Assembly: GCF_008087625.1 (NCBI RefSeq)
Contig: NZ_CP042997.1
Coordinates: 6,014,001-6,078,000, forward strand
Origin: Aquisphaera giovannonii
GTDB lineage: Bacteria > Planctomycetota > Planctomycetia > Isosphaerales > Isosphaeraceae
Direction: 5' to 3'
DNA: 64,000 nucleotides
Positions 1-64,000 of the stretch are shown here, one piece after another. Numbering within the stretch: the stretch's first letter is position 1; each line of letters opens with the position of its first letter. The notes beneath the pieces are model-generated. The model was not told where the DNA came from, searched no databases, and saw nothing but the letters and a program-made list of their open reading frames with translations. The translations under genes were made by a program, and so were the position numbers.

Positions 1-1659
1 GCCGGCGCCGCCGGCACCGTTGGTGCTACCCCGGCCGCCGTCGGCGCCGAAGTCGCTGGCGCCCGAGCCGCCGGTGCCGCCGGCGCCGCCGCCGGCCCGG
101 TTGCCCGAGAAGGCGCTGGCCGCCGGGGGCTTCGACGGCTTCTGGGCCCGGAACGCGACGGTGCCGCCGGAGGCGTTGAAGAGCGCCCCGCCGTTGCCGC
201 CGCCGCCGTTGCCGCCGTCCCCGCCGATCCCGATCAGGAACGAGATGGCGGTACCCCCGTCGCCGCCGACGCCGTTGTTGGGCGTCCCGACCCCGCCATC
301 GGCCGCCAGGGCCAGGGCGCCGAGCCCGCCGTTGCCGCCGGCGCCGCCGACCGCCGCGTTCGCGGAAAGATCCAGGGCGGACGTATTCAGGAACGTGCCG
401 CCGCCGCCGTTGAAGACCGCACCGCCGCTCGCGTTCCCGCCGCGGCCGCCCAGGGCGCCCGACCCGGCGACCGCGATGCCGCCCGGGCCGCCGTTCCCGC
501 CCGCCGAGCCGTTGCCGCCGAGCCCCGACGTGCCCGTCCCGCCCGAGCCCCCGACGCCGCCGGCCCCGCCGCCGGCCTGGTTGCCCCCCAGGGAGCCCGA
601 TTTCCCGCTCGCCGAGGCCGAGCCGAGGTTGAACAGGCCGCCGCCGTCCCCCTCGCCGCCGTTGCCCGCGGCCCCGCCGTTGCCGCCGGTCCCGGAGCCC
701 CCGCCGCCGCCGTTCCCGCCGCCGACGGTGCTGCCCCCCTTGCCGCCGGTGCCGAAGCCGCCGGCGCCACCCTTGCCGCCGAGCCCGCCCCGGGCGACGT
801 TGGAGCCGATCGACGTCCCGGTCAGGGAGAGGCTGGCCCCGGCCGCGTTGAAGATCCCGCCGCCCTGGCCCTGGCCGCCGGCCCCGCCGTTGCCCCCCGC
901 CCCGCCCTTGGCGTCCTGGCCGGCGAGGCCGGCGCCGCCGTTGGCGCCCGTGCCGTCCCCGCCGCGGCCGCCGGCGCCGCCGTCCCCGCCGATCGCCTGG
1001 TTCGACGCGATGATGCCGCCGGAGATCGAGAGCGAGCCGGCCGCGTTGAAGATCCCGCCGCCGGCGGCGTTCGACCCGTTCGCGCCGTTGCCGCCGGCCG
1101 TGCCGTTCACGCCGTTCGCCCCCGCCGCGCCGGCGGCGCCCGCGTTCCCGACGGCGAGGTTGTTCGCGACGGCCACCGAGGAGAGCGACACCCGGCCGCC
1201 GGAGTTCAGCAGCCCGCCGCCGGTGCCGGCGCGGCCGTGCTGGATCGTCAGCTTCGAGATCGACACCTTCCCGCCGAGGACCTGGATCACCCGGTCCAGG
1301 TTGTTGCCGTCGATGACGGTGCTCCCGGCGCCCTTCCCCTTGATCGTGAGGTTGTCGTTGATGTCCAGGTCGCCCGTCGCCGAGGCGTCCTCGTCGGCCC
1401 CGGGCCGCGTCAGCGTGAATGTGCCGGAGGGCAGGATGATGGTGTTGTTCCCGCCCCGGGCGTTGGCCGCCTGGATGGCCGAGCGCAAGGAGATCTGCCC
1501 GTTGGCATCCTTCCCCTTCTTCAGGTCCACCGCCACCGTGTCCAGCGTCGTGTTGACCTTGAACGTGGAGAGCAGGGCACGCTCCTCCAGGACCTGAACC
1601 CCCGGCCGGAGCCGCACCACCTGCCTCTTGCCCGCCCGCCGAGACGCATTGTTGATCAT
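1..1659 (-). CDS. Glycine-rich exported surface protein with LEPR-XLL-like N-terminus (3' end outside window)
   Basis: The frame is open for 553 codons from an ATG at 1659 to the window edge, so the C-terminus is missing. Residues 1-30 hold a basic start and then VLEERALLS, a variant of the LEPR-XLL motif found at the start of many large exported planctomycete proteins. Residues about 31-80 read like a CSLREA domain (ISLRSAIQAAN, then NNTIILPSGTFTL), which usually opens a right-handed parallel beta-helix. The rest is dominated by GGxGGxGG runs broken by recurring GGGxFNxxG blocks about 50-60 residues apart, as expected for beta-helix turns with glycine-rich loops. The likely site is the cell surface or periplasm; the function is unknown. 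The opposite strand is also open here because of the GC-rich repeats, but its proline-rich translation looks like a shadow. Confidence 0.8.
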   Translation of the reverse strand, partial: MINNASRRAGKRQVVRLRPGVQVLEERALLSTFKVNTTLDTVAVDLKKGKDANGQISLRSAIQAANARGGNNTIILPSGTFTLTRPGADEDASATGDLDINDNLTIKGKGAGSTVIDGNNLDRVIQVLGGKVSISKLTIQHGRAGTGGGLLNSGGRVSLSSVAVANNLAVGNAGAAGAAGANGVNGTAGGNGANGSNAAGGGIFNAAGSLSISGGIIASNQAIGGDGGAGGRGGDGTGANGGAGLAGQDAKGGAGGNGGAGGQGQGGGIFNAAGASLSLTGTSIGSNVARGGLGGKGGAGGFGTGGKGGSTVGGGNGGGGGSGTGGNGGAAGNGGEGDGGGLFNLGSASASGKSGSLGGNQAGGGAGGVGGSGGTGTSGLGGNGSAGGNGGPGGIAVAGSGALGGRGGNASGGAVFNGGGGTFLNTSALDLSANAAVGGAGGNGGLGALALAADGGVGTPNNGVGGDGGTAISFLIGIGGDGGNGGGGNGGALFNASGGTVAFRAQKPSKPPAASAFSGNRAGGGAGGTGGSGASDFGADGGRGSTNGAGGAG

Positions 1660-1985
1660 CGAACTCCCCCCGACCGGTACGAAGAGGCATCCGCCCGCGG
1701 GGCGAGATCTACGCGATTCCCGCGGGCCAATGGATGCGGTGGAGATGAAACCTACAGATGCGGCGCCCCTCGCAAGTGGCGTCGCCGGGACCATACGAGC
1801 CATCAGGGAAAGGCCCCGCAGCCCGATGCAAGATCCCGATCTTCGCGGGGTTATCGCCGGGGCGGGGGCCGGCGGACGGGAAAACGGGGGCGGCCGATCG
1901 CGCGGGGCCTCGCGCGTGGTGCGGGCGAGGGCCTCGGGCCCGGTGGCGGGAGGCGGCGAACCGCCGATGTTTCCTCGGCCCGGGG
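1660..1985. other. Intergenic gap between two minus-strand genes
   Basis: This gap lies upstream of the glycine-rich protein and downstream of the phytochrome gene. No convincing gene or RNA was seen. The promoter of the glycine-rich protein must lie here, but no clear -35/-10 pair is visible. Confidence 0.5.
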
Positions 1986-4745
1986 TCAGACCTTGTCCAC
2001 CAGGGTGGCGATGACGGTGGTGAGCTCGGCGGGCTCGACGGGCTTGGGGACGTGGATCTGGAAGCCGGAGAGGAGGACGCGGCGGCGGTCGTCGGCCCGG
2101 GCGTAGGCGGTGAGGGCGACGGCCGGGCAGCGGGGCAGGCCGGACTCGGTCTCGACGCGTCGGATGCGGCGGATGAACTCGAAGCCGTCGATGCCGGGCA
2201 TGCCGATGTCGCTGACGATCACCTGCCAGGTGCCGCCGCGGTAGGCCTCCACGCCCTCCTCGGCGGAGCCGGCGACGCCGACCTCGGCGCCGCAGTCCTC
2301 CAGGACCAGGCGGAGCATGTCGCGGGCGTCGGGCTCGTCGTCCACGACGAGGACGCGGACGCCGTCCAGGTCGGGCGGGTCGGCCTCCACCGGCCCGTCC
2401 GAGCGGAGCGGGTGCACGCCGCCGCGGCGGCCCTCCGCGGAGACCGCGCGGAGCGGCAGCGAGACGACGAAGGTGGAGCCGCCGCCGGCGCCGGGGCTGC
2501 GGGCGAAGATCGTCCCGCCGTGCAGCTCCACCAGGTGGCGGACGATCGACAGGCCCAGGCCGAGCCCGCCGTGGTAGCGGTTGGTGGAGGCGTCCTCCTG
2601 GCGGAAGCGGTCGAAGAGGTGGGGCAGGAACTCCGGGTCGATGCCCTGCCCGTTGTCGGAGATGCTCGCCACCACGTCGGAGTCCACCCTCTCGACGATG
2701 GCCTGGACCCGGCCGCCCTTGGGCGTGAATTTGACGGCGTTGGAGAGCAGGTTCCAGAAGACCTGCTGGAGCCGCGTCGGGTCGCCGGAGACCTTCAGCT
2801 CCAGGAGCGGGTCGAAGAGGCGGTCGATGCGCACGCCCTTGGCGCCGGCGGCCGGCGCGATCGTCTCCATCGCGGCCTCGACGACCTTGACGAGATTGAG
2901 CTGCTGAACGTCGATGCGGAGCTTGCCGGAGGCGATCCGGCTGGCGTCCAGGAGGTCCTCCACCATGGCCGCCTGGGCGCGGGCGTTGCGCTCGATCACC
3001 TCGACGGCCTGCTGGACGGCGTTCGGGTCGGCGACCCGGCGGAGGATCTGGGTCCAGCCCAGGATGGCGTTCAGCGGGGTGCGGAGCTCGTGGGAGAGGG
3101 TCGCGACGAACTCGTCCTTCAGGCGGCTGGCGCGCTCGGCCTCGCTGCGGGCGGCGCGCTCGCTGGCGAGCATCTCCTCCTTCTCGACGCCGCCGCGAAC
3201 CAGGTCGCGGTTCTGCCTCAGCAGGTCCGAGGCCCGCTCCATCAGCGCCTCGGTGAGGTCGCGGCGGAGGTCCGCGGCGGCGGCGACCTCGGCGGGGCTC
3301 CAGGGCTGGCTGCGGCCGCGGACCAGCTGCTTCCAGAGCGAGAACGACCCGCGCGGGCTGAGCCGCACGCCGCCGTCCCCCTTCTGCACGGTCTTGGACG
3401 GGTCGCCCGCCCAGTCCACCTCGCGGACCTGCTCCGGGCGGAACCACATCAGCCAGTCCCGCTCCCCCTTGCCGACGGAGACGGCCAGCAGCCCGGCGGC
3501 GACCGCGGCGATGGAGCGCACCTCCAGGGCCGTCCCCACCGAGTCCGTCTGGTAGACCGGCCCGGCCCCCCTCGCCGCGAGCCGATCGGCGATCTCCAGG
3601 ACCTCCTCCGGCGCCGGGGTCAGCCCGAGCCGGGTCACCTCGCCCCCGATCACGACGGCCGCGCCGCCGGAGTCCAGCAGGTCGAGGATCGTCGGCTCGA
3701 TGGCCGAGAGCGCGATCCCCACCTGGTCCATCCGCCGCAGCCGCTCCCCGATCGCCGCCCGGACCGCGGCCATCCGCTCCGAATAGCGGGCGAGGTCCTG
3801 GTCCTCGCGGTCGGTGAGGAGCATCGACATCACCTGGCCGAGCAGCTCGCACGCCGTGCGGACGTCGTAGGGCACGTAGCGCGGCGACCCGTGGTGGCAC
3901 GCCACCAGGCCCCAGAGCCTCTCGTCCTTCAGCAGCGAGATCGACAGCGACGCGGCCACGCCCATGTTCCGCAGGTATTCCAGGTGGATCGGCGAGACGC
4001 TCCGCAGGACGGCCTGGCCCAGGTCCAGCGGGGCCGGCGAGTCGGGCCCGGAGGGCGGCAGGATCGGGACCGGCCGGTAGTCGCGGTCGGCGATGAACCG
4101 CAGCCAGTTCTGGGCGTAGAGCTCGCGGGCCTGCGCGGGGATGTCGGAGGAGGGGTAGTGCAGCCCGAGGAAGGGCTCCAGGTCCGGCCGCTTCGCCTCG
4201 GCGACCACGCAGCCGTTCCAGTCGGCGTCGAACCGGTAGATCATCACGCGGTCGAAGCCGGCGATCTCGCGCACCCACTCCGCGCAGAGCTGCTTGGCAT
4301 CGGCCCGCTGCGAGGCCTTGCGGAGCCGGCTGATCGCCTCCTGCGTCAGCCGGTAGAGCTCGGCCGAGTTCGGCCCCCCGTCGCCCCTGGCGGGCTCGAA
4401 CTCCAGGATGACGGTGCCGTCGAGGCGGTGGATGATGGCGTCGAAGCTCTCGTCCCCCCCGCGCGGCCGGACCGTCCGCAGGGACCGCGGCGAGGCGTCG
4501 CCCGCCAGCCCCGCGATCCCCTCGCGGACCCGGGCGAAGTCCCCGTCCTCCAGCAGGATCGACAGCGGCTGCCCGATCGCCGCCCCCGCCTCGATCCCGA
4601 AGAACGCGGCCAGGTTGGCTGCGGCGTGCGTGATGCAAAGCGTGCGTGCGTCCGCGGCGGCGAGCGCCCCGTGCGGCTGGATCGAGCCCGGGATGCGGAT
4701 CGGCTCCTGGTCGCAATTCTCGAGGTTCACGTCGGATTCAGTCAT
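1986..4745 (-). CDS. bphP: Bacteriophytochrome hybrid sensor histidine kinase (PAS2-GAF-PHY-HisKA-HATPase-REC)
   Basis: A 919-residue red/far-red photoreceptor kinase. Residues 1-130 are the PAS-like domain with Cys11 in NCDQEPIRIPGSIQPHG, the biliverdin-binding cysteine position of bacteriophytochromes. The GAF domain (about 140-310) has the PSSDIP motif (198-203) and CHHGSPRYVPYDVR. The PHY domain (about 320-500) has the tongue motif PRGSF (464-468). HisKA has SHELRTP with the phospho-acceptor His552. The ATPase has the N box (FWNLLSNAVKF), DNGQGI and GLGLGLSI. A receiver domain (about 795-919) carries Asp846 in SDIGMPG and Lys901 in VPKP. ATG 4745 was chosen because the PAS motif follows at once; upstream codons in the same frame are non-coding in character. 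It is transcribed away from the hydrolase at 4950. No heme oxygenase for chromophore synthesis is in the window. Confidence 0.95.
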   Translation of the reverse strand: MTESDVNLENCDQEPIRIPGSIQPHGALAAADARTLCITHAAANLAAFFGIEAGAAIGQPLSILLEDGDFARVREGIAGLAGDASPRSLRTVRPRGGDESFDAIIHRLDGTVILEFEPARGDGGPNSAELYRLTQEAISRLRKASQRADAKQLCAEWVREIAGFDRVMIYRFDADWNGCVVAEAKRPDLEPFLGLHYPSSDIPAQARELYAQNWLRFIADRDYRPVPILPPSGPDSPAPLDLGQAVLRSVSPIHLEYLRNMGVAASLSISLLKDERLWGLVACHHGSPRYVPYDVRTACELLGQVMSMLLTDREDQDLARYSERMAAVRAAIGERLRRMDQVGIALSAIEPTILDLLDSGGAAVVIGGEVTRLGLTPAPEEVLEIADRLAARGAGPVYQTDSVGTALEVRSIAAVAAGLLAVSVGKGERDWLMWFRPEQVREVDWAGDPSKTVQKGDGGVRLSPRGSFSLWKQLVRGRSQPWSPAEVAAAADLRRDLTEALMERASDLLRQNRDLVRGGVEKEEMLASERAARSEAERASRLKDEFVATLSHELRTPLNAILGWTQILRRVADPNAVQQAVEVIERNARAQAAMVEDLLDASRIASGKLRIDVQQLNLVKVVEAAMETIAPAAGAKGVRIDRLFDPLLELKVSGDPTRLQQVFWNLLSNAVKFTPKGGRVQAIVERVDSDVVASISDNGQGIDPEFLPHLFDRFRQEDASTNRYHGGLGLGLSIVRHLVELHGGTIFARSPGAGGGSTFVVSLPLRAVSAEGRRGGVHPLRSDGPVEADPPDLDGVRVLVVDDEPDARDMLRLVLEDCGAEVGVAGSAEEGVEAYRGGTWQVIVSDIGMPGIDGFEFIRRIRRVETESGLPRCPAVALTAYARADDRRRVLLSGFQIHVPKPVEPAELTTVIATLVDKV

Positions 4746-4949
4746 GAACGTCCCGCCGCACGGATGGGAGGCCGGTTGAGTCGTCTGTTCACTGTCGTTT
4801 TCCCTGACAGTGGTTACAACAACCTGAATACAGATCGCATGCCACGCGGCACGAAATCCGTACGCCTTGAAGGGCCGCGCCGGTTGAAGCGACCGGATCT
4901 CTTCCGAAAGGCCGGTGCGTCCAATCATTGTATCGATGGGTGGTATGCG
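4746..4949. promoter_or_regulatory. Divergent intergenic region with a 7-bp inverted repeat
   Basis: The region separates bphP (minus) from the hydrolase (plus), so both promoters should lie here. CACTGTC at 4790-4796 and GACAGTG at 4806-4812 form a perfect 7-bp inverted repeat with a 9-nt spacer. It could be an operator or a small hairpin. The function is inferred from position only. Confidence 0.35.
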
Positions 4950-5840
4950 ATGGGGATAGATGAAAGTGAGCTCCGCGACGCGAACTACGCCGCGAACGGG
5001 ATCCGGATCCATGCCGCGGAGGCCGGGCCCCCGGCCGGGCCGGCGGTGATCCTGCTGCACGGCTTCCCGGAGTTCTGGTACGGCTGGAGGCACCAGATCG
5101 GGCCGCTCGCCGCCGCGGGCTTCCGGGTGATCGCCCCGGACCAGCGCGGCTACAACACGAGCGACAAGCCGGGCCGGGTCGCGGATTACGCCCTGGATGT
5201 GCTCGCCGCCGACGTCGTCGGCCTGATCGAAGCCGCCGGCCTGGAGCGGGCCTCGCTGGTGGGCCACGACTGGGGAGGGCTCGTCGCCTGGTGGGTCGCG
5301 GCCCGGCACCCCGAGCGGGTCGAGCGGCTTGCCATCCTGAACGCGCCCCACCCGGCCGCCTATCGCCGGGTCCTGCGGTCCTCGCCGAAGCAGTGGTTGA
5401 AGAGCTGGTATGTGGCCTTCTTCCAGGTCCCGAAGCTCCCGGAGGCCCTCTCCCGCCTTCGCGGGTGGCGGGCCATGGCGGACGGGATGCGCGCCAGCAG
5501 CCGCCCCGGCACCTTCAGCGAGGCCGACTTCGATCGCTATCGCGAGGCGTGGTCCCGGCCCGGGGCGATCACCGCCATGATCAACTGGTATCGCGCCCTG
5601 GTGCGGGAGGGCCCGCCGACCCCCGAGGATGCCCGGATCCGGGTGCCGACGCGGATCCTCTGGGGCGCGAACGATCGGTTCATCGAGCGCCGGGCCGCGG
5701 CCGACAGCCTGGCGCTCTGCGACCGCGGGGAACTGGAGATGGTCGAGGGGGCGACCCACTGGCTCCAGCACGAGGAGCCGGAGCTGGTCAACCGCCGGCT
5801 GATCGAGTTCCTCTCCGGCGACGCGCCGCCTCGAGGCTGA
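4950..5840 (+). CDS. Alpha/beta hydrolase, epoxide hydrolase-like
   Basis: A 296-residue cytoplasmic alpha/beta-hydrolase. HGFPEFWYGW (37-46) is the oxyanion/HGFP motif of epoxide hydrolases and haloacetate dehalogenases. The nucleophile elbow is GHDWGG with Asp107, so an Asp-nucleophile enzyme (epoxide hydrolase or dehalogenase) fits better than a serine esterase. The acid/base residues are probably the Asp in GANDRF and the His in GATHWLQHEEP. NAPHP and SWYVAFFQ in the cap region resemble epoxide hydrolases. The ATG at 4950 was preferred because it lies a few residues before the conserved fold; the reading frame extends far upstream but that part lies antisense to bphP. The ribosome site is weak. 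The substrate is unknown. Confidence 0.85.
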   Translation: MGIDESELRDANYAANGIRIHAAEAGPPAGPAVILLHGFPEFWYGWRHQIGPLAAAGFRVIAPDQRGYNTSDKPGRVADYALDVLAADVVGLIEAAGLERASLVGHDWGGLVAWWVAARHPERVERLAILNAPHPAAYRRVLRSSPKQWLKSWYVAFFQVPKLPEALSRLRGWRAMADGMRASSRPGTFSEADFDRYREAWSRPGAITAMINWYRALVREGPPTPEDARIRVPTRILWGANDRFIERRAAADSLALCDRGELEMVEGATHWLQHEEPELVNRRLIEFLSGDAPPRG

Positions 5841-6056
5841 GGCAAGCCCGCGGCGGGCGCGACGATGCGGGCCCGCTTCGGGCAATCCGCCGTCTTCGTG
5901 ATGGACTTCGAAGCCATCGCCACTTCGTCAGTGGATCGGCGGTTCGCTACGCCGGCCGGCGGGACGTGTCGCGGAAGACTGCGGGGGATGCGCCGTTCGC
6001 ACGCGCGTCCGCGGCTCGCCGGCGCCCTCTCTCGGTTCCGAACGGAGGCCGCACCC

Positions 6057-8720
6057 ATGGGACGTGCTATCCTGACCTCGGCCACGGCCGGATGTGTCCT
6101 GCTCGTGGCGGCCCTGGGACTCGGGGGACGCCTCGCCGGGCCGGCGGCCCGGGCCGATGACGGGCCGGGGGCCGGGAAGGCGGCCCGCGAGGATGCGGCG
6201 CCGGCCAGGCCGCAGGAGCCCCGGGGCGGGCCGCACGACTTCGATCCCCGCAGGGTCGATCGCGCGAAGCTGCCGGACAGCTTCAAGTATTACGGCCCGA
6301 ACGGGCTGTGGGCGCGGTGGGACTCCACCCAGAAGCTCGGCCGCGACACCTGGATCTTCTCGACCTACGGCAACCAGAAGTTCTATCGCATCCTCGGGCG
6401 CTTCGGGGGCAGCCTGGGGCTCTCGATCGACTTCTACCGCCTCCTCGACTCCCGACGCCGCGGGGAGCGATTCAAGGAGATCGGGCTGATCAACGAGCCC
6501 AACTTCCAGGGCGGGACGCAGGACGAGTGGGGCTTCTACGTCGACAAATGGCTCGGCGACCCGATCCCCGAGGAGTATCCCCGCGACCCGCGCTGGTACG
6601 GCGAGCCGACCGGCATCATCGGCCTGCGGATGTTCCCGAACCCCGCGTTCACCCCGGAGATGGCCCGGGCCTGGAAGGCCGACCCGGCCGGCAGCGTCCG
6701 CCGGTATCTCGAGGCCCCGGGCAAGGTGGAGCCGCCCCGCGTCGTGGGCATCACCTGCGCCCTCTGCCACATCGCCTTCGACCCGCTCAACCCGCCCAAG
6801 GACCCGGCCTCGCCGCGGTGGGAGAACCTCGCGGCGAACCTCGGCAACCAGTACCTGCGCGAGGGGGACCTGTTCTTCGGCAAGGGCCGGGTCGCCGGCG
6901 GCGGCGCCAACCCCCGCCACCCGGGCCCCGACGGCCGCCCCGACGACCCTTATGACACCGAGGGCCTGAAGGCCGACAGCTTCCTCTACCAGTACGGCCA
7001 CACCCAGCAGCCGGGCACCTCGGAGACCTCGCGGTTCTCCTATGATTTCATCAACAACCCCAACACCATCAATCAGATCTTCTACATCGGCAACCGCGCC
7101 CCGTTCCACGAGACGACCCGCGACGGGGTGAAGCTCATCACCAACCACATCCTCAAGGACGGCGCCGACTCCATCGGCCTGATCGGCGCGCTGCTCCGCG
7201 TGCCGATCAACATCGGCGCCGAGGGGGACTACTGGGCCGACCACCTCTGGAACCCCGCGACCGGCGAGCAGCAGAAGCCGTTCTCGATCCGCGAGGTGAA
7301 GCTGGAGGTCCCCGAGGCGCGGCGGAAGGAGCTGCGTGCGAAGTATCCCGAGATCGGCGAGGCCTGGAAGGAGAACGAGCGCAGGGCCCCCGCGGTGGCC
7401 AGCTACCTCGCGTCCTACACCCCGTACCACCTCGCCGACATCCGGGACGACCAGGGCCGGCCGAGGCACATCAGCCGGGACGCCGACCAGTTGCGCCGCG
7501 GCGCGCTCGTCTTCGCCGACCAGTGCGCCCGCTGCCACTCGAACAAGCAGCCCTTCTACCCGCTGACCTCCGAGGACGACCGCAGGCGGTTCTTCCGCGA
7601 GCTCGTCACGCTCGACCAGTTCCCCGTCGGCAACACGTTCTCCGACGACGTCCGCTACCCGTTCAACGAGCCCGGCCTGGGCATCAACGCCGCGCGGGCG
7701 ATGGCCACCAACGCCGTGGACGGCGACATCTGGGCGGACTTCTCCTCGACCGACTACAAGGCCCTGCCGGCCCTCCGCTTCCTCACGTTCGAGAACCCCC
7801 TCAACAAGCTGGACCCGGCCCGCTACGGCAACTCGCCGATGGTCACCGAGTTCGTCGCGCCCGGCGGCGGCCGCGGCTACTACCGCACCGCGGCGCTCAA
7901 CAGCATGTGGACGTCCGCCCCGTTCCTGCACAACAACAGCGTCGGCAAGCAGCCGCTGGGCCCCGACGGCGAGCTCGACCCCCGGTACATCACGGTCGAG
8001 GGGCGGCTCGAGCTGTTCGAAAGCGCGATGGACGAGCTGCTGAACCCCGAGAAGAGGCCGCTGTTCATCAAGGTCACCTCGGCCGACAGCACGCTGACCG
8101 CCGGCATGCCCGCGCTCAAGGAGCAGGTCGCCTCGATCGTCCGCGACCTCGCCCGGGAGAAGCTCTCCGAGGTCATCCGCCGGGCGGTCGGCGAGGTCGT
8201 CGCCGCCGCGGACGTCCCCGCCGAGCTCAAGCCCACGCTGGCGATCGCGCTCCAGGACCTGGCCGACCGCCTGGCCCCGGAGCTGGAGAAGGCGTACGGC
8301 AAGAAGACCCTGGAGGAGGTGAAGCAGAAGGCCGTCGAGTCCGTCCGCGAGAAGGCCGACGCCTTCGTCGCCGAGAAGCTCGGCGACAGGCCGGCGCTCC
8401 GCGAGCTCGTCGGCAAGTTCAAGCCGAAGTTCGAGCAGGTCCTCTCGGCCGAGGCCGCCGACCTGAAGGACCTCCTGGAGCCCGACGTCGTCATCCCCAA
8501 GGGGACGCCGCTCAACCTCCTGCTCAACCTGCACTCCTCCAAGTTCCCCTACGCGCTCAAGGCGATCGTCAAGCTCAAGCACGACCACCGCGCCCTCGCG
8601 GAGGCCCTGCTCAGGCTCAGCGAGTGCCCCGACCTCGTCGAGAACCGGGGCCACACGTACGGCTCCGAGCTCTCGAGCCAGGAGAAGCGGGACCTCATCG
8701 AGTACCTCAAGACCCTCTGA
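6057..8720 (+). CDS. Exported di-heme cytochrome c, cytochrome-c-peroxidase/RoxA-like superfamily
   Basis: An 887-residue protein with a signal peptide (about 1-35, ending AARADD) behind an AACGGAGG ribosome site. Two heme c motifs are visible: CALCH (234-238) and CARCH (490-494). The segment RGYYRTAALNSMWTSAPFLHNNSVG is typical of the di-heme peroxidase/MauG/rubber-oxygenase superfamily. The long spacing between hemes and FINNPNTINQIFYIGNRAPFHETT suggest a RoxA-like oxidase rather than a classical peroxidase. Residues about 690-830 add a charged helical domain not usual in that family. It acts in the periplasm. The GMC oxidoreductase 530 bp downstream on the same strand may be a redox partner, but the gap contains a MITE-like repeat, so co-transcription is uncertain. 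Confidence 0.8.
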   Translation: MGRAILTSATAGCVLLVAALGLGGRLAGPAARADDGPGAGKAAREDAAPARPQEPRGGPHDFDPRRVDRAKLPDSFKYYGPNGLWARWDSTQKLGRDTWIFSTYGNQKFYRILGRFGGSLGLSIDFYRLLDSRRRGERFKEIGLINEPNFQGGTQDEWGFYVDKWLGDPIPEEYPRDPRWYGEPTGIIGLRMFPNPAFTPEMARAWKADPAGSVRRYLEAPGKVEPPRVVGITCALCHIAFDPLNPPKDPASPRWENLAANLGNQYLREGDLFFGKGRVAGGGANPRHPGPDGRPDDPYDTEGLKADSFLYQYGHTQQPGTSETSRFSYDFINNPNTINQIFYIGNRAPFHETTRDGVKLITNHILKDGADSIGLIGALLRVPINIGAEGDYWADHLWNPATGEQQKPFSIREVKLEVPEARRKELRAKYPEIGEAWKENERRAPAVASYLASYTPYHLADIRDDQGRPRHISRDADQLRRGALVFADQCARCHSNKQPFYPLTSEDDRRRFFRELVTLDQFPVGNTFSDDVRYPFNEPGLGINAARAMATNAVDGDIWADFSSTDYKALPALRFLTFENPLNKLDPARYGNSPMVTEFVAPGGGRGYYRTAALNSMWTSAPFLHNNSVGKQPLGPDGELDPRYITVEGRLELFESAMDELLNPEKRPLFIKVTSADSTLTAGMPALKEQVASIVRDLAREKLSEVIRRAVGEVVAAADVPAELKPTLAIALQDLADRLAPELEKAYGKKTLEEVKQKAVESVREKADAFVAEKLGDRPALRELVGKFKPKFEQVLSAEAADLKDLLEPDVVIPKGTPLNLLLNLHSSKFPYALKAIVKLKHDHRALAEALLRLSECPDLVENRGHTYGSELSSQEKRDLIEYLKTL

Positions 8721-8856
8721 GCGTCCGGCCCATGCCCGCGTCGTGGGCCCTGGCTCGCTGGGAGCTCATCCGGCAAGAGCGGGAGCCGGATCCGCCTGCC
8801 CCTTGGAGGAACTTGTCCTCACCCCCGAGTGAGGAGGCCGATTCCGGTCCCCATCG

Positions 8857-9068
8857 GCATCAGGTTAAGCTGCGATGGACCGGCCCGACTCTCGTAGGGT
8901 GCGTCTTGACGCACCGGGCCGGCTCGGCACCGCGAAAAGCCCCGGCCGCCTCGCACGGCGGGGCACGTCTCTCCTGTCGCTGCATCATCTCCATGACGCG
9001 GCGGTCCGGTGCGTCAAGACGCACCCTGCAAAAGCCAGCGACCCACCGTTCAGGGCTTAACCTGATGC
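8857..9068 (+). repeat. MITE-like element, copy 1
   Basis: A 212-bp non-coding unit with perfect 14-bp terminal inverted repeats, GCATCAGGTTAAGC (8857-8870) and GCTTAACCTGATGC (9055-9068). Inside are two hairpins, GGTGCGTC-tt-GACGCACC near 8900 and GGTGCGTC-aa-GACGCACC near 9010. A second, diverged copy lies inverted at 19170-19371. A 22-bp near-perfect direct repeat beginning GAGGAGGCC flanks this copy (8831-8852 and 9073-9094). It has no coding capacity, so any movement would need a transposase supplied elsewhere. Confidence 0.75.
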
Positions 9069-9249
9069 GCACGAGGAGGCCAATTCCGGTCCCCTCCCCC
9101 GCGGTGGGGGGAGGGGACCGGAGGGTTTGACTCGCAGAGGAGCACCTCCGCCCGGGTGATGCACCGCCGTCACCTGAGACGGAGCATCGCGGGGCGGCCG
9201 CCCCGCTCCTTCCGTACCCCATCCCGCAGCTCGCCTCGGAGGATGCGTC

Positions 9250-11277
9250 ATGTTCGACGGCAACGAGACCCGCTTCGATTACGTCGTGGTCGGCTCCGGG
9301 GCCGGCGGGGGGCCGGTCGCGGCGAACCTCGCGGCGGCCGGCTTCAAGGTCGCCCTCGTCGAGGCCGGCTCCTACCACAAGAGCCTCAACTACGCCGTCC
9401 CGGGGTTCCACGGCCAGGCGACCCAGGACGCGGCGATGCGCTGGGACTTCTTCGTCCGGCATTACGCCGACCGGGCGCAGCAGGTCCGCGACAGCAAGTA
9501 CCGGGCGGATTACCAGGGCCAGGCCGTTGACGGCGTCCTTTATCCACGGTCCGCCACCCTCGGCGGCTGCACGGCGCACAACGCGATGATCACCGTGTAC
9601 CCGCACGACAGCGACTGGCGCGGCCTCTCCGAGATCGCCCGCGCGGACGACCCGTCGGACGGCTCCTGGGAGCCGGCGGCGATGCGTCGCTACTTCGAAC
9701 GGATCGAGCGCTGCGGCTACATCGCCGACGACGATCCCGAGCTCCGCGCCGGGCGGCACGGCGACTCGGGATACCTGGGGACGTCCATGGCCGACCCGAG
9801 GCTCCTGCTCGGGGACAAGGGGCTGCTCAAGCAGGTCATCGGGGCCTTCAATCAGACGCTGATCGACCTGTTCCCCCGCTCGCCCGACCAGGCCCTGGAC
9901 AAGCTGGAGCGGGTGCTGAGGCTCGCGCCGATCCTGAAGGAGCTGCTGGATCCCGAGACGCTCCACGACCCGGAGGCGACGGTCCGCAGCCTCTGGAAGC
10001 TGCTCGACCCGAACCGCGACGGCGTCGGCCGGCAGGAGGGCGTCTACCTGATCCCGCTGGCCGTCGCGCAGGGCCTGCGCAACGGCTCTCGCGAGCGGAT
10101 CCTCCAGCAGGAGATGCGCACGCCCGACCTCCTCCACATCAGGACCGATGCGATGGTCACGCGGATCGTGATCGAGGGCGGCCGCGCGGTCGGCGTGGAA
10201 TACCTGCCCGGCGGCCGCCGCTACGAGGCGTCCCCGGCGCCGGGCGGCGGCCGGCCGGCGGGCGGCGCCCCCGTGACGCTGCACGCCGACCGCGAGGTGA
10301 TCCTCGCCGGCGGGACGTTCAACACGCCCCAGGTCCTGATGCTCTCCGGGATCGGCCCGCGGGCGGACCTGGAGAGGCTGGGCATCCCGGTGGTCCTCGA
10401 CCGCCCGGCGGTCGGGCGCTACCTCCAGGACCGCTACGAGGTCGCCGTCGTCTCGAAGTTCCCGAAGCCGTTCCCGCTGCTGGACGGGCTGACGTTCCGG
10501 CCGCCCGGCCCGGGGGAGGAGCCGGACCCGGCCCTGAAGCAGTGGGAGGAATCCCGGTCGGGCCTCTACGCGACGAACGGCGCCGTGCTCGCCGTGATCC
10601 GGCGGTCCGACCCGGACCTCGAGGATCCGGACCTGTTCATCTTCGGCCTCCCGGCCACGTTCAAGGGCTATTACCCGGGCTACGCCGACGCCATCGCCGG
10701 CGACCACGACGCCTTCACCTGGGCCATCCTCAAGGGGCACACGGAGAACCAGGGCGGGCGCGTCACGCTGAAGTCCGCCCGGCCGGAGGAACGGCCGGAG
10801 ATCCAGTTCCACTACTTCCAGGAGGGGACGGACAAGGCGGGCGCGGACCTCGAGGCCGTCGTCCAGGGCGTGCGGTTCGTCCGCGAGTTCAACGACAAGC
10901 TGGGCCAGCCCTGCCGCCTGGTGGTCCGCCGCAACGACCGGAGCTTCGGCACGGCCGAGCTGGACATCAACTCCGACGACCAGGTCCGCCAGTGGGTGAA
11001 GGACGAGGCGTGGGGCCATCACGCCTGCGGGACCTGCCGGATCGGCCCGAAGGAGGACGTGACGGAGTCCGTCCTGGACTCGGACTTCCGCGTCAAGGGG
11101 CTGGACGGGCTCCGGGTCGTGGACGCGTCCGTCTTCCCGCGGATCCCGGGGCTGTTCATCGTCTCCGCCATCTACATGGTCGCGGAGAAGGCCAGCGAGG
11201 TCATCCTCCGCGACGCCGGCCGCGCGCTCCCGGACGTGGACTGGGCGCCCCTGCCGGATTCGACGTGGCAGCCGTGA
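9250..11277 (+). CDS. GMC family FAD-dependent oxidoreductase
   Basis: A 675-residue glucose-methanol-choline family flavoenzyme. The N-terminal dinucleotide fold is YVVVGSGAGGGPVAANLA (about 12-29), followed by VALVEAG. PRSATLGGCTAHNAMI is the FAD-contacting GMC signature region, and GGTFNTPQVLMLSGIG is the second GMC signature. The C-terminal WGHHACGTCRIG carries the conserved catalytic His, and the fold ends with GLRVVDASVFPRIPG and NADH-independent flavin contacts. It oxidises an alcohol or sugar; the substrate cannot be read. No signal peptide is seen. It follows the di-heme cytochrome, which could accept its electrons. Its last 77 bp overlap the converging hydrolase gene. Confidence 0.92.
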   Translation: MFDGNETRFDYVVVGSGAGGGPVAANLAAAGFKVALVEAGSYHKSLNYAVPGFHGQATQDAAMRWDFFVRHYADRAQQVRDSKYRADYQGQAVDGVLYPRSATLGGCTAHNAMITVYPHDSDWRGLSEIARADDPSDGSWEPAAMRRYFERIERCGYIADDDPELRAGRHGDSGYLGTSMADPRLLLGDKGLLKQVIGAFNQTLIDLFPRSPDQALDKLERVLRLAPILKELLDPETLHDPEATVRSLWKLLDPNRDGVGRQEGVYLIPLAVAQGLRNGSRERILQQEMRTPDLLHIRTDAMVTRIVIEGGRAVGVEYLPGGRRYEASPAPGGGRPAGGAPVTLHADREVILAGGTFNTPQVLMLSGIGPRADLERLGIPVVLDRPAVGRYLQDRYEVAVVSKFPKPFPLLDGLTFRPPGPGEEPDPALKQWEESRSGLYATNGAVLAVIRRSDPDLEDPDLFIFGLPATFKGYYPGYADAIAGDHDAFTWAILKGHTENQGGRVTLKSARPEERPEIQFHYFQEGTDKAGADLEAVVQGVRFVREFNDKLGQPCRLVVRRNDRSFGTAELDINSDDQVRQWVKDEAWGHHACGTCRIGPKEDVTESVLDSDFRVKGLDGLRVVDASVFPRIPGLFIVSAIYMVAEKASEVILRDAGRALPDVDWAPLPDSTWQP

Positions 11278-11947
11278 CGGGCGCCGGCGGCGCCCAGTCG
11301 CGCACCACGCGGGCCATCTCGGCGTGGACGTCCTCCGCGGTCGCGCGGGAGCGTTTCAACACCTTGAACCCGTGGTCGGCCGTGTCCAGGGCATGGAGCG
11401 TCGCCCGGGGCCCGAGGGCCTCGCAGGCGGGCCGCAGGAGGCTCATGTCCGCCAGCTCGTCCCGGGTCCCGCTCAGGAAGAGCATGGGGACCGTGACGGC
11501 GTTGAGGTGGTCCGCCCGCTTCGAGTCCGGCTTGCCGGGCTGATGGAGCGGGAAGGCGAAGAAGACGAGGCCGACCACGCCGTCCAGGGGCGACTCCGCG
11601 GCGGCGTGGGAGGTCATCCGGCCGCCGAACGAGTGCCCGCCCGCCAGCATGGGCAGGCCCGGCATCGCCTCGCGGGCCGCCGCGACGGCCGATCGCACCG
11701 TCTCCACGCAGACGGCCTGCGAGTCCCGCCCCCTGCCGTGCTCCATGTATGGGAAGTTGTACCGGAACGTCGCGATGCCGACCTCGGCCATCCGCTCCGC
11801 GATCGCCCGCAAGTTGGCGTGGCGCATATTCGTGCTGGCGCCGTGCCCGAGGACCAGCCCGTGCGTGGCGCCCTCCGGGCGGACCAGCAGCGCCGAAACC
11901 TCGCCCTTTTCCGGCGTGGCGACGAACCTCCGCTCCTCCTCGATCAT
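11201..11947 (-). CDS. Small alpha/beta hydrolase (dienelactone hydrolase / Tex30-KANL3-like)
   Basis: A 248-residue single-domain hydrolase. GHGASTNM (34-41) lies at the oxyanion strand, GHSFGG is the serine nucleophile elbow, and the Asp in GTRDEL and His in DTADHGFKV complete a triad. The order matches the KANL3/Tex30-like alpha/beta-hydrolase group. The last 25 or so residues (PAGAPSPRPGARGRRRGG) lie antisense to the GMC coding sequence and look like a C-terminal overrun after loss of an earlier stop. ATG 11947 has a GGGAGAGGG-type ribosome site. The substrate is unknown. It may share a transcript with the VOC gene upstream (34-bp gap). Confidence 0.85.
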   Translation of the reverse strand: MIEEERRFVATPEKGEVSALLVRPEGATHGLVLGHGASTNMRHANLRAIAERMAEVGIATFRYNFPYMEHGRGRDSQAVCVETVRSAVAAAREAMPGLPMLAGGHSFGGRMTSHAAAESPLDGVVGLVFFAFPLHQPGKPDSKRADHLNAVTVPMLFLSGTRDELADMSLLRPACEALGPRATLHALDTADHGFKVLKRSRATAEDVHAEMARVVRDWAPPAPVTAATSNPAGAPSPRPGARGRRRGG

Positions 11948-11981
11948 CGCGGGCCCTCTCCCGTCGTCATGGCGCCTCGCC

Positions 11982-12359
11982 TCACAGGGGCTGGGTGAAG
12001 CAGAAGCAGACGCCGTACGGCTCCTTCGCGAAGAAGACGCGATGCCGCCTGCCGCCGTAGGACTGCTCGTCGATCGCCCCGGGCTCGACGTGCCTCGCCT
12101 CCAGCTCCCGGCGGAGGGCGTCCACGTCGCTCACCGAGAACCAGCAGCTCGCCTGCTCCGGATCGGCCCCGTTGACCGCCAGGCCGATCGTCACGTCATC
12201 CCGCTCCAGCACGGCCGACGTCCGGCCCTTCGAGACGAGCGTGAACCCGAGGCACTGCGTGTAATAGCCGACGGCCGGCCCGATCTCCTTCACCGGCAGC
12301 GCGTTGGTGTCCGTCTCGCCGATGGGCCCGACGGCCCTGAAAACGACTGATCCCGACAT
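11982..12359 (-). CDS. VOC superfamily (glyoxalase/bleomycin-resistance-like) protein
   Basis: A 125-residue single VOC module. After a short leader it reads PVKEIGPAVGYYTQCLGF, the first beta-alpha-beta unit, then TSAVLERDDVTIGLAVNG and VDALRRELEARHV, ending YGGRRHRVFFAKEPYGVCFCFTQ. ATG 12359 is preferred because GGAGGA lies 7 bp upstream; an upstream ATG at 12374 and the longer frame lack this. Such small proteins bind metal and act on or sequester small electrophiles or drugs. The specific function is unknown. It is followed after 34 bp by the alpha/beta hydrolase, probably in one transcript. Confidence 0.8.
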   Translation of the reverse strand: MSGSVVFRAVGPIGETDTNALPVKEIGPAVGYYTQCLGFTLVSKGRTSAVLERDDVTIGLAVNGADPEQASCWFSVSDVDALRRELEARHVEPGAIDEQSYGGRRHRVFFAKEPYGVCFCFTQPL

Positions 12360-12798
12360 GCGGCGGTCCTCCATCCCGATCGCTCGATGGGCCTGCAAAC
12401 GAGAGGGGATTCCACCCGAAAATTTACGACTTGTCAACGTCTGTACAGTGGAGATCCGACGTTATTCTCCTGTGATGTGTTCACGCGTGGCCGGCGGAAC
12501 CATGGCGCCCCGGGGCGGGGAGGTTGCCGTGGGAAAGGAAGATCCTCCTCGGGGGCCACGAGTCCTGGCCTCCCGGCGGGTGGCTGTGGCGGAGCGGAGC
12601 GACGCCACGGTCGGGCCGAGGCGGGGAGCACAGCCCTTCCTCTCGCCCCGGCCGGTGGAGTCGCCTCGCGCCGCCGGGTCGCACGGCGGGGGCGTGCCGG
12701 CCTCGGCATTCGCGGCCATCGGTGGCGGGGCCCTTTTCGAAGTCGAGCCGGCCGGGGATGACCCGGCCGGCATGCTGCGAACCCGTTTGTCTCCGCGA
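12360..12798. other. Gene-free gap with a GC-rich palindromic repeat
   Basis: There is no credible ORF. Around 12578-12610 lies GGGTGGCTGTGGCGGAGC followed by a partly complementary arm, a member of the same short palindrome family as 30642-30684 and 43888-43925. A small AT-richer stretch at 12420-12480 could hold the promoter of the minus-strand VOC gene. Confidence 0.45.
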
Positions 12799-14793
12799 TC
12801 AGGGGGCGGCGGGCCCGCCGGGGGCGCCGGCGGCCGACGCCGTCGGTGTGCGGCGGGCGGGGGCCGGCCGGGCGGGCTTGCGGGGGAGCTTCTCGTCGAG
12901 GTTCGCGGTCTCGTACGCGAAGGCGGCGAGGATGACGGCCGCCTGCTTCAGGTCGTCGGCCGAGGCCTGGTCGTAGACGTCCTGGTTCGAGTGGTGCGTC
13001 CGGGTGCTGTAGTGGATCTCGTCCTGGATGAACTGGAAGCCCGGCAGGCCGATGCCGTCGAACGACTGGTGGTCGGTGCCGCCGGTGTTCGAGAGCGTCA
13101 GCGTGGTGGCCCCCATCTCGCGGAACGGCGCCAGGAACTTGCGGAAGATCGGCCGGACGGCCTCGTTGCCCTCCATGTAGACGCCGCGGATCTTGCCCGT
13201 GCCGTTGTCCAGGTTGTAATACGCGGAGAACCGGTCGAATTCGCCCTTGGGGTCGGAGGACCCGGCCGGCGACTTGGCCTTTTCCTCGTCCTTCTCCGCG
13301 GACTCGGACGGCTGGGGCGTGCCCATCATCGCGGCCATGGCGTCGTAGTTCTTGCCGAAGTGCTGGGCGACGTACGCCCTCGAGCCGAAGAGGCCCTGCT
13401 CCTCGCCGCTCCAGAGGCCGATGCGGATGGTCCGCCGGGGCTTCAGGTCGAGCGCCTTGAGGATCCGCATCGCCTCCATCGTGGCGGCACAGCCGGCGCC
13501 GTTGTCCGTCGTGCCGGTGGCGCTGTGCCAGGAGTCGATGTGGGCGCCGAGCATGACGACCTCATCCTTCTTGTCGGTGCCGGGGATCTCGGCGATGGTG
13601 TTGTACGCCATCAGGTCCTCGTCGTGGAACTGGACCGAGAGGTCGACGACCATCGTCGGCGACTCGCCCTGCTCGATCATCCGGACGAGGCGGTTGTAGT
13701 GCTCCTTGGCCATCGTGAGCTGGACCGGGATCCTGGGGGCGTCCTTGTCCCAGACCGAGGCCCGCTTCGCCGGGCGGGGCTGGCCGGGCAGGGCGAAGCT
13801 GGAGACGCCCGGGATGCTCGCCTGGGCGACGAAGAGGGTGCCGCCGTCGCCCTGGCTGCTGCAATCGACGAGGACCGCCGCGCCCTCGTCGGCCAGGAAC
13901 TTGCCCTTCTTGGCGGCGAGCTGCATCTGGGCGATCATCTCGGGCCCGAACCGCGACGACGGCCGCGCCTGGGGCCCGCCGGGGCCGCCCGGGCCCGCCG
14001 CCTGGTCGCCGCGGCGAGGGCCGCCGGGCGCGTTGGGCCCGCCGGGGCCGCGATTGGCGTTGGGCCCGCCCGGCGCGCCCGCGCGGGACGGCCGCTGGCC
14101 GTCGGAGTTCGCGAGCTCGAGCAGCTGCGAGTCGGTCCTGCGGCTGGCCTCCGGCTCGAATCCGCTGGAGATCTCGCGCGGGGCGCCGGTCAGGACGATG
14201 GCCCCCTTGATCTTGCCCTTGAACTTGGCGAATTCCGCCTCGGACTTCGCGTTGAAGTAGACCACCGGCGCCTTGAGCGGCCCGTCGGTGCCCGGCGACC
14301 ACGCCTTCGGGAAGGCGATCAGCGGGATGCACTGGGGCTCGATGACCTGCGCGGAGAACCGCTTGAGCGTCCAGCCCTTGCCGAAGGGCCCCCAGGCCTC
14401 CAGGTGGGCGTTGGACATCCCCCACTTCGCCAGCGTCTGGCAGGTCCACTCGTTCGCCCGCTTCAGGCCGGGCGAGGCCGTGAGCCGCGGCCCGATCACG
14501 TCGGTCAGGTAGCTCAGCGTGGCCATGACCTGCGAGCGATTGAGCCCCTCGTCCTTGATCCGCTCGATCGGGTCGGTGCTCACCTCCGCGGCCTTCTTCT
14601 CCGGCTCCGCGGCCTTCTTCTCGGCATCCTTCCCCTCGTCGTCCTTCTTCTCCGAGGCCACCGCGGGCCTCGCGGCCGGCTTCGGCCCCGGGGCGGGCTG
14701 GGGCCGGGGCGGCTCCTGGGCGAGCAGCCCGTACGCCGGCGCCAGCGTCGAGGCCAGCGCGAGCCAGAGGCTCTTCTTGCGATGCAGCGTCAT
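12799..14793 (-). CDS. Exported M28 family zinc aminopeptidase
   Basis: A 664-residue protein with a signal peptide (MTLHRKKSLWLALASTLAPAYGLLA). A Lys/Glu-rich linker follows (about 35-75). A PA-type insertion near 180-350 contains a Gly/Pro/Arg-rich low-complexity loop (GGPNANRGPGGPN). The catalytic M28 domain has LGAHIDSWHSATGTTDNGAG (first zinc His and bridging Asp), GLWSGEEQGLFGS (catalytic Glu and zinc Glu), and a last zinc His in YSTRTHHSNQD. It removes N-terminal residues from peptides outside the cytoplasm. ATG 14793 was chosen because it starts the signal peptide; the frame runs on to 14928 without coding character. Confidence 0.92.
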   Translation of the reverse strand: MTLHRKKSLWLALASTLAPAYGLLAQEPPRPQPAPGPKPAARPAVASEKKDDEGKDAEKKAAEPEKKAAEVSTDPIERIKDEGLNRSQVMATLSYLTDVIGPRLTASPGLKRANEWTCQTLAKWGMSNAHLEAWGPFGKGWTLKRFSAQVIEPQCIPLIAFPKAWSPGTDGPLKAPVVYFNAKSEAEFAKFKGKIKGAIVLTGAPREISSGFEPEASRRTDSQLLELANSDGQRPSRAGAPGGPNANRGPGGPNAPGGPRRGDQAAGPGGPGGPQARPSSRFGPEMIAQMQLAAKKGKFLADEGAAVLVDCSSQGDGGTLFVAQASIPGVSSFALPGQPRPAKRASVWDKDAPRIPVQLTMAKEHYNRLVRMIEQGESPTMVVDLSVQFHDEDLMAYNTIAEIPGTDKKDEVVMLGAHIDSWHSATGTTDNGAGCAATMEAMRILKALDLKPRRTIRIGLWSGEEQGLFGSRAYVAQHFGKNYDAMAAMMGTPQPSESAEKDEEKAKSPAGSSDPKGEFDRFSAYYNLDNGTGKIRGVYMEGNEAVRPIFRKFLAPFREMGATTLTLSNTGGTDHQSFDGIGLPGFQFIQDEIHYSTRTHHSNQDVYDQASADDLKQAAVILAAFAYETANLDEKLPRKPARPAPARRTPTASAAGAPGGPAAP

Positions 14794-15128
14794 CGGTCGG
14801 GGTCTCCGGGTGAGGATCGTGATGCGATTGGGACGACATCCGGGTCGGGCGTGTTCCGACGGCGGGGCGAGAGGGGAGAGGGCCCGCGCAGGTGAAGACA
14901 TCATAAAGATTGAGCGACGGACACGCACTACTCGGCCGGCCTCGCCGCCCGGAATCCCGGAATCCCTCCATCCCCGCCGGCGGGGGCGAGGGCGCGGCGG
15001 TCGAACGCCGACGGCATCTCGCCACCCCCGATCGCGCCCCAGCTCGTTGACCCGGGATCGTGGACGCCGTAGACTCCGCGCAGCCCGTCCCGGCCCGGGA
15101 CCTCGGGGCGACGAAAGGGAGGCATGCC
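14794..15128. promoter_or_regulatory. Divergent promoter region between M28 peptidase and GH172 genes
   Basis: A 335-bp non-coding stretch between outward-facing genes. A short AT-richer segment at 14895-14930 could be a promoter for the minus-strand gene. No operator repeat was recognised. Confidence 0.4.
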
Positions 15129-16346
15129 ATGGTCCGATCCTTCTGCCTCGGAGTTGTCTGCGCGACGCTCGTCCTCGTCTACCTCGGCCGGGGCGTGACC
15201 ACCGCCGCGCCCCGGCCGGCGGGGGATCCGCCCGCCTCTGCGGCGGACGCCCGCGGGCTGGAGCAGGGCCTGCCGTCGCTGCCGTTCCTCTCGCACGCGA
15301 GGACCCGGTCGGTCTGCGCGGAGAACCCGACCGGCGGCAAGGGGCAGGGGGGGAGGGCCGTCCCGAACAGGGCCGAGGTGGACCCGCCCGCCTCCGGCCG
15401 CGCGGCGGACGAGCTCGGCCAGGGGTGGAAGGTCCGGCCCTTCCTCCGCGTCAATAAGGGGCAGGCCGCCACGCTGATGGACGTGGACGGGCCGGGGATG
15501 ATCCAGCATATCTGGATGGCCGGGCCCATGAAATGGAGCCGCGCCCACGTCCTGCGGTTCTACTGGGACGGCGAGGAGACGCCCTCGATCGAGGTCCCCG
15601 CCGCCGACTTCTTCGCGGTCGGCCACGGCAAGTTCGCGCCGGTGAATTCCCTGGCCGTCGTGACGAACCCGCAGGACGCCCTGAACTGCTACTGGCCGAT
15701 GCCCTTCCGCAGGCACGCGAAGGTCACATTCACGAACGACTCGCCGACCGACGACGTCACCCTCCTGGCCTACCAGATCACCTACGCGGAGACGCCGATC
15801 GACGCGGCCGCCGGCTACCTCCACGCCCAGTTCCGCCGGGCCCGGACCGACCGCGACAACCCGTACGTGATCCTCGACGGCGTCCGCGGCCAGGGCCGCT
15901 ACGTCGGCACCTTCCTCGCGTGGGTCCAGCGCGAGAAGGGCTGGTTCGGCGAGGGCGAGATCAAGTTCTTCATGGACGGCGACAGGGACTTCCCGACGAT
16001 CTGCGGCACCGGGACCGAGGACTATTTCTGCGGCAGCTACGGCTTCTCCAGGCCGTACACCGGACCATACACCGGGACCACGCTGCCGGCCAGCGAATCG
16101 GCCGAGCCCCCGAGCTTCTGGAGCCTCTACCGCTGGCACATCATGGACCCGATCAACTTCGAGCAGGACCTCCGCGTCACGATCCAGGCCCTGGGCTGGA
16201 AGCAGGGCCAGCCCCTCTACAAGAAGCTCTCCGACGACGTCGCCTCGGTCGCCTTCTGGTACCAGGCCGAGCCCCACGCCCCGTTCCCGAAACTGCCGCC
16301 GCTCGCCGATCGGACGGCGACCGTCCTGCCGGCGCCGGCGGAATGA
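15129..16346 (+). CDS. Exported DUF2961 / GH172-family protein
   Basis: A 405-residue protein with a signal peptide (MVRSFCLGVVCATLVLVYLG) and a GGGAGG-type ribosome site. The DUF2961 core is clear: GPGMIQHIWMAGP, LRFYWDGEETPSIEVPAADFF, NCYWPMPF, then GEGEIKFFMDGDRDFPTICGTGTEDYFCGSYGF. The acidic residues in GEGEIKF and GTGTEDYF match the glutamates expected to be catalytic in GH172. That family includes difructose-anhydride/alpha-fructofuranosidase and D-arabinofuranan-cleaving enzymes, so a role in outside-cell glycan breakdown is likely, but the sugar cannot be read. The family is enlarged in planctomycetes. Confidence 0.88.
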   Translation: MVRSFCLGVVCATLVLVYLGRGVTTAAPRPAGDPPASAADARGLEQGLPSLPFLSHARTRSVCAENPTGGKGQGGRAVPNRAEVDPPASGRAADELGQGWKVRPFLRVNKGQAATLMDVDGPGMIQHIWMAGPMKWSRAHVLRFYWDGEETPSIEVPAADFFAVGHGKFAPVNSLAVVTNPQDALNCYWPMPFRRHAKVTFTNDSPTDDVTLLAYQITYAETPIDAAAGYLHAQFRRARTDRDNPYVILDGVRGQGRYVGTFLAWVQREKGWFGEGEIKFFMDGDRDFPTICGTGTEDYFCGSYGFSRPYTGPYTGTTLPASESAEPPSFWSLYRWHIMDPINFEQDLRVTIQALGWKQGQPLYKKLSDDVASVAFWYQAEPHAPFPKLPPLADRTATVLPAPAE

Positions 16347-16488
16347 GGAGCTGCGCGGAGGGATAGCCCGGAGGAGAGAAATCGAGCCCGGCCCTTCAAG
16401 CCTCCGGACGGCGGCTTTTCCAGCAGGTAATCCGGGCGAATTTGCACCGGCAATGCCCAGCCTGGAGCGACGAAGAAAGGCCTATCGC

Positions 16489-16650
16489 CCTCTCCCGCTC
16501 GGCGGGAGAGGGATGGGGTGAGGGTGGAGCGAGCCTCGGATGAAGAGCTCCCGGGTGGACCGAACGGGACATGTTCGAGACCGAGGAGATGCGGCGGCCC
16601 GGGCCAGGAGACCCTCACCCTGGCCCTCTCCCGCCGAGCGGGAGAGCGAC
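16489..16650. repeat. Inverted pair of GC-rich palindromes (pair A), next to the IS110 end
   Basis: CTCTCCCGCTCGGCGGGAGA at about 16490 with GGGTGAGGGT after it, and its inverted partner CCCTCACCCTGGCCCTCTCC near 16615-16633, about 100 bp apart. The same paired design recurs at 39476-39645, 46571-46741 and 60575-60751. The right-hand palindrome ends about 12 bp before the transposase stop codon. Confidence 0.65.
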
Positions 16651-16661
16651 TGTGTTGGGAG

Positions 16662-19034
<2,373 letters not shown>

Positions 19035-19169
19035 TTCCGTGAAAGGGACGTGGGGCACCAGGGAGAGCCGCGTGCCCTCCGTGGGAGCCGGCTCCGCCCG
19101 GCGACCGGGTGAGCCCCGGCTCGGGCCGCGGCCGTGTCGGCGTGGGCCGCCCCGGGCGTTGTCTCATAC

Positions 19170-19371
19170 GCAACAGGTTAGGCGGGTCGCCGGCTCTCGT
19201 AGGGTGCGTCTCGACGCACCGGACCGCCGCGTCATGCAGATGGTGCGGTGATAAGCGGGACGTGCCCCGCCGTGCGGGACGGCCGGGGCCCTTCGCGGTG
19301 CCGGGCGGGTCCGGTGCGTCGAGACGCACCCGACGAGAGCCGGACCGGTCCATCGCGGCTCAACCCGATGC
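19170..19371 (-). repeat. MITE-like element, copy 2 (inverted relative to copy 1)
   Basis: The reverse complement of this segment aligns along its length with 8857-9068: GCGATGGACCGG after the terminal repeat, a GGTGCGTC-tc-GACGCACC hairpin, CGGCACCGCGAA, GCACGGCGGGGCACGT, ATGACGCGGCGGTCCGG and the second hairpin. The outer ends here are CATACGCA (19165-19172) and TGCGTATG (19369-19376). It lies just after the stop of the exported protein at 19034. Confidence 0.75.
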
Positions 19372-19548
19372 GTATGGGCCGCCCGGGCGGTCCCGCACCC
19401 CGCTTGCGGGAACCGCGGCCCGTTGCGATGCTATGCGAGATGGCTCCTCGATCGATCCCGAGTCGGTCCGGCCCGTGAGCACGAGAGGGAAACGCGATGC
19501 GACGCGAGACTGAGGCGATATCCGGCATACGTCGATATCACGCCCTCG

Positions 19549-19621
19549 CCTCCCGTAGCTCAGCGGCCAGAGCGCTTGTCTTATAAACAAGTGGTCGCGG
19601 GTTCGAATCCCGCCGGGAGGA
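19549..19621 (+). tRNA. tRNA-Ile (anticodon UAU)
   Basis: A full 73-nt cloverleaf: acceptor CCTCCCG pairing with CGGGAGG, D stem GCTC/GAGC, anticodon stem CTTGT/ACAAG around loop CTTATAA, a 5-nt variable loop, and a T arm GCGGG-TTCGAAT-CCCGC with discriminator A. The anticodon is TAT, which reads the isoleucine codon AUA. CCA is not encoded. Most bacteria read AUA with a lysidine-modified CAU tRNA, so the UAU form is notable. Confidence 0.93.
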
Positions 19622-19765
19622 CTCGCCCGGCAGATTCGTGAAGGCCGCTGCCCCCCATCGAAGGTCTCCCGAGAAGTCTCGTCACGATCTCGCGTGCGGG
19701 ACGCCGGGGCGGTTCCCTGAGTTTCCCCCTCGGCGGCTGGACGAGTCCCGGGGACGAGGCTCGCG

Positions 19766-19840
19766 ATGATCAGGCAAATCGTCGTGCCGCTCCTCTTCCT
19801 TGCGTTCTGGGTGCTGGTGGCGGCGATGAGCCGCAAGTAA
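19766..19840 (+). CDS. Possible 24-residue single-pass membrane peptide
   Basis: ATG to TAA encodes MIRQIVVPLLFLAFWVLVAA plus MSRK: one hydrophobic helix with a basic end, the pattern of a small membrane protein. A GACGAGG sequence about 7 bp upstream could serve as a weak ribosome site. It lies between the tRNA and the convergent DUF4261 gene. There is no family evidence, and chance cannot be excluded. Confidence 0.35.
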   Translation: MIRQIVVPLLFLAFWVLVAAMSRK

Positions 19841-19954
19841 CTCGCGTCGGGGACGCCGTGAATGGCCGACGGCCACTCAACGGACCAATTCTGGGATGAC
19901 CGCGCATGTACCTCGCCTGCCCCGGGAGGTCTTGCCCGTCAGCCTCCACTCGCA

Positions 19955-20797
19955 TCACCGCCGGCCGGCCGCGTGCGGCGGTCCCGGGTCGATGTCCAGG
20001 ACGACGCGAGAGGGCTTCAGGAGGGATTCCTCGTGCCGGCATCGCCAGCGGCTGCCGGGCGCCGGGCCCTCGACGGTGTGGCCGTCCTCGATGACGTCGC
20101 CGCGTTCGAAGACGTAATAGGCGGTGTTGGCGAGCATCGCCGCGACGCGGCCGGGCTCGAGGCCGCGGTAGTGGCACTGGAGGTCCGGCAGGCCGAGCGC
20201 CCCGAGTCCGAGCGTGTCCATGAGGACGTCGCCGGGGGCGTCCTGGACGTTGTAGAACCGCACGTTGAGGGCCCCGGCGAAGAAGCGGGCGGCGCCGCCC
20301 TTGTCGTAGCCCTGCAGGTAGGCGTCGGGGTCGATGAACTGGCCCGTCGGCCGCCAGTGGATGGCCGACGCCGGCAGCACCCGGAGCACGCCCGCCAGGA
20401 CGTCCTCGAAGACGCCGAGCCGATCGGCGGGGGGCAGCGGGCTCGACATCAGGTCGGTCAGGAGGAGGCGGTGCCGGCAAAGGCCGACGACCTCGCGGGC
20501 CTCGGGGAACTGCCAGGACTGGCCGAGGTCCTCCTCCGCGATCTCGGTGAACTCGAAGGGCTTCTCCGTCCACAGCAGATGCGTCTGGGCCGGGATGCTC
20601 CCGTCCTTCATCCGGACCGGCAGGTCGGGATGCGCGAATCCCAGGGTCGTCGCCTCGTCGGGCCGGCCCATCAGCTCGGCAGACGGGCGACGCTCGCGGA
20701 CCGCGCGGAGCAGCTCGTCCGCGTCGAGCGTCGGCTCCCACTCGAAGAGCAATTCCACCCCATAGGTCCGGGCGAATCCGCCTGTGGCTTGATCCAA
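19955..20797 (-). CDS. DUF4261 domain-containing protein
   Basis: A 280-residue soluble protein starting at TTG 20797, with GGAG about 10 bp upstream; no ATG fits the conserved start. The N-terminal half has VELLFEWEPTLDADELL, and the C-terminal half carries the DUF4261 core: ASAIHWRPTGQFIDPDAYLQ, NVRFYNVQDAPGDVLMDTLG, LGLPDLQCHYRGLEPGRVAAM and AYYVFERGDVIEDGHTVEG. The family has no assigned function. It is often a stand-alone cytoplasmic protein. It is divergent from the endonuclease V gene. Confidence 0.85.
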   Translation of the reverse strand: MDQATGGFARTYGVELLFEWEPTLDADELLRAVRERRPSAELMGRPDEATTLGFAHPDLPVRMKDGSIPAQTHLLWTEKPFEFTEIAEEDLGQSWQFPEAREVVGLCRHRLLLTDLMSSPLPPADRLGVFEDVLAGVLRVLPASAIHWRPTGQFIDPDAYLQGYDKGGAARFFAGALNVRFYNVQDAPGDVLMDTLGLGALGLPDLQCHYRGLEPGRVAAMLANTAYYVFERGDVIEDGHTVEGPAPGSRWRCRHEESLLKPSRVVLDIDPGPPHAAGRR

Positions 20798-21045
20798 CGT
20801 GAAGGCTCCGCGACTGTTTGGAACGACTGCGGCTCAGTCCGGGCCCTCGGGCCTTCTCCTGGATGGGACTGTGCGCAATCCTATACCCGGGCCTCGGGCC
20901 GATCAACGACCGCCGCGTGTCCTCCCGAGGGCGGGCGAGGCCGACGGGCCGGGCGAACATGCGGGGCCGGCTGCGTGTCTCCCAAATCCGGCGGGAGATG
21001 AGGACGGGGGCCATCCTCGGGGATCGGAGTAGGGCGGAGCGGGCC

Positions 21046-21660
21046 ATGATCGCCGCCGTGGACGTCGATTATCGCGAGGCTGGGGCGGTCGCCGCCTGCG
21101 TATGCTTCCGCGACCGGGCCGATGAGCGGGCGGCGGAGGAGGTCGTCCTCCCGATCGCCCGCGTGGAGCCCTACGAGCCGGGCCGGTTCTTCCGCCGCGA
21201 GCTGCCGTGCCTCCTGGCCGTCCTGGGCGATCTCGATGTGGGGCCCGAGGTCGTGATCGTGGACGGATACGCCTGGCTCGGCGACGGCGGCGTGCCGGGG
21301 CTGGGGGCGCATCTGTTCGAGGCCCTGGGACGTCGCGTCGCCGTCGTCGGCGTCGCCAAGACGCGGTTCCGGGGCGCCCTCGCGGCGGAGGAGGTGCATC
21401 GGGGGGCGGGCCATTCGCCCCTCTACGTCACCGCCGCCGGGATGGACCTCCAGGAGGCGGCGCGTTTCGTCCGCGAGATGCACGGCCCGTACCGGATCCC
21501 GACCCTCCTGAAGCGCGTGGACCAGTTGTGCCGCGGCCTGGCCGGCCCGATCCCATGCCCCGATGTCCCTCCCCGGATGAGGCCGCGGTCCTCCCCCGGC
21601 GAGGTGGAATTCGATCCCCGAGGCGCGAAAATCGCCGAACATGGCGCTAGTAAAGAATAG
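21046..21660 (+). CDS. nfi: Endonuclease V (deoxyinosine 3' endonuclease)
   Basis: A 204-residue DNA-repair nuclease that cuts near deoxyinosine in damaged DNA. The active-site acids are visible: Asp6 in AAVDVDY, Glu52 in YEPGRFFRRELPCLLAVL, and Asp73 in VIVDGYAWLGDGGVPGLGAHL. The downstream conserved blocks VAVVGVAKTRFRG and HGPYRIPTLLKRVDQLCRG also match. It is slightly shorter than the usual 220-230 residues because the N-terminal helix is short. ATG 21046 sits 7 bp after a GGCGGAG ribosome site. The last 30 residues are not conserved. Confidence 0.9.
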   Translation: MIAAVDVDYREAGAVAACVCFRDRADERAAEEVVLPIARVEPYEPGRFFRRELPCLLAVLGDLDVGPEVVIVDGYAWLGDGGVPGLGAHLFEALGRRVAVVGVAKTRFRGALAAEEVHRGAGHSPLYVTAAGMDLQEAARFVREMHGPYRIPTLLKRVDQLCRGLAGPIPCPDVPPRMRPRSSPGEVEFDPRGAKIAEHGASKE

Positions 21661-22358
21661 AGGCCGGGCGCTCCTCCCGCGATGCGGCGGACTCCCGCGG
21701 CGACGGCCCTTCCGGCCGGGGGAACCGTTCGATGGCAGGGAAACGGCGGCGGGCTCGCGCGGATCGTATCGAGGTGGGCGAGGTCTCCGCGCCGGCCCGG
21801 GCGGAGGCCATGCCCCCGGATCTTTGGCAATCCGGCCGCGGAGACGGGGATGCCAGCGGGCCCCTGGCGTCGCCGCGTCGGCCGGCGGAGATGCAAGAAA
21901 TTGCCCGCCATCAAAGCCGGTTGTTTCAGCCTAAATGGTTTACAGAAAAGGGGAAGTGTCGGATGGCTTTGTTGGCTGCCCGACGACTGAAGCCACCGGC
22001 GGGGGCTGCCGGGCCGGCGGGCGGAGGCGTCCCGCATGCCCTCGGGCCGTCCCTCGGCCGTCGGCAAGACGACCTAGGCAGTCCCGGCGGAATCTGGTAA
22101 ATCGCCTCAAGTCCCCCGGGAAACGGGGGCGGAACGCACTTCCAGAGGGTACGCAAGGGCGGGTCGTCCCGGCCGCATGTCACGATGCCGGGGATCGGTC
22201 CTCGTCGGCCAGATTAGATCGGGTTGCATGGGCCGGCCCGGGCCAGGGGCTCCGCCTCGATGGTCGGGTCGCGGGCCGCGGCGTTGGCCGCCGCGGGCCC
22301 GCCCGCCGCGTCGCCGCGAACCGGTGTCGACCTCGTTCTCCCGCAGGAGATCCGCGCG
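21661..22358. other. 698-bp gene-free gap
   Basis: No ORF with coding character was found on either strand. The stretch 21890-21985 is distinctly less GC-rich (GGTTTACAGAAAAGGGGAAG) and may hold a promoter or the remnant of a mobile sequence. Nothing more specific is recognisable. Confidence 0.4.
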
Positions 22359-23213
22359 ATGGACCGCCGTCGATTTGTCCCCTCGGCCGATGGCCTCGAG
22401 GTGCGCCAGATGCTCTCCACCGCGACCAGCGGCCTGAGCCTCTTCGGGTCGAGCGTCAACACCACGCAGAACATCCCGGTCACGTACGCGCAGAAGCAGT
22501 TGCGGATCGAGAAGCTGCCTTACAACATGCGGGCCCTCCAGCAGAATCGCTACCTGCCCCCCGCGCTGATCACGCAGATCCAGCTCGGGCTGGAGCAGTC
22601 GATCAACCAGATGACCAAGCCGCCCTCGCAGGCGCTGACGAACTACAACAACGTCCTCCGCCAGATCACGTTCAAGACGTCGCTCAGCTCGGGGAACGCC
22701 GCGAAGCTGAACCACGCCTTCGAGGCGGTCCTGCGGTCGGCCCACACGCCCGAGCCGGCCCTGACGACCCTGGTGAGCTCGGTCAGCCAGCTCATCACCC
22801 AGGTGGACACGGCGAGCGTCCAGCCCAACTTCCTGGCCACCAACGACAGCGCGTACATCCTCCAGGCGGCGATCATCCTGGGCCAGAAGATGCCCGCGCC
22901 CAAGGTGCCGAACATCACCAAGGCCACGGGGACGCAGGTCAACACGCGCGTCTTCACCTCGCCGCTCTCCAACCCGGCGTTCGCCGGCTCGTACGAGAGC
23001 GGCACGGTGATGCAGATGGTGAACGTCAAGACCGGCGAGGTGATCGGCTCGGCCGTCGTCTCTCGCAACGGCCAGTACGCCCTGCACGTGACCACGCCGC
23101 TGGCCGTCGGCAAGTACACCCTGGCCGTCCAGGCGGTGGACGAGGTCGGGAACGTCAGCAACGCCAGCCGCCAGTTCGGCCTCCAGATCGTCACGCCCAA
23201 GCACGCGAGCTGA
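22359..23213 (+). CDS. Exported LEPR-XLL-like protein with C-terminal Ig-like domain
   Basis: A 284-residue protein. Residues 1-22 (MDRRRFVPSADGLEVRQMLS) carry a variant of the LEPR-XLL start seen on exported planctomycete proteins. The middle (about 40-170) is Gln/Asn-rich and helical, with no family recognised. The C-terminal 90 residues resemble a bacterial Ig-like adhesion domain (SYESGTVMQMVNVKTGEVIG, NGQYALHVTTPLAVGKYTLA, VQAVDEVGNVSNAS). ATG 22359 is set by AGGAGA 9 bp upstream; an upstream in-frame ATG at 22224 lacks this. It is likely surface exposed. Confidence 0.75.
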   Translation: MDRRRFVPSADGLEVRQMLSTATSGLSLFGSSVNTTQNIPVTYAQKQLRIEKLPYNMRALQQNRYLPPALITQIQLGLEQSINQMTKPPSQALTNYNNVLRQITFKTSLSSGNAAKLNHAFEAVLRSAHTPEPALTTLVSSVSQLITQVDTASVQPNFLATNDSAYILQAAIILGQKMPAPKVPNITKATGTQVNTRVFTSPLSNPAFAGSYESGTVMQMVNVKTGEVIGSAVVSRNGQYALHVTTPLAVGKYTLAVQAVDEVGNVSNASRQFGLQIVTPKHAS

Positions 23214-23519
23214 GCGGCCCGGAGGCGTGAGCCGCCGGGACCCGGGGCTTCCCCCTCGGCATCCGGATCGCCGCGCGGCCGCGACTCTCGATCGCGGCCC
23301 GCGCCGGCCTCCTCGCCGGCGACGCCCGGCCCGCGGGGCATCCTCCGGCCGTCCGCCTCGATGACGGATGGGGCGGCGGCCGGCGATCCGGAACCGGCAG
23401 CCCTGACGGCATCCGGCCCCGACTGCTCATCCAACCCGCGCATTCTCGACCCAAATCCTGGATCATCGAGATTGGTCTCCGGCCCGGCCGCAGATCCAGG
23501 ATAGGGAGGGCATGCCGTC
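23214..23519. other. 306-bp gene-free gap upstream of the first ECF sigma factor
   Basis: No gene was seen. Ribosome site GGGAGGG lies just before the GTG at 23520. No promoter was recognised. Confidence 0.4.
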
Positions 23520-25295
23520 GTGAGCCGTGACGCGCGGGCGCTGCTGGATCGACTCGATCGCCTCTTCGGCGGCGGGAGCGTCGCGGGGGCGGGCGAGGAG
23601 GACCTGCTACGGCGGTATGCCCGCGGCCGCGACGAGGAGGCCTTCGCCGCGATCGTGGCCCGGCACGGGCCGATGGTCCTGGGCGTCTGCCGGCGCCTGC
23701 TCCGCGACGAGCGGGACGCCGAGGACGCCTTCCAGGCCACGTTCCTGGTGCTGGCCCGGCGGGCCGCCGCGATCGGCGACGCCTCGCGGCTCGGCGGCTG
23801 GCTGCACGGCGTGGCCCATCGCGTGGCCGTCCGGGCGAGGGCCCAGGCCTCCCGGCGGTTCGTCTACGAGCAGTCGGCCGAGGAGCCGGTCGAGCCGGCC
23901 GCCGAGGACCCGGAGTTGGGGGCGATGGAGCGTCGCGAGCTCGCGGCGATCGTGGACGAGGAGCTCTCCCGCCTGCCCGCGACGCTCCGCGACCCGGTCG
24001 TCCTCTGCTACCTGGAGGGCCTGACGCACGACGAGGCCGCCGGGCAACTCCGCTGGCCGGTCGGCACCGTCCGCAGCCGTATGGCCCGGGCCCGCCGGGT
24101 CCTCCGGGCCCGCCTCGCCCGCCGAGGGGTCGTCGTCGACGAGGCGGCGATCGCCCCGGGCCTCGCCCTCGCCCGCGCGACCGTCCCGCCCGACTGGCTC
24201 GCCGCGACCGTCCGCGGCGCCCTGGAGTTCGCAACCCGACCGGCCTCGGCCGCCGCGGCGATCGCCTCGGCCCGGCCCGAGGCCCTGGCCCGGAGGACCC
24301 TGCAGGCCATGTTCATCACCAAGCTCTCGACGATCGGCGCCGCGGGGATGGTCACCGCCCTGACGCTGGCCGCGGCCGGTGCCATGCCGGCCTTCCGGGC
24401 CCAGGAGCCGCCGAAGGCGGACGGCGATGCCCCGCCGGCAGTGAGGCCAGACGCGGCGGACCCGCCGAAGCCGCAGGCCGGCGCAAATAGCCCGAAGCTC
24501 GGGACGGCTGAGGGAGAGATCCGGTCGCTGAAGGCGGAGGAGGCAAACCTCCGAGATCGCCTCGGCACGGTCGAGTCACGCTTGGCGGAGCTGCAAGCCG
24601 CTCGCCAGCGGAGCACCCCGAAGGCGGGCGAACCCGGCGCGGCCGGGCCGGGGGATGAAGACGGAGGCGGTCGGCCAACGTATGCGGAACTCGGCTCCGG
24701 CTACTTGGTGATCTCGCCCGACGGTAGCCGGGTGGCGACCATGCAGACGGTGCGAAACCTGGGGCGGGAAAGCGCGAGGTCCGTGAGCCCCGTCAGCCTG
24801 CCGCCGATCCGCGGCGTCCGGCGGGAGGTGCTGATCCCCGACCAGGCGAAGCTGCGCCCGCGCGCGACGCCGGAGAAGGTCGCTTCGGCATCCGAATCCG
24901 GCTGGTTCCTGGCCCTGGACCTGGATCGCGACCGCAGGGTGACCCGCATCCTGACGTTCAACCCCAGGTTCAAGGACGGCGCGGTCAGCCGGGACATCGA
25001 TCCGCCGATCGAGCGATCGACCTTCCGCGCGATCTCGGAATCGGTCTGCATACTCGGCCGTACGGTCTTCGGCTTCAGCGAGACGGCCCGACGATGGGGG
25101 ACGGTCACCTTGCCGCCGGGCGTCGAGCCCACCGCCCGAGTCTCCTGGAATCGCGTCTGGGGCGAAGGAGACCGGCTCTTCGTCTTCAGTGAGGAGTCGG
25201 CCGCCTGGGAGGACATCTACGCCCGGGCGATGGAAGGGGAGAGGATGCCAGGCAGGGCCCCGGCCGAGGCCCCGGCGGGGCCGCCACCGCGTTGA
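23520..25295 (+). CDS. ECF sigma factor fused to TM segment, coiled coil and C-terminal domain
   Basis: A 591-residue protein starting at GTG 23520 (the nearest ATG is out of frame and ends at once). Sigma region 2 spans about 25-95 (EEAFAAIVARHGPMVLGVCR, DAEDAFQATFLVLARRA), and region 4 about 135-195 (LPATLRDPVVLCYLEGLTHD, WPVGTVRSRMARARRVLR). A membrane segment follows at about 270-295 (ITKLSTIGAAGMVTALTLAA), then a short coiled coil (about 330-360). The last 200 residues form a novel domain without recognised motifs. Sigma fusions of this kind are typical of planctomycetes; here the sigma part would be held at the membrane with the C-terminal part outside. Confidence 0.85.
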   Translation: MSRDARALLDRLDRLFGGGSVAGAGEEDLLRRYARGRDEEAFAAIVARHGPMVLGVCRRLLRDERDAEDAFQATFLVLARRAAAIGDASRLGGWLHGVAHRVAVRARAQASRRFVYEQSAEEPVEPAAEDPELGAMERRELAAIVDEELSRLPATLRDPVVLCYLEGLTHDEAAGQLRWPVGTVRSRMARARRVLRARLARRGVVVDEAAIAPGLALARATVPPDWLAATVRGALEFATRPASAAAAIASARPEALARRTLQAMFITKLSTIGAAGMVTALTLAAAGAMPAFRAQEPPKADGDAPPAVRPDAADPPKPQAGANSPKLGTAEGEIRSLKAEEANLRDRLGTVESRLAELQAARQRSTPKAGEPGAAGPGDEDGGGRPTYAELGSGYLVISPDGSRVATMQTVRNLGRESARSVSPVSLPPIRGVRREVLIPDQAKLRPRATPEKVASASESGWFLALDLDRDRRVTRILTFNPRFKDGAVSRDIDPPIERSTFRAISESVCILGRTVFGFSETARRWGTVTLPPGVEPTARVSWNRVWGEGDRLFVFSEESAAWEDIYARAMEGERMPGRAPAEAPAGPPPR

Positions 25296-25440
25296 GGGGG
25301 CGCCCTTCCCCCTCCGCCCTCGCCCGCCGCGGACCTCGCGAGATTTCGTTGGACCGGCCGGGGATCGGCGGCTAGCGTGGGAGCCCGGCCCGCCGCCCGG
25401 TGACCGGCGGGCCGCTCACGTCCCCGGGAGGATCACGTCC

Positions 25441-25860
25441 ATGGCACTGGCAGTCGAGAATGCCGACCTGATGCGCCGGTGGTTCGAGGAGGTCTGGGCG
25501 AAGCGGCGGTCCGAGGCGATCGACGAGTTCGTGGGCGAGGACAGCGTGCTCCACTCCGAGACGGGACCGATGCGCGGGCCGGCCGAGTTCCGCGACCGGT
25601 TCCACGCGCCGTTCCTGGCCGCGTTCCCGGACCTGAGCATCGAGATCGAGGGGCTGGTCGCCAGCGACGAGGAGGTCGTCGTCCGCTGGAAGGCGACCGG
25701 CTGCCACGCCGGCGAGGGCCTGGGCATGCCCCCCTCGAACGCCGCCTGCTGCTTCCGCGGCATCACCTGGATCCGGCCCCGCGACGGCAAATTCGCCGAG
25801 GGCTGGCAGGCCTCCAACATCCCGGAGGTCCTCCGCGGGCTGGGGGCGGCCAACGACTGA
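25441..25860 (+). CDS. SnoaL-like polyketide-cyclase family protein
   Basis: A 139-residue single-domain NTF2-fold protein. It opens with ENADLMRRWFEEVWAKRRSE, then AIDEFVGEDSVLHSE, FRDRFHAPFLAAFPDLSIEI, VVVRWKATGCHAGEGLGMPP and FRGITWIRPRDGKFAEGWQ, the usual SnoaL/ester-cyclase pattern with His, Arg and Trp lining the cavity. Proteins of this family isomerise or hydrate small molecules, but most have no known substrate. The start is ATG 25441 behind GGGAGGA. It is on the same strand as both ECF genes, but spacing does not suggest tight coupling. Confidence 0.8.
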   Translation: MALAVENADLMRRWFEEVWAKRRSEAIDEFVGEDSVLHSETGPMRGPAEFRDRFHAPFLAAFPDLSIEIEGLVASDEEVVVRWKATGCHAGEGLGMPPSNAACCFRGITWIRPRDGKFAEGWQASNIPEVLRGLGAAND

Positions 25861-25946
25861 ATCGTGGACGACCGGCCGAGATCCGTTAGAATTGGGGAGA
25901 TTGGCCGACAGGGCGTCGGCCGGCAGGTCGCGGGGTCAAGCGCGCC

Positions 25947-26225
25947 ATGAACTTCCTGCACCAGGAATTCGAAGCGGGGCCGGACGACACGGTCGAGGTC
26001 GTGCTGGACGGGCAGGCGAATGTCATGTTGCTCGACCCGGCGAACTTCGAGAATTACCGGAACGGACGGTCTTTCCGGTATCACGGCGGACTGGCCAGGT
26101 ACTCGCCGACCAGGCTCGTGCCGCCGCATCAGGGGCGCTGGCACCTGGCGGTCGACCTCGGCGGGCAAGGCGGATCCGTGCGGGCCGGCGTTCGCGTCCT
26201 CCGCGGCATGACCGCGACGGGGTGA
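25947..26225 (+). CDS. DUF1883 domain-containing protein
   Basis: A 92-residue protein made up of one DUF1883 domain: MNFLHQEFEAGPDDTVEVVL, DGQANVMLLDPANFENYRNG, then FRYHGGLARYSPTRLVPPHQ and GRWHLAVDLGGQGGSVRAGV. The family is small, beta-rich and of unknown function; it is sometimes found with TIR domains. No TIR domain is fused here. The next gene starts 52 bp downstream and may be co-transcribed. Confidence 0.85.
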   Translation: MNFLHQEFEAGPDDTVEVVLDGQANVMLLDPANFENYRNGRSFRYHGGLARYSPTRLVPPHQGRWHLAVDLGGQGGSVRAGVRVLRGMTATG

Positions 26226-26277
26226 TCCGTGCCTTCGCGAAAGACGACCGACCAGCGCCCCCCCGCCGCCCATCGTG

Positions 26278-26679
26278 ATGTACGCTCCGCTGGGAGAACT
26301 GAAGGTCTATGAGCTCTCCGAGGCGGAATTCGACCGCCTGGCCGAAGGGGCTTCCGGCCAGTTGCATCTGAATTTCGCCCTCGCCATGCTCCCGACGGCG
26401 CTGTCGGTCTTGATCTCGCTGCTGACCACGACGATCGAGTCGAACCGCGTCTACCTCGCGTTCCTGGTCGCCTTCTGGGCGCTCCTGGTCCAGGGACTCA
26501 TCTCGCTGTTGCGATGGTGGTTGTACAGCCGTACCCACAGGAAGCGAATCGAGGGGAGCCGCGCCCGGATGCCGGTCCGGCCCGTCATCGCGGAGCAGAT
26601 CACCCCCGCGTCGCCGATGCTGGATGTCGAGCCGGCTGGCCCGCCCGCGGCCGGGGACGCGGCCGATTCCAGGCCCTGA
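26278..26679 (+). CDS. Two-TM membrane protein of unknown function
   Basis: A 133-residue protein; ATG 26278 was taken over the GTG three bases upstream. Residues about 1-30 are soluble (GELKVYELSEAEFDRLAEGA). Two hydrophobic helices follow at about 34-54 (NFALAMLPTALSVLISLL) and 62-83 (YLAFLVAFWALLVQGLISLL). The rest is a basic and then Pro-rich cytoplasmic tail. No family is recognised. It follows the DUF1883 gene, and the two may work together. Confidence 0.65.
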   Translation: MYAPLGELKVYELSEAEFDRLAEGASGQLHLNFALAMLPTALSVLISLLTTTIESNRVYLAFLVAFWALLVQGLISLLRWWLYSRTHRKRIEGSRARMPVRPVIAEQITPASPMLDVEPAGPPAAGDAADSRP

Positions 26680-26812
26680 CCGCCGCCGGGGTGAATTCAC
26701 CCGCGACGCCGCAATTCTCGTCGTTCGCGAGAAAGTTGGCCGCTCCCATGAGGATCAGCCCTACCGTAGATAGACGGGCGCGATCAATCCAGTCCGCGGA
26801 GGGCGGCCGCCG

Positions 26813-29746
26813 ATGGCGATCGAGGCGATGGGGAGCGTGGCGGGGCCGCTGAACCGGCTCATCGGCGCGGGCTCGCTGGTCGGGCTGGGCGACGGCGAGC
26901 TGCTCGAGCGGTTCCTGTCCGACCGCGACGAGGAGGCGTTCGCGGCGATCGTGACGCGGCACGGGCCGATGGTGCTGCGGGTCTGCCGGGGCGTGCTGCG
27001 GAACGCGAGCGACGCGGAGGACGCGTTCCAGGCGACGTTCCTGATCCTGGTGCGGAAGGCCCGGTCGCTGCGGGGGTATGCGGACGTCGGCGGCTGGCTG
27101 CACCGGGTGGCATACCGGGTCGCGATCCAGGCGAACGCCGACGCGGCGAGGCGTCGCACGCGGGAGCGGGAGGCGGGCGCGATGGCGGAGGTCATGGCGA
27201 GCGGGCCGGCCGAGGTGGACGAGGTGACGCCCGCGGTGCATGAGGAACTCGCGCGGCTGCCGGAGGCGATACGCTCCGCTCTAGTGCTCTGCGAGCTGCG
27301 AGGCATGCCCCAACAGGAGGCCGCCGCGGCCTTGCGGACGAGCGAACGGACGCTCCGGCGTCGGCTGTCGCAGGGGCGAGAGCGGCTGAAGGCGCGGCTG
27401 GCTCGCCGCGGGCTGGCGGGCGGCGAGGCCGTTATCCTGGCGGCGCGTCTCCACGAGGCGGAGATCATCGTGCCGCCGGCCTGGCGGGAGGCGGCGGCCC
27501 GGGCGGCGGTGGAGATGCTGGGGGCGACGGTATCCGGAGGCGTCGCCTCGGCGGCGATGAGGCTTGCCGAGGACGTCTCGCGGACGAGGCTCGCGCTGAG
27601 ATCCGCCTTCGCGATGATCTGCGTCGCGGGGCTCGTCGTGACGGCTTGGGCGGCGGCCGTTTCGCGGGGAGGGCAGGGGAGGCCGACGGTCGCCCCCGCG
27701 GCCCGTCGCGAGGAACCCGCCGCGGGGCTGCCCCCGGTGCCGTATGACGGGTCGATCGAGGTGAAGGGCCGCGTGGTCGATCCCGACGGGAAGGCAGTCG
27801 GCGGGGCGGATGTGCGAGCGTCCTGGGGTTACCTCGACACTCAACCGATCCTCGTCGCGAGGGCCGGGGCGGACGGTCGGTTCGTGGTGAATGCCCCGTG
27901 GCCGCGGGCCCATCGCGCGACCGGGGCTGCGTTGCCGCTCACGCTGGCCGCGTCGGCGTCGGGTTTCGGGCCCGGTTGGGTCCGGGTCGAGGTCCGGCCC
28001 GGGGCGCCAGGCATGCCGGAGCTCCGCCTGGTGCGCGACGGCCCGCCGATCGAGGGCCGGATCGTGAACCGCGCCGGCTGGCCCGTCGCGGGGGCCACGG
28101 TGAAGGTCGAGACGATCTGGTATGGCGCCAACGAACCTTTTGACCCGGTCGAGACGGGCGATCTGGGGCCCTGGCTCCGGGACGTCCGGTCCCCCGAGCC
28201 GGGCAGAGGGGAGGTGGACCATCTCACGCACGGCGGCGACCCTCGCTTGCAGCCGATCGAATTGCCCGCCGCCTGCGTCTCGCCCGTGGTGACGGACGCC
28301 GACGGGCGATTCCGGCTCTCCGGGGTCGGCCGCGAGCGGGTCGCCACGCTGAGCGTGTCCGGGGAGGGAGTCGCCACCGCGTCCATACCGGCGATGTGCC
28401 GCGACGAGCCAGACATTCGGATTGATAATCATTTTCTACTGGTTGAGCCGGGGCCCGTGGTCCACGGCCGCCGCTTCGAGCACGTGGTTGAGCCGGGCCG
28501 ATCCATCGGGGGGACGATCCGGGACGCGGGCTCCGGGCGGCCGGTCGTCGGCCTGCCGGTGTGCGTGGGGATCATGCGATCGAAGGGCGTCGACGCCGTG
28601 TTCCGGCAGGTGGCAAGCGATGACCGAGGCCATTACCGATTCGACGGGCTGCCCGAGGCCCGCGAATGCGACCTGATGATCCGGCCGGGCGAGGGACAGC
28701 CTTACGTGAGCGCCCGATTCAAGGTGGCGCCGGCGGGGCCGGCGAAAGGATCGATCACCTTCGACCTGTCCCTGAAGCGGGGCATCCTCGTCCGGGGCCG
28801 CGTGACCGACAGGGGCACAGGCCGGCCGGCCAAGGGGATCATCTATGCGTTCGCGCTCCGCGAGAATCCCCATCTCGGCGAATATCCGGGCTTCGGCAAC
28901 GAGGGGCCCAACTACACCGAGGCCGGGGAGGACGGCCGGTTCCAGGTCGTCACCCTGCCGGGTCCGGGGCTCATTACCTGCCTCTCCGGGGATGGCCGCC
29001 ATGTCATCCATCACAAAGGGGCGACGATCCCGGCGACGGTCCCCGAGCATAACGGCGATTTCCACGCCATGGCCCGCGTGAAAGTGGATCCGGACGCTCC
29101 GCCGACGGTGGACCTGCAGGTGATCGGGCGAAAGACCCTCGACGTCCGGGCGGTCGACGATCGAGGCCAGCCGGTCTCCGGCGCGAGGATGTGGGGTCCC
29201 GGTTTTGCGGAGCCCACGCCGGAGCAGGACTCCCCCACATTCGAGGCCGTGGTGCCCAATGAGGAGAGCAGCCGCCGCGTGACGATCCTCCACGACGGCC
29301 GGAAGTTGATCGGCTCGGTCGAGCTGAAGCCGGACGAGGCCGGGCCGGTCACGGTCCGGTTGGTGCCCTGGGGTATGATCACGGGCCGGATCGTGGACCA
29401 GGACGGCCGGCCCGGCGGGTCGCTCAGCCTGCTCTGCTTCCCGGACGCCTTCGACCCGCGGCAGCCCGCCAATTCGGTACTTGCCCGGGCCATCGACGGC
29501 AACTTCATCCGCAGGAAGCAAGGCAACCCTCGCATCAAGGCCGACGCCGACGGCCGATTTCGCGTCGAGGGGATCGTCCCCGGCGTGGAATACCAGGCGC
29601 TCCTGAGCGGCGAGGGGGAGATCCCTGTGTTCGACATCCTCCAGAACTTCGAGGTCCAGGCCGGCGAGGTGAAGGACCTGGGGGATCTCGTGGTGCAGCC
29701 GCGCCGGGGCCTCCTCGGGACGACTCGCAAGGCGGAGGTCCGATAG
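26813..29746 (+). CDS. ECF sigma factor fused to TM segment and carboxypeptidase-regulatory-like repeats
   Basis: A 977-residue protein. Sigma region 2 (about 30-105) has EEAFAAIVTRHGPMVLRVCR and DAEDAFQATFLILVRKA; region 4 (about 140-200) has LPEAIRSALVLCELRGMPQQ and TSERTLRRRLSQGRERLK. A single membrane helix lies near 265-285 (AFAMICVAGLVVTAWAAAVS). The outer part holds about five carboxypeptidase-regulatory-like beta-sandwich units, beginning IEVKGRVVDPDGKAV, IEGRIVNRAGWPV, IGGTIRDAGSGRPV, VRGRVTDRGTGRPA and ITGRIVDQDGRPG. The arrangement suggests that an outside domain controls release or activity of the sigma part, but how is unknown. It is the second such fusion in 6 kb. Confidence 0.88.
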   Translation: MAIEAMGSVAGPLNRLIGAGSLVGLGDGELLERFLSDRDEEAFAAIVTRHGPMVLRVCRGVLRNASDAEDAFQATFLILVRKARSLRGYADVGGWLHRVAYRVAIQANADAARRRTREREAGAMAEVMASGPAEVDEVTPAVHEELARLPEAIRSALVLCELRGMPQQEAAAALRTSERTLRRRLSQGRERLKARLARRGLAGGEAVILAARLHEAEIIVPPAWREAAARAAVEMLGATVSGGVASAAMRLAEDVSRTRLALRSAFAMICVAGLVVTAWAAAVSRGGQGRPTVAPAARREEPAAGLPPVPYDGSIEVKGRVVDPDGKAVGGADVRASWGYLDTQPILVARAGADGRFVVNAPWPRAHRATGAALPLTLAASASGFGPGWVRVEVRPGAPGMPELRLVRDGPPIEGRIVNRAGWPVAGATVKVETIWYGANEPFDPVETGDLGPWLRDVRSPEPGRGEVDHLTHGGDPRLQPIELPAACVSPVVTDADGRFRLSGVGRERVATLSVSGEGVATASIPAMCRDEPDIRIDNHFLLVEPGPVVHGRRFEHVVEPGRSIGGTIRDAGSGRPVVGLPVCVGIMRSKGVDAVFRQVASDDRGHYRFDGLPEARECDLMIRPGEGQPYVSARFKVAPAGPAKGSITFDLSLKRGILVRGRVTDRGTGRPAKGIIYAFALRENPHLGEYPGFGNEGPNYTEAGEDGRFQVVTLPGPGLITCLSGDGRHVIHHKGATIPATVPEHNGDFHAMARVKVDPDAPPTVDLQVIGRKTLDVRAVDDRGQPVSGARMWGPGFAEPTPEQDSPTFEAVVPNEESSRRVTILHDGRKLIGSVELKPDEAGPVTVRLVPWGMITGRIVDQDGRPGGSLSLLCFPDAFDPRQPANSVLARAIDGNFIRRKQGNPRIKADADGRFRVEGIVPGVEYQALLSGEGEIPVFDILQNFEVQAGEVKDLGDLVVQPRRGLLGTTRKAEVR

Positions 29747-29754
29747 GGCCGTCG

Positions 29755-30597
29755 TCAGCGCCCGCGTGCCAGGGCGTCCTCGAAGGCGGCGATCGTGGCG
29801 AGCGAGGCGGACGTGTCCAGGACCGAGAAGGCCACGCGCTCGAACCGCCCCGACCAGGGGCCGTCCAGGAGGTGGGCGGCGAAGGCGGAGGCGACTTCGG
29901 TGGGGTCGTTGCGGAAGACGCCGCAGCCCCAGGCGCCCAGCACGAGGTGGCGGTAACCCTGGGAGGCGGCGAGCGCCAGGATGAGCTCGGACCGGCGGCG
30001 GAGGACCTCGCCGACGCGGGCCCGCTCGCGGGGGTCGCGGATCGCGCCGGCGTTGGGCGCGGGGCTCGTGATGAAGGTGATCGAGGACGGGGCGTCGAGC
30101 AGGGTGCCGGCGTCGTCGCGGAAGACCGGGCAGGCCGGCGAGAGGATCATGGCGTCGGAATACAGGAGCGAGGGGGAGGCGCGGTGGCGATCGTAGTATT
30201 CCGGCGCTCGCAGCAGCGAGGCGTACAGCGCGGAGCTTCGGGCCAGCGACTCCTCCTGCGCATGGCTCCCCTTCAGGAAGCCGCCGCCGGGGTTCCGCGC
30301 GGAGGCGAAGTTGAGCGCGGCGACCGGCCCGCGGCCTTCGGCCAGGAGCCGGGATGCGCCGGCGAGCGTCGCCTCGTTGACGACCTCGATCGCCGTGTCG
30401 AGCCCATCCGACGGCCGGGCCAGGACCTCGCGGCGGATGGCATCGAGGTGCTCGGGCGTGAGGAACCGCGTCCCGTCCAGGCAGGCCCGGACCGCGTCCG
30501 CGAGCCCAATATCCGTGCCGCTCGCGGACCGATATGAACCGCGCTCGACGATCGCCACCGTCTCCGCGGCCATCGCGGCTCGTGTCGATCGCATCAT
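29755..30597 (-). CDS. TIGR02452-type protein, bacterial PARG-like macrodomain
   Basis: A 280-residue cytoplasmic protein. The helical start (AAETVAIVERGSY) and the macrodomain signature LNFASARNPGGGFLKGSHAQ-EESLARSS match the bacterial poly(ADP-ribose) glycohydrolase family, in which GGG and QEE bind and cut the ribose-ribose link. YSDAMILSPACPVFRDD, TSPAPNAGA, and LVLGAWGCGVFRNDP also match. The predicted reaction is hydrolysis of poly(ADP-ribose). The start is ATG 30597 with AAAGGAT upstream. It lies downstream of the ternary-system operon on the same strand, separated by a 16-bp perfect hairpin, so it may be a separate transcript. Its position next to that operon is of interest. Confidence 0.88.
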   Translation of the reverse strand: MMRSTRAAMAAETVAIVERGSYRSASGTDIGLADAVRACLDGTRFLTPEHLDAIRREVLARPSDGLDTAIEVVNEATLAGASRLLAEGRGPVAALNFASARNPGGGFLKGSHAQEESLARSSALYASLLRAPEYYDRHRASPSLLYSDAMILSPACPVFRDDAGTLLDAPSSITFITSPAPNAGAIRDPRERARVGEVLRRRSELILALAASQGYRHLVLGAWGCGVFRNDPTEVASAFAAHLLDGPWSGRFERVAFSVLDTSASLATIAAFEDALARGR

Positions 30598-30641
30598 GGA
30601 GATCCTTTGCCTTGATGACCTATGGCATCCTCTCCCACGAT

Positions 30642-30684
30642 CCGGGTGGCTGGGGCGTCGCTGCGCTCCGCCCCAGCCACCCGG
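30642..30684. repeat. Perfect 16-bp GC-rich hairpin (REP-like or terminator)
   Basis: CCGGGTGGCTGGGGCG (30642-30657) and its exact complement (30669-30684) flank an 11-nt loop. There is no U-run, so intrinsic termination is uncertain. Related palindromes occur near 12578 and 43888. It lies between the phosphatase and PARG-like genes. Confidence 0.7.
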
Positions 30685-30700
30685 AGGCGCCGCCGAGGCC

Positions 30701-31153
30701 TCAAGGCCCGAGCCCTGAATCTGGGACGTCGCCTGTCCCGCCGTCCAGCAAGACGCTCAGGTCACGCCACAGGTTCGGGGAGACGTCGGCCGGCCCGCCC
30801 TCGACGGCGATGGCCAGGGCTTCGTCGGGTGAGCAACCCAGCACCATCGCAATGGCCGCGCCGGCGACGGCCGGCGTGCGGCTCATGCCGGCGCCGCAGC
30901 AGACGAGGGTCGGGACGTTGGCTCGCAGCGAGAGCGCGACCATGTCGACGGCCGCCCGCAGGAGCCAGGGCGGATTGCCGGCGCCATCGACGAGCGGGAA
31001 TCGGCCGCGGGCCAGGTCGCGGGGCAGGGCGGCCGGGGCCTCGTCGATGGCCAGCTCGACGACGGCCTCGATCCCCGCCGCGCGCAGGGCGGGCACGTCG
31101 CGGGCGTCCCCCGCGTGGCCCAGCCACAGCGAGCATCCGGGCAGGCGGCGCAA
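30701..31153 (-). CDS. CX5R dual-specificity/tyrosine phosphatase-like protein, last gene of the ternary operon
   Basis: A 150-residue protein starting at TTG 31153, with GAGGAG 6 bp upstream; the frame runs open further upstream but overlaps the previous gene. The fold reads LWLGHAGDARDVPALRAAGI, a phosphatase N-terminus, then LVDGAGN with Asp56 as the likely general acid, and the signature C86-GAGMS-R92 in VCCGAGMSRTPAV. The helix after it (AAIAMVLGCSPDEALAI) fits DSPs. It would remove phosphate from protein or a small molecule. It starts 23 bp after the beta-propeller gene, so it is probably translated from the same message. I have not seen a phosphatase listed in the core of such systems. 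Confidence 0.8.
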   Translation of the reverse strand: MRRLPGCSLWLGHAGDARDVPALRAAGIEAVVELAIDEAPAALPRDLARGRFPLVDGAGNPPWLLRAAVDMVALSLRANVPTLVCCGAGMSRTPAVAGAAIAMVLGCSPDEALAIAVEGGPADVSPNLWRDLSVLLDGGTGDVPDSGLGP

Positions 31154-31176
31154 GGCGGGCTCCTCATTGCTCCCGG

Positions 31177-33906
31177 TCAGCCCGGGATCGGCAGGCGGAC
31201 GACCAGGCCGTCGCGGGCGACGACGATCAGCTCGCCGGTCGGGCGGCTGGGGAAGGCCGCGACGGCCGCGGGGATGGGTTCGGGGGTGGCCCGCCAGGAT
31301 TGGAACGCCCTGGCCCCGCAGCGCACCCAGTCCACGCGGGAGCGGGAGACTCCCGCCACGACGCCCTCGCGGACGACCGCGGCCGCCAGGTAGCCCCCAT
31401 CGGCGGGCCCCGGCGACGCGTTCCGGGCGATCAACTGGCCGTCCTGGAGCCGGCCCCAGTGCAGCGACCCGTCCTCGCCGGGGCCGGCGAGCTCGAGGCC
31501 CCCGTCGGCCGCGGCGATCCAGCTCGGGGTCAGCGAGCGCAACGCGTCGCCCCGCGGCTCGGGCCGCCATTGCAGCCCGGTCGGGCGCAGGCTGCCGCCC
31601 CAGGGGTCGACCCGGCACCACTCCCGGCCGTCGTGCGTCAGGACGTCGAACTCGCCGTCCTCGCCCCCCTCCGAGTCGAGGAGCAGGCCGGGCGGCGGTG
31701 GCGCCTCGCCGGCGGGCAGGTGGAGGGTCCCCCAGGAGGTCAGCGAGCCGACCGACAGCACTTGGAACGACTCGCCGTCCCAGAGGCCGACCAGGCTCTC
31801 GATCGCGGTCCGCAGGACCGGCGTGAGCCAGGGGGAGGACAGGGCCTCCATCGTCGTCCCGGCCAGGACCTCGTAGCGTCCGTCGGGGCGTCGGGCGTAG
31901 GAGCTGATGGCCCCGCGGCCCCCCGGGTGCGACCGGAGCACGACGAGGAGCTCGCCCGTCGGGTCGGACGCCAGGGCCGCGACCGGGAGGTCGTAGGAGG
32001 AGACGGCGACGACCTCCGAGGTCTCGGGGCGGAAGGCCCAGACCTCGCCGGTCGCGGTCCCCAGGACGACGTCGCCGGACTCCGACGCGCCCGAGGCCGC
32101 GGTGACGGTCCCGGAGCAGACGCGGAGCCGGGGGCCTGCGCCGGCGACCGACGACGGGCCGTCCCGGCGCTGACGCCTCGGCGCGGTGGCCGCGTGCGAG
32201 GCGTCGCTGACGACGGCCGCCGGCCACGAGCCGCTCCCGCCCAGGAGCGACGAGACGAGCGGGGGCGCCTTCTCGCCGGCCGCGATGCGGCGCCGCAGGA
32301 CGGCCGCCAGGCCGAGCAGGGCGCGGTCGCGAAGCTCGCCCCGGGCCTGCCCGAGCCCTTCGCCGTCGCCGAAGGTGGCCACCGCGTTGTAGAACCTACC
32401 CGGCTCGGCCGCGCCGGGGGCGGCGGCGAAGAAGGCGTCGGCCTCGTCCAGGAGCGACCGGAGGGCCGGCACGTCGCCCCGGGCGGCGAGCAGGCGTGCC
32501 GCCTCCACGGCGCAGGGGACCGCGTTGGCGACCGGCCGCCGCCTCCAGCCCTCGGCGAACTGCTCCATCGCCAGGTCCGCGCGGCCGGCCTTCTTCAGCA
32601 GCAGGCTCCCGGCGGCGAGGTGGCCACCCGGGTGGGCCGCGAGCTGATCGGCGGCGGTCTGGTATTCGGCCAGGGCGGCCTCCTCCTCGCCGATCCCCCG
32701 CAGCAGGTCGCCGGCCGCCTCGTGGTCGCCGATCTCGCGGTACAGGGCCACGGCGCGGTCGGCCTCGCCGGCCGACGCGAACGCGCGGGCGGCGCCGCGG
32801 CGGTCGTCGAGCCGGGCGAGCAGGAGCACGCCGGCGTCGTGGTAGAGCCCGCCGCGGAGCAGGGCCTGGACGGCCGCCCGGTCGTCGCGGAGGAGCTTGC
32901 CGTAGATGGCCGCCGCGCGGCGGTGGTCGCCCCGCCGGGTCGCCTCCTGGGCCGCCTTGCGGTACTCGGCCAGCAACGCGGCCATCAGGTCGCCGCCGCC
33001 CAGCCAGGCCTCGCCCCCGGAGCCGCCCTTGCCGCCGAGAAGGTCTTCGAGCCGATATTTCAGGTCGCGATCCGGGAGCCGGTCGCCGCCGTGGCCCCCC
33101 GCGCCGCGGAGCTCGCCGGGGGAGGACGCGGGGATCGACCGGCGGAGGGCCTTCTCGACGTCGCCCTCCCGGAACTCGCGGAGCAGGTCGCGGAGCGCGG
33201 CCGCCTGGCGGGCGACGAGCCCGGCGTCCGGGGCCGTCGCCTCGGCCCCCTCGCGAGACCCCTCGCCCCGGGCCCGGCCGATCGCGCCCCTCAGCAGCGA
33301 GGAGGCCATGTCGCGGAGTCGGGCCAGCCCCGAGGCGCCGGCCTTCGGGGCGTCCGGGCTCGCGGGTCCCTGCGGCATCCCCTCGGAGCCGACGTCCCCG
33401 CCGCTGCCGGCGTCGAGGGCCGACTCCGGGGTCTCGTCGGGGAAGTCCACGAGGATCGACGCGATGCGGTCGGCGAGCGCCGGGCGGGCCGGGAGCGGCT
33501 GCCAGTCGCGGCGGGGGAGGACCCCGGCGGTCAGCATCGCCGCGAGGGGGATCGGCCGGCGGGGGTCGTAGGCCAGGGCCCGGCCGCCGGGCAGGAAGAC
33601 GAGGCCGCGGTCGCGGGTGAGGCCCTTCGCCTCGTCGTCGAGCAGCGCGGGCACGAGCTCGGCGTCCGCCGGCAGGAAGAGGTCGGGGGCGATCGCCCGG
33701 AGGCGGAGGGCCCCCGGAAGCGGCCCGCCGGCCGGGGTGCCGAGCTTCAGGAGCAGGCCGTCGGCGAGGCCGTGGACGCGCCCGCCGGGGTCGAGGCCCA
33801 GCCCGGCGCAGAGCGCCAGCAGCGGGGCGGGGTCGCGGCCGGCGAAGAAGGCCGCGTCGGCCGGGCCGGCATCGGGACGCCTGCGGACCTGGAAGGGGAC
33901 TCTCAT
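31177..33906 (-). CDS. Ternary-system protein: bpX-like N-terminus, TPR-like middle, C-terminal beta-propeller
   Basis: A 909-residue protein with AGGAGG 8 bp before ATG 33906. Residues 1-180 (MRVPFQVRRRPDAGPADAAF, GLVFLPGGRALAYDPRRPIP) resemble the accessory bpX domains of MoxR-vWA-beta-propeller systems. About 190-300 is low complexity. About 310-480 holds helical TPR-like repeats (YRKAAQEATRRGDHRRAAAI, AARAFASAGEADRAVALY). The last 320 residues read as propeller blades (VVLGTATGEVWAFRPETSEV, ALASDPTGELLVVLRSH, AFPSRPTGELIVVARDG). The start codon overlaps the stop of the gene before (ATGA), so translation is coupled. It is cytoplasmic and probably a scaffold or sensor; the target is unknown. 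Confidence 0.75.
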   Translation of the reverse strand: MRVPFQVRRRPDAGPADAAFFAGRDPAPLLALCAGLGLDPGGRVHGLADGLLLKLGTPAGGPLPGALRLRAIAPDLFLPADAELVPALLDDEAKGLTRDRGLVFLPGGRALAYDPRRPIPLAAMLTAGVLPRRDWQPLPARPALADRIASILVDFPDETPESALDAGSGGDVGSEGMPQGPASPDAPKAGASGLARLRDMASSLLRGAIGRARGEGSREGAEATAPDAGLVARQAAALRDLLREFREGDVEKALRRSIPASSPGELRGAGGHGGDRLPDRDLKYRLEDLLGGKGGSGGEAWLGGGDLMAALLAEYRKAAQEATRRGDHRRAAAIYGKLLRDDRAAVQALLRGGLYHDAGVLLLARLDDRRGAARAFASAGEADRAVALYREIGDHEAAGDLLRGIGEEEAALAEYQTAADQLAAHPGGHLAAGSLLLKKAGRADLAMEQFAEGWRRRPVANAVPCAVEAARLLAARGDVPALRSLLDEADAFFAAAPGAAEPGRFYNAVATFGDGEGLGQARGELRDRALLGLAAVLRRRIAAGEKAPPLVSSLLGGSGSWPAAVVSDASHAATAPRRQRRDGPSSVAGAGPRLRVCSGTVTAASGASESGDVVLGTATGEVWAFRPETSEVVAVSSYDLPVAALASDPTGELLVVLRSHPGGRGAISSYARRPDGRYEVLAGTTMEALSSPWLTPVLRTAIESLVGLWDGESFQVLSVGSLTSWGTLHLPAGEAPPPPGLLLDSEGGEDGEFDVLTHDGREWCRVDPWGGSLRPTGLQWRPEPRGDALRSLTPSWIAAADGGLELAGPGEDGSLHWGRLQDGQLIARNASPGPADGGYLAAAVVREGVVAGVSRSRVDWVRCGARAFQSWRATPEPIPAAVAAFPSRPTGELIVVARDGLVVRLPIPG

Positions 33907-36692
33907 CGCGGGGCCCTCCTGGGCGCGGCGGCCGCCCGGATCGCCGCGCCGATCCGCTCCTCGCCGCCCGGCGTCGGCGGGCCCCCGAGCATGGGGATCG
34001 GGCCGATCCGCGTGCCGTCGGGCGACCACGCGGCGATCAGGTCGCGGAAGACGAGGAGCATGCAGGCCGGCTCCCCGGATCGGTCGAGGATCGCGACCTG
34101 CCCGAACCGGTCGACGGCCACCTTCAAGTTCGGCGTGTCCGCGGACGCGACGAACCGGCGTCCGCCGGCCGGCTCGGCATCCCGGGCCGGCCCGCCCGTC
34201 GCCGCGGCCCGGGGCGGGGCGTGGACGAAGGCCCTCGCGAGCAGCGTGTCGACGTCCCCGACGGTCCGAGTCAGCTGCAGGGGGCCGCGGTCCCAGCGCA
34301 CCAGGTGGGCGTGCCGGCCGGCCTGGACCGTGAGGAATTGCGGCCCGAGTTCCACCTTCAGGTCGGGATGCGACCGGCCCCTGGGCGTCACGAGCGAGGG
34401 CGGCCCGACGTCCCCGACGACCCGGCAGGCGATCTGCCGCTCGCCCTGCCGCCAGGCGATCCGGCGGCCGTCGCGGCTCATCGCGAAGTCGCGGACGTCG
34501 CGAGGGCAGGGGAATTCGCCCAGCAATCGCCACGGGCGTGTCGCCGAGAAGACGTAAAGCGTCCGCCGCCCGTCCGGGGCTCCGACCAGTAGAGCCAGCG
34601 TCTGCTCGTTCCATCGGGCCTGCACGATGGCCCCGCCGGCAAGCTCGCGACGGCCCTCTGAGAGCTGGACGTGGAAGTGCCAACTGCCCCGGTCATCCCG
34701 GGCCGCTACCTCCCCGGTGTCATGATGCAGCTCGATCGCGCGAGAGGGCGGGGGCGGTATCCGCCCGTTTCGGACCACCACGAGCTCCGCGGTCCCCTGC
34801 CGGAACAGGTCCATTGCCTGGGATTCCCGCGGGGAGGACGGGGCCTCATGCCCTTCCGGCTCGCGGCGTCCGAGCTTCCCGAGGTCGAACGCGACGAATG
34901 GTTGTCGCCCGATCCCGCCCACGACGGAATGCAGCTGACGGAAATAGTGCCACCCCAGCTCGAGCCCCGGGGTCACGTCCACCTGGGTCGCCGTGCAGGT
35001 GCGGCTCCGCCAGTCGTAATGGGCCGCGACCGACAGATGTCCGGCGGTCCCCACGACGAGGAAGCCCCCGGCCACGCCGACCACGGCGTGGACCTTGTCG
35101 AGGACCTGCCCCTCGGCCCTGGCCCTGGGGAGCATCTCCGAGGCCGAGCCGTCGGCCCGCCACGCGTGGAGGAGGCCGTGCTGGCTCGCCAGGAGCAGCC
35201 AGTCCCCCGCGTCGTCGAAGGCGAAGTGGGAGTCGGACACGCGGGCCATCGCCCCGAACGAGAACGGGAAGCCGATCGGCTCGACGTCCCCGCGCCACCG
35301 CGACGGCGAGGCCGCCGCGGGGACGGCCTCCGGCCGCGGGGACCGGGCGTCTTCGAGGTTGACGCGGCAGCGGGCGATCGCGACCGGCGCGCCGCCGCGG
35401 AACTCCGAGAGGCCGACCTCGCCCTCCGCATCCGCCGCGACGGCGAAGAGCCGGGAATCGCCGACGGCCGCCCTCGACGCCGCCAGGACGTCCGCCTCGG
35501 TCAGGCTCCGGGGATGGGTCAGCAGGACGACGTCGCGGGCCACCGGCCCCTCCCCGGTCGGATGCAGGGCCCGCGCCAGGGCCGACCCGGGGTTGGGCGA
35601 GAGGTCGCTCGATTCCAGGACCTCGCCGAGCGCCTCGACGCCCAGGCCCTCGATCGCCGTGGGGCCGGCGTCGTCGCCGGTCGTCGCCAGGCGGATCGCG
35701 AGCCCGCGGCGCTCCCCCTGCCGGGCCAGGGCGACCGCCGCGGCGGCGAGCACGAGCCGGACGTCGCCCCAGGTGCGGACCCCCTGGTCGAGCACCAGGA
35801 CGAGCTCGCGGGCCGAGGGGGCGTGGGGCTCCTCGCGGTGGTAGTACAAGAGCTCGCGGGCGGCGAAGCGGCGGAGGAACTCGTCGGGGTCGAGCGCCAG
35901 CTGCCCCGGCAGGATGTGCTCCGGGAGCCCGCGGTTGGCCACGTCGTTGTACCCGCCGAGCGGCAGCTCCGCGCCGGTCAGGCTGCGGGGCGGCAGCGCG
36001 AGCGCCCCGTCCAGGTGCGCCACGAGCCCGCCCACCCCCTTCAGCCGGGGCCGGTCCTCGAGCGCCGCGATGGCCTCGGCGAGCGGGACCGGCAGCGCCC
36101 GGGCGATGGCGTCCCCGACCCGGGGGATCGGCCCGGTGCCGTGCCGGAGCCAGTGCCGCAGCTCGTCGGCGGACCACTCGCGGAGCGCGGCCCGGGCCCT
36201 CGCGTCGAACGCCTCCGGGCCCAGGGGCGGCTCCTCGCCGGAATAGCGACGGAGGATCGCGAACCCCATCGGGGCCCGCTCCTTCAGGCGGACCTGGAGC
36301 CGGTCCCACCGCGGCGGGTCCGCGACGGCCGGGATGTCGCGGCAGGCGACGGCGCAGAGGGCGCCGGCGTTCCGGAGGGATCGCCCGGTCTCGCGGAAGG
36401 CGCGGGCCAGCTCCTCGTGCGCCGCCACCCGGGCCGTCCCCGGGCCCGCGGCGTGCCGGCTGCCGAACCCCAGCAGGTGCAGGAAGTGGAGCACGAACGC
36501 GAAGTGCGGGAAGCCTCCCCGGGCCGCCACCCCCTCCAGGAACAGGGCGACCTCCGCGTTCAGGGCGAACGTCAGGCCGATCTCCGGGTCGTCGGCCGCA
36601 TACTCGACGACCTCGCCTCCCTCGCCCCAGCGCAGGCCGCCGAGCCATCGCCCGTAGTCTTCCGGGATCGCCAGGTAGTCATCGACTCGCAT
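33903..36692 (-). CDS. Ternary-system vWA-like / beta-propeller protein
   Basis: A 929-residue protein. Residues 1-290 are a bpX-like or helical domain (DDPEIGLTFALNAEVALFLE). About 295-440 looks like a von Willebrand A fold: ARELVLVLDQGVRTWGDVRL, LAIRLATTGDDAG, DVVLLTHPRSLTEADVL. Its MIDAS is degenerate, LDQGVRTWG in place of DxSxS, so metal binding may be lost. About 480-929 is a beta-propeller (SHFAFDDAGDWLLLASQHGL, FAMSRDGRRIAWRQGERQI, VAVDRFGQVAILDRSGEP). Its stop overlaps the ATG of the next gene by 4 nt, and its own ATG shares one base with the previous stop, so the genes are translationally coupled. With MoxR it forms the defining pair of these systems. Confidence 0.78.
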   Translation of the reverse strand: MRVDDYLAIPEDYGRWLGGLRWGEGGEVVEYAADDPEIGLTFALNAEVALFLEGVAARGGFPHFAFVLHFLHLLGFGSRHAAGPGTARVAAHEELARAFRETGRSLRNAGALCAVACRDIPAVADPPRWDRLQVRLKERAPMGFAILRRYSGEEPPLGPEAFDARARAALREWSADELRHWLRHGTGPIPRVGDAIARALPVPLAEAIAALEDRPRLKGVGGLVAHLDGALALPPRSLTGAELPLGGYNDVANRGLPEHILPGQLALDPDEFLRRFAARELLYYHREEPHAPSARELVLVLDQGVRTWGDVRLVLAAAAVALARQGERRGLAIRLATTGDDAGPTAIEGLGVEALGEVLESSDLSPNPGSALARALHPTGEGPVARDVVLLTHPRSLTEADVLAASRAAVGDSRLFAVAADAEGEVGLSEFRGGAPVAIARCRVNLEDARSPRPEAVPAAASPSRWRGDVEPIGFPFSFGAMARVSDSHFAFDDAGDWLLLASQHGLLHAWRADGSASEMLPRARAEGQVLDKVHAVVGVAGGFLVVGTAGHLSVAAHYDWRSRTCTATQVDVTPGLELGWHYFRQLHSVVGGIGRQPFVAFDLGKLGRREPEGHEAPSSPRESQAMDLFRQGTAELVVVRNGRIPPPPSRAIELHHDTGEVAARDDRGSWHFHVQLSEGRRELAGGAIVQARWNEQTLALLVGAPDGRRTLYVFSATRPWRLLGEFPCPRDVRDFAMSRDGRRIAWRQGERQIACRVVGDVGPPSLVTPRGRSHPDLKVELGPQFLTVQAGRHAHLVRWDRGPLQLTRTVGDVDTLLARAFVHAPPRAAATGGPARDAEPAGGRRFVASADTPNLKVAVDRFGQVAILDRSGEPACMLLVFRDLIAAWSPDGTRIGPIPMLGGPPTPGGEERIGAAIRAAAAPRRAPR

Positions 36693-37432
36693 CACGGCGT
36701 GTGGCCCCCGTGCGCCAGCCGGATCCCCGCCCGCGTCAGGGGCCGGAACGCGGCGAGGGGCACCGCCTCGGTGCCCTCGGTCGTCAGGATCAGGACCTCG
36801 CCCCCCGCCGCCCCGAGCGCCTCGCACAGGGACGGCTCCGGCAGCGCGGGCTCGGGCCTCAGGCCGAGCGGGGTGAGGACCGAGCGGCCCCAGAAGCGCC
36901 GGGCCCCGGGCATCGGCGGCAGCGGGCGGCCGAGGACCAGGACCCGGTCGCCCGCCCGGGCCGCCCGCAGCGGCTCGATCCGGGCGGCGGGCGCCATCTC
37001 GATCCACGCCGCGAGCTCGCCCAGCGAACACTCCATGGCCGTCGCCGGCCGCGCCGTCGCGTCGGGGACGAGCGCGAGCTCGACGGCGCGGATGGCCGCG
37101 TCCCCCGGCGATTCCGGCCGCACCGGGAGCGGGACCAACGCCCGGTGGAGCGGCATCCCGCCCGCATCGTCCGCGGGCACGTCGAACGCCGGCAGGCGGT
37201 GGCCGAGGCGATACCAGAGCCCCCCGCGGCGGACGTAGAGCTCCGCCCCGGGGATCGGCCGGATGCTCTCGAGGACCTCCGTCGAGGCCGGATCCCATCG
37301 GACCCAGGCGCGTTCGCCGGCCGTGGTCACCGTCACCGTCACGCCGGGCACGCGGCGCAGGCCGGCCAGCAGGGCGAGGCTCGCCGCGGGCAGGCGGGCA
37401 CATTCGATGGGCTCGGTCTCTGGCGGCATCAT
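36692..37432 (-). CDS. Small ternary-system accessory protein (bpX-type)
   Basis: A 246-residue cytoplasmic protein with no enzyme motif. It reads as alternating strands: VTVTVTTAGERAWVRWDPAS, AELYVRRGGLWYRLGHRLPA, IEPLRAARAGDRVLVLGRPL, EALGAAGGEVLILTTEGTEA. It sits exactly where the small bpX proteins are found, between MoxR and the vWA gene, so the name rests partly on position. The start is ATG 37432, 3 bp after the MoxR stop; its stop overlaps the next ATG by 1 nt. It may link the ATPase to the vWA/propeller subunit. Confidence 0.65.
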   Translation of the reverse strand: MMPPETEPIECARLPAASLALLAGLRRVPGVTVTVTTAGERAWVRWDPASTEVLESIRPIPGAELYVRRGGLWYRLGHRLPAFDVPADDAGGMPLHRALVPLPVRPESPGDAAIRAVELALVPDATARPATAMECSLGELAAWIEMAPAARIEPLRAARAGDRVLVLGRPLPPMPGARRFWGRSVLTPLGLRPEPALPEPSLCEALGAAGGEVLILTTEGTEAVPLAAFRPLTRAGIRLAHGGHTP

Positions 37433-37435
37433 CGT

Positions 37436-38575
37436 CTAGCCCAGGCGCCTCAGGAGCTGTTCGGTCCGTCCCAGCAGGTGGGCACGCGCGGCCTCGTCGG
37501 GGACCCAGGCGGCGCGGTCGGCCAGGTCGGCGACGCGCTCGCGGAGCCGGGCGACGGCCGCCAGGCTGGCCTTCCCGTCCTTAGCCTCGGCCTCGGCCGC
37601 GTCGACCTGGCGGGCCACTTCCTCGCCGTCGACGCGCGTGGGCGTGGCCGCCAGGGGGTGGGCGTCGGGCTCGCCGGCGTGCGGCTCGAGCAGGCCGGCG
37701 ACGAGGCCCGCCAGGGGGGCGATCTGCTCCTCGCGGTCCCAGACGTACCGCAGGACCCACAGGTCGGTCGGGCCGGCCGTGGAGCGGCCGCAGAGGACGG
37801 CGGACGCCGCGACCAGCTTCAGGACCTTGACCGCCCGGCGGTCGGACATGGCGATGCCCAGGTCGCGCACCTTGAGCACGGCGTCGGCGTACCGGTCCAG
37901 GATGCTCGACAGGTCCACCTCCGCCACGCGGCCGCCGAGCTCGCGGAGGTCGGCCGCGGTCACCGACGAGGCGTCGGCCCCGGCGGCCTCCAGCTCCCAT
38001 CCGGCCGTCAGCAGCCGGGGCATGGCCTCTCGCCTCAGGTCCTCGACGTGGCAGCGGATCAGGAACCGGTCGAAGAGGGCCCGGAGCGCCTGGTCCTCGG
38101 CGAGGTGGTTGGAGGCCGCGAACACCGAGAGCACGGGCAGCCGGTGCACCTCGGCCCCGCGCCGGTAGACCCGCTCGTTGAGGACGCTGAGCAGGTTGTT
38201 CAGGATCGCGCTGTTGGCGTTGAAGAGCTCGTCCAGGAAGACGAACTCCGCCTCGGGGAGCATGCCGGCGGTCACCGTCGCGACCGTCCCCTCGCGGAGC
38301 CGCACCAGGTCGATCGGGCCGAAGACCTCGTTCGGCTCCGAGAACCGCGTCAGCAGGTACTCGAAGTAGCGGCCCTGCACGGCGGTCGCGAACCGGCGGA
38401 TTAGGGCCGATTTCGCCGTGCCCGGAGGCCCGTGCAGGAACAGGTGCTCTCCGGCGACGACGGCCAGGGCGATGAGGTCCACGACCTCGTCGCGGCCGAC
38501 GAACCGCCTCTTGAGCGCGTCGATGACCTCGCGGCCCAGGCGGCCGACCGTATCCTTATCCCCGCTGCCGACCAT
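37436..38575 (-). CDS. moxR: MoxR family AAA+ ATPase (ternary-system ATPase)
   Basis: A 379-residue AAA+ ATPase. Walker A is GPPGTAKS (49-56), Walker B FVFLDE (111-116). RFSEPNEVFGPIDL and LLSVLNERVYRR match the MoxR/RavA helix-2 insert clade, and AASNHLAEDQALRALFDRF carries sensor 1 and the arginine finger. A helical lid and a Glu/Ala-rich C-terminal tail (about 290-379) follow. MoxR proteins act as chaperones that remodel vWA-containing partners, here most likely the product at 33903-36692. It starts at ATG 38575, overlapping the preceding gene by 20 bp, and is followed by the small protein after 3 bp. Confidence 0.93.
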   Translation of the reverse strand: MVGSGDKDTVGRLGREVIDALKRRFVGRDEVVDLIALAVVAGEHLFLHGPPGTAKSALIRRFATAVQGRYFEYLLTRFSEPNEVFGPIDLVRLREGTVATVTAGMLPEAEFVFLDELFNANSAILNNLLSVLNERVYRRGAEVHRLPVLSVFAASNHLAEDQALRALFDRFLIRCHVEDLRREAMPRLLTAGWELEAAGADASSVTAADLRELGGRVAEVDLSSILDRYADAVLKVRDLGIAMSDRRAVKVLKLVAASAVLCGRSTAGPTDLWVLRYVWDREEQIAPLAGLVAGLLEPHAGEPDAHPLAATPTRVDGEEVARQVDAAEAEAKDGKASLAAVARLRERVADLADRAAWVPDEAARAHLLGRTEQLLRRLG

Positions 38576-39194
38576 CCCCGCCCCCTCCCTCCGGCGATGC
38601 CCCCCGGCCCGCGGCCTGGCGCACCAGCTCCAGATAGTCCTTCCCCGCCCTCTCGGGCTCCCAGGCCGGTCGGCCTCGGGCGGCGTATCGCTCGGCGTAC
38701 AGCATCAAGAGCCCCGGGTGCCCGCCCAGGTTCGTCGGCGTGAGAGGCGGCTCCTCCAGGCCGGCGAGCACGCCCGAGAGCGGCCATCGCCGCAGCACCT
38801 CCGCGAGCATCCCCACGAGCGGGTCGTCCGGGCCGCTCGCCCGGGCGCGACGATGGACGCCGGGCAGGTACCGGAGGAGCAGGTCGGCCGACAGGTGCTG
38901 GGAGGGCCCCCCCGGCGTCCGCCTCATCGCGACCCTCGCGGCGAGGTCTTCCACCCGGTCCCCCTGGTTGACCATCGCCCAGCACGCCTGGCGGACGACC
39001 TCCGCGGCCTCGCACGCGACCCCGGCGTCGAACGGGATCGCCGGCCCGGCGACGTCGAGGCGATGCGTCTCATACGCCTCCGCGAGCAGGGCGGTGACCT
39101 CGGCCGACGGCCCCTCGGCCGGCCCCGGCCGCGACCGGAAGACGACGTTGCCCTCGCGCAGGAGGCCATCCAGGAACTCGTGGAGCTGGGCCAT
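38556..39194 (-). CDS. First gene of ternary operon: helical protein of unknown function
   Basis: A 212-residue, mostly helical soluble protein: AQLHEFLDGLLREGNVVFRS, AEVTALLAEAYETHRLDVAG, ACEAAEVVRQACWAMVNQGD, VHRRARASGPDDPLVGMLAE, WEPERAGKDYLELVRQAAGR. No catalytic motif is seen. Similar helical genes precede MoxR in ternary systems, but I cannot name the family. ATG 39194 was picked as the first start before conserved-looking helices; a GTG four codons upstream is possible. It overlaps MoxR by 20 bp, so it is the likely first gene of the operon. Confidence 0.7.
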   Translation of the reverse strand: MAQLHEFLDGLLREGNVVFRSRPGPAEGPSAEVTALLAEAYETHRLDVAGPAIPFDAGVACEAAEVVRQACWAMVNQGDRVEDLAARVAMRRTPGGPSQHLSADLLLRYLPGVHRRARASGPDDPLVGMLAEVLRRWPLSGVLAGLEEPPLTPTNLGGHPGLLMLYAERYAARGRPAWEPERAGKDYLELVRQAAGRGASPEGGGGDGRQRG

Positions 39195-39740
39195 GGAGTC
39201 GGACACCGGCGAGGCACGGGAGCCTTGACTTGATGCATCGCCGCCTCGCCCCCGGACGGGACGGCGGTGCGGGCGGCCGACGGACGTACATCCCATGATA
39301 CCGGGCGGGTCCACCCTCGCCCGACGGGCCGCGTACCAGCGGGAGATTCGCTTCGATGGCCCCCGGCCTCGGACGGCTCGATTCTTGCCTTGCAGACTCC
39401 TCAAGCGGAAGGTCAGCTTCGCCCCCCTCCCGGCGTGGCCCGTGATCGGGTCTCGGTGGGACCGCGGCCCTCTATCCCCCCTCCCGCTCGGCGGGAAAGG
39501 GCTAGGGTGAGGGTCCTCCGGCCCCGGATTCTGCTCCTCCGTCGCACTCGTGAATGGGGCATACTGACTCCCCCGGATCTCAGTCATCCGAGGCCCCCTC
39601 CGCCCTCACGCCGACCCTCTCCCGCCGAGCGGGAGAAGGAGAGGGCTCTTCGCTCGCGGCCCGAGGGAATCGGGGCTTCAACGCCGTCGGAGCGATCCAC
39701 CGGCCCGAACCCTCCCACCCGCCGCCTCGTAGGAACCGCC
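39195..39740. promoter_or_regulatory. Divergent gap holding the likely ternary-operon promoter
   Basis: 546 bp between the first gene of the minus-strand operon and selO (plus). The inverted palindrome pair B (39476-39645) fills the selO-proximal half. No operator or promoter box could be picked with confidence. Confidence 0.4.
39476..39645. repeat. Inverted pair of GC-rich palindromes (pair B)
   Basis: CCTCCCGCTCGGCGGGAAAG with GGGTGAGGGT at about 39480, and the inverted arm CCCTCACGCCGACCCTCTCC with CCGCCGAGCGGG near 39604-39635. It is the same paired layout as pairs A, C and D, with a unique spacer of about 95 bp. Confidence 0.65.
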
Positions 39741-41330
39741 ATGCAAATCGACCAGGCCCGCTTCGTCCATTCGTTCGTCGAGGACCTCCGGGGGGAGGCC
39801 GACGCGGTCAACCGTCCGCGGCAGGTGCCCGGGTACTGCTATTCGGCCGTCGCCCCGACCCCCGTGCGGGCGCCCCGCCTGCTGGCGTGGTCGGATGAGC
39901 TCGCGGCGATGCTGGGCCTGGAGCGGCCGGCGGGGCGGGGGCCGGGGGCGGACCTGCTGGCCGGCAACCTCGTCACGCCCAGCATGCGGCCCTTCGCCGC
40001 CCGCTACGGCGGGCACCAGTTCGGGAGCTGGGCCGGCCAGCTCGGCGACGGCCGCGCCATCTCGCTCGGCGAGCTGGAGGCCCGCGACGGCTCCCGCTGG
40101 GAGATCCAGCTCAAGGGGGCCGGGCCCACACCGTACTCGCGGCACGCCGACGGCCGCGCCGTGCTCCGCTCGTCGCTCCGCGAGTTCCTCTGCAGCGAGG
40201 CGATGCATCACCTCGGCGTCCCGACCACACGGGCGCTGAGCCTCGTCGCCACCGGCGAGGACGTCATCCGCGACATGTTCTACACGGGCGACGCCCGCCC
40301 CGAGCCGGGCGCCGTCGTCGCGCGGGTGTCCCCCAGCTTCGTCCGGTTCGGCAACTTCGAGATCATGGCGGCCCGCGACGAGCACGACAACCTCCGCGCC
40401 CTGGCCGGCCACGTCCTGCGCCGCCATTACCCCGAGCTCGGCGAGCCCTCCGAGGCGGCCTACCTCGCCCTGTTCGAGGAGGTCTGCCGCCGCACCGCCG
40501 TCCTGATGGCCCGCTGGATGACCCTCGGGTTCGTGCACGGCGTGATGAACACCGACAACATGTCGATCCTGGGCCTGACGATCGATTACGGCCCTTACGG
40601 CTGGCTCGAGCCCTACGAGCCGGGCTGGACGCCCAACACGACCGACTTCGGCTCCCGGCGGTACGCCTTCGGCCAGCAGCCGGGCGTGGCTCTCTGGAAC
40701 CTCTCCAAGCTGGCCGCCGCGCTGACGCCCCTGGTCACCGGGACCGACGGGCTCCTCGCGGGGCTGGAGACGTATCGCTCCACGTACCTCCGGGCCTACG
40801 GCGAGGGGATGTTCCGCAAGCTGGGCCTGGCCCCGCGCGACCCCGAGGCGGACGAGGCCCTCCTCGACGGGCTCCACGCCGCGATGGAGCAGTCGCAGGT
40901 GGACATGACGCTCTTCTTCCGCGGCCTCTCGACCGCCGCGCCCGGACTGATGCCCGCGGAGGGCTCGCCCGAGCCGGCCTTCCGCCGCCTCGTCGCGGAG
41001 GCGTCCTACCTGGCCCCGGACGCGCCCGAGCACGCCGCGATGCTCGACTGGCTGGGCACGTACCTGGGCCGCCTCCGGGCCGAGGCCGCCCGGCCGGAGG
41101 AGATCCGCGACGCGATGCTGGCCGTCAACCCGAAGTATGTGCCGCGCAATTACCTGGCCCAGGAGGCCATCGAGGCGGCGGAGGCCGGCGACCTCTCGCG
41201 GCTGGAGGCCCTGATGCGGGTCCTGCGTCGCCCCTACGACGAACAGCCCGAGCACGCCGCGATGGCCCGGAAGCGCCCGGAGTGGGCACGCACCAGGCCG
41301 GGATGCGCCACCCTCTCGTGCAGCTCGTGA
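39741..41330 (+). CDS. selO: Protein adenylyltransferase SelO (YdiU family)
   Basis: A 529-residue pseudokinase-fold enzyme that moves AMP from ATP to Ser/Thr/Tyr of proteins, linked to redox stress. Conserved blocks: YGGHQFGSWAGQLGDGRAIS, ELQLKGAGPTPYSR-like KGAGPTPYSRHADGRAVLRS, SSLREFLCSEAMHHLGVPTT, and HGVMNTDNMSILGLTIDYGP with the metal-binding Asn and Asp. The C-terminus ends CATLSCSS, the conserved CxxxxC tail in which some SelO proteins carry selenocysteine; here both are cysteine. The length is near the usual 480-530. The start is ATG 39741 with AGGA upstream. Confidence 0.95.
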   Translation: MQIDQARFVHSFVEDLRGEADAVNRPRQVPGYCYSAVAPTPVRAPRLLAWSDELAAMLGLERPAGRGPGADLLAGNLVTPSMRPFAARYGGHQFGSWAGQLGDGRAISLGELEARDGSRWEIQLKGAGPTPYSRHADGRAVLRSSLREFLCSEAMHHLGVPTTRALSLVATGEDVIRDMFYTGDARPEPGAVVARVSPSFVRFGNFEIMAARDEHDNLRALAGHVLRRHYPELGEPSEAAYLALFEEVCRRTAVLMARWMTLGFVHGVMNTDNMSILGLTIDYGPYGWLEPYEPGWTPNTTDFGSRRYAFGQQPGVALWNLSKLAAALTPLVTGTDGLLAGLETYRSTYLRAYGEGMFRKLGLAPRDPEADEALLDGLHAAMEQSQVDMTLFFRGLSTAAPGLMPAEGSPEPAFRRLVAEASYLAPDAPEHAAMLDWLGTYLGRLRAEAARPEEIRDAMLAVNPKYVPRNYLAQEAIEAAEAGDLSRLEALMRVLRRPYDEQPEHAAMARKRPEWARTRPGCATLSCSS

Positions 41331-41485
41331 GGGCGGGCCCGGGACCGGCAGGTCGGGCAGACCGGCGACCGCCGGGCGGGTAGAATGACCTCGCATGGAT
41401 CGACCCGGCTCGGTCGGCCCCGCTCCGCCGCGGCGGAGTGTCGCATCGCCCGCGCAACCGAATGGGACGGGAGGGGTCTCCATCC

Positions 41486-43774
41486 ATGGCCCTCAGGGAC
41501 TGGTTCTCGCGCCGGACTCCGCTGCAGGCGGCCCTCGACCGGGGCACCCGGCCCGGCGGCGACCTCGCGGCCGAGCTGAATCGGCTCGAGGACTACACGG
41601 TCACATCCCGGGCCGACGCGGAGGCCATCTGCCGGGTCCTCGAGCGGGTGAAGCCGGGGGACTCCGACGGCGGCCTCTGGACGGCGTTCCACTCGCTCGT
41701 CGGCCTCTTCCAGGACGTGGAGGGGCCGGAGTGCCCCGCCTTCGACGTCCTCGCGGAGAAGGGCAACGGGCTCCTGGCCGGGATCGTGAACGAGGCCCTC
41801 GACGACCCATCGCGGGCCGAGGCCGGGGCCGACGACATCCTCTTCGCCCTCAAGATCCTGGCCCTCTACGGGACCGAGGAAGGCACCGACGCGGTGCTCC
41901 GCGCGGCCCGCCTGCCCCTCAGGCCCGACGCGTACATGTGGAGCGTGATCCTGCACGCCTACTCGCCGTCACACCCCGAGCTGGAGCGGGTGCTCGAGGC
42001 CCTCGGCGATCCGCCACCCGCCGATTTCCTCGCGGTCTCCCTGCTGGACTGCGCCAACGTCGCCCTGCGCGAGGGGGCGGAGTGCCGGCATCCCTTCGAT
42101 TCCGAGGCCGGCCGGCGTCAGCTCCGCTCCTGGCTGGCGGACGGCGACGAGGAGCACTCCAGCTACGCCGTGAGCGCCGCGGCGGCGCTGCCGTTCCTCG
42201 ACGAGCCCGGGCGGGATGAGCTGCTGGCGGCCGCGCTCGATCACCCCTCGGCCGACGTCCAGCTCGAGGCGGCGTGGGCGGCGGCCAGGCTCGAGGACGA
42301 GGACGGAATTCGCCGGCTGTCGCGATGCTGCCTCGACGTCAACCTGGCCGACCGGGCGAGGCGATACCTGGAGGAGCTGGACCGCGCGGACGCCATCCCG
42401 GCCGAGGCGGAAGACGCCGCGTTCCGGGCCCGCGCCGAGTTCGCGCAGTGGCTGGCCCATCCCAACGAGCTCGGCCGGCCGCCCGACGAGGTGGAGGTCG
42501 TCGATCACCGCGAGCTGGAGTGGCCGCCCGAACGCGAGCGCGGGCCGTTCTGGCTCGTCCGCTATCGCGTGAAGGACGCGACCGGGCTGAAGCCGGACGA
42601 CGTCGGCGTCGGCCTGGTGGGGAGCATGACCTTCTGCCTCTTCACCTACAAGCTCGAGGAGCGGCCGCCCGAGGACTGCTATGCGATCCACTGCTACTGG
42701 GAGATGACCTGCCACAACCTGATCGAGGAAGCGGACGTCGCGGACCCGGCGGAATACGAGTCGCTGCTCCAGCGGTGCCGGATTGACGGACTGGGCCCGG
42801 CGCGCGTGGAGACGGTCGTGGAATTGTCGCCGGAGCTGAAGTACCCGCAGCGCCTGGTCGGCCTGGGCAGGGCGACGCGGCATGACCGGCCCGGCTGGGT
42901 CGTCGTCGACGGCCCCCGGAGCCGCTGGTACGCGGCCGACGAGATGCCCGCCGGCACTCCCGACAAGCTGGTGGTCATGGTCCACGTCGGCCGGGAGCTG
43001 CTCGGCTTCCGGGACGAGCCCGACCGCCGCCGCTACCTCAAGGAGCCCGAGCCGGCCCGCCCTCCCGAGGAGATCGACGCCGCCTACGAGGCCCTGCTGG
43101 AGAAGGCCGGTCGCGAACCGGGCCAGGCGGAGCGGCTCTTCGGGAGCGGCAGCGTCCTGACCTCCGCGTTCAACGACTACGCGGGGGCCCTGTCGGCGAC
43201 GCGGTCGCTGCCCCGGGCGGCCTGCGTCTGCCTGGCCTACGAGTCGATCCTGGACGCGGCCCGGCGGGCGGAGTCGTCGCAGGGCGGTAAGGCGTTCGAC
43301 GTCTTCTCGCCGCTCGGCGGGACCTTCGACTCCTACGTCGATGCCCTGATCGAGCTGGGCCGTCGGGACGAGGTCCCCGCCCTCGTGGAGACCTTCCGCC
43401 CCCACTGGGACCACAACCTGGGCCGCGCCCGGCTGGCCGCCGCCGCGTTCCGGAGCGGCCACGACGCGATCGCCGAACCCCTCCTCCTGACGCTCCGGAC
43501 CACATTGGAGTCCTGGGGCCGGGATGAGGCGGTGGCCCAGCTCGCGGCGATCTGGAAGAGGCAGGGGCGGGCCGATGAGGCGCACGCCCTGTTCCTCGAC
43601 GCGCTCAAGGGCCTGGTGGCGGAGGCCCGCCAGGCCTCCGGATCCGACCGCGACGACGTGGAGGAGTGGCTCCGGGAGCAGCGATCGCGATACCTGGACC
43701 TGTTCCCGGAACGCGGCGAGGCCGAGCTGGAGCGGCTCGGCATCCCCCCGACCACTCGGCCAGGCACGCCGTGA
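41486..43774 (+). CDS. Large HEAT-repeat-like protein of unknown function
   Basis: A 762-residue soluble protein behind GGAGG and ATG 41486. The N-terminal 300 residues are helical repeats (ALDDPSRAEAGADDILFALK, LAAALDHPSADVQLEAAWAA-like HEAT units). A central part (about 335-520) is mixed alpha/beta and includes PERERGPFWLVRYRVKDATG and DVGVGLVGSMTFCLFTYKLE. The C-terminal 250 residues are helical again, TPR-like (AVAQLAAIWKRQGRADEAHA). No catalytic motif was seen. It is not clearly in an operon; SelO precedes it by 155 bp. Confidence 0.75.
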   Translation: MALRDWFSRRTPLQAALDRGTRPGGDLAAELNRLEDYTVTSRADAEAICRVLERVKPGDSDGGLWTAFHSLVGLFQDVEGPECPAFDVLAEKGNGLLAGIVNEALDDPSRAEAGADDILFALKILALYGTEEGTDAVLRAARLPLRPDAYMWSVILHAYSPSHPELERVLEALGDPPPADFLAVSLLDCANVALREGAECRHPFDSEAGRRQLRSWLADGDEEHSSYAVSAAAALPFLDEPGRDELLAAALDHPSADVQLEAAWAAARLEDEDGIRRLSRCCLDVNLADRARRYLEELDRADAIPAEAEDAAFRARAEFAQWLAHPNELGRPPDEVEVVDHRELEWPPERERGPFWLVRYRVKDATGLKPDDVGVGLVGSMTFCLFTYKLEERPPEDCYAIHCYWEMTCHNLIEEADVADPAEYESLLQRCRIDGLGPARVETVVELSPELKYPQRLVGLGRATRHDRPGWVVVDGPRSRWYAADEMPAGTPDKLVVMVHVGRELLGFRDEPDRRRYLKEPEPARPPEEIDAAYEALLEKAGREPGQAERLFGSGSVLTSAFNDYAGALSATRSLPRAACVCLAYESILDAARRAESSQGGKAFDVFSPLGGTFDSYVDALIELGRRDEVPALVETFRPHWDHNLGRARLAAAAFRSGHDAIAEPLLLTLRTTLESWGRDEAVAQLAAIWKRQGRADEAHALFLDALKGLVAEARQASGSDRDDVEEWLREQRSRYLDLFPERGEAELERLGIPPTTRPGTP

Positions 43775-44052
43775 TGGCGAAGGGGTTCATCCTGCCGGGG
43801 CGTGCATCGGGCGTGGGGAAGGCCTTTCGGAGTCGAGATCGCCGCCCGTCCGGTTGACTGCGCACGATGGGGCGGCAGCACTCCCCCCGGGTGGCTGCGG
43901 CAGAGCCGGAGGCGATGCCGCGGGATCGCCGGGGCTCGCGGGCCGGCCATCGGGCCACTCGGCGGCCCGACCGACCCGGCGTCGCGGGGGTGACCCACCG
44001 GTCGGCGCCCGCTTCGACCGGACGAGCCGACGAAGGGCTGGCCCGAGGGCGG
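43775..44052. other. Convergent gap with a palindromic repeat
   Basis: It lies between two converging genes. GGGTGGCTGCGGCAGAGC at about 43888 with a partial arm after it is the third copy of the palindrome family seen at 12578 and 30642. No gene was seen. Confidence 0.45.
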
Positions 44053-44505
44053 TCAGGCGAGCTCCTTGACGAACCGGAAGCTCGACCTCGCGTAGCCGAG
44101 GTGCTCGTAGAAGGCGTGGGCCTCGACGAGCCGGAGGTTGCTGGTGATCTCCAGCAGACCGCAGCCCGCGGCGGCCAGCGCGGACTCGGCGGCGGCCACG
44201 AGGGCTCGGCCGATGCCCCGGCCGCGGTATCGCTCGTCCACGACCAGGACGGTGATCCGGCCGACGGGCCGGGGCCGGTGGAGGACGATCGTCCGGTGGA
44301 GCGTGGCCACCCCGAGGAGCGTGCCGTCGGGACACGCCGCCGCGAGGGCGGAGTTCCCCTCGGCGGACCAGGCCGCCCATCGCGAGGCGATCGACTCGGC
44401 GGAGGTCGGGTGCCGGAGCTCCGCGAGCAGGCGCGAGATCTCGGGCGCGTCGCCGACGCGGGCGACTCGGATTTCGAAGGCCGGCGGGTGCGGTGCGGTG
44501 GTCAC
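44053..44505 (-). CDS. GNAT family N-acetyltransferase
   Basis: A 150-residue acetyltransferase with GTG start at 44505. It shows FEIRVARVGDAPEISRLLAE (helix 1), ITVLVVDERYRGRGIGRALV with the acetyl-CoA loop RGRGIG (about 95-100), CGLLEITSN and EAHAFYEHLGYARSSFRFVK, all typical of GNAT proteins. The acceptor is unknown. It follows the DUF1810 gene by 6 bp, with its ribosome site inside the end of that gene, so the two are co-transcribed. Confidence 0.88.
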   Translation of the reverse strand: MTTAPHPPAFEIRVARVGDAPEISRLLAELRHPTSAESIASRWAAWSAEGNSALAAACPDGTLLGVATLHRTIVLHRPRPVGRITVLVVDERYRGRGIGRALVAAAESALAAAGCGLLEITSNLRLVEAHAFYEHLGYARSSFRFVKELA

Positions 44506-44511
44506 GGCCGG

Positions 44512-44979
44512 CTACTCCGGGGGCGGCTTGATGCCGAGGAGGCCCAGCGTCTTCTCGTCGGGCCGGCCCTCGAAGTACTTCGCCAGGATCCGCTCGAAGA
44601 CCGACCCCTCCTGGGACACGGCGGTGAAGAGCGTGGCGCACGAGCGGAGCTTCATGTCGTCGGGCGAGCCGAAGATGTCGCGGGCGGAACGGTCCGCGAC
44701 GCCGAGCGCGGCCTCGCAGATCTCCAGGAGGCGCGGGCCGAGCACCGGATGCGCGAGGTAGGCCCTCGCCTCGTCGAGGCTCCTGATCGCGTATCGCTCG
44801 GACATGGAGCTGAACCCCAGGCCGGCATACTGCGGGAAGATGTACCACATCCAGTGCGACCGCTTGCGCCCGGCGCGGACCTCGGCCAGCGCCTGCTCGT
44901 AGTCGCCCCGCTGGGCGTCCACGAACCGCGACAGGTCGTGGGCGTCGCCGGCGTGGCCTGGGTCCTTCGAGCTCGCCAT
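44512..44979 (-). CDS. DUF1810 family protein
   Basis: A 155-residue protein of the DUF1810 family: LSRFVDAQRGDYEQALAEVR, AGRKRSHWMWYIFPQYAGLG, SERYAIRSLDEARAYLAHPV, then LKLRSCATLF-like MKLRSCATLFTAVSQ and DEKTLGLLGI. The HWMWYIFPQ stretch is diagnostic. No biochemical function is assigned to the family; it is cytoplasmic. ATG 44979 has a GAGGAGG ribosome site. It is followed by the GNAT gene in an operon. Confidence 0.9.
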   Translation of the reverse strand: MASSKDPGHAGDAHDLSRFVDAQRGDYEQALAEVRAGRKRSHWMWYIFPQYAGLGFSSMSERYAIRSLDEARAYLAHPVLGPRLLEICEAALGVADRSARDIFGSPDDMKLRSCATLFTAVSQEGSVFERILAKYFEGRPDEKTLGLLGIKPPPE

Positions 44980-45162
44980 CGGGGCCTCCTCGGGGCGATC
45001 GGGCTCGGGCCCGCTCGATCGGGTCCGGATCGTCGCCCCCCGTCGTAGTGTATCGGCCCCGTCGATGGCCCGGCAATCGACGCGGCCCCGCGGGATTGAC
45101 GCGGAGTGCGGGTTGCCCTAGCCTGGCTGGGGGCCCCGAGCCGCCGAGTCGAGGAGGATCGC

Positions 45163-45645
45163 ATGCGACGTCGTGAGATGCTCGGAGCCCTGGGAGCGAG
45201 CCCGCTGGCGGCGGCCGCGGCGACGGCGGGGCAGGGGGCCGCGGCGGGGGATGACGGCCCGCCCGCGGGGCGAGGCGTGGGGGCCGGCAAGGACCCGCGG
45301 ACGGGCTGCGTGGAGCAGTGCGAGCGCCTGGCCAAGCTCTGCCTGGCCGTCTCCTACACGTTGCTCGACGACCTCAAGGCCGGCCGCGGCGACCGCGACG
45401 CCCTCATCCGGCTCCATCGGGCGCTCGTGGACGTCCGCGAGTTCGCCACGCTCGCCGCCACGATGGTCCTCCGCGACAGCCCGTTCCGCGCTCCGGCCTG
45501 CTCCTCGTGCGCCTACGTCTGCGACCGGGCCGCGGCGATCGCGGGCGGGGCGGCGTTCGAGGCGAAGGGGCAGGTCGTCGAGGCGCTCGAGGAGTGCGCG
45601 ACGAGCTGCCGCGACGTGACGCACATGAAGCAGGCCCGGCCGTGA
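45163..45645 (+). CDS. Csp-like four-helix-bundle copper-binding protein with Tat-like signal
   Basis: A 160-residue protein. It opens MRRREMLGALGASPLAAAAA, a twin-arginine-like signal. The mature part is helical and carries eight cysteines: C49, C53, C60, C113, C116, C120, C145 and C149, mostly in CxxxC steps along helices, as in the cytosolic/exported copper storage proteins (Csp1, DUF326-like). The protein would bind Cu(I) in the core of the bundle. GAGGAGGA before ATG 45163 gives a strong start. No copper transporter or regulator is near. Confidence 0.8.
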   Translation: MRRREMLGALGASPLAAAAATAGQGAAAGDDGPPAGRGVGAGKDPRTGCVEQCERLAKLCLAVSYTLLDDLKAGRGDRDALIRLHRALVDVREFATLAATMVLRDSPFRAPACSSCAYVCDRAAAIAGGAAFEAKGQVVEALEECATSCRDVTHMKQARP

Positions 45646-45676
45646 TCGGCACGGGCCCGGCACCCGAGGGTTCGGC

Positions 45677-46453
45677 ATGTCCTGGGATCCCGAGAAGTAC
45701 CTGAAGTTCCGCGGCGAGCGGACGCGGCCGTCGGTGGACCTGGTGGGCCGCATCGTCGCGGAGGACCCGGCGACGGTGATCGACCTCGGCTGCGGGCCGG
45801 GGAACAGCACGGCGGTGCTCCGCGGCCGGTGGCCGGGCGCCTCGATCACGGGGCTGGACTCCGACCCCGCGATGCTCCGCGCCGCGCTGCGGTCGGACCC
45901 GTACATGAACTGGATGCAGGGGGACGTGGCCTCGTGGCACGCGGACGGCGCGTTCGACGTGGTCTACTCCAACGCCGTCCTCCAGTGGGTCCCGGACCAC
46001 GCCGAGCTGATCCCCCGGCTCTTCCGCGCCGTGGCGCCGGGCGGGGCCCTGGCCTTCCAGATCCCCACCCGCGTGGACTCCGCGATCTACGCGGACATCG
46101 ACGAGGTCGCGAACGACCCTCGCTGGCGGGCCGCCACCGAGGCCGCGCGGAACGCGCTCGTCGACCACGAGCCGGCGTTCTACTACGACCTCCTCTGCAC
46201 CAAGGCCGAGCGCCTGGACGTGTGGACGACCGAGTACCAGCACGCCCTGGACGGCCCCGAGGCGGTGCTCGACTGGATGCGGAGCACCCGGCTCCGCCCC
46301 TTCCTGGACGCCCTGCCCGACGAGGCCGATCGGCGTGCGTTCGAGGCCGCCCTGCTGGGGCGGATCGCCGCCGCGTTCCCCCGCCGGCCCGACGGCAAGG
46401 TCCTCTTCCCGTTCCGCCGGCTGTTCGTGATCGCCTACCGCGGCCGGGACTGA
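45677..46453 (+). CDS. tam: Trans-aconitate 2-methyltransferase
   Basis: A 258-residue SAM-dependent methyltransferase. It opens with MSWDPEKYLKFRGERTRPSV, the Tam start, then the SAM loop VIDLGCGPGN (34-43), ITGLDSDPAML, GDVASWHADGAFDVVYSNAV and LQWVPDHAELIPRL. The C-terminal half keeps WTTEYQHAL and VLFPFRRLFVIAYR. It methylates trans-aconitate, which otherwise inhibits aconitase. The length equals E. coli Tam. It follows the copper protein by 31 bp. Confidence 0.92.
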   Translation: MSWDPEKYLKFRGERTRPSVDLVGRIVAEDPATVIDLGCGPGNSTAVLRGRWPGASITGLDSDPAMLRAALRSDPYMNWMQGDVASWHADGAFDVVYSNAVLQWVPDHAELIPRLFRAVAPGGALAFQIPTRVDSAIYADIDEVANDPRWRAATEAARNALVDHEPAFYYDLLCTKAERLDVWTTEYQHALDGPEAVLDWMRSTRLRPFLDALPDEADRRAFEAALLGRIAAAFPRRPDGKVLFPFRRLFVIAYRGRD

Positions 46454-46570
46454 GAGCCTGTCCCACGAAGCCCACCGGGATCGCCCCTCCACGAGGGGGA
46501 AGGACGATCGGGCGCTTCCCCTGACGAAGCTTCCCGCCCGACCCATTCCTCCGCCTGGGCGTGATTCGCT

Positions 46571-46741
46571 GTCCCCTCCCCCCCGGTGGGGGAGGGTCAG
46601 GGAGAGGGGGGCAGGGGCCCTCGATCGTGGAACGAAGCTTCGAATCGGAGCAGGCCTCTCCCGAGGGACTGGCGCCCTCTCCAATGTCGGAGGCGGTCGC
46701 CCCCTCTCCCTAGCCCTCCCCCACCGGGGGGGAGGGGACAG
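46571..46741. repeat. Inverted pair of GC-rich palindromes (pair C)
   Basis: GTCCCCTCCCCCCCGGTGGG at 46571 with GGGAGGGTCAGGGAGAGG, and the mirrored arm CCCCCACCGGGGGGGAGGGG at about 46715-46737. The whole unit is about 170 bp and lies between two converging genes, so it could also end transcription. Confidence 0.65.
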
Positions 46742-46835
46742 GAGTGTTGCCTCCGGGGTGGAGGAATGTGTCGGGTGGCCAGTCTGACGAAGCGGAGTCG
46801 GAGGGGGTGGACTGCGCCGGCCGAGGCGATCGAAC

Positions 46836-49697
46836 TCATCCCCCCGCGTCGCCCCTGCGTGAGGTGGGAATCGGATTCGGTTCTCCGCGTGACCGATGGG
46901 GAGAGCCGTCGAGATCGGCCTCGGCGGCACCGGGCCTGGGGGATCGACTCGGAGCGACCGCACGGCCGTGCGGATGGTGGCCGTGCTCGGGCCGGTCCCG
47001 ATGGTGGGAGCGGGCGCGGTCCTCGATGAGCGTGGCGATCAGCGCGGTCCAGCCGGTCTGATGGCTGGCGCCCAGGCCGCGGCCGGTGTCGCCGTCGAAG
47101 TACTCGTAGAAGAGGTGGTGGTCCTTCCAGGCCGGGTCCGAGGCGAACCGGCCGAGCGAGCCGTGGCAGGGGCGGGGCCGGCCGTCCTCCGGGAGGAAGA
47201 GCAAGGTCAGGCGGCGGCAGAGCTCGTCGGCCACCTGGCCGAGCGAGGCGAGCCGGCCCGAGCCGGAGGGGCACTCCACGCAGACGTCGTCGCCGTAGAA
47301 GCGGTGGTACTCGCGGAGGGCGTCGATCAGCAGGACGTTGATCGGCATCCAGATCGGCCCCCGCCAGTTCGAGTTGCCGCCGAAGTCGCCCGTGGCCGAA
47401 TCGCCGGGGACGTACGGCACCGAGTACGTCCGGCCGTCGATGCGGAGCTCGTAGGGCCGGTCCCGGTACTCGCGGGAGAGCGACCGCACGCCGAACGGGG
47501 AGAGGAACGCGGACTCGTCCAGCAGGCGGTGGAGCGACCGCTCCAGCCGCCGCCGGCCGGCGATCGAGAGCAGGAGCCGCTGCCTGGGCTTCTCGCCTCG
47601 CGTCTCCAGCTCCTCCACCCGCTTCATCCGGCCGCCGCGGTTGGCGAGGAACCAGTCCAGCCGCTTCTGGAAGCCGGGCAGGTGCCGCCCGCAGGCCTGC
47701 TCGTCCAGCACCAGCACCGCCAGCAGCGGCACCAGGCCGATCATGGCCCGCAGCTTGATCGGCAGGCTCGACCCGTCGCCGCGGAGGATCTTGTCGTAAT
47801 AGAAGCCGTCCTCCTCGTCCCACAGGCCCGACCCGCACGTCTTGTTGATGGCGTCGGAGATGAAGACATAATGCTCGAAGAATTTGGAGGCCACGTCCTC
47901 GTAGGCCGGGTCGCGGACCGCCAGCTCCAGCGCGATCTGGAGCATGGTCGTGCAGAAGAAGCCCATCCAGGCGGTGCCGTCGGCCTGCTGGAGCCGGCCG
48001 TCGGTCGGCAGCGGCTGGCTGCGGTCGAAGACGCCGAGGTTGTCCATCCCCAGGAAGCCGCCGGAGAAGACGCCCCGGCCCTCCGGGTCCTGGCGGTTCA
48101 CCCACCACGTGAAGTTCAGCAGGAGCTTGTGGAAGCAGCGCTCCAGGAAGGTGAAGTCGTCGCCGCCGGTGCGGCGGAAGACCTGGTAGCAGGCCCAGGC
48201 GTGGACGGGCGGGTTGACGTTCGACAGGTCGTACTCGTACGCCGGGAGCTGGCCGTTGGGGTGCATGTACCACTCGCGGAGCAGGAGCTGGAGCTGCTGC
48301 TTGGCGAACGCCCCGTCGATGCGCGCCATCGCCACCATGTGGAAGGCCAGGTCCCACGCGAAGAAGGCGGGATACTCCCACTTGTCGGGCACGCTGAGCA
48401 CGTCGCGGCTGAACAGGTGCGTCCAGTCGCGGTTGATCCGGTGGTCGCGGACCTCCGGCGGGTTCGGGTGCTTCGCGTCCCCCTCCAGCCAGTCGGGGAC
48501 GATGTAGTGGTAGAACTGCTCGCTCCAGATCAGCCCGGCATACGCCTGCCGCGCGATGAGCCGCTCCTCCGGGTGCAGCGGGCCGGGCGTGCGCAGGTGG
48601 TGGAAGGCGTCGGCCTCGCAGATCCGGTCCTCGAGGACGGCGTCGAAGTCGGCGAACGATGAGGAGGAGGCCCCGGCATTCGCCTCCCCCTCGGCCACGA
48701 GCCGGAGCCGGAGCACCGCCTCGCCTCCGGGGGGGGCCTCGAACTCGCGGACGAGCGCGGCCTTCGTCCCGCCATGCTCGACGACGGCCGACCGGTCGCC
48801 GCGGACCACGAGCCGGTGGAAGGCGTCCTTGCAGGGGCCGCGGCCCTCGCCGCCCGGGCCGTCCAGGACGTCCAGGTTCGGCGGGCCCTCGAAGACGCGA
48901 GCGTTGGTCTCGTTCTCGGTGAAGGCCCAGCGGGCGTCGGGGACGTCGGCGAGCAGGACGAATCGCCCCAGGGTCTCGTGCTCGGCCAGCACGCCGCCGT
49001 CGACGGGGGAGAGCGCGGGCTTCGACCAGCGGCCCTCCTCGTAGCCGACGCCCCAGGACCAGGTGTTGCGGAACCAGAGCGTGGGCAGGACGTGCAGGCG
49101 GGCCGGCTCGGGGCCTCGGTTGACGGCCCGGATGCGGATCAGGACGTCGTCGGGCGAGGCCTTGGCGTACTCGACGGTGACGTCCCAGTAGCGCCCTTCG
49201 TCGAAGATCCCCGTGTCGACGAGCTCGAATTCCGACTTCCCCCGCCCCCGGGCCCGGTTCTCCTCGCGGAGCCGCTCGTAGGGGAAGCGGCCCTGCGGGT
49301 ACTTGTAGAGGGCCTTCAGGTAGCTGTGCGTCGGCGTGCCGTCGAGGTAGTAGTACACCTCCTTGACGTCCTCGCCGTGGTTCCCCTCCGGGTTGGTCAG
49401 GCCGAAGAGCCGCTCCTTCAGGTGCGGGTCCGCGCCGTTCCAGAGCGCGACCGCGAAGGCGAGCCGGCATTCGCGGTCGGTGATGCCGAGCAGGCCGTCC
49501 TCGCCCCAGCGGTACGCCCTGGCGATCGAGGACTCGTAGGGGAAGCTCGTCCAGCACGAGTTGTCCGGCGAGTAGTCCTCGCGGACGGTCGCCCACTGCC
49601 GCTCCGGCAGGTACGGCCCCCATCGCTTCCAGTTCTTCTCGCGGCGAGCGTCCTCGGCCAGCCGGATTGACTCCGCGTCGTCGAAGCTCACCCCCAC
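46836..49697 (-). CDS. GH63-like glycoside hydrolase
   Basis: A 953-residue protein starting at GTG 49697. The N-terminal third is a beta-sandwich (about 1-370), with RLAEDARREKNWKRWGPYLP and ESSIARAYRWGEDGLLGITD. The catalytic (alpha/alpha)6 barrel runs from about 400: WLEGDAKHPNPPEVRDHRIN, DKWEYPAFFAWDLAFHMVAM, NGQLPAYEYDLSNVNPPVHA, and ends GDFGGNSNWRGPIWMPINVL, as in GH63-type enzymes of bacteria (MGH1-like). The probable catalytic acids are in WDLAFH and in the C-terminal YFDGDTG region. It probably removes glucose or a glucosyl/mannosyl unit; substrate unknown. The last 70 residues (SHHRDRPEHGHHPHGRA) are His/Arg-rich and not conserved. Confidence 0.85.
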   Translation of the reverse strand: MGVSFDDAESIRLAEDARREKNWKRWGPYLPERQWATVREDYSPDNSCWTSFPYESSIARAYRWGEDGLLGITDRECRLAFAVALWNGADPHLKERLFGLTNPEGNHGEDVKEVYYYLDGTPTHSYLKALYKYPQGRFPYERLREENRARGRGKSEFELVDTGIFDEGRYWDVTVEYAKASPDDVLIRIRAVNRGPEPARLHVLPTLWFRNTWSWGVGYEEGRWSKPALSPVDGGVLAEHETLGRFVLLADVPDARWAFTENETNARVFEGPPNLDVLDGPGGEGRGPCKDAFHRLVVRGDRSAVVEHGGTKAALVREFEAPPGGEAVLRLRLVAEGEANAGASSSSFADFDAVLEDRICEADAFHHLRTPGPLHPEERLIARQAYAGLIWSEQFYHYIVPDWLEGDAKHPNPPEVRDHRINRDWTHLFSRDVLSVPDKWEYPAFFAWDLAFHMVAMARIDGAFAKQQLQLLLREWYMHPNGQLPAYEYDLSNVNPPVHAWACYQVFRRTGGDDFTFLERCFHKLLLNFTWWVNRQDPEGRGVFSGGFLGMDNLGVFDRSQPLPTDGRLQQADGTAWMGFFCTTMLQIALELAVRDPAYEDVASKFFEHYVFISDAINKTCGSGLWDEEDGFYYDKILRGDGSSLPIKLRAMIGLVPLLAVLVLDEQACGRHLPGFQKRLDWFLANRGGRMKRVEELETRGEKPRQRLLLSIAGRRRLERSLHRLLDESAFLSPFGVRSLSREYRDRPYELRIDGRTYSVPYVPGDSATGDFGGNSNWRGPIWMPINVLLIDALREYHRFYGDDVCVECPSGSGRLASLGQVADELCRRLTLLFLPEDGRPRPCHGSLGRFASDPAWKDHHLFYEYFDGDTGRGLGASHQTGWTALIATLIEDRARSHHRDRPEHGHHPHGRAVAPSRSPRPGAAEADLDGSPHRSRGEPNPIPTSRRGDAGG

Positions 49698-50403
49698 GGC
49701 CGCCCCCCCTTCGTTCGCCCCTCGTCGCCCGCCCGCATCTTCCCGCCCCGGTCAACCCCCAGCCCGCCCGTCGCACGCGCATCGTCCACGCCCCGGGGCC
49801 TCGGACGAGGCCATCCGGATGTCGCGGGAGCCATGGGGGCCTGGGGCCGCTCTCGGTGAGCCGACCCCGGGGCGGCCGCCCTCGTCGATGGACTGCCAGT
49901 TTCGTGGCGACGCGCCGCCGGGTCAACTCGTTTGCGGTATCCGGCGCGGCCGGCCCGGCGCGATGCCGGGATGGGTCCCGGGGCGGGGCGGCCTCCGATC
50001 GACCTCCCGGGGAGCGTCCTCATCCCGGCTGTTGCGCTGCCGGCGATGCAGCAGCCGGGGCAGGCATCCCGCGGGGGCAGGGCCGGAGGGCAAACCAAGA
50101 ACCAGACCCGCCCCCGAACGCTTCGCGGACGTTCCGGCCCCCGACGTGTCTCGGAACCGAGCCCGAGGCGGGACGTCCAGGCCCGGACCTTTTCCTGGGA
50201 CCGGACGCTTCGGATCCGCGTGTTCGAACTCCGGCCTTCCCGCTCGGGCCGGTGCTCCTCCGCGACGGCGGCCGGGGCACGACCTCATCGATTGCGGTCA
50301 CGGTCGCCGGGGCGCCGAACGGGTGGGGGGGCGGTGGGCCCCGGGACGCCCCCGGGCGGCCGCCGCGGCCCCCGCGGTGGCCTCGTGCCGGGCGGCGCGG
50401 GGG
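49698..50403. other. 706-bp gene-free gap between two minus-strand genes
   Basis: Several short open frames occur on both strands, but none has a start with a ribosome site or a credible protein. Promoter elements for the gene ending at 46836 must lie here, but none is recognisable. No strong repeat was seen. Confidence 0.4.
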
Positions 50404-53010
50404 TCAGTTGATGAGCGAGACCTGGACTCCTGACTGCATGATGTTGATGACCGCCGTGCGCAGCTTCTGCACGACGGCATCGTCGCTGCCGGTGACGATC
50501 TTGTAGTCGGGGAGCCAGGCGTTGGGCGTGGTGCTCGACTGGGTATTCCCGATCCTCTCGATCTGCTGGAGCGTGGTGAGCGCGGCGGCCCGGTTGGTGC
50601 TCGTTGTCTCGAACACCGGCCCGAAGCCGATGCAGTGGATCTGGACGGGCTTGCGCGACGTGGCGAAGCCGGGGGTCGGGTCCGTGTCCTTGGCGCAGAG
50701 CTTGGCGGCGATGTCGTAGATCTGCGAGGTTACCTGGGAGCTGTTGTCGCCGGAGTTCGCGACCGAGGGGTATTCGCTCGATGAGGGGTTCGTGCTGTTG
50801 TACCGGATCCGGTAATACGAGCAGTTCGCCCCGCCGGAGGACTGCGACACGAGTGAGGCCGTGGCCGAGGTGTTGGGGATGCCGTCGGTCTCCAGGATCA
50901 CCATCTTGTATGCGCCGCTGCGGCCGAGCCCACCGGCGTCCCCCGTCGGCGCCGGGTAGGGGTTGAAGGTCCTCAGCGTCGGCTCGCTGCTGAACTGGTT
51001 GAAGGCCAGCATCAGGCCCATCGCGAAGCACGTGCCGCCGCCGGGCCGGGGCACCTCGATGCTGCCGGCGTCGAACATCCGCGGGAGCCCGGAGGCGCCC
51101 CCGTCGGCCAGCGTCGAGGGGGGGAAGAAGAGCGCGTCCTTCATCCGCGAATAGTCCCGTCCCAGCGGCACCCGCACGTTGTTGAACCGGGCGCCGGCAT
51201 CGTTGCTGGACTCGCGGGGCGTGCTGTAGAAGATCAGCGAGACCTGGTCGTTGGGGTGGTTGTTCTGGATGTCCGAGAGGGCCCCCAGGATCCCGAGCTT
51301 GCAGGCGTACGAGGGGGCCTCGTGCGCGGTCCCCGGCATCCAGGCGAAGCGGCCGTCGCTGAAGTTGTTGGTCATGTTGTAGCTGCCCAGGAAGTCCACC
51401 AGCATCATCGGGCCGAACCAGAAGTGGGCCCTCGGCCGGGAGGGGTTGTCCCGGTAATCCATCGACTGGCCCGAGGGCTTCGCGGAGATGCGGACGGTCC
51501 CCCAGTTGTAGTCGTCGCCGTAGCCGGTGTACGAGACGATGTTGGACCCGCTGGCGCTGGACGTCAGCCAGCTGCTCGACCCCTTCTGGCAGACGCCCAG
51601 CACGTAGTCGATGAACTCCTTCCAGAATCGCTCGTCGGGGTCGGTGACCGGATACTGGCCCCACATCCTGGTGTTCAGGCCCGTGTCGGCGGGGTCGGGG
51701 ATCTTGTTGTAGTACAGGATGCGGCCGGCCTGGAGCTTCGCCGGGAAGGGGTTGGGGCCGGTGTTCTTGATCCACTGCAGGATCGCGCGGTAGTTGATCT
51801 TGTAGGTGGAGCTCGACCCCGGCGACAGCCAGTCGCCGTCGGACGCCCAGAGCAGGGTGTTGTCGTTGACGGGGGTGACGCCGTCGGACTTGAGGAAGAA
51901 CCGCTGCCGCCAGTCCATGGCCCCGTTGTTGTGCTGGGACGCGGTCGTCGTGGTCGTCGCGCCGCGGGGGTCGGGCGGCCAGAGGAAGAACGTCTTGCCC
52001 CAGTAGCCGGGCCCCTGCGTATATCCCTTGAACCCGCCGGTGCCGAGCGCGGCGGAGTCGTATCCCGTCGACTCGAAGGCCGCGGCGAGCGTGGTGGACT
52101 TCGACGTGCTCCCGTTGTTGACGTCCTGGAAGTTGGTCGCGTAGGCCTGGCCGCTGCCGTTGCCCTGCTTCCGCAGCGGCCGGTCGCCGGACACGAAGCC
52201 CTCGGAATCCCCCGCGCCGGCGGGGGTGAACGCCGGGTTCGACGAGTTCGGGCCGTCGAAGAAGTCCGCGACGATCGCCGGGCGGTTCATGCTCAGCGAG
52301 TTGGAGGCGGTGGTGTTGGACGCGTAGTAGGTGTAGCCGCTGACGGTGGAGACCGACTGGCCCTGATACATGCCGGCCGATGAGCTCGAGTAGTGCCCGA
52401 ACTTGGGATAGGCCGGATCCGGGTTGTTCGTCGAGCGGTCGCCGCTGTACGGGATGCCCAGCAGGCTGGAGAACCTCATCGAGCCGGAGAGGTCGATGAC
52501 GATGGCGACGTCGCGGGGCCGATGGACCGCGGTCCCCGTGGCCTTGATGGAGAGCCGGCCGGCCCCCATGATCGCGGAGAAGGCCGTGTTCCCCGCGGCG
52601 GAGACCGTGCAGCTGGCCAGGCTCCAGTTCGTGCCCGCGTCGTTGACCGAGCCGGCGTCGATCGGGTACGCGACGAACTTGCTCTTTATCGTGTCATAAT
52701 AGTACTTGCCGATCGTCGTCTGGACCTGCGAGGCCTGGACCGACTTGCCCAGGATCGTGCCGTTCGCCGCCGTCGCGACGGCCGCCGGGCCGGCGGCGGA
52801 ATAGTTGTTGTTGGAGGCCGCCGAGCCGTTCAGGGTCCGGGCGCCGACCAGGGCCGCGGAGTCCGCCACCGCCTGGGCCTCCGTCCGCGCGACGGCGAGC
52901 ATCCCGACGTCGATCGCCAGCGCGCAGAACGACATCATCGCGACCAGGCCGATCGCGACGAACGGGATGATCGTACCCCTGCGCCCCCGGGGTTTGGTCC
53001 TGATCCTCAT
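50404..53010 (-). CDS. TadG-like Flp pilus-assembly protein with vWA domain
   Basis: An 868-residue protein with GGAGGAG 7 bp before ATG 53010. It starts with a membrane anchor and Tad domain (RRGTIIPFVAIGLVAMMSFC, then IDVGMLAVARTEAQAVADSA). A von Willebrand A domain follows, with an intact MIDAS in VAIVIDLSGSMRFSS, but its fold is interrupted by a long Ser/Asn/Gly-rich region (about 210-560). The second part resumes near DQVSLIFYSTPRESS and KMVILETDGIPNTSATASLV. It is exported and anchored by its N-terminus. It is the last gene of a TadE-TadE-TadG operon; no Tad ATPase or prepilin is in the window. Confidence 0.82.
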   Translation of the reverse strand: MRIRTKPRGRRGTIIPFVAIGLVAMMSFCALAIDVGMLAVARTEAQAVADSAALVGARTLNGSAASNNNYSAAGPAAVATAANGTILGKSVQASQVQTTIGKYYYDTIKSKFVAYPIDAGSVNDAGTNWSLASCTVSAAGNTAFSAIMGAGRLSIKATGTAVHRPRDVAIVIDLSGSMRFSSLLGIPYSGDRSTNNPDPAYPKFGHYSSSSAGMYQGQSVSTVSGYTYYASNTTASNSLSMNRPAIVADFFDGPNSSNPAFTPAGAGDSEGFVSGDRPLRKQGNGSGQAYATNFQDVNNGSTSKSTTLAAAFESTGYDSAALGTGGFKGYTQGPGYWGKTFFLWPPDPRGATTTTTASQHNNGAMDWRQRFFLKSDGVTPVNDNTLLWASDGDWLSPGSSSTYKINYRAILQWIKNTGPNPFPAKLQAGRILYYNKIPDPADTGLNTRMWGQYPVTDPDERFWKEFIDYVLGVCQKGSSSWLTSSASGSNIVSYTGYGDDYNWGTVRISAKPSGQSMDYRDNPSRPRAHFWFGPMMLVDFLGSYNMTNNFSDGRFAWMPGTAHEAPSYACKLGILGALSDIQNNHPNDQVSLIFYSTPRESSNDAGARFNNVRVPLGRDYSRMKDALFFPPSTLADGGASGLPRMFDAGSIEVPRPGGGTCFAMGLMLAFNQFSSEPTLRTFNPYPAPTGDAGGLGRSGAYKMVILETDGIPNTSATASLVSQSSGGANCSYYRIRYNSTNPSSSEYPSVANSGDNSSQVTSQIYDIAAKLCAKDTDPTPGFATSRKPVQIHCIGFGPVFETTSTNRAAALTTLQQIERIGNTQSSTTPNAWLPDYKIVTGSDDAVVQKLRTAVINIMQSGVQVSLIN

Positions 53011-53069
53011 GGCCGCTCCTCCTCCGCCTGCCCGCCGAAAGGGGCCGGCTTGCGCCCGGCCGTCGCCGG

Positions 53070-53537
53070 TCAATTCGCCTCGCTGTACTGGGTCGATTGC
53101 ACGGTCAGGGTCACCTGCTTCAGGACCGCGAGCTTCATGGTCCCGGAGATCCTGACCCCGATGTATTCCCCGAATCCCGCGTCCTTCCACGAGCCGATGT
53201 TCGCCCCGGTGGCCGGGTCGGCCTTGAAGACCTGGATGTCCCGCGACGAGACGAAGCCCTGAAGCTGCCCCTGGACGCCGGCGAGGTAGCCCTGCACGTA
53301 CTGGATCACCTGGCCGTCCGTGGTCGTCGCGTCCACGGCCCGGACGACCGCGTACCGGCCGCCGTCCTTCGCCGCGTTCTGCAGCACCTGCCGCATCGCG
53401 ATGACCCGCGAGAAGTCGAAGACGCCGAGTATCAGCATGATCGCGATCGGGAGCACGATGGCGGTCTCGACGACCGCCGCCCCCCGCCGCCGCCGCACGC
53501 CCCGGCCGGCCCGCCTGCGATCCACCATCGAGCCCAC
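53070..53537 (-). CDS. TadE-like pilus-assembly protein
   Basis: A 155-residue pseudopilin-like protein. RRGAAVVETAIVLPIAIMLI has the conserved Glu of the TadE domain and a single membrane helix (about 18-38). The rest is beta-rich (DGQVIQYVQGYLAGVQGQLQ, GEYIGVRISGTMKLAVLKQV). GTG 53537 is preferred since GGAGG lies 7 bp before it; an ATG at 53549 would add four residues and one at 53528 would remove three. It lies between the other TadE and the TadG gene on one transcript. Confidence 0.85.
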   Translation of the reverse strand: MGSMVDRRRAGRGVRRRRGAAVVETAIVLPIAIMLILGVFDFSRVIAMRQVLQNAAKDGGRYAVVRAVDATTTDGQVIQYVQGYLAGVQGQLQGFVSSRDIQVFKADPATGANIGSWKDAGFGEYIGVRISGTMKLAVLKQVTLTVQSTQYSEAN

Positions 53538-53559
53538 GTTCACCTCCATGGCCGCCGAC

Positions 53560-54033
53560 TCAGTAGATGGGGATGACCGCCGAGAAGTCGACGGGCAGGT
53601 CCTTCATCGACTTCCATTCCGACGAGGCGGAGAGCGTCGGCGCGGCGTAGACCCGGTTGAGGAGGCTCAGCTTCACGCTGTCGAACGGGATCGTGACGGT
53701 CACCCTGATCCGATCGAGCTGCGCCGCCTGCGACGGGTCGACCACCGACGGGGAGGTCAGGTTGGTCACGGTCACGCCGGCCCCCTGGGTGCTGAGCCCG
53801 TCCAGGCGGATGTAGTTCAGCACGTCGGCCTGGATCTGCGCCGCCGTCTTCGTGCCGATGGAGGCCTGGCGTCCCCCCTCGCGGGCGGCGTTCACGAGGA
53901 CCTGCTTCACCTCGACCAGCCGCCCCACCTCCCAGAGCCCAACCAGGATCGTCAGCAGCAAGGGGAAGGTGAGGGCCGCCTCCACCGCCGCGATGCCCCG
54001 CCTGCGCTTCCGGCCTCGACCGCGTGCGATCAC
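53560..54033 (-). CDS. TadE-like pilus-assembly protein (first gene of operon)
   Basis: A 157-residue protein. KRRRGIAAVEAALTFPLLLT shows the TadE conserved Glu, and LTFPLLLTILVGLWEVGRLV forms the single membrane helix. The remainder has TadE-like strands (VKQVLVNAAREGGRQASIGT, IRVTVTIPFDSVKLSLLNRV). The start is GTG 54033 with GGAGGTGAGC just upstream, a very strong site. Two TadE genes in a row suggest a heteromeric minor pilin pair. Confidence 0.87.
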   Translation of the reverse strand: MIARGRGRKRRRGIAAVEAALTFPLLLTILVGLWEVGRLVEVKQVLVNAAREGGRQASIGTKTAAQIQADVLNYIRLDGLSTQGAGVTVTNLTSPSVVDPSQAAQLDRIRVTVTIPFDSVKLSLLNRVYAAPTLSASSEWKSMKDLPVDFSAVIPIY

Positions 54034-54308
54034 CGCTCACCTCCCCTCCCTCCCGCCGGCTCGCCCCGGACGGGCGGCGCCGGCCGCCTCGATGGATCGG
54101 CCCGCGAGGTCCCGATCGGGCCCCGGGCCCACGCCCCTCCGGGAGAACCCTATGTCACGCTCCGGGCCCCGCGGATCCGGAAGTCGGAGATTTGCGGCCC
54201 GCGAGGGCGATCCGCCGCGCCGGGCCCGGGAATCGGTGCTACGGTTCTCAGGACGAGGGCCAGACGCAACGCGACGCGATCTTCTCGCAACACACGGAGA
54301 TGCCCGTC

Positions 54309-55070
54309 ATGACGGCGACCATCGCCGCAGAGCTCCGGGACGCGGTCAAGGTGTACCGGTCGGGCCTCCTCGGCCGGCGAGAATTGCGGGCGCTCGACGG
54401 GGTCAGCTTCCGCGTGCATGCCGGCGAGGTGGTGGGCCTCGTCGGGCCGAATCGGGCCGGCAAGACCACCGCGGTCAAGACCCTGCTCTCGCTCTCCCGG
54501 CCGTCGGGGGGGCAGGCCTTCCGGTTCGGCCTGCCGATCGCGGACCGCCGCACCCTGTCCCGGGTCGGGTACGTCCCGGAGCGGCCCTCTTTCCCTCCGT
54601 ACCTCTCCGCGGCGGAGGTCCTGGATTACTACGGCACGCTCGCCCTCGTCCCCGCGGGCGAGCGTCGGCGACGCATCCCCGCCCTGCTCGAGCGGACGGG
54701 CCTGGCCGACCGCGCCGGCGAGCCCGTCTCCCGATTCAGCAAGGGCATGGTCCAGCGGCTGGGCCTGGCCCAGGCGCTGATCAACGACCCGGAGCTCCTC
54801 GTGCTCGACGAGCCCGACGAGGGGCTCGACGTCTCGGGCCGCGAGCTCCTCCACGAGGCCCTGGCCGAGCAGCGGGGCCGCGGCCGTGCGGCGATCCTGG
54901 TCTCGCACGCCATCCGGGACGTCGAGATCGCGTGCGACCGCGTGATCGCGCTCGCCGAGGGCCGGCTGGTCCGCCGGCCGGAGCCCCACCCCGCGGGCGG
55001 CCCACACCGGGGCGCCGCGGGCGCCCTCGAGCCGGCGACTCCCGCCACCCGCACGGGGGCCCTGCCATGA
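54309..55070 (+). CDS. ABC transporter ATP-binding protein
   Basis: A 253-residue ABC ATPase. Walker A is GPNRAGKTT (46-54): the fourth residue is Arg where Gly is normal, though the Gly-x4-Gly-Lys-Thr frame is kept. The signature is FSKGMVQRLGLAQAL (about 143-157), and Walker B LLVLDEPDEGLD (163-174), with the D-loop intact. The switch His is in SHAIRDVEIAC. The last 30 residues are Pro/Ala-rich. The start is ATG 54309 with GGAG 9 bp upstream. It overlaps the permease by ATGA, so the two form a coupled pair. Confidence 0.9.
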   Translation: MTATIAAELRDAVKVYRSGLLGRRELRALDGVSFRVHAGEVVGLVGPNRAGKTTAVKTLLSLSRPSGGQAFRFGLPIADRRTLSRVGYVPERPSFPPYLSAAEVLDYYGTLALVPAGERRRRIPALLERTGLADRAGEPVSRFSKGMVQRLGLAQALINDPELLVLDEPDEGLDVSGRELLHEALAEQRGRGRAAILVSHAIRDVEIACDRVIALAEGRLVRRPEPHPAGGPHRGAAGALEPATPATRTGALP

Positions 55071-56044
55071 CCGGGCGAGCCCGTGCCCGACTCGCGGCCG
55101 TGGCCTGGGTGGTCCGCGACACGTTCCGCCAGGCCATGGCCTCCCGCCTCTTCTGGCTGATGCTGGGGGCGACGGGCCTCTGCGTCGCCCTCTGCCTGAG
55201 CCTGGGGATCGAGGGGGAGAAGCCCATCCGGGTGCCGGGCGAGGCGGAGCTCTTCGGCGGGGACGGCCGGCCTCGGTCCGGCCCCGACCCCAGCCCCGGC
55301 CGCCTGACCCTGGCCTTCGGGGGCTTCCGCGTCCTCCTCTTCCGGGACGGCGAGGCCATGGCGAGGTTCCTGGAATCGCTCTTCGCCGGGTGGGTCGCCG
55401 GCGGCATCGGCACCCTGCTCGCGATCGTCTGGACGGCCGGATTCCTCCCGGACTTCCTGGGCCGGCGGGCCGCGCCGCTGGCCTTCTCCAAGCCCCTCCC
55501 GCGATGGGGCCTGCTGCTGGTGAAGGAGCTGGCGGTCCTGGCCTTCGTCGCCTTCCAGGCGACGCTCTTCGTGGGGGGGACGTGGCTGGCCCTGGGCCTC
55601 CGCACGGGCTGCTGGGCGGCCGGCTATCTCTGGAGCGTCCCCCTGCTGCTGCTCCACTTCGCGATCATCCACAGCGTCTCCACCCTGCTCGCGGCGAGCA
55701 CCCGGAACGCGGTCGTCAGCATCCTCGGGTCGGTGGGCGTGTGGTCGCTCTGCGCGGCCATCAACTACGGCCGCCACGCCGCGCGGACGCTCGCCGAGAC
55801 GGCCCCGGGCGTCGCCGCCGGGTCCGCCCACCTGAACGCCGCCATCGAGGTCGCCTACTGGCTCCTCCCCAAGCCGGCCGACCTCATGCTCCTGCTCGAC
55901 CGCCTCGCGGGCCCGGCGGGGAACCTCCCGGAGATCCTCGACCGGGCGTCCTACTCGCCCGCGCTCTCGATCTTCAGCTCACTCGCGTTCGTCGCCGCCT
56001 TCCTCGGCCTCGCGGCGTGGGAAGTCGAGCGGATCGACTACTGA
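55067..56044 (+). CDS. ABC transporter permease (ABC-2 type)
   Basis: A 325-residue membrane protein. It starts in the last codons of the ATPase gene. The first helix (about 26-46) is LFWLMLGATGLCVALCLSLG. A soluble loop holding EKPIRVPGEAELFGGDGRPR follows, then about five more helices (GGIGTLLAIVWTAGFLPDFL, ELAVLAFVAFQATLFVGGTW, LWSVPLLLLHFAIIHSVSTL, NAVVSILGSVGVWSLCAAIN, LSIFSSLAFVAAFLGLAAWE). The motif RRAAPLAFSKPLPRWGLLLV is typical of ABC-2 permeases. The substrate is unknown. Confidence 0.85.
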   Translation: MTGRARARLAAVAWVVRDTFRQAMASRLFWLMLGATGLCVALCLSLGIEGEKPIRVPGEAELFGGDGRPRSGPDPSPGRLTLAFGGFRVLLFRDGEAMARFLESLFAGWVAGGIGTLLAIVWTAGFLPDFLGRRAAPLAFSKPLPRWGLLLVKELAVLAFVAFQATLFVGGTWLALGLRTGCWAAGYLWSVPLLLLHFAIIHSVSTLLAASTRNAVVSILGSVGVWSLCAAINYGRHAARTLAETAPGVAAGSAHLNAAIEVAYWLLPKPADLMLLLDRLAGPAGNLPEILDRASYSPALSIFSSLAFVAAFLGLAAWEVERIDY

Positions 56045-56375
56045 TCCGGCCGGCGTCCCGGGCGGGCCACCCCGCCCGGCATTCAGGGCCCCGGGCCCGC
56101 TCACCCCGGGCCCCGTCGCCGCGGATCCCGGTCGCCGAGGCTGCCGATCAGCTCCGCCCGAGTCGGCCACATCCCCGGGCAGCTGCGGGATGCCCCCGCG
56201 GGTCGCGGACCTGATCCGCCCGGGGAGCCGGGGTCGAGGCCGGCGAGGTCAGGGGAGCCGGGGCGGGGGCCGGCGGCGGACCCACATCGACCCCCCCCGG
56301 GCCGATTCGACCGCGGGGCCGACGACGAGGGAGGGTCGCACCGGGTCGCTTCGTCGCGACGTCGGCCCTCGACGC
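56045..56375. other. 331-bp convergent gap
   Basis: The ABC permease and the unknown His/Cys-rich gene converge here. No gene is visible. A hairpin-forming GC stretch at about 56090-56120 could terminate both; this is weak evidence. Confidence 0.35.
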
Positions 56376-57269
56376 TCACCCGCCCTGCGCCGGCACGATT
56401 CGAACCCACTGGACCTTCTGCGGATCATCCTGGGTCCTCGCGACGCAGGGGGGGAGCGGGACGCCCTGGGCCGGATTCGCCGGCAGCTGGTTGGCCCCTC
56501 CCCCCCCGTTCGCGTCGAGGTAGAAGACATTGCCGCACAGCCCCTCCCTCACCATCTGATGGCCGGGGGGGACGCCCGCGAGGAAGCACCACCCGGCAGC
56601 ATCCTTGATCTTCCAGTCGGAGGCGAAGAAGGGATGTGCATTGGCCGGATTATTGTCCGCGAGCGAGCTCAGGCTGGCGATCAGGCAGACCAGCTGCTTG
56701 TCCGAGATCACGCAGTCGAAGGGGCCGTTGGGCTGATGGGCGATCTTCTTGATGCACTGGTTCAGGATCGACCCCACCATCTGGATCTGGTCCCACCGGT
56801 CCTGGTCGAAGCTGGCTGGTTTGGTCTTCTCGATCAGGGATCCGGGGTCGTCGCACCTGTGGGAGGAGCCGTTCATCCCGGAGAAGCCGCCGAACTTGGG
56901 GCCCGTGAGCGGATCGACGGCGGCGCAGATGTTGTCCGGTTGCGACAGGTCCGCGCTCAGCGCCTGATTGAGGTTCTGGATGGCGACGGCGTTGGGCGTG
57001 TTATGCAGCCTGACCAGGTTCTTCCGCAGGGTCTTCTCCGGGATGTCATCCTCGAGGTGCGTGAGGAAATCCGACTTCTTCTTGATCCCGAACTCGCCCC
57101 TGAGATCGGCGTCCTGCGGGCTGTTCCTGAGGCGGATCAGCTTCACCATGATGTACGCCGCGCACCAGTAATAGCGCACCGGCAAAATGTGGTGGTATGT
57201 CCATCCATTCGCGCCGGGGCAGTGCCCCACCCTCGACGTGTACGGACAGGAGAATTGCAGGGTCGGCAT
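56376..57269 (-). CDS. Protein of unknown function with possible HNH-like start
   Basis: A 297-residue soluble protein with GGGAGGAAG before ATG 57269. Its N-terminus is Cys/His-rich (SCPYTSRVGHCPGANG, then WTYHHILPVRYYWCAA), a pattern that recalls HNH/zinc-nuclease motifs, but I am not sure. The middle (DLRGEFGIKKKSDFLTHLED, LRKNLVRLHNTPNAVAIQNL) is helical, and about 130-297 has cysteines and aromatic residues without known motifs (PANAHPFFASDWKIKDAAGW, EGLCGNVFYLDANGGGG). Codon use is less GC-extreme than the neighbours. There is no signal peptide. It is flanked by a convergent ABC pair and a protease gene. Confidence 0.6.
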   Translation of the reverse strand: MPTLQFSCPYTSRVGHCPGANGWTYHHILPVRYYWCAAYIMVKLIRLRNSPQDADLRGEFGIKKKSDFLTHLEDDIPEKTLRKNLVRLHNTPNAVAIQNLNQALSADLSQPDNICAAVDPLTGPKFGGFSGMNGSSHRCDDPGSLIEKTKPASFDQDRWDQIQMVGSILNQCIKKIAHQPNGPFDCVISDKQLVCLIASLSSLADNNPANAHPFFASDWKIKDAAGWCFLAGVPPGHQMVREGLCGNVFYLDANGGGGANQLPANPAQGVPLPPCVARTQDDPQKVQWVRIVPAQGG

Positions 57270-57600
57270 GCCTCTTCCTCCCGCTTGATTGCGGAGATCC
57301 CCCGAGCTCGGGCCCATGTCGGGAGGGATTGGCCAACTACGGCTCGTTGGACGACGGGGATTGGCCAAGACCCGCCTTAAGTTACCGGTGCCATGGTCCG
57401 TACGCAAGAAGAAATGGTTTAAAATCGTCGCGATCGGGTTCGGCCCCGGAGGCCGGCGAATTCGGGTCGCCGATGCGGTCGGGATCGGAGCCGGCGGGGT
57501 CGAGGCCCGCACGATGGGCGGCAACCGGGCCCGGAGCTCGAACCGTTCGCGGGCCTGCCCCTGGACCGCTCGCGGACAGCTCGGGGCGGACCGCAGGCCG
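57270..57600. other. 331-bp gap between two minus-strand genes
   Basis: There is no gene with support. An AT-richer run near 57405-57430 (AGAAGAAATGGTTTAAAATC) may be promoter-like for the minus-strand gene. Confidence 0.35.
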
Positions 57601-59022
57601 TCATCGAGGCGAGGTCGCGGCCTCGACCCGCGTGAGGTTGCCGCCGCCGTCGGCGACGATGGCGAGGAGGCGGGGGCGGGCGCCGGCGGGGCGGAGGGGG
57701 AGCTTGACGTCGAGGGTCTGGGAGCGGCCCTTCAGCTCGGCGCCGCCGAGGACGGTGTCGCGCACCTGGTCGAGGAAGACGACGGCCCGCAGGGCGCGGT
57801 CGTCGGCCGCCTTGAGGTGGACGACGGCCGAGGCGGAGGGGGACGAGGCCGCCTGGAGGCGGGCCTCGGCCGTCGGGGGGAAGTTGTCGGTGCGGTCGAC
57901 GTCGGGGAACAGGTGGCGGGAGGCGAACAGCAGGCGGGCGTTTTCGGGCGAGAAGGCGACGGGGCGGGTCCTGGGAGGGGTGGAGGGGTAGTTCAGCTTG
58001 AGGCGGCGGAAGCCCTGGCCCATGAGGTCGTTGGGCCCGCGGTTGTCGTGGGGGAGGCCGAGGGCGTGGCCGATCTCGTGGACGGTGGCGCCCCAGCCGT
58101 CCTCGATGAACTCGGATCGGGGGGAGTTCATCCGTCGGGTACCGAGGGCGGCGCGGCCCCGGATCGGGGTGGAGTCGCGCAGGTATTTTTTCTCGTCCTC
58201 GAAGGTGCGGGCGCAGAACTCGTCGCGGAGCATCCAGGCGGACATGATCGCCAGGCCGCCGTCGGTCGAGGCATTCGAGCCGACGCCGACCGAGCCGTTC
58301 CACTCGATCGGGGCGGGGCCGGGGTCGTAGGTCTCGGGGAAGAGGACGATCAGGTGGCGGCCCGGCGAGGCGAGGGCGGCGGGGACCTCCTCGGCGATCC
58401 GGTCGAAGTGCTCGAAGGTCGTGTTGAAGTTGGGGGCCTTGTTGTAGTGCGAGGCCGGCATCTTGCCGCGGATCAGGCGGACGATGGGCCGGCCCTGGGC
58501 GTCGGCCTCGAAGGGGAGGCCGGCGGTCGGGTGCCCCTTGGCGGCGAGGTCGGCGCGGTAGGCGTCGTTGACGAATTCCATGACGACCCGGATGCGACGC
58601 TCGTAGCCCTCGATCGGCTCGCGGTCGGTCGGCACGAAGTAGGCGAGGCGGACCTTCCAGTCGGTCGGCATGAAGCGGATCGAGGCCGGCAGCGCCGCCT
58701 TCTCGATCCAGCGGCCCCGGGCCCAGGCCCGCCAGGCCTTCGACCCGCGCATCCGGATCTCGGCCGAGTCGTCGTGGACCCTCAGCCCGATGTCGCGGCC
58801 AGGGTCGAGCAGCTCGACCGTGTCGGCCGACCGCGACGTCTCCACGAACCGATAGCGATCGACGCCGTCCACGTACTCGGCCCAGACATTCGCATAATCG
58901 TGGATGAGCGCGCTCTCTTGGCCCTCGCCATTGCGGGACAGGAAGGCGTCCCGATCGGGAGCCGCGCCGAGGGCGAAACCGGAGACCAGGGCGATCAGGA
59001 GGCGGGCGAGTCGGTCCGGCAT
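57601..59022 (-). CDS. Exported metzincin-like zinc metalloprotease
   Basis: A 473-residue protein with a signal peptide (MPDRLARLLIALVSGFALG). The zinc site is HEIGHALGLPHD (metzincin form HExxHxxGxxHD) and the Met turn may be NDLMGQGF a few residues on. Upstream it has KMPASHYNKAPNFNTTFEHF and SNASTDGGLAIMSAWMLRDE. After the zinc site a beta-domain (about 380-473) follows, DDRALRAVVFLDQVRDTVLG. It most resembles secreted planctomycete proteases related to M10/M12. It would cut proteins outside the cytoplasm. ATG 59022. Confidence 0.82.
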   Translation of the reverse strand: MPDRLARLLIALVSGFALGAAPDRDAFLSRNGEGQESALIHDYANVWAEYVDGVDRYRFVETSRSADTVELLDPGRDIGLRVHDDSAEIRMRGSKAWRAWARGRWIEKAALPASIRFMPTDWKVRLAYFVPTDREPIEGYERRIRVVMEFVNDAYRADLAAKGHPTAGLPFEADAQGRPIVRLIRGKMPASHYNKAPNFNTTFEHFDRIAEEVPAALASPGRHLIVLFPETYDPGPAPIEWNGSVGVGSNASTDGGLAIMSAWMLRDEFCARTFEDEKKYLRDSTPIRGRAALGTRRMNSPRSEFIEDGWGATVHEIGHALGLPHDNRGPNDLMGQGFRRLKLNYPSTPPRTRPVAFSPENARLLFASRHLFPDVDRTDNFPPTAEARLQAASSPSASAVVHLKAADDRALRAVVFLDQVRDTVLGGAELKGRSQTLDVKLPLRPAGARPRLLAIVADGGGNLTRVEAATSPR

Positions 59023-59490
59023 GGCGTCCGTGTTCCTTCCGAGCGGACTCGCGGGCGGGTCCGAGGCACCTTGCGTGCGAGTCAGCCCGGCCCCTCACGC
59101 CCGAGGCCCGGCGAGGCATCCTGCCGATCATACCGACCTCGCCCGCACCGGCGTCAACACGGGGGAGCTTCGCAGTCAGGCCGGCAATCAGGACATGATG
59201 AGAGGCAATGCGGCAGAGCGGCGGATGAGATCGACTCGCGACGGGACCGCGAGTATCCCTGGCTTGTGTGGTCCGCTGTTGAGAATCAGGACCTCCCGTT
59301 TGAACGCCTCCCCGCCGGCCCGATCCGGCTGTGGGTGCTTTCGCCGCTCGGGATCGGCGGGGCGTTTGTGATTTCGCTCGCGCCATGCGTGGCCCTCGGG
59401 CCGGATCGCGAGACGGACGTAGATCGGGGTGGTACGTCGAGGCGCCCGGTAGCCGACCACCCTGGAGGGCGACCGGGCATCCGGTCGGAC
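59023..59490. other. 468-bp gap; part resembles another intergenic sequence
   Basis: No gene was seen. The stretch near 59274-59320 (TCCGCTGTTGAGAATCAGGA) resembles 60938-60985 (TCCGCTCTGGAGAATCAGAA), so a weak dispersed repeat may be present. Confidence 0.35.
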
Positions 59491-59940
59491 TTACGCCCTG
59501 GCGGCCGGCTTCTGGCGGAAGCTGATCCCCATCCGGTTGAACGCGTTCATCGCGGCGATGGTGATCGTCAGGTCGACGAGGTCCTTCGGATCGAATGCCG
59601 CCGATGCCGCCGCATAGGCCTCGTCGGAGGCGTGCGTCTCGCCGACGCGGGTCACCTCTTCCGCCCAGGCCAGCGCCGCTCGCTCCTGGTCGGAGAACAG
59701 GTACTCCGCCTCGTGCCATACGGGCACCAGGAGCACCTTGTCGACCGTCATGCCCCCCTTGATCAGGTCGCGTGAGTGAAGGTCGATGCAGTAGGCGCAG
59801 CCGTTGACCTGAGAAACCCTCAGGAAGACGAGGTGGATGAGCTGGGAGGGCAGATTCGTGCCGCTCGTGACGAAGTGGTGGAGGCCGCCCAGAGCGTTCT
59901 TCCCGTCGGGTGAAATCTGCATCCAGTTCGCGCGACTCAT
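59491..59940 (-). CDS. Carboxymuconolactone decarboxylase / AhpD-like protein
   Basis: A 149-residue AhpD-fold protein. It has MQISPDGKNALGGLHHFVTS, then the redox motif VNGCAYCIDLHSRDL with a CxxC pair and His, as in AhpD-like peroxidase partners. WAEEVTRVGETHASDEAYAA and TITIAAMNAFNRMGISFR are the usual downstream helices. It likely reduces peroxides or belongs to the wider CMD group. ATG 59940 has AGGAAGG upstream; the frame continues to 59997 without a ribosome site. Confidence 0.87.
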   Translation of the reverse strand: MSRANWMQISPDGKNALGGLHHFVTSGTNLPSQLIHLVFLRVSQVNGCAYCIDLHSRDLIKGGMTVDKVLLVPVWHEAEYLFSDQERAALAWAEEVTRVGETHASDEAYAAASAAFDPKDLVDLTITIAAMNAFNRMGISFRQKPAARA

Positions 59941-60088
59941 GGCCTTCCTTCCTCTCGAGATTGGTGACGGCCGACAAGCCCGGCCGATCAGCAACATGGA
60001 CGAAGGAAGGGGGTCAATTTGTGACAGGGCCCGCGAAAGTGCTGGCGGTCGGGCCGGTCAGGGGCCAAAAAGGGGGGGCCGATCGGAG

Positions 60089-60265
60089 CCATCGGGCCAT
60101 CGGGGCCATCCACCTTTCGCGGGCCATCGGGGCCATCCACCTTTCGTGGCGGGCCATCGGGGCCATCCACCTTTCGTGGCGCCGATCGGGGCCATCCACC
60201 TTTCGGGTCCCAGAAGGTGAACCCTTTCAGGTCCAGAAGGTGGGTGGTCCCTTTCAGGTCCCTGA
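60089..60265. repeat. Four-unit tandem repeat and related module
   Basis: CGGGGCCATCCACCTTTCG recurs at about 60101, 60128, 60158 and 60187, spaced 27-30 bp. Just after it lies CAGAAGGTGAACCCTTTCAG, and then AGAAGGTGGGTGGTCCC with CTTTCAGGTCCC (60228-60262). A near copy of the last module lies at 62709-62738. No long ORF is supported here. Confidence 0.75.
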
Positions 60266-60273
60266 GTGCCGAG

Positions 60274-60393
60274 ATGTTCCGACTCGAGAATGAACTGAAC
60301 CAGATGGAGCAGCCATACCAGCAGGCGAAGCGGGAGTACGAGGCCCTCGGCACGACCCCGACCCTCGTCGTCCTGGACGGCCAGACCAGGTGA
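60274..60393 (+). CDS. Short ORF, possible remnant of a larger gene
   Basis: ATG to TGA encodes 39 residues: MFRLENELNQMEQPYQQAKR, then EYEALGTTPTLVVLDGQTR. The amphipathic Gln/Glu-rich start followed by a beta-like end looks protein-like, unlike random GC-rich sequence. No family is recognised and no ribosome site is clear. It may be the remnant of a longer gene cut by the repeat array before it. Confidence 0.3.
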   Translation: MFRLENELNQMEQPYQQAKREYEALGTTPTLVVLDGQTR

Positions 60394-61266
60394 GTCGCCG
60401 GGGTGGCGATGACGATGGATGCCGGGGAGGTCAGGTGGCTGACCGGGATCACCGCCTTTCGTTCGAGACAGCTTAACCCTGGGGTGTTGGAAACAGGCGG
60501 TTTCCGGCGGCGTTGACGAGAGATCGCGATGGCCCTGTCCGTTTCGCCAACCGAGGCCGAGGAGCGAAGATATCTCCCTCTCCCGCTCGGCGGGAGAGGG
60601 GTGGGGTGAGGGCGGTGTGGGCCCTCGCCCGCCGACCGATGGCCGATGCCTCGGCCGCCGTGGCGAGCCCGGGATCGACACGGACCGGTGAGGGTGAGGC
60701 GATCGAAGACCCTCACCCCACCCCCTCTCCCGCAAGCGGGCGAGGGAGAGGAATCTCCGCCCCGCCATGCCACAAAATCCGAGGGATGATCCGATCCGGC
60801 GATCTCCCCCCTTTCAACATCCCAGCCTAACCCTCCCCCACGATGGAGGAGGGGACAGAAAGGTCCGCTCGGCTCGAGTTGTGGGTCACGATAAGCCCTT
60901 TCGGCCCGTTTCGGCCCGTTACCCGTGTACTCCGCTCTGGAGAATCAGAACGCCCCCCTGGAACGCCCCCGCTCCCCCGAAGCGACGCAAGCAAGGAATT
61001 GCTGGAGGTGACCCAGGGACCGGTCCGAGCGCCATTGAGAGCCGACTCCGATTTCCCCCCTGGTGTCGTCCCCCGGGGCCGGTCGACAAGTCCCGTTCGG
61101 CCGGTCGGTCACGGGCCGTATCGGGAAGGGCCGGCTCCCAGTTACGATGGGATGGGATCGGGCGTGGTCATCGCGGTCTCCGGCCAGGACCATCAGCGGG
61201 GACCAACCCGATTCGGACCGTGGCCGACACGTTGCCGCGGCCATACGGCTGCCGAGGAGTTGAGGC
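60394..61266. other. 873-bp gap rich in repeats
   Basis: It contains the palindrome pair D (60575-60751), a lone CCCTCCCCCACGATGGAGGA palindrome at about 60833, and the weak dispersed repeat near 60938. No gene is supported. Its distal part includes an inverted match to the promoter-side repeats of 59270-59320. Confidence 0.4.
60575..60751. repeat. Inverted pair of GC-rich palindromes (pair D)
   Basis: CCCTCTCCCGCTCGGCGGGA with GGGTGGGGTGAGGG at about 60577-60612, and the opposed CCCTCACCCCACCCCCTCTC with CCGCAAGCGGG near 60710-60740. It is the clearest of the four pairs. Confidence 0.7.
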
Positions 61267-62015
61267 ATGCCGCTCCACGACTGGTCTCGCGTCGATGCCG
61301 CGACCTTCCACGACTTCCACCGGGGATGGACGATCGAGATCCGCAATGCCCTCAACGCCGGAATCCTCCCGGACGGCTACTTCGCCATGGCCGACCGGCG
61401 CGTCAGCGGCCCGGAGCCGGATGTCGTCGCGCTCCAGCTCAGGGGGCGCATCCCTCCGGTGGCATGGCCGTCGCGGAGACGCCGCCGCGGATCAAGCAGG
61501 CGGCGCGGGTCGAGACCGAGGCGGCCGCCTATGCCCGGCGGGCCGATCGCATCGCGATCCGTCACGGGCTCGGCCGCGTCGTGGCGATGATCGAGATCGT
61601 CTCGCCCGGCAACAAGGGCAGCAAGCACGCGATCGCCTCCTTCGTCGCGAAGGCGGCGGACTTCCTCCGCAACGGGATTCACGTTCTGGTGATCGATCCC
61701 TTCCCGCCCGGCCCCCGCGACCCGTCCGGCATCGCCCAGGCCATCTGGGATGAGCTCATCGGCGACCCCCTCCCGCCCCGGCCCTCCGACCAGCCCCTGA
61801 CCGTCGCCGCCTTCGACGCCGGCGAGCCCCTGGTCGCCAACGTCGACACCCTCGCCGTCGGCGATTCCCTGCCCGAGGCCCCCCTCTTCCTCGCCCCCGG
61901 GTGGTACGTCAACGTCCCCCTCGAGGCCACCTATCTCGCCTCCTGGCGAGTCACCCCGCGCCCCATCCGCGACCTCCTCGACACCCCCGCTCCGAGAGGC
62001 AAGCCACCGGCCTGA
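61267..62015 (+). pseudogene. Frameshifted or internally deleted DUF4058 gene
   Basis: The first part, frame of 61267, reads MPLHDWSRVDAATFHDFHRG, WTIEIRNALNAGILPDGYFA and PEPDVVALQLRGR, an intact DUF4058 N-terminus. From about 61460 the matching sequence continues in a second frame: GGMAVAETPPRIKQAARVET, GRVVAMIEIVSPGNKGSKHA, FLRNGIHVLVIDPFPPGPRD and YVNVPLEATYLASWRV. The join falls near 61450-61470, and a short stretch normally present between the parts is missing. So one deletion or frame change has broken the gene. The family has no known function and is common in planctomycetes and cyanobacteria. Confidence 0.8.
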
Positions 62016-62088
62016 ACCAGACTCCCTGCTCCCTCGACCAGGCGAAGCTCCGCTTCACCGGCAAGACCCAGTCAGAAAGCAAAGTCCG

Positions 62089-62738
62089 CGGAAAACTGGA
62101 CTGACACCGATTTCCCTTCGCTTCCGGAAAACTGAACTGACACCGATTTCCCTCTCGGAAAACTGAACTGACACCGATTTCCCCTCTGAACTGACACCGA
62201 TTTCCCCTCCTCCCGCGGAAAACTGAACTGACACCGATTTCCCCTCCCGGAAAACTGAACTGACACCGATTTCCCCTCCTCCCGGAAAACTGAACTGACA
62301 CCGATTTCCCCTCGCGGAAAACTGAACTGACACCGATTTCCCCTCGGGTGAGCAATCACCCGGGGCGACTCGGCCCGAGGCTCCCGCGAAATCTAGCTGC
62401 GTCCCCGTTTCGGCTCCTAGCTGCGTCCCCGTTTCGGCTCCCGAAATCTAGCTGCGTCCCCGTTTCGGCTCCCAGAACGGCGATGGTCGTACGAGAAGTA
62501 ACTCGAAACTCGGTCTGACCCCGAGGCTCCCGAAACTCGGTCTGACCCCGAGGCTCCCGACCCCGAGGCTCCCCGAGGCTCCCGCGAAATCTAGCTGCGT
62601 CCCCGTTTCGGCTCCGCGTCCCCGTTTCGGCTCCTAGCTGCGTCCCCGTTTCGGCTCCCTTTGGACGGCCCCCGTCCCCTTTGGACGGCCCCGTCCCCTT
62701 TGGGCGGCCCAGAAGGTGGGTGGCCCTTTTCAGGTCCC
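62089..62738. repeat. Mosaic cluster of five short direct-repeat families
   Basis: Family a: eight units with GAACTGACACCGATTTCC (62095-62345). Family b: six units with AGCTGCGTCCCCGTTTCGGC (62388-62470 and 62585-62660). Family c: units with ACTCGGTCTGACCCCGAGG (62502-62580). Family d: three units with CCTTTGGACGGCCC or CCTTTGGGCGGCCC (62659-62710). Family e: one CAGAAGGTGGGTGG with TTTTCAGGTCCC. Several units are cut short and joined end to end. Sequences of this type resemble REP-like sites tied to RAYT transposases; no such gene is in the window. Confidence 0.8.
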
Positions 62739-62863
62739 AAGCGAAGCGGCTAGCGGGTACATCCGCTCACAGGTATACTTGACTCAGCCTCAACCATGGT
62801 CGCTAAGTGGCGTGCTTGGACGGCGAGGCCGGCTGCGGCTAGGACGATCGGAGAAGTTAAGTA

Positions 62864-63430
62864 GTGGGCTGGAAACGAACCGAAGAAATAGGATCGTTAT
62901 CGTATGAATGTGGCCACTGTGGCAGGCTGGTGTCGCCGAAAGAAGGCTACAAGTACGACGGAGCCAATCACAGGATATACATTTGCCCGGGATGTGACAA
63001 GCCGACGTTCAGACAATGGACGACGTACGGTTCAGATAGGTATTATCCTGCTCCCGCCTTCGGACGCAGTGTGGCTCATTTGCCGGATGACGTAAAGATA
63101 GTGTATGAAGAAGCTCGTATGTGTATGACGGTTGCGGCGTATACGTCTGTAACGCTGTGTTGCAGGAAACTCCTCATGAACATCGCCGTTACTGAGGGGG
63201 CGCCTTCAAATGGAAGTTTCGTCCAATATGTGAATTTCCTGGACACCAATAACTATATCCCACCAAAAGGCAAGGCTTGGGTGGACTACATCCGCCTCAA
63301 AGGCAATGAAGCGACCCACGAAATTCATCCAATGAATAAGGAGGATGCAGAGAGCCTACTGACTTTCGTTGAGATGTTGCTGCGGTTTGTTTACGAATTC
63401 CCGATGAAGACTCCGCCTGCCAGCCCATGA
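62864..63430 (+). CDS. DUF4145 domain-containing protein with zinc ribbon
   Basis: A 188-residue protein starting at GTG 62864 with GGAGAAG upstream. Near the N-terminus CGHCGRLVSP and ICPGCDKPTF supply four zinc-binding Cys. The DUF4145 part follows: YEEARMCMTVAAYTSVTLCC, RKLLMNIAVTEGAPSNGSFV and YIRLKGNEATHEIHPMNKED with the HEI-HP core, ending LLTFVEMLLRFVYE. The family is often seen next to restriction or other defence genes. GC content drops sharply here (close to 50% by eye), so transfer is likely. Confidence 0.85.
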   Translation: MGWKRTEEIGSLSYECGHCGRLVSPKEGYKYDGANHRIYICPGCDKPTFRQWTTYGSDRYYPAPAFGRSVAHLPDDVKIVYEEARMCMTVAAYTSVTLCCRKLLMNIAVTEGAPSNGSFVQYVNFLDTNNYIPPKGKAWVDYIRLKGNEATHEIHPMNKEDAESLLTFVEMLLRFVYEFPMKTPPASP

Positions 63431-63692
63431 CGTAGAGAAAGCAAATGGGCTTACATATTCATGCACAGGCAAAAGGGATCGCATTCATGCACAGGCACAA
63501 GGGGCCAGGAGCCCAATCGATATTGTCATGGCTTCATCAGGCTATCCTGGCCCGTACTCGCACGTGTTTATCGACTCGTCCGACATTCGTCGATTGATCT
63601 CCCGACCCCTTTCCGCTCAACCATAGGGTGCACGGACACCGTAATGGTTTGCCAAGGCCAATCCATCCTGCGCGATTGAGGGAGCGATCGAG
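63431..63692. other. Low-GC gap with a short direct repeat
   Basis: CATTCATGCACAGGCAAAAG (63457) and CATTCATGCACAGGCACAAG (63482) form a 25-bp-spaced direct repeat. No gene was seen. The ribosome site GAGGGAG lies just before the last gene. Confidence 0.5.
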
Positions 63693-64000
63693 ATGCCATA
63701 TCACGCGAACGTGATCAGGATTTTCATTGCCTCACCGGGCGACGTGAATGATGAGCGTAGGGTTATACGCGAAGAGATCCACGAATGGAACGTACGGCAT
63801 TCCGAGAGAGAGCGGACGGTATTGCTTCCTGTCGGTTGGGAAACACACGCCACGCCCGAGATGGGTGAGCGTCCCCAAGCGATCATCAACCGCCAGGTGC
63901 TCGTGGGATGCGACCTTCTGCTGGCGGTCCTTTGGACTCGCATCGGTAGCCCGACGGGCGTTGCCCAGAGCGGTACAATAGAAGAAATCCAAGAGCATCT
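63693..64000 (+). CDS. DUF4062-like protein, 3' end outside window
   Basis: The first 102 residues are visible from ATG 63693, behind GAGGGAG. They read IRIFIASPGDVNDERRVIRE, then WNVRHSERERTVLLPVGWET, HATPEMGERPQAIINRQVLV, GCDLLLAVLWTRIGSPTG and SGTIEEIQEH. This is the DUF4062-type domain, a Rossmann-like fold near TIR/NTPase-linked stress and defence proteins. The enzyme or sensor domains normally fused after it would lie beyond the window. Base composition matches the DUF4145 gene, not the chromosome. Confidence 0.8.
   Translation, partial: MPYHANVIRIFIASPGDVNDERRVIREEIHEWNVRHSERERTVLLPVGWETHATPEMGERPQAIINRQVLVGCDLLLAVLWTRIGSPTGVAQSGTIEEIQEH

Follow-up and report, generated by a model that had tools for sequence, protein, structure and literature searches.

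Six adjoining minus-strand open reading frames at 30701-39194 of the window (the whole 64,000-nucleotide stretch of the Aquisphaera giovannonii genome analysed here) raise the question which of these genes belong together and what their products could do. A sequence-only reading had described them as one operon of a MoxR-vWA-beta-propeller ternary system with gaps of -20, +3, -1, -4 and +23 bp, and the ORF check returned exactly these genes, coordinates and gaps. It had also taken the layout as known from comparative genomics, and indeed the arrangement corresponds to the beta-propeller ternary system, which Kaur et al. (2020; PMC7159879) list as number four of their MoxR-vWA subsystems. These authors called it enigmatic for want of a conventional effector and proposed an anti-invader conflict role. 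In their description, a three-part core is accompanied by bpX2 and bpX4 as extra genes in a subset of loci, the vWA protein carries approximately four propeller blades, and the third component typically, though not by definition, has a membrane segment in its N-terminal part. In Pfam, the system is covered by the families PF19915, PF19917-PF19920 and PF20030. As had been stated earlier, no member is known to have a measured function: our literature search found neither such a function nor later experimental work on beta-propeller MoxR systems. The six genes are, in the order of transcription:

38556-39194, minus strand: bpX4 helical subunit (P0002, 212 aa; Pfam PF19920), first gene of the module
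37436-38575, minus strand: bpMoxR AAA+ ATPase (P0003, 379 aa; P-loop GPPGTAKS; PF20030 and RavA PDB profile match)
36692-37432, minus strand: bpX2 (P0004, 246 aa; alpha+beta, ferredoxin-like N-terminal part; PF19918)
33903-36692, minus strand: vWA-propeller component (P0005, 929 aa; bpX0/bpX1, model and propeller match), with an N-terminal helical bpX0 region, a Rossmannoid vWA-like domain (295-443), a beta-propeller (476-862) and a C-terminal bpX1 region
31177-33906, minus strand: bpX3-TPR-propeller component (P0006, 909 aa; PF19919; IFT144 TPR and WD40 profile matches)
30701-31153, minus strand: CX5R dual-specificity-type phosphatase, outside the module (DSPc, E 1.2e-4)

The first five products were all assigned to bp families in Pfam (bpX4, bpMoxR, bpX2, bpX0/bpX1 and bpX3), which bears out the proposed system. 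The MoxR ATPase matches PF20030 with an E-value of 1.3e-90 and carries the GXXXTAKS P-loop of the bpMoxR type. The AAA+ motifs noticed earlier are present and conserved, with the Walker A motif GPPGTAKS, the Walker B motif FLDE, the ASN of sensor 1 and a DRFL motif being invariant in 18 aligned members. In a profile search of the PDB, chains of RavA were the only strong matches (1.2e-60, followed by 1.8e-13) which makes the branch of RavA the closest characterised relative of this MoxR. The RavA equivalog model gave 180 bits, below its cut-off of 681, the similarity being that of the AAA+ core alone. The phylum search also yielded a second MoxR group (G235, G208, G115 and others) with 160-212 bits to bpMoxR, which lies between true members and ordinary MoxR proteins and is possibly another ternary type.

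The first gene had been described only as encoding a helical protein. The product is helical, and the incomplete label can now be extended to membership of the bpX4 family (PF19920: E 2.9e-40, 138.5 bits, cut-off 27), whose gene precedes that of MoxR in almost every related locus. The small protein predicted to be bpX-like is bpX2 (PF19918: E 2.9e-50). Its AlphaFold2 model (mean pLDDT 93.5, pTM 0.62) has two alpha+beta parts, the N-terminal one being ferredoxin/PII-like at a low Z of ~5. Foldseek against the PDB gave no match for bpX2 at E <= 0.001, which does not show a new fold, and a PDB sequence search gave no match either. The TPR/propeller protein belongs to bpX3 (PF19919: E 1.9e-18; 39 of 39 homologues match the family). 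Its IFT144-like TPR part (~254-454) is the best conserved region, TPR families are matched in its homologues, and a WD40-like propeller follows. By a crude hydropathy test, no membrane segment is evident in this protein (highest 19-residue Kyte-Doolittle mean 1.27). Short versions of bpX3 with ~570 aa occur in several Bacteroidota, and in four Kordia loci (L192, L208, L217, L222) the bpX3 matches are split over two adjacent ORFs, possibly by a gene split.

The 929-aa protein needs more care. By itself it scores 28.1 bits for bpX0 and 24.0 bits for bpX1 (cut-off 27 in both cases); among its aligned homologues, bpX1 is matched in 52 of 53 and bpX0 in 46 of 53, and with the relatives included the family assignment by sequence is firm. 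The propeller part of the earlier description holds: the AlphaFold2 model (mean pLDDT 84) places a propeller in the C-terminal part with a WD40 match at Z ~15, and profile matches to WD40 and BamB propellers cover residues 514-775. The vWA part stands on predicted topology and family membership. Alternating strands and helices are modelled for residues 295-443, with Asp302 at the end of strand 1, and ivWA, the form of vWA in FtsH-type systems, is weakly matched at the corresponding strand. A profile of the family gave non-significant results against ordinary vWA domains of the same genomes, while two control sets of ordinary vWA domains recognised each other, and a PDB search with the sub-domain was likewise non-significant. 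Instead of DxSxS, the motif reads D-x-[GTS]-[VIL]-[RK]-x-W-G; Asp302, Trp308 and Gly309 are found in all 53 sequences and Arg/Lys306 in 52, whereas the position of the second MIDAS aspartate of canonical vWA domains holds Asp in only 5 of 53. The canonical MIDAS is thus lacking, and an Asp...Arg-x-Trp-Gly signature stands in its place. We regard the domain, as modelled, as vWA-like with moderate confidence.

How far does the unit extend? A scan of a species-level genome collection returned more than 570 MoxR relatives. In the window's family and phylum, the order bpX4-MoxR-bpX2-vWA-bpX3 was found in all 40 loci wherever the contig allows. Over both locus sets, all five genes lie on one strand and in this order in 87 of the 93 loci with enough flank, so the arrangement is not due to chance; after removal of identical MoxRs, the order is retained in 77 of 83. 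Five of the six exceptions have no bpX4 match, and bpX4 may be dispensable in some loci; the remaining one (L165) has bpX2-vWA-bpX3 inverted nearby. Clustering of the flanking ORFs gave lineage-specific neighbours only and no recurrent sixth gene. The carriers of the module include Planctomycetota, Bacteroidota, Verrucomicrobiota, the candidate phylum Wallbacteria and one Thermoanaerobaculia MAG; a cultured example is Singulisphaera acidiphila DSM 18658 (locus L158). On the Hymenobacter plasmid NZ_CP115397, exactly the five genes are present, with ~0.7 kb to unrelated neighbours on either side. Because the order is fixed in 77 of 83 loci and a conserved sixth gene is missing, the real unit comprises five genes, neither three nor six. 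The label "ternary" is right as the name of the published system and too small for what is conserved together; our data point to five genes as the normal unit, compared with the three-part core plus extras of Kaur et al. To judge from its sequence, the locus is a genuine, well-preserved member of the beta-propeller MoxR-vWA system that had already been described from genomes.

This leaves the phosphatase, which the sequence-only reading had counted as the sixth operon member. That all six genes form one phosphatase-linked signalling operon is conceivable from the local layout: the phosphatase lies on the same strand after a gap of 23 bp, and an SD-like GAGGAG stands 6 nt before its TTG start, all of which makes transcription by read-through plausible. 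The protein itself matches the dual-specificity phosphatases weakly. Against a common operon, not one of 40 related loci has the phosphatase next to the module. The orthologue most similar to it (66 % identity) is encoded in the same-genus genome G001, which is 100 % complete and contains no bpMoxR above 58 bits. In G010, whose module is the nearest relative, the module is located at 4.02 Mb and the homologue of the phosphatase at 1.13 Mb. Alignment and blastn of the window with the corresponding locus of G001 (L121, contig C235) furthermore revealed an empty site. There, the phosphatase gene and a GNAT gene share 4 bp, and the next gene after GNAT is the orthologue of window positions 44515-45117. 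In the window, the copy of this GNAT gene lies at 44056-44511, 12.9 kb away from the phosphatase. The segment and its neighbours are:

31153-44050: segment absent at the corresponding G001 site by blastn and alignment, made up of the five-gene module, SelO and the gene of a 778-aa protein
39741-41330, plus strand: SelO AMPylase, inside this segment
41438-43774, plus strand: 778-aa protein with no Pfam match, inside this segment
29755-30597, minus strand: microbial-type PARG (PF10021), directly downstream of the phosphatase

The module together with SelO and the 778-aa-protein gene (12.9 kb) therefore separates two genes that are adjacent in G001. Absent beside related loci, found in relatives that lack the system and present next to an empty site in G001, the phosphatase is a bystander outside the system, and the six-gene operon is very improbable. 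An insertion in the lineage of the window is more likely than a deletion in G001, because a deletion would need to produce the ATGA overlap while leaving the two genes undamaged; outgroups do not settle the direction, as the pair of GNAT and phosphatase genes was found solely in G001. Since 12-bp direct or inverted repeats were absent at the two edges of the insert, we claim no transposition mechanism. SelO and the 778-aa protein were not found in G001 or in G002, the other same-genus genome. Two neighbours were considered as linked partners and rejected: among six genomes, PARG was found in G001 alone, on a contig other than that of the phosphatase, and SelO was found in just two, G010 and G037, a long way from the module. 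The position of the PARG orthologue on another contig in G001 indicates that this side of the site is also rearranged.

The distribution of the module in the family is patchy. A bpMoxR above 250 bits was detected in 19 of 45 family genomes and is missing in 26, and within the genus of the window it is present only in the window genome itself (G000), being absent from G001 and G002. Within four genera (g12, g14, g19, g20), the module is stable. The RpoB tree groups G000 with G001 and G002 and then with G017 and G019 (support 96-99), and RpoB of G000 is 96.6 % identical to that of G001 and 86.2 % identical to that of G010. In the tree of the five operon proteins, by contrast, G000 pairs with G010 (support 100), and forcing G000 together with G017 and G019 was rejected (AU test, p 3.6e-101). 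The blastn match to G010 spans 31171-39214 at 74.8 % identity and covers the five genes and nothing else. Since the operon and RpoB trees conflict and two same-genus genomes lack the system, the module was acquired horizontally as a block. On a larger scale, the module type of the window's family resembles that of f27 (G130, G309, G164), a planctomycete family far removed from it, much more than it resembles the modules of other families in its own class; this closeness (L100-L106) suggests a further, old transfer between families. Two genomes of one genus, G377 and G424 (L087 and L091 among the loci), share 96.7 % RpoB identity while their modules are only 41-46 % identical outside MoxR, which suggests that a distant copy has replaced one of them or that they have changed very fast. 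A phage origin was rejected: a search of phage and viral contigs turned up MoxRs of the RavA-like kind, yet no bpX2, bpX4, vWA or bpX3. In IMG/VR, a RavA-like MoxR whose motifs are of the GPPGTAKS type is present on many viral contigs (L292-L371), some of them larger than 200 kb, with no bpX gene nearby.

What could such a unit do? Our main reading, to which we assign a probability of about 0.6, is that the five genes are one complete system member and most likely encode a single multi-subunit, ATP-driven remodelling machine that is accessory and transferable. By analogy, an accessory machine of the RavA-ViaA kind is the favoured function, and ATP-driven remodelling of a client would be its likely action. 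The RavA-like MoxR would form a hexamer onto which the vWA-like/propeller protein docks as a co-chaperone, in the way that RavA is bound by ViaA and NorQ by NorD. Scaffolding or recognition of the client would fall to the TPR-propeller protein, and bpX2 and bpX4 would be obligatory structural subunits. While the vWA-like/propeller and TPR/propeller proteins hold the client, ATP hydrolysis would pull the vWA component and thereby change the state of the client complex, perhaps in a response to stress or invaders.

The comparison with known systems gives this picture its outlines. With the system of Kaur et al. (PMC7159879), the module shares the GXXXTAKS MoxR, a propeller-bearing vWA-type component, a TPR/propeller third component, bpX2 and bpX4, as well as the occurrence in Planctomycetota, Bacteroidota and Verrucomicrobiota. 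It differs from their description in that bpX2 and bpX4 are present in nearly all loci and in fixed order, the bpX3 protein here has no membrane segment, and the propeller of the vWA protein measures ~390 residues in the model, more than approximately four blades. Like E. coli RavA-ViaA, it combines a MoxR with a separate vWA-type partner, RavA being the nearest solved relative; unlike ViaA, the partner carries a propeller and no full MIDAS, and three further obligate proteins are added. The model for the proposed remodelling is NorQ-NorD, likewise a MoxR ring acting on a vWA partner, in which a finger of the vWA protein reaches into the pore of the hexamer and a linker is twisted by the ATPase activity (PMC13036017). 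NorQ-NorD, however, inserts metal into NO reductase, whereas no client gene is linked to our module. With the FtsH-type MoxR-vWA ternary system it has in common the GXXXTAKS P-loop and, as modelled, a divergent vWA-like domain, but its five genes include neither an FtsH-like component nor a Ub-like cassette.

Two other readings have to be weighed against the remodelling machine. In the published proposal (PMC7159879), the module is an anti-invader conflict system, whose fast-evolving parts sense infection, whose MoxR-vWA pair sets the threshold and whose effector is the N-terminal domain of bpX3. The patchy distribution, the block transfer and the plasmid copy are all in line with it, as is the fast divergence of the module proteins other than MoxR. 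Mobility and patchiness agree with a role in conflict, although accessory modules with housekeeping tasks are mobile as well. On the other side, a toxic or nuclease effector was recognised in none of the subunits, nor any other enzyme-like effector among the five products; the PADLOC 2023 defence models did not match the five proteins (MoxR reached only 0.014 to mad8), and clear defence neighbours are missing. The N-terminus of bpX3 is no more variable than the propellers in the window's family, and in each of the pairs tested, dN/dS of all five genes stayed below 1 (0.07-0.25 for MoxR, up to 0.55 for the others). The missing effector and the missing membrane anchoring of the bpX3 protein do not favour the published effector model, and we consider an immunity function rather unlikely.

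The same purifying selection on all five genes and the same lack of an effector speak for a dedicated assembly or maturation chaperone that serves a single complex of the host, such as a respiratory or metal enzyme, in the manner of RavA-ViaA, NorQ-NorD and CoxD-CoxE. The RavA-like MoxR and the stability of the module within four genera would suit such a role as well, but no linked client gene was found in the relatives; moreover, the module is dispensed with in more than half of the family genomes and moves alone, as on the plasmid. A dedicated host chaperone is thus a doubtful option for us. Coming back to the remodelling machine, a more specific form of it is put forward only tentatively: a RavA-like machine of five subunits, complete in itself and exchanged horizontally, whose vWA-type co-chaperone works without metal and whose bpX2 has an overall fold unmatched so far, and not a sensor-effector immunity system. 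If true, it would represent a new class of mobile AAA+ chaperone.

New in this analysis are the five-gene unit, the exclusion of the phosphatase, the empty site, the transfer as a block and the identification of RavA as the closest characterised relative of the MoxR. The comparison fixes the cloning target to five genes without the phosphatase, and close relatives are at hand for a comparison of gain and loss, with G010 being donor-like and G001 and G002 naturally empty. With the unit defined and the five-gene set isolated on a plasmid, immunity versus chaperone function becomes directly testable.

Further out, the neighbourhood of the module in the window is not an obvious defence island. A methyltransferase at 45629-46453 was considered as mad2 of a MADS system and set aside, as it looks like a generic methyltransferase match. 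Beyond PARG, two sigma-70-type factors with long C-terminal extensions are encoded on the plus strand at 26813-29746 and 23505-25295, one of which carries carboxypeptidase-regulatory-like repeats.

What the first reader, a model, noticed from the sequence alone, without database searches (positions are those of the whole stretch)
62089..62738. Mosaic array of five short repeat families in 650 bp
Eight units of family a, six of b, and fewer of c, d and e are packed together, with truncated units joined end to end. The families differ in sequence but share a design: a purine-rich end and a short GTC/GAC core. This is not a CRISPR array, since spacing is irregular and spacers do not differ as spacers do. 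It may mark repeated activity of a RAYT-like enzyme, or replication slippage.
Basis: partly seen in the sequence, partly recalled or inferred. Interest (0 to 1): 0.6.

Follow-up and report, generated by a model that had tools for sequence, protein, structure and literature searches.

The report
Ragged arrays of transposase end repeats
The repeats are stacked, unevenly cut-off copies of the end sequences of a known class of single-strand transposase (TIRYT); the stacks always share one fixed end and vary at the other, which suggests that the enzyme nicks DNA beside its end sequence, lets a short stretch be copied, and reseals it.

Summary
The array is real. Read on the minus strand, its families look like end repeats (TIRs) of TIRYT transposases, IS200-like Y1/HuH enzymes related to RAYTs. 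The own genome holds seven Y1 genes; the one at 8353k carries a family a unit before its ATG, the one at 6649k a family b unit. Families c and d were found only in this array, and no cognate gene turned up. The window holds no Y1 gene, so this is an orphan array. The new part is the anatomy: units share a fixed 5' end about 11 nt outside the GTC/GAC core and are cut off raggedly at the 3' side. The same layout recurs beside TIRYT genes in many phyla: tandem copies at 32 of 99 left ends and, mirrored, 25 of 107 right ends, against 0-5 of 95-110 in control stretches. The repeated unit includes about 7 nt of locus-specific flank, and junctions mostly lack microhomology. This fits in-situ copying: nick at the 5' anchor, short extension from the 3'-OH, rejoining to the phosphotyrosine end. 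That mechanism is inferred, not shown. TIRYTs and clustered TIRs are already published; the one-ended ragged layout is, as far as I could find, not.

The parts
62089..62345 (-). Family a block: eight TIR units, GAGGGGAAATCGGTGTCAGTTCAGTTTTCCG in minus-strand sense; the unit at 62186-62210 lacks its 3' part
   Evidence: the Y1 gene at G000:C1:8353160-8353498(-) has GGGAGAAATCGGTGTCAGTTCATTTTTC before its ATG
62346..62386 (-). Linker GGGAGCCTCGGGCCGAGTCGCCCCGGGTGATTGCTCACCCG; most of it is a separate dispersed repeat
   Evidence: query positions 254-297 match five other places in the own genome
62387..62472 (-). Family b block 1: three TIR units GGAGCCGAAACGGGGACGCAGCTAGATTTCG, the middle one cut off after CTAG
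   Evidence: the Y1 gene at G000:C1:6648944 carries GGAGCCGAAACGGGGACGCAGCTAG before its ATG
62504..62583 (-). Family c block: two full units GGAGCCTCGGGGTCAGACCGAGTTTCG and two cut-off ones; lengths from outer to inner side 10, 15, 27 before the innermost unit
   Evidence: no other exact copy in the own genome
62585..62658 (-). Family b block 2: three units, two of them cut off (after GACGC and after CTAG)
62657..62701 (-). Family d: two full units AAAGGGGACGGGG(G)CCGTCC (hairpin -5.9 kcal/mol) and a stub fused to family b
   Evidence: no site outside this array in the own genome
62706..62738 (-). Family e, one copy here, related to a repeat in the second array
   Evidence: 91% identity over 33 nt
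60093..60262 (-). Second small array in the same orientation (GAAAGGTGGATGGCCCCGATGG units and GGACCTGAAAGG units), again with fixed 5' and ragged 3' ends by eye

Best explanation
The array is a stack of end repeats of TIRYT elements (Y1/HuH single-strand transposases, Quentin subclass 2.1). I think it grew in place. Step 1: the cognate enzyme recognises the TIR and nicks the strand about 11 nt 5' of its GTC/GAC core, taking the 5' end onto its tyrosine. Step 2: the free 3'-OH is extended for a variable distance, copying the flank-plus-TIR prefix. Step 3: the extended 3' end is joined back to the tyrosine-held 5' end. Each round adds a unit with a fixed 5' end and an arbitrary 3' end. Shown: units of families a and b sit before Y1 genes of the same genome; one end of the units is fixed and the other ragged; units include locus-specific flank; the layout is mirrored at both gene ends. 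Inferred: the nick, the extension, the rejoining, and that c, d and e have cognate TIRYTs elsewhere. I hold the identity as TIRs at about 0.9 and the copying mechanism at about 0.45-0.5; the figure below is for the whole statement.
For: Genes with a and b units. Symmetric segmentation with no assumed polarity: 17 of 19 non-reference units at L142 start at one base and the 19 end at eight different positions; 9 of 9 at own_L010 start at one base, with 3' ends from 22 to 181. Left-end spread smaller than right-end spread in 23 arrays, larger in 3, one tie (27 arrays, p = 9e-5). Downstream arrays are mirror images by eye. Tandem copies at 32 of 99 left ends and 25 of 107 right ends, against 5 of 98, 1 of 95, 0 of 110 and 0 of 110 in controls. 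Anchor-to-core distance 8-14 nt, median 11, in 29 arrays read by eye. The 7 nt outside the TIR agree within arrays (0.65-0.84) more than between loci (0.29-0.47), permutation p 0.0005 in four of four testable families; in genome G054 the 816k array repeats flank not shared by its sibling elements. Of 119 junctions, 9 have 2 or more nt of overlap. Y1 cleavage yields a 3'-OH that could prime replication or resolve the tyrosine link (PMC8266576, passages).
Against: No enzyme assay for this class was found here. A simple ladder (shorter units outside) holds only weakly: mean rank correlation 0.26, 10 of 17 arrays positive, Wilcoxon p 0.047, sign test p 0.63, so later rearrangement or nicks at inner anchors must be assumed. 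Anchors slip by 0-5 nt in several arrays (130 of 148 units carry the full anchor). No fixed 3'-end motif at the junctions was seen. Families b and c share the outer GGAGCC, and family b has GGAGCC both here and at its gene, which a purely local flank does not explain. No inverted right end was found at the gene with the a unit, nor a convincing one at the gene with the b unit.
Confidence: 0.6

Rival explanations
1. Replication slippage or microhomology deletion at hairpin-forming TIRs, without enzyme action.
For: Some TIR units fold as single strands better than shuffles (family d, z -2.8; family a, z -1.9). In the window several junctions can also be read as deletions with 2-4 nt of shared sequence (family c overlaps 4, 1, 2).
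Against: Random deletion would remove 5' and 3' parts alike, but 5' ends are fixed. Only 9 of 119 junctions overlap by 2 or more nt. Families b and c and the L010 TIR do not fold clearly better than shuffles. Tandem copies concentrate at TIRs.
Confidence: 0.2
2. Single-strand excision and re-insertion, IS608-like: pieces with a fixed left end and imprecise right end are cut out as circles and inserted again beside the same left end.
For: Gives the same product; IS200/IS605 members use single-strand circular intermediates (PMC6006769, abstract).
Against: Repeated units contain locus-specific flank, so the excised piece would have to start outside the element; no motif shared by all ragged 3' ends was seen.
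Confidence: 0.15
3. Independent transposition of TIR units from elsewhere into a hot spot.
For: Several families sit together in this one place; a dispersed single site exists at 5923395 for family a (two mismatches).
Against: Units within an array share flank that units at other loci lack. All units in this window array point the same way.
Confidence: 0.05

Closest known systems
TIRYT / TIRtron (Di Nocera 2013, PMC3733652; probably TnpAY1 subclass 2.1 of Quentin 2018, PMC6006769; Bertels group 1 by Quentin's table)
   Same: Y1_Tnp domain, HuH and Y motifs, length, TIR with a GGGGWSAS-like motif before the gene and inverted after it; TIRs are reported there as single, dimeric or grouped copies.
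   Different: The fixed-5'/ragged-3' tandem layout, its mirror image at the other end, the near-constant anchor distance and the inclusion of local flank are not described in the passages I saw; Quentin et al. found no REP-like sequences at subclass 2.1 genes.
RAYT with GTAG REPs and BIMEs
   Same: Short repeats tied to a Y1 enzyme gene, clustered copies, one cognate family per gene.
   Different: No GTAG foot in families a-d; the GTAG-type array beside the own Y1 gene L015 has regular 38-nt units instead of ragged ones.
IS200/IS605 elements such as IS608
   Same: Same HuH/Y1 chemistry; cleavage close to a subterminal structure.
   Different: Inverted TIRs, longer protein with a C-terminal extension; ragged tandem ends. 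tnpB was not searched for.
One-ended transposition of IS91/ISCR-like elements (recalled, not tested)
   Same: Fixed start and variable end.
   Different: Those are Y2 rolling-circle enzymes (recalled); here units are mostly 10-60 nt and lie beside the source or beside each other.

Membership tests
TIRYT (subclass 2.1) | Y1_Tnp domain (PF01797) | tested here: met
   Three of three own proteins scanned (from L009, L010, L012) exceed the Pfam cut-off; L011 by genome search. NCBIfam REP_Tyr_transpos: one of three over its cut-off
TIRYT (subclass 2.1) | HuH motif NHVH or NH[YF]H, Y motif YIELNP or Y[IV]HLNP, median 238 aa (PMC6006769 table) | tested here: met
   NHFH in three, NHWH in one; YIEANP, YVERNP or YVERNA; 226-243 aa. 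NHWH and NA depart by one residue
TIRYT (subclass 2.1) | TIR with GGGGWSAS-like motif upstream of the gene | tested here: met
   c GGGGTCAG fits; a GGTGTCAG and b GGGGACGC differ by one letter
TIRYT (subclass 2.1) | Inverted copy of the TIR downstream | tested here: inconclusive
   Own genes: L010 21 nt and L011 9 nt; none at L009, a doubtful overlap at L012. 88 of 113 loci have an inverted match of 9 or more nt, some of them chance; 108 of the 113 have 300 nt of downstream flank
TIRYT (subclass 2.1) | C-terminal helix-turn-helix-like domain | not tested
   Proteins have a conserved C-terminal part, not matched to an HTH model
Canonical REP (GTAG or CGTC tagged) | GT[AG]G or CGTC foot on a hairpin | tested here: not met
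   No GTAG foot in families a-d by eye; weak hairpins in b and c
CRISPR array | Constant repeat with regular, differing spacers | tested here: not met
   Unit spacing 10-37 nt, units abut, no spacers

The most novel reading that the evidence does not exclude
TIRYTs build their own repeat arrays by a nick-copy-reseal reaction: the 3'-OH left by a HuH nickase primes a short piece of strand-displacement synthesis that is then sealed to the tyrosine-bound end, adding local flank plus a TIR prefix each time, at both ends of the element and at orphan TIRs. This would be a DNA-addition activity of a domesticated transposase, leaving polar records in genomes of many phyla.
Probability: 0.45. Interest if true: 0.8.

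Novelty: new variant of a known kind. Interest (0 to 1): 0.6.

Why it matters
How RAYT-class enzymes spread and multiply short repeats is open; the literature names both 3'-OH priming and strand transfer as possible (PMC8266576, passages). The polar, flank-including layout is a genomic footprint that points to local copying, and it gives a predicted nick position for a class (subclass 2.1) at whose genes Quentin et al. reported no REP-like sequences.

Tried and rejected
CRISPR: no spacers. Rfam: no match in 58000-64000. Cognate genes for family c: exact c cores in four relative genomes; tblastn of the four own TIRYTs against the 43 loci L189-L231 found a TIRYT only at L195, the family b gene; the fourth exact c site (G010:C5:16817) was not fetched. 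Plasmid and phage collections for strain variation: three plasmid hits under 60% identity, no phage hit. Strict ladder order: only weak. The first crude repeat scan (43 of 113 loci) mixes in repeats that are not TIRs and was replaced.

Limits of the counts: the gene arrays were chosen by an automatic top 8-mer rule, to which I added 12 hand-chosen orphan or window arrays; one of these had fewer than 3 cores and was dropped, one of the 27 left is a tie, and a few automatic ones (L041, L087, L091) are probably not TIR arrays but were left in. For gene arrays alone the split is 13 to 2 with one tie (p 0.007). The 19 arrays and the 29 anchors were picked and read by eye, not blind. One search sets aside 10 of 129 junctions whose overlap or insert exceeds 12 nt. 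One search leaves out the two window b arrays (17 of 19 used). One search's family a row counts overlapping matches and was replaced; the last row has no multi-unit cluster and its p value means nothing. Searches covered 105 and 106 chosen sources (the window, the 80 loci, and 24 or 25 others), not every locus held. The 80 loci are the best 80 of at least 563, and a few of these are the same sequences as loci; one search uses 110 distinct of 113 loci and skips those with too little flank. In one search two of the five control hits at -415..-320, and the one at -615..-520, are themselves long TIR arrays (L142, own_L010).

Literature: searches found no description of this layout; seen were the search listings, passages of PMC3733652 and PMC8266576, and the abstract and sections 12, 15 (part 1) and 31 of PMC6006769. 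Bertels 2017 was not read.

Full report
What is there. The window is G000:C1:6014001-6078000 of a 10.5 Mb genome. One relative in the same family, G010, has a contig of 6277556 bases, the same length as the record NZ_FSRB01000001.1 of Singulisphaera sp. GP187, so I infer a planctomycete of that family. The 650 bp hold 694 pairs of identical 12-mers against 0.17 on average in 200 shuffles. Eight a units, six b units, four c units (two cut off), two d units with a stub, and one e copy are present. All point the same way.

What the units are. The genome has seven matches to PF01797 (Y1_Tnp), six over the family's cut-off. Four of them (L009-L012) align well with each other and have the motifs of the TIRYT class, subclass 2.1 of Quentin et al.. 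The gene at 8353k has a family a unit about 60 nt before its ATG; the gene at 6649k has a family b unit before its ATG. The gene at 8354k has its own array before the ATG and an inverted copy at its stop codon. None of the seven lies in the window, so the window array is an orphan. Families c and d occur only in this array within the own genome; that they too are TIRs is by analogy of layout and core.

The one-sided layout. On the minus strand of the window units of a family start with the same few bases (GAGGGGAAATC for a, with some slack; GGAGCC for b and c) and stop at different places, for example GGGGACGC|GGAGCC, CTAG|GAGCC, GGGTC|GGGAGCC. Eighty TIRYT loci from other genomes and the loci from relatives show the same in many cases: L112, L105, L080, L036, L142, L166 and others. 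A segmentation that treats both ends alike gave one start for 17 of 19 non-reference units of L142 and eight different ends; 9 of 9 at own_L010 share a start, with ends from 22 to 181, the longest running into the gene. Over 27 arrays the left spread is smaller in 23 and larger in 3. Downstream of the gene the arrays that I printed are mirror images: fixed outer end, ragged inner end, clearest in L141, L163, L069 and L060.

Specificity. Tandem copies were found at 32 of 99 left TIR regions and 25 of 107 right ends; the same scan gave 5 of 98 and 1 of 95 further upstream and 0 of 110 twice inside the gene. As an internal contrast, the GTAG-type array beside own gene L015 has regular 38-nt units.

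Local copying. The anchor lies 8-14 nt (median 11) before the core in 29 arrays, but its sequence differs from locus to locus. The 7 nt outside the TIR agree within arrays (0.65-0.84) more than between loci (0.29-0.47) in four families. In genome G054 four near-identical TIRYT elements sit at different places; the one at 816k has extra units, and these repeat its own flank GAGGAG, absent from the 823k and 6752k copies. In the same genome the 386k copy, and in the own genome the 8354k copy, show a long prefix (left end plus part of the gene) in front of the full element. Junctions: of 119, 51 have 0 or 1 nt of overlap, 9 have 2 or more, the rest have a few extra bases that may be anchor slack.

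Reading. A site-fixed nick 5' of the TIR with copying from the 3'-OH and rejoining explains fixed outer ends, ragged inner ends, local flank, nearly blunt junctions and the mirror image at the other end. TnpAREP work names priming by the 3'-OH and strand transfer as the two uses of the cut end. I cannot show the enzyme steps. The weak ladder order, anchor slack, and the shared GGAGCC of b and c are not explained. Slippage is the main rival; its prediction of two-sided truncation and microhomology is not met, although single junctions in family c could be read that way.

Known or new. The enzyme class, its TIRs and their clustering are known (PMC3733652, passages; PMC6006769). Di Nocera et al. 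also note, for GTAG repeats, clusters reiterated in tandem with flanking segments of variable length. The polar layout and its width across phyla look new in the papers I could search.

Noticed in passing
window 60093-60262: A second, smaller array in the same orientation with two or three unit types sharing GGACC(T/C)GAAAGG or GAAAGGTGG at the outer end; related copies at 6543026, 6543184 and 1743260 in the own genome.
   Followed up: partly
window 62346-62386: Linker between the a and b blocks contains a dispersed repeat (GGGTGATTGCTCACCC...) with five other matches in the own genome.
   Followed up: no
L014 (G000:C1:5138099-5141347): A Y1 gene embedded in dense GC-rich palindromic repeats (GGGAGCCGGCTCCGTCCGGCGACCGG) on both sides, REP/BIME-like.
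   Followed up: no
L232-L235 (G054:C1): Four near-identical TIRYT elements (about 735-742 nt) at different sites of one genome, one with a 423-nt prefix copy in front: evidence that the element as a whole moves.
   Followed up: partly
L171, L173, L176, L178 (relatives): Ragged TIR arrays lie at or near contig ends, so draft genomes probably undercount them.
   Followed up: no
window 62504-62658: Families b and c share the outer bases GGAGCC although their TIRs differ; a possible chimeric or template-switch origin of new families.
   Followed up: no
window 62864-63430 and 63693-64000: Neighbouring genes carry DUF4145 and DUF4062 domains.
   Followed up: no
L242 (G000:C1:5027226-5027438): Remnant of a TIRYT 3' half with an in-frame TGA.
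   Followed up: no
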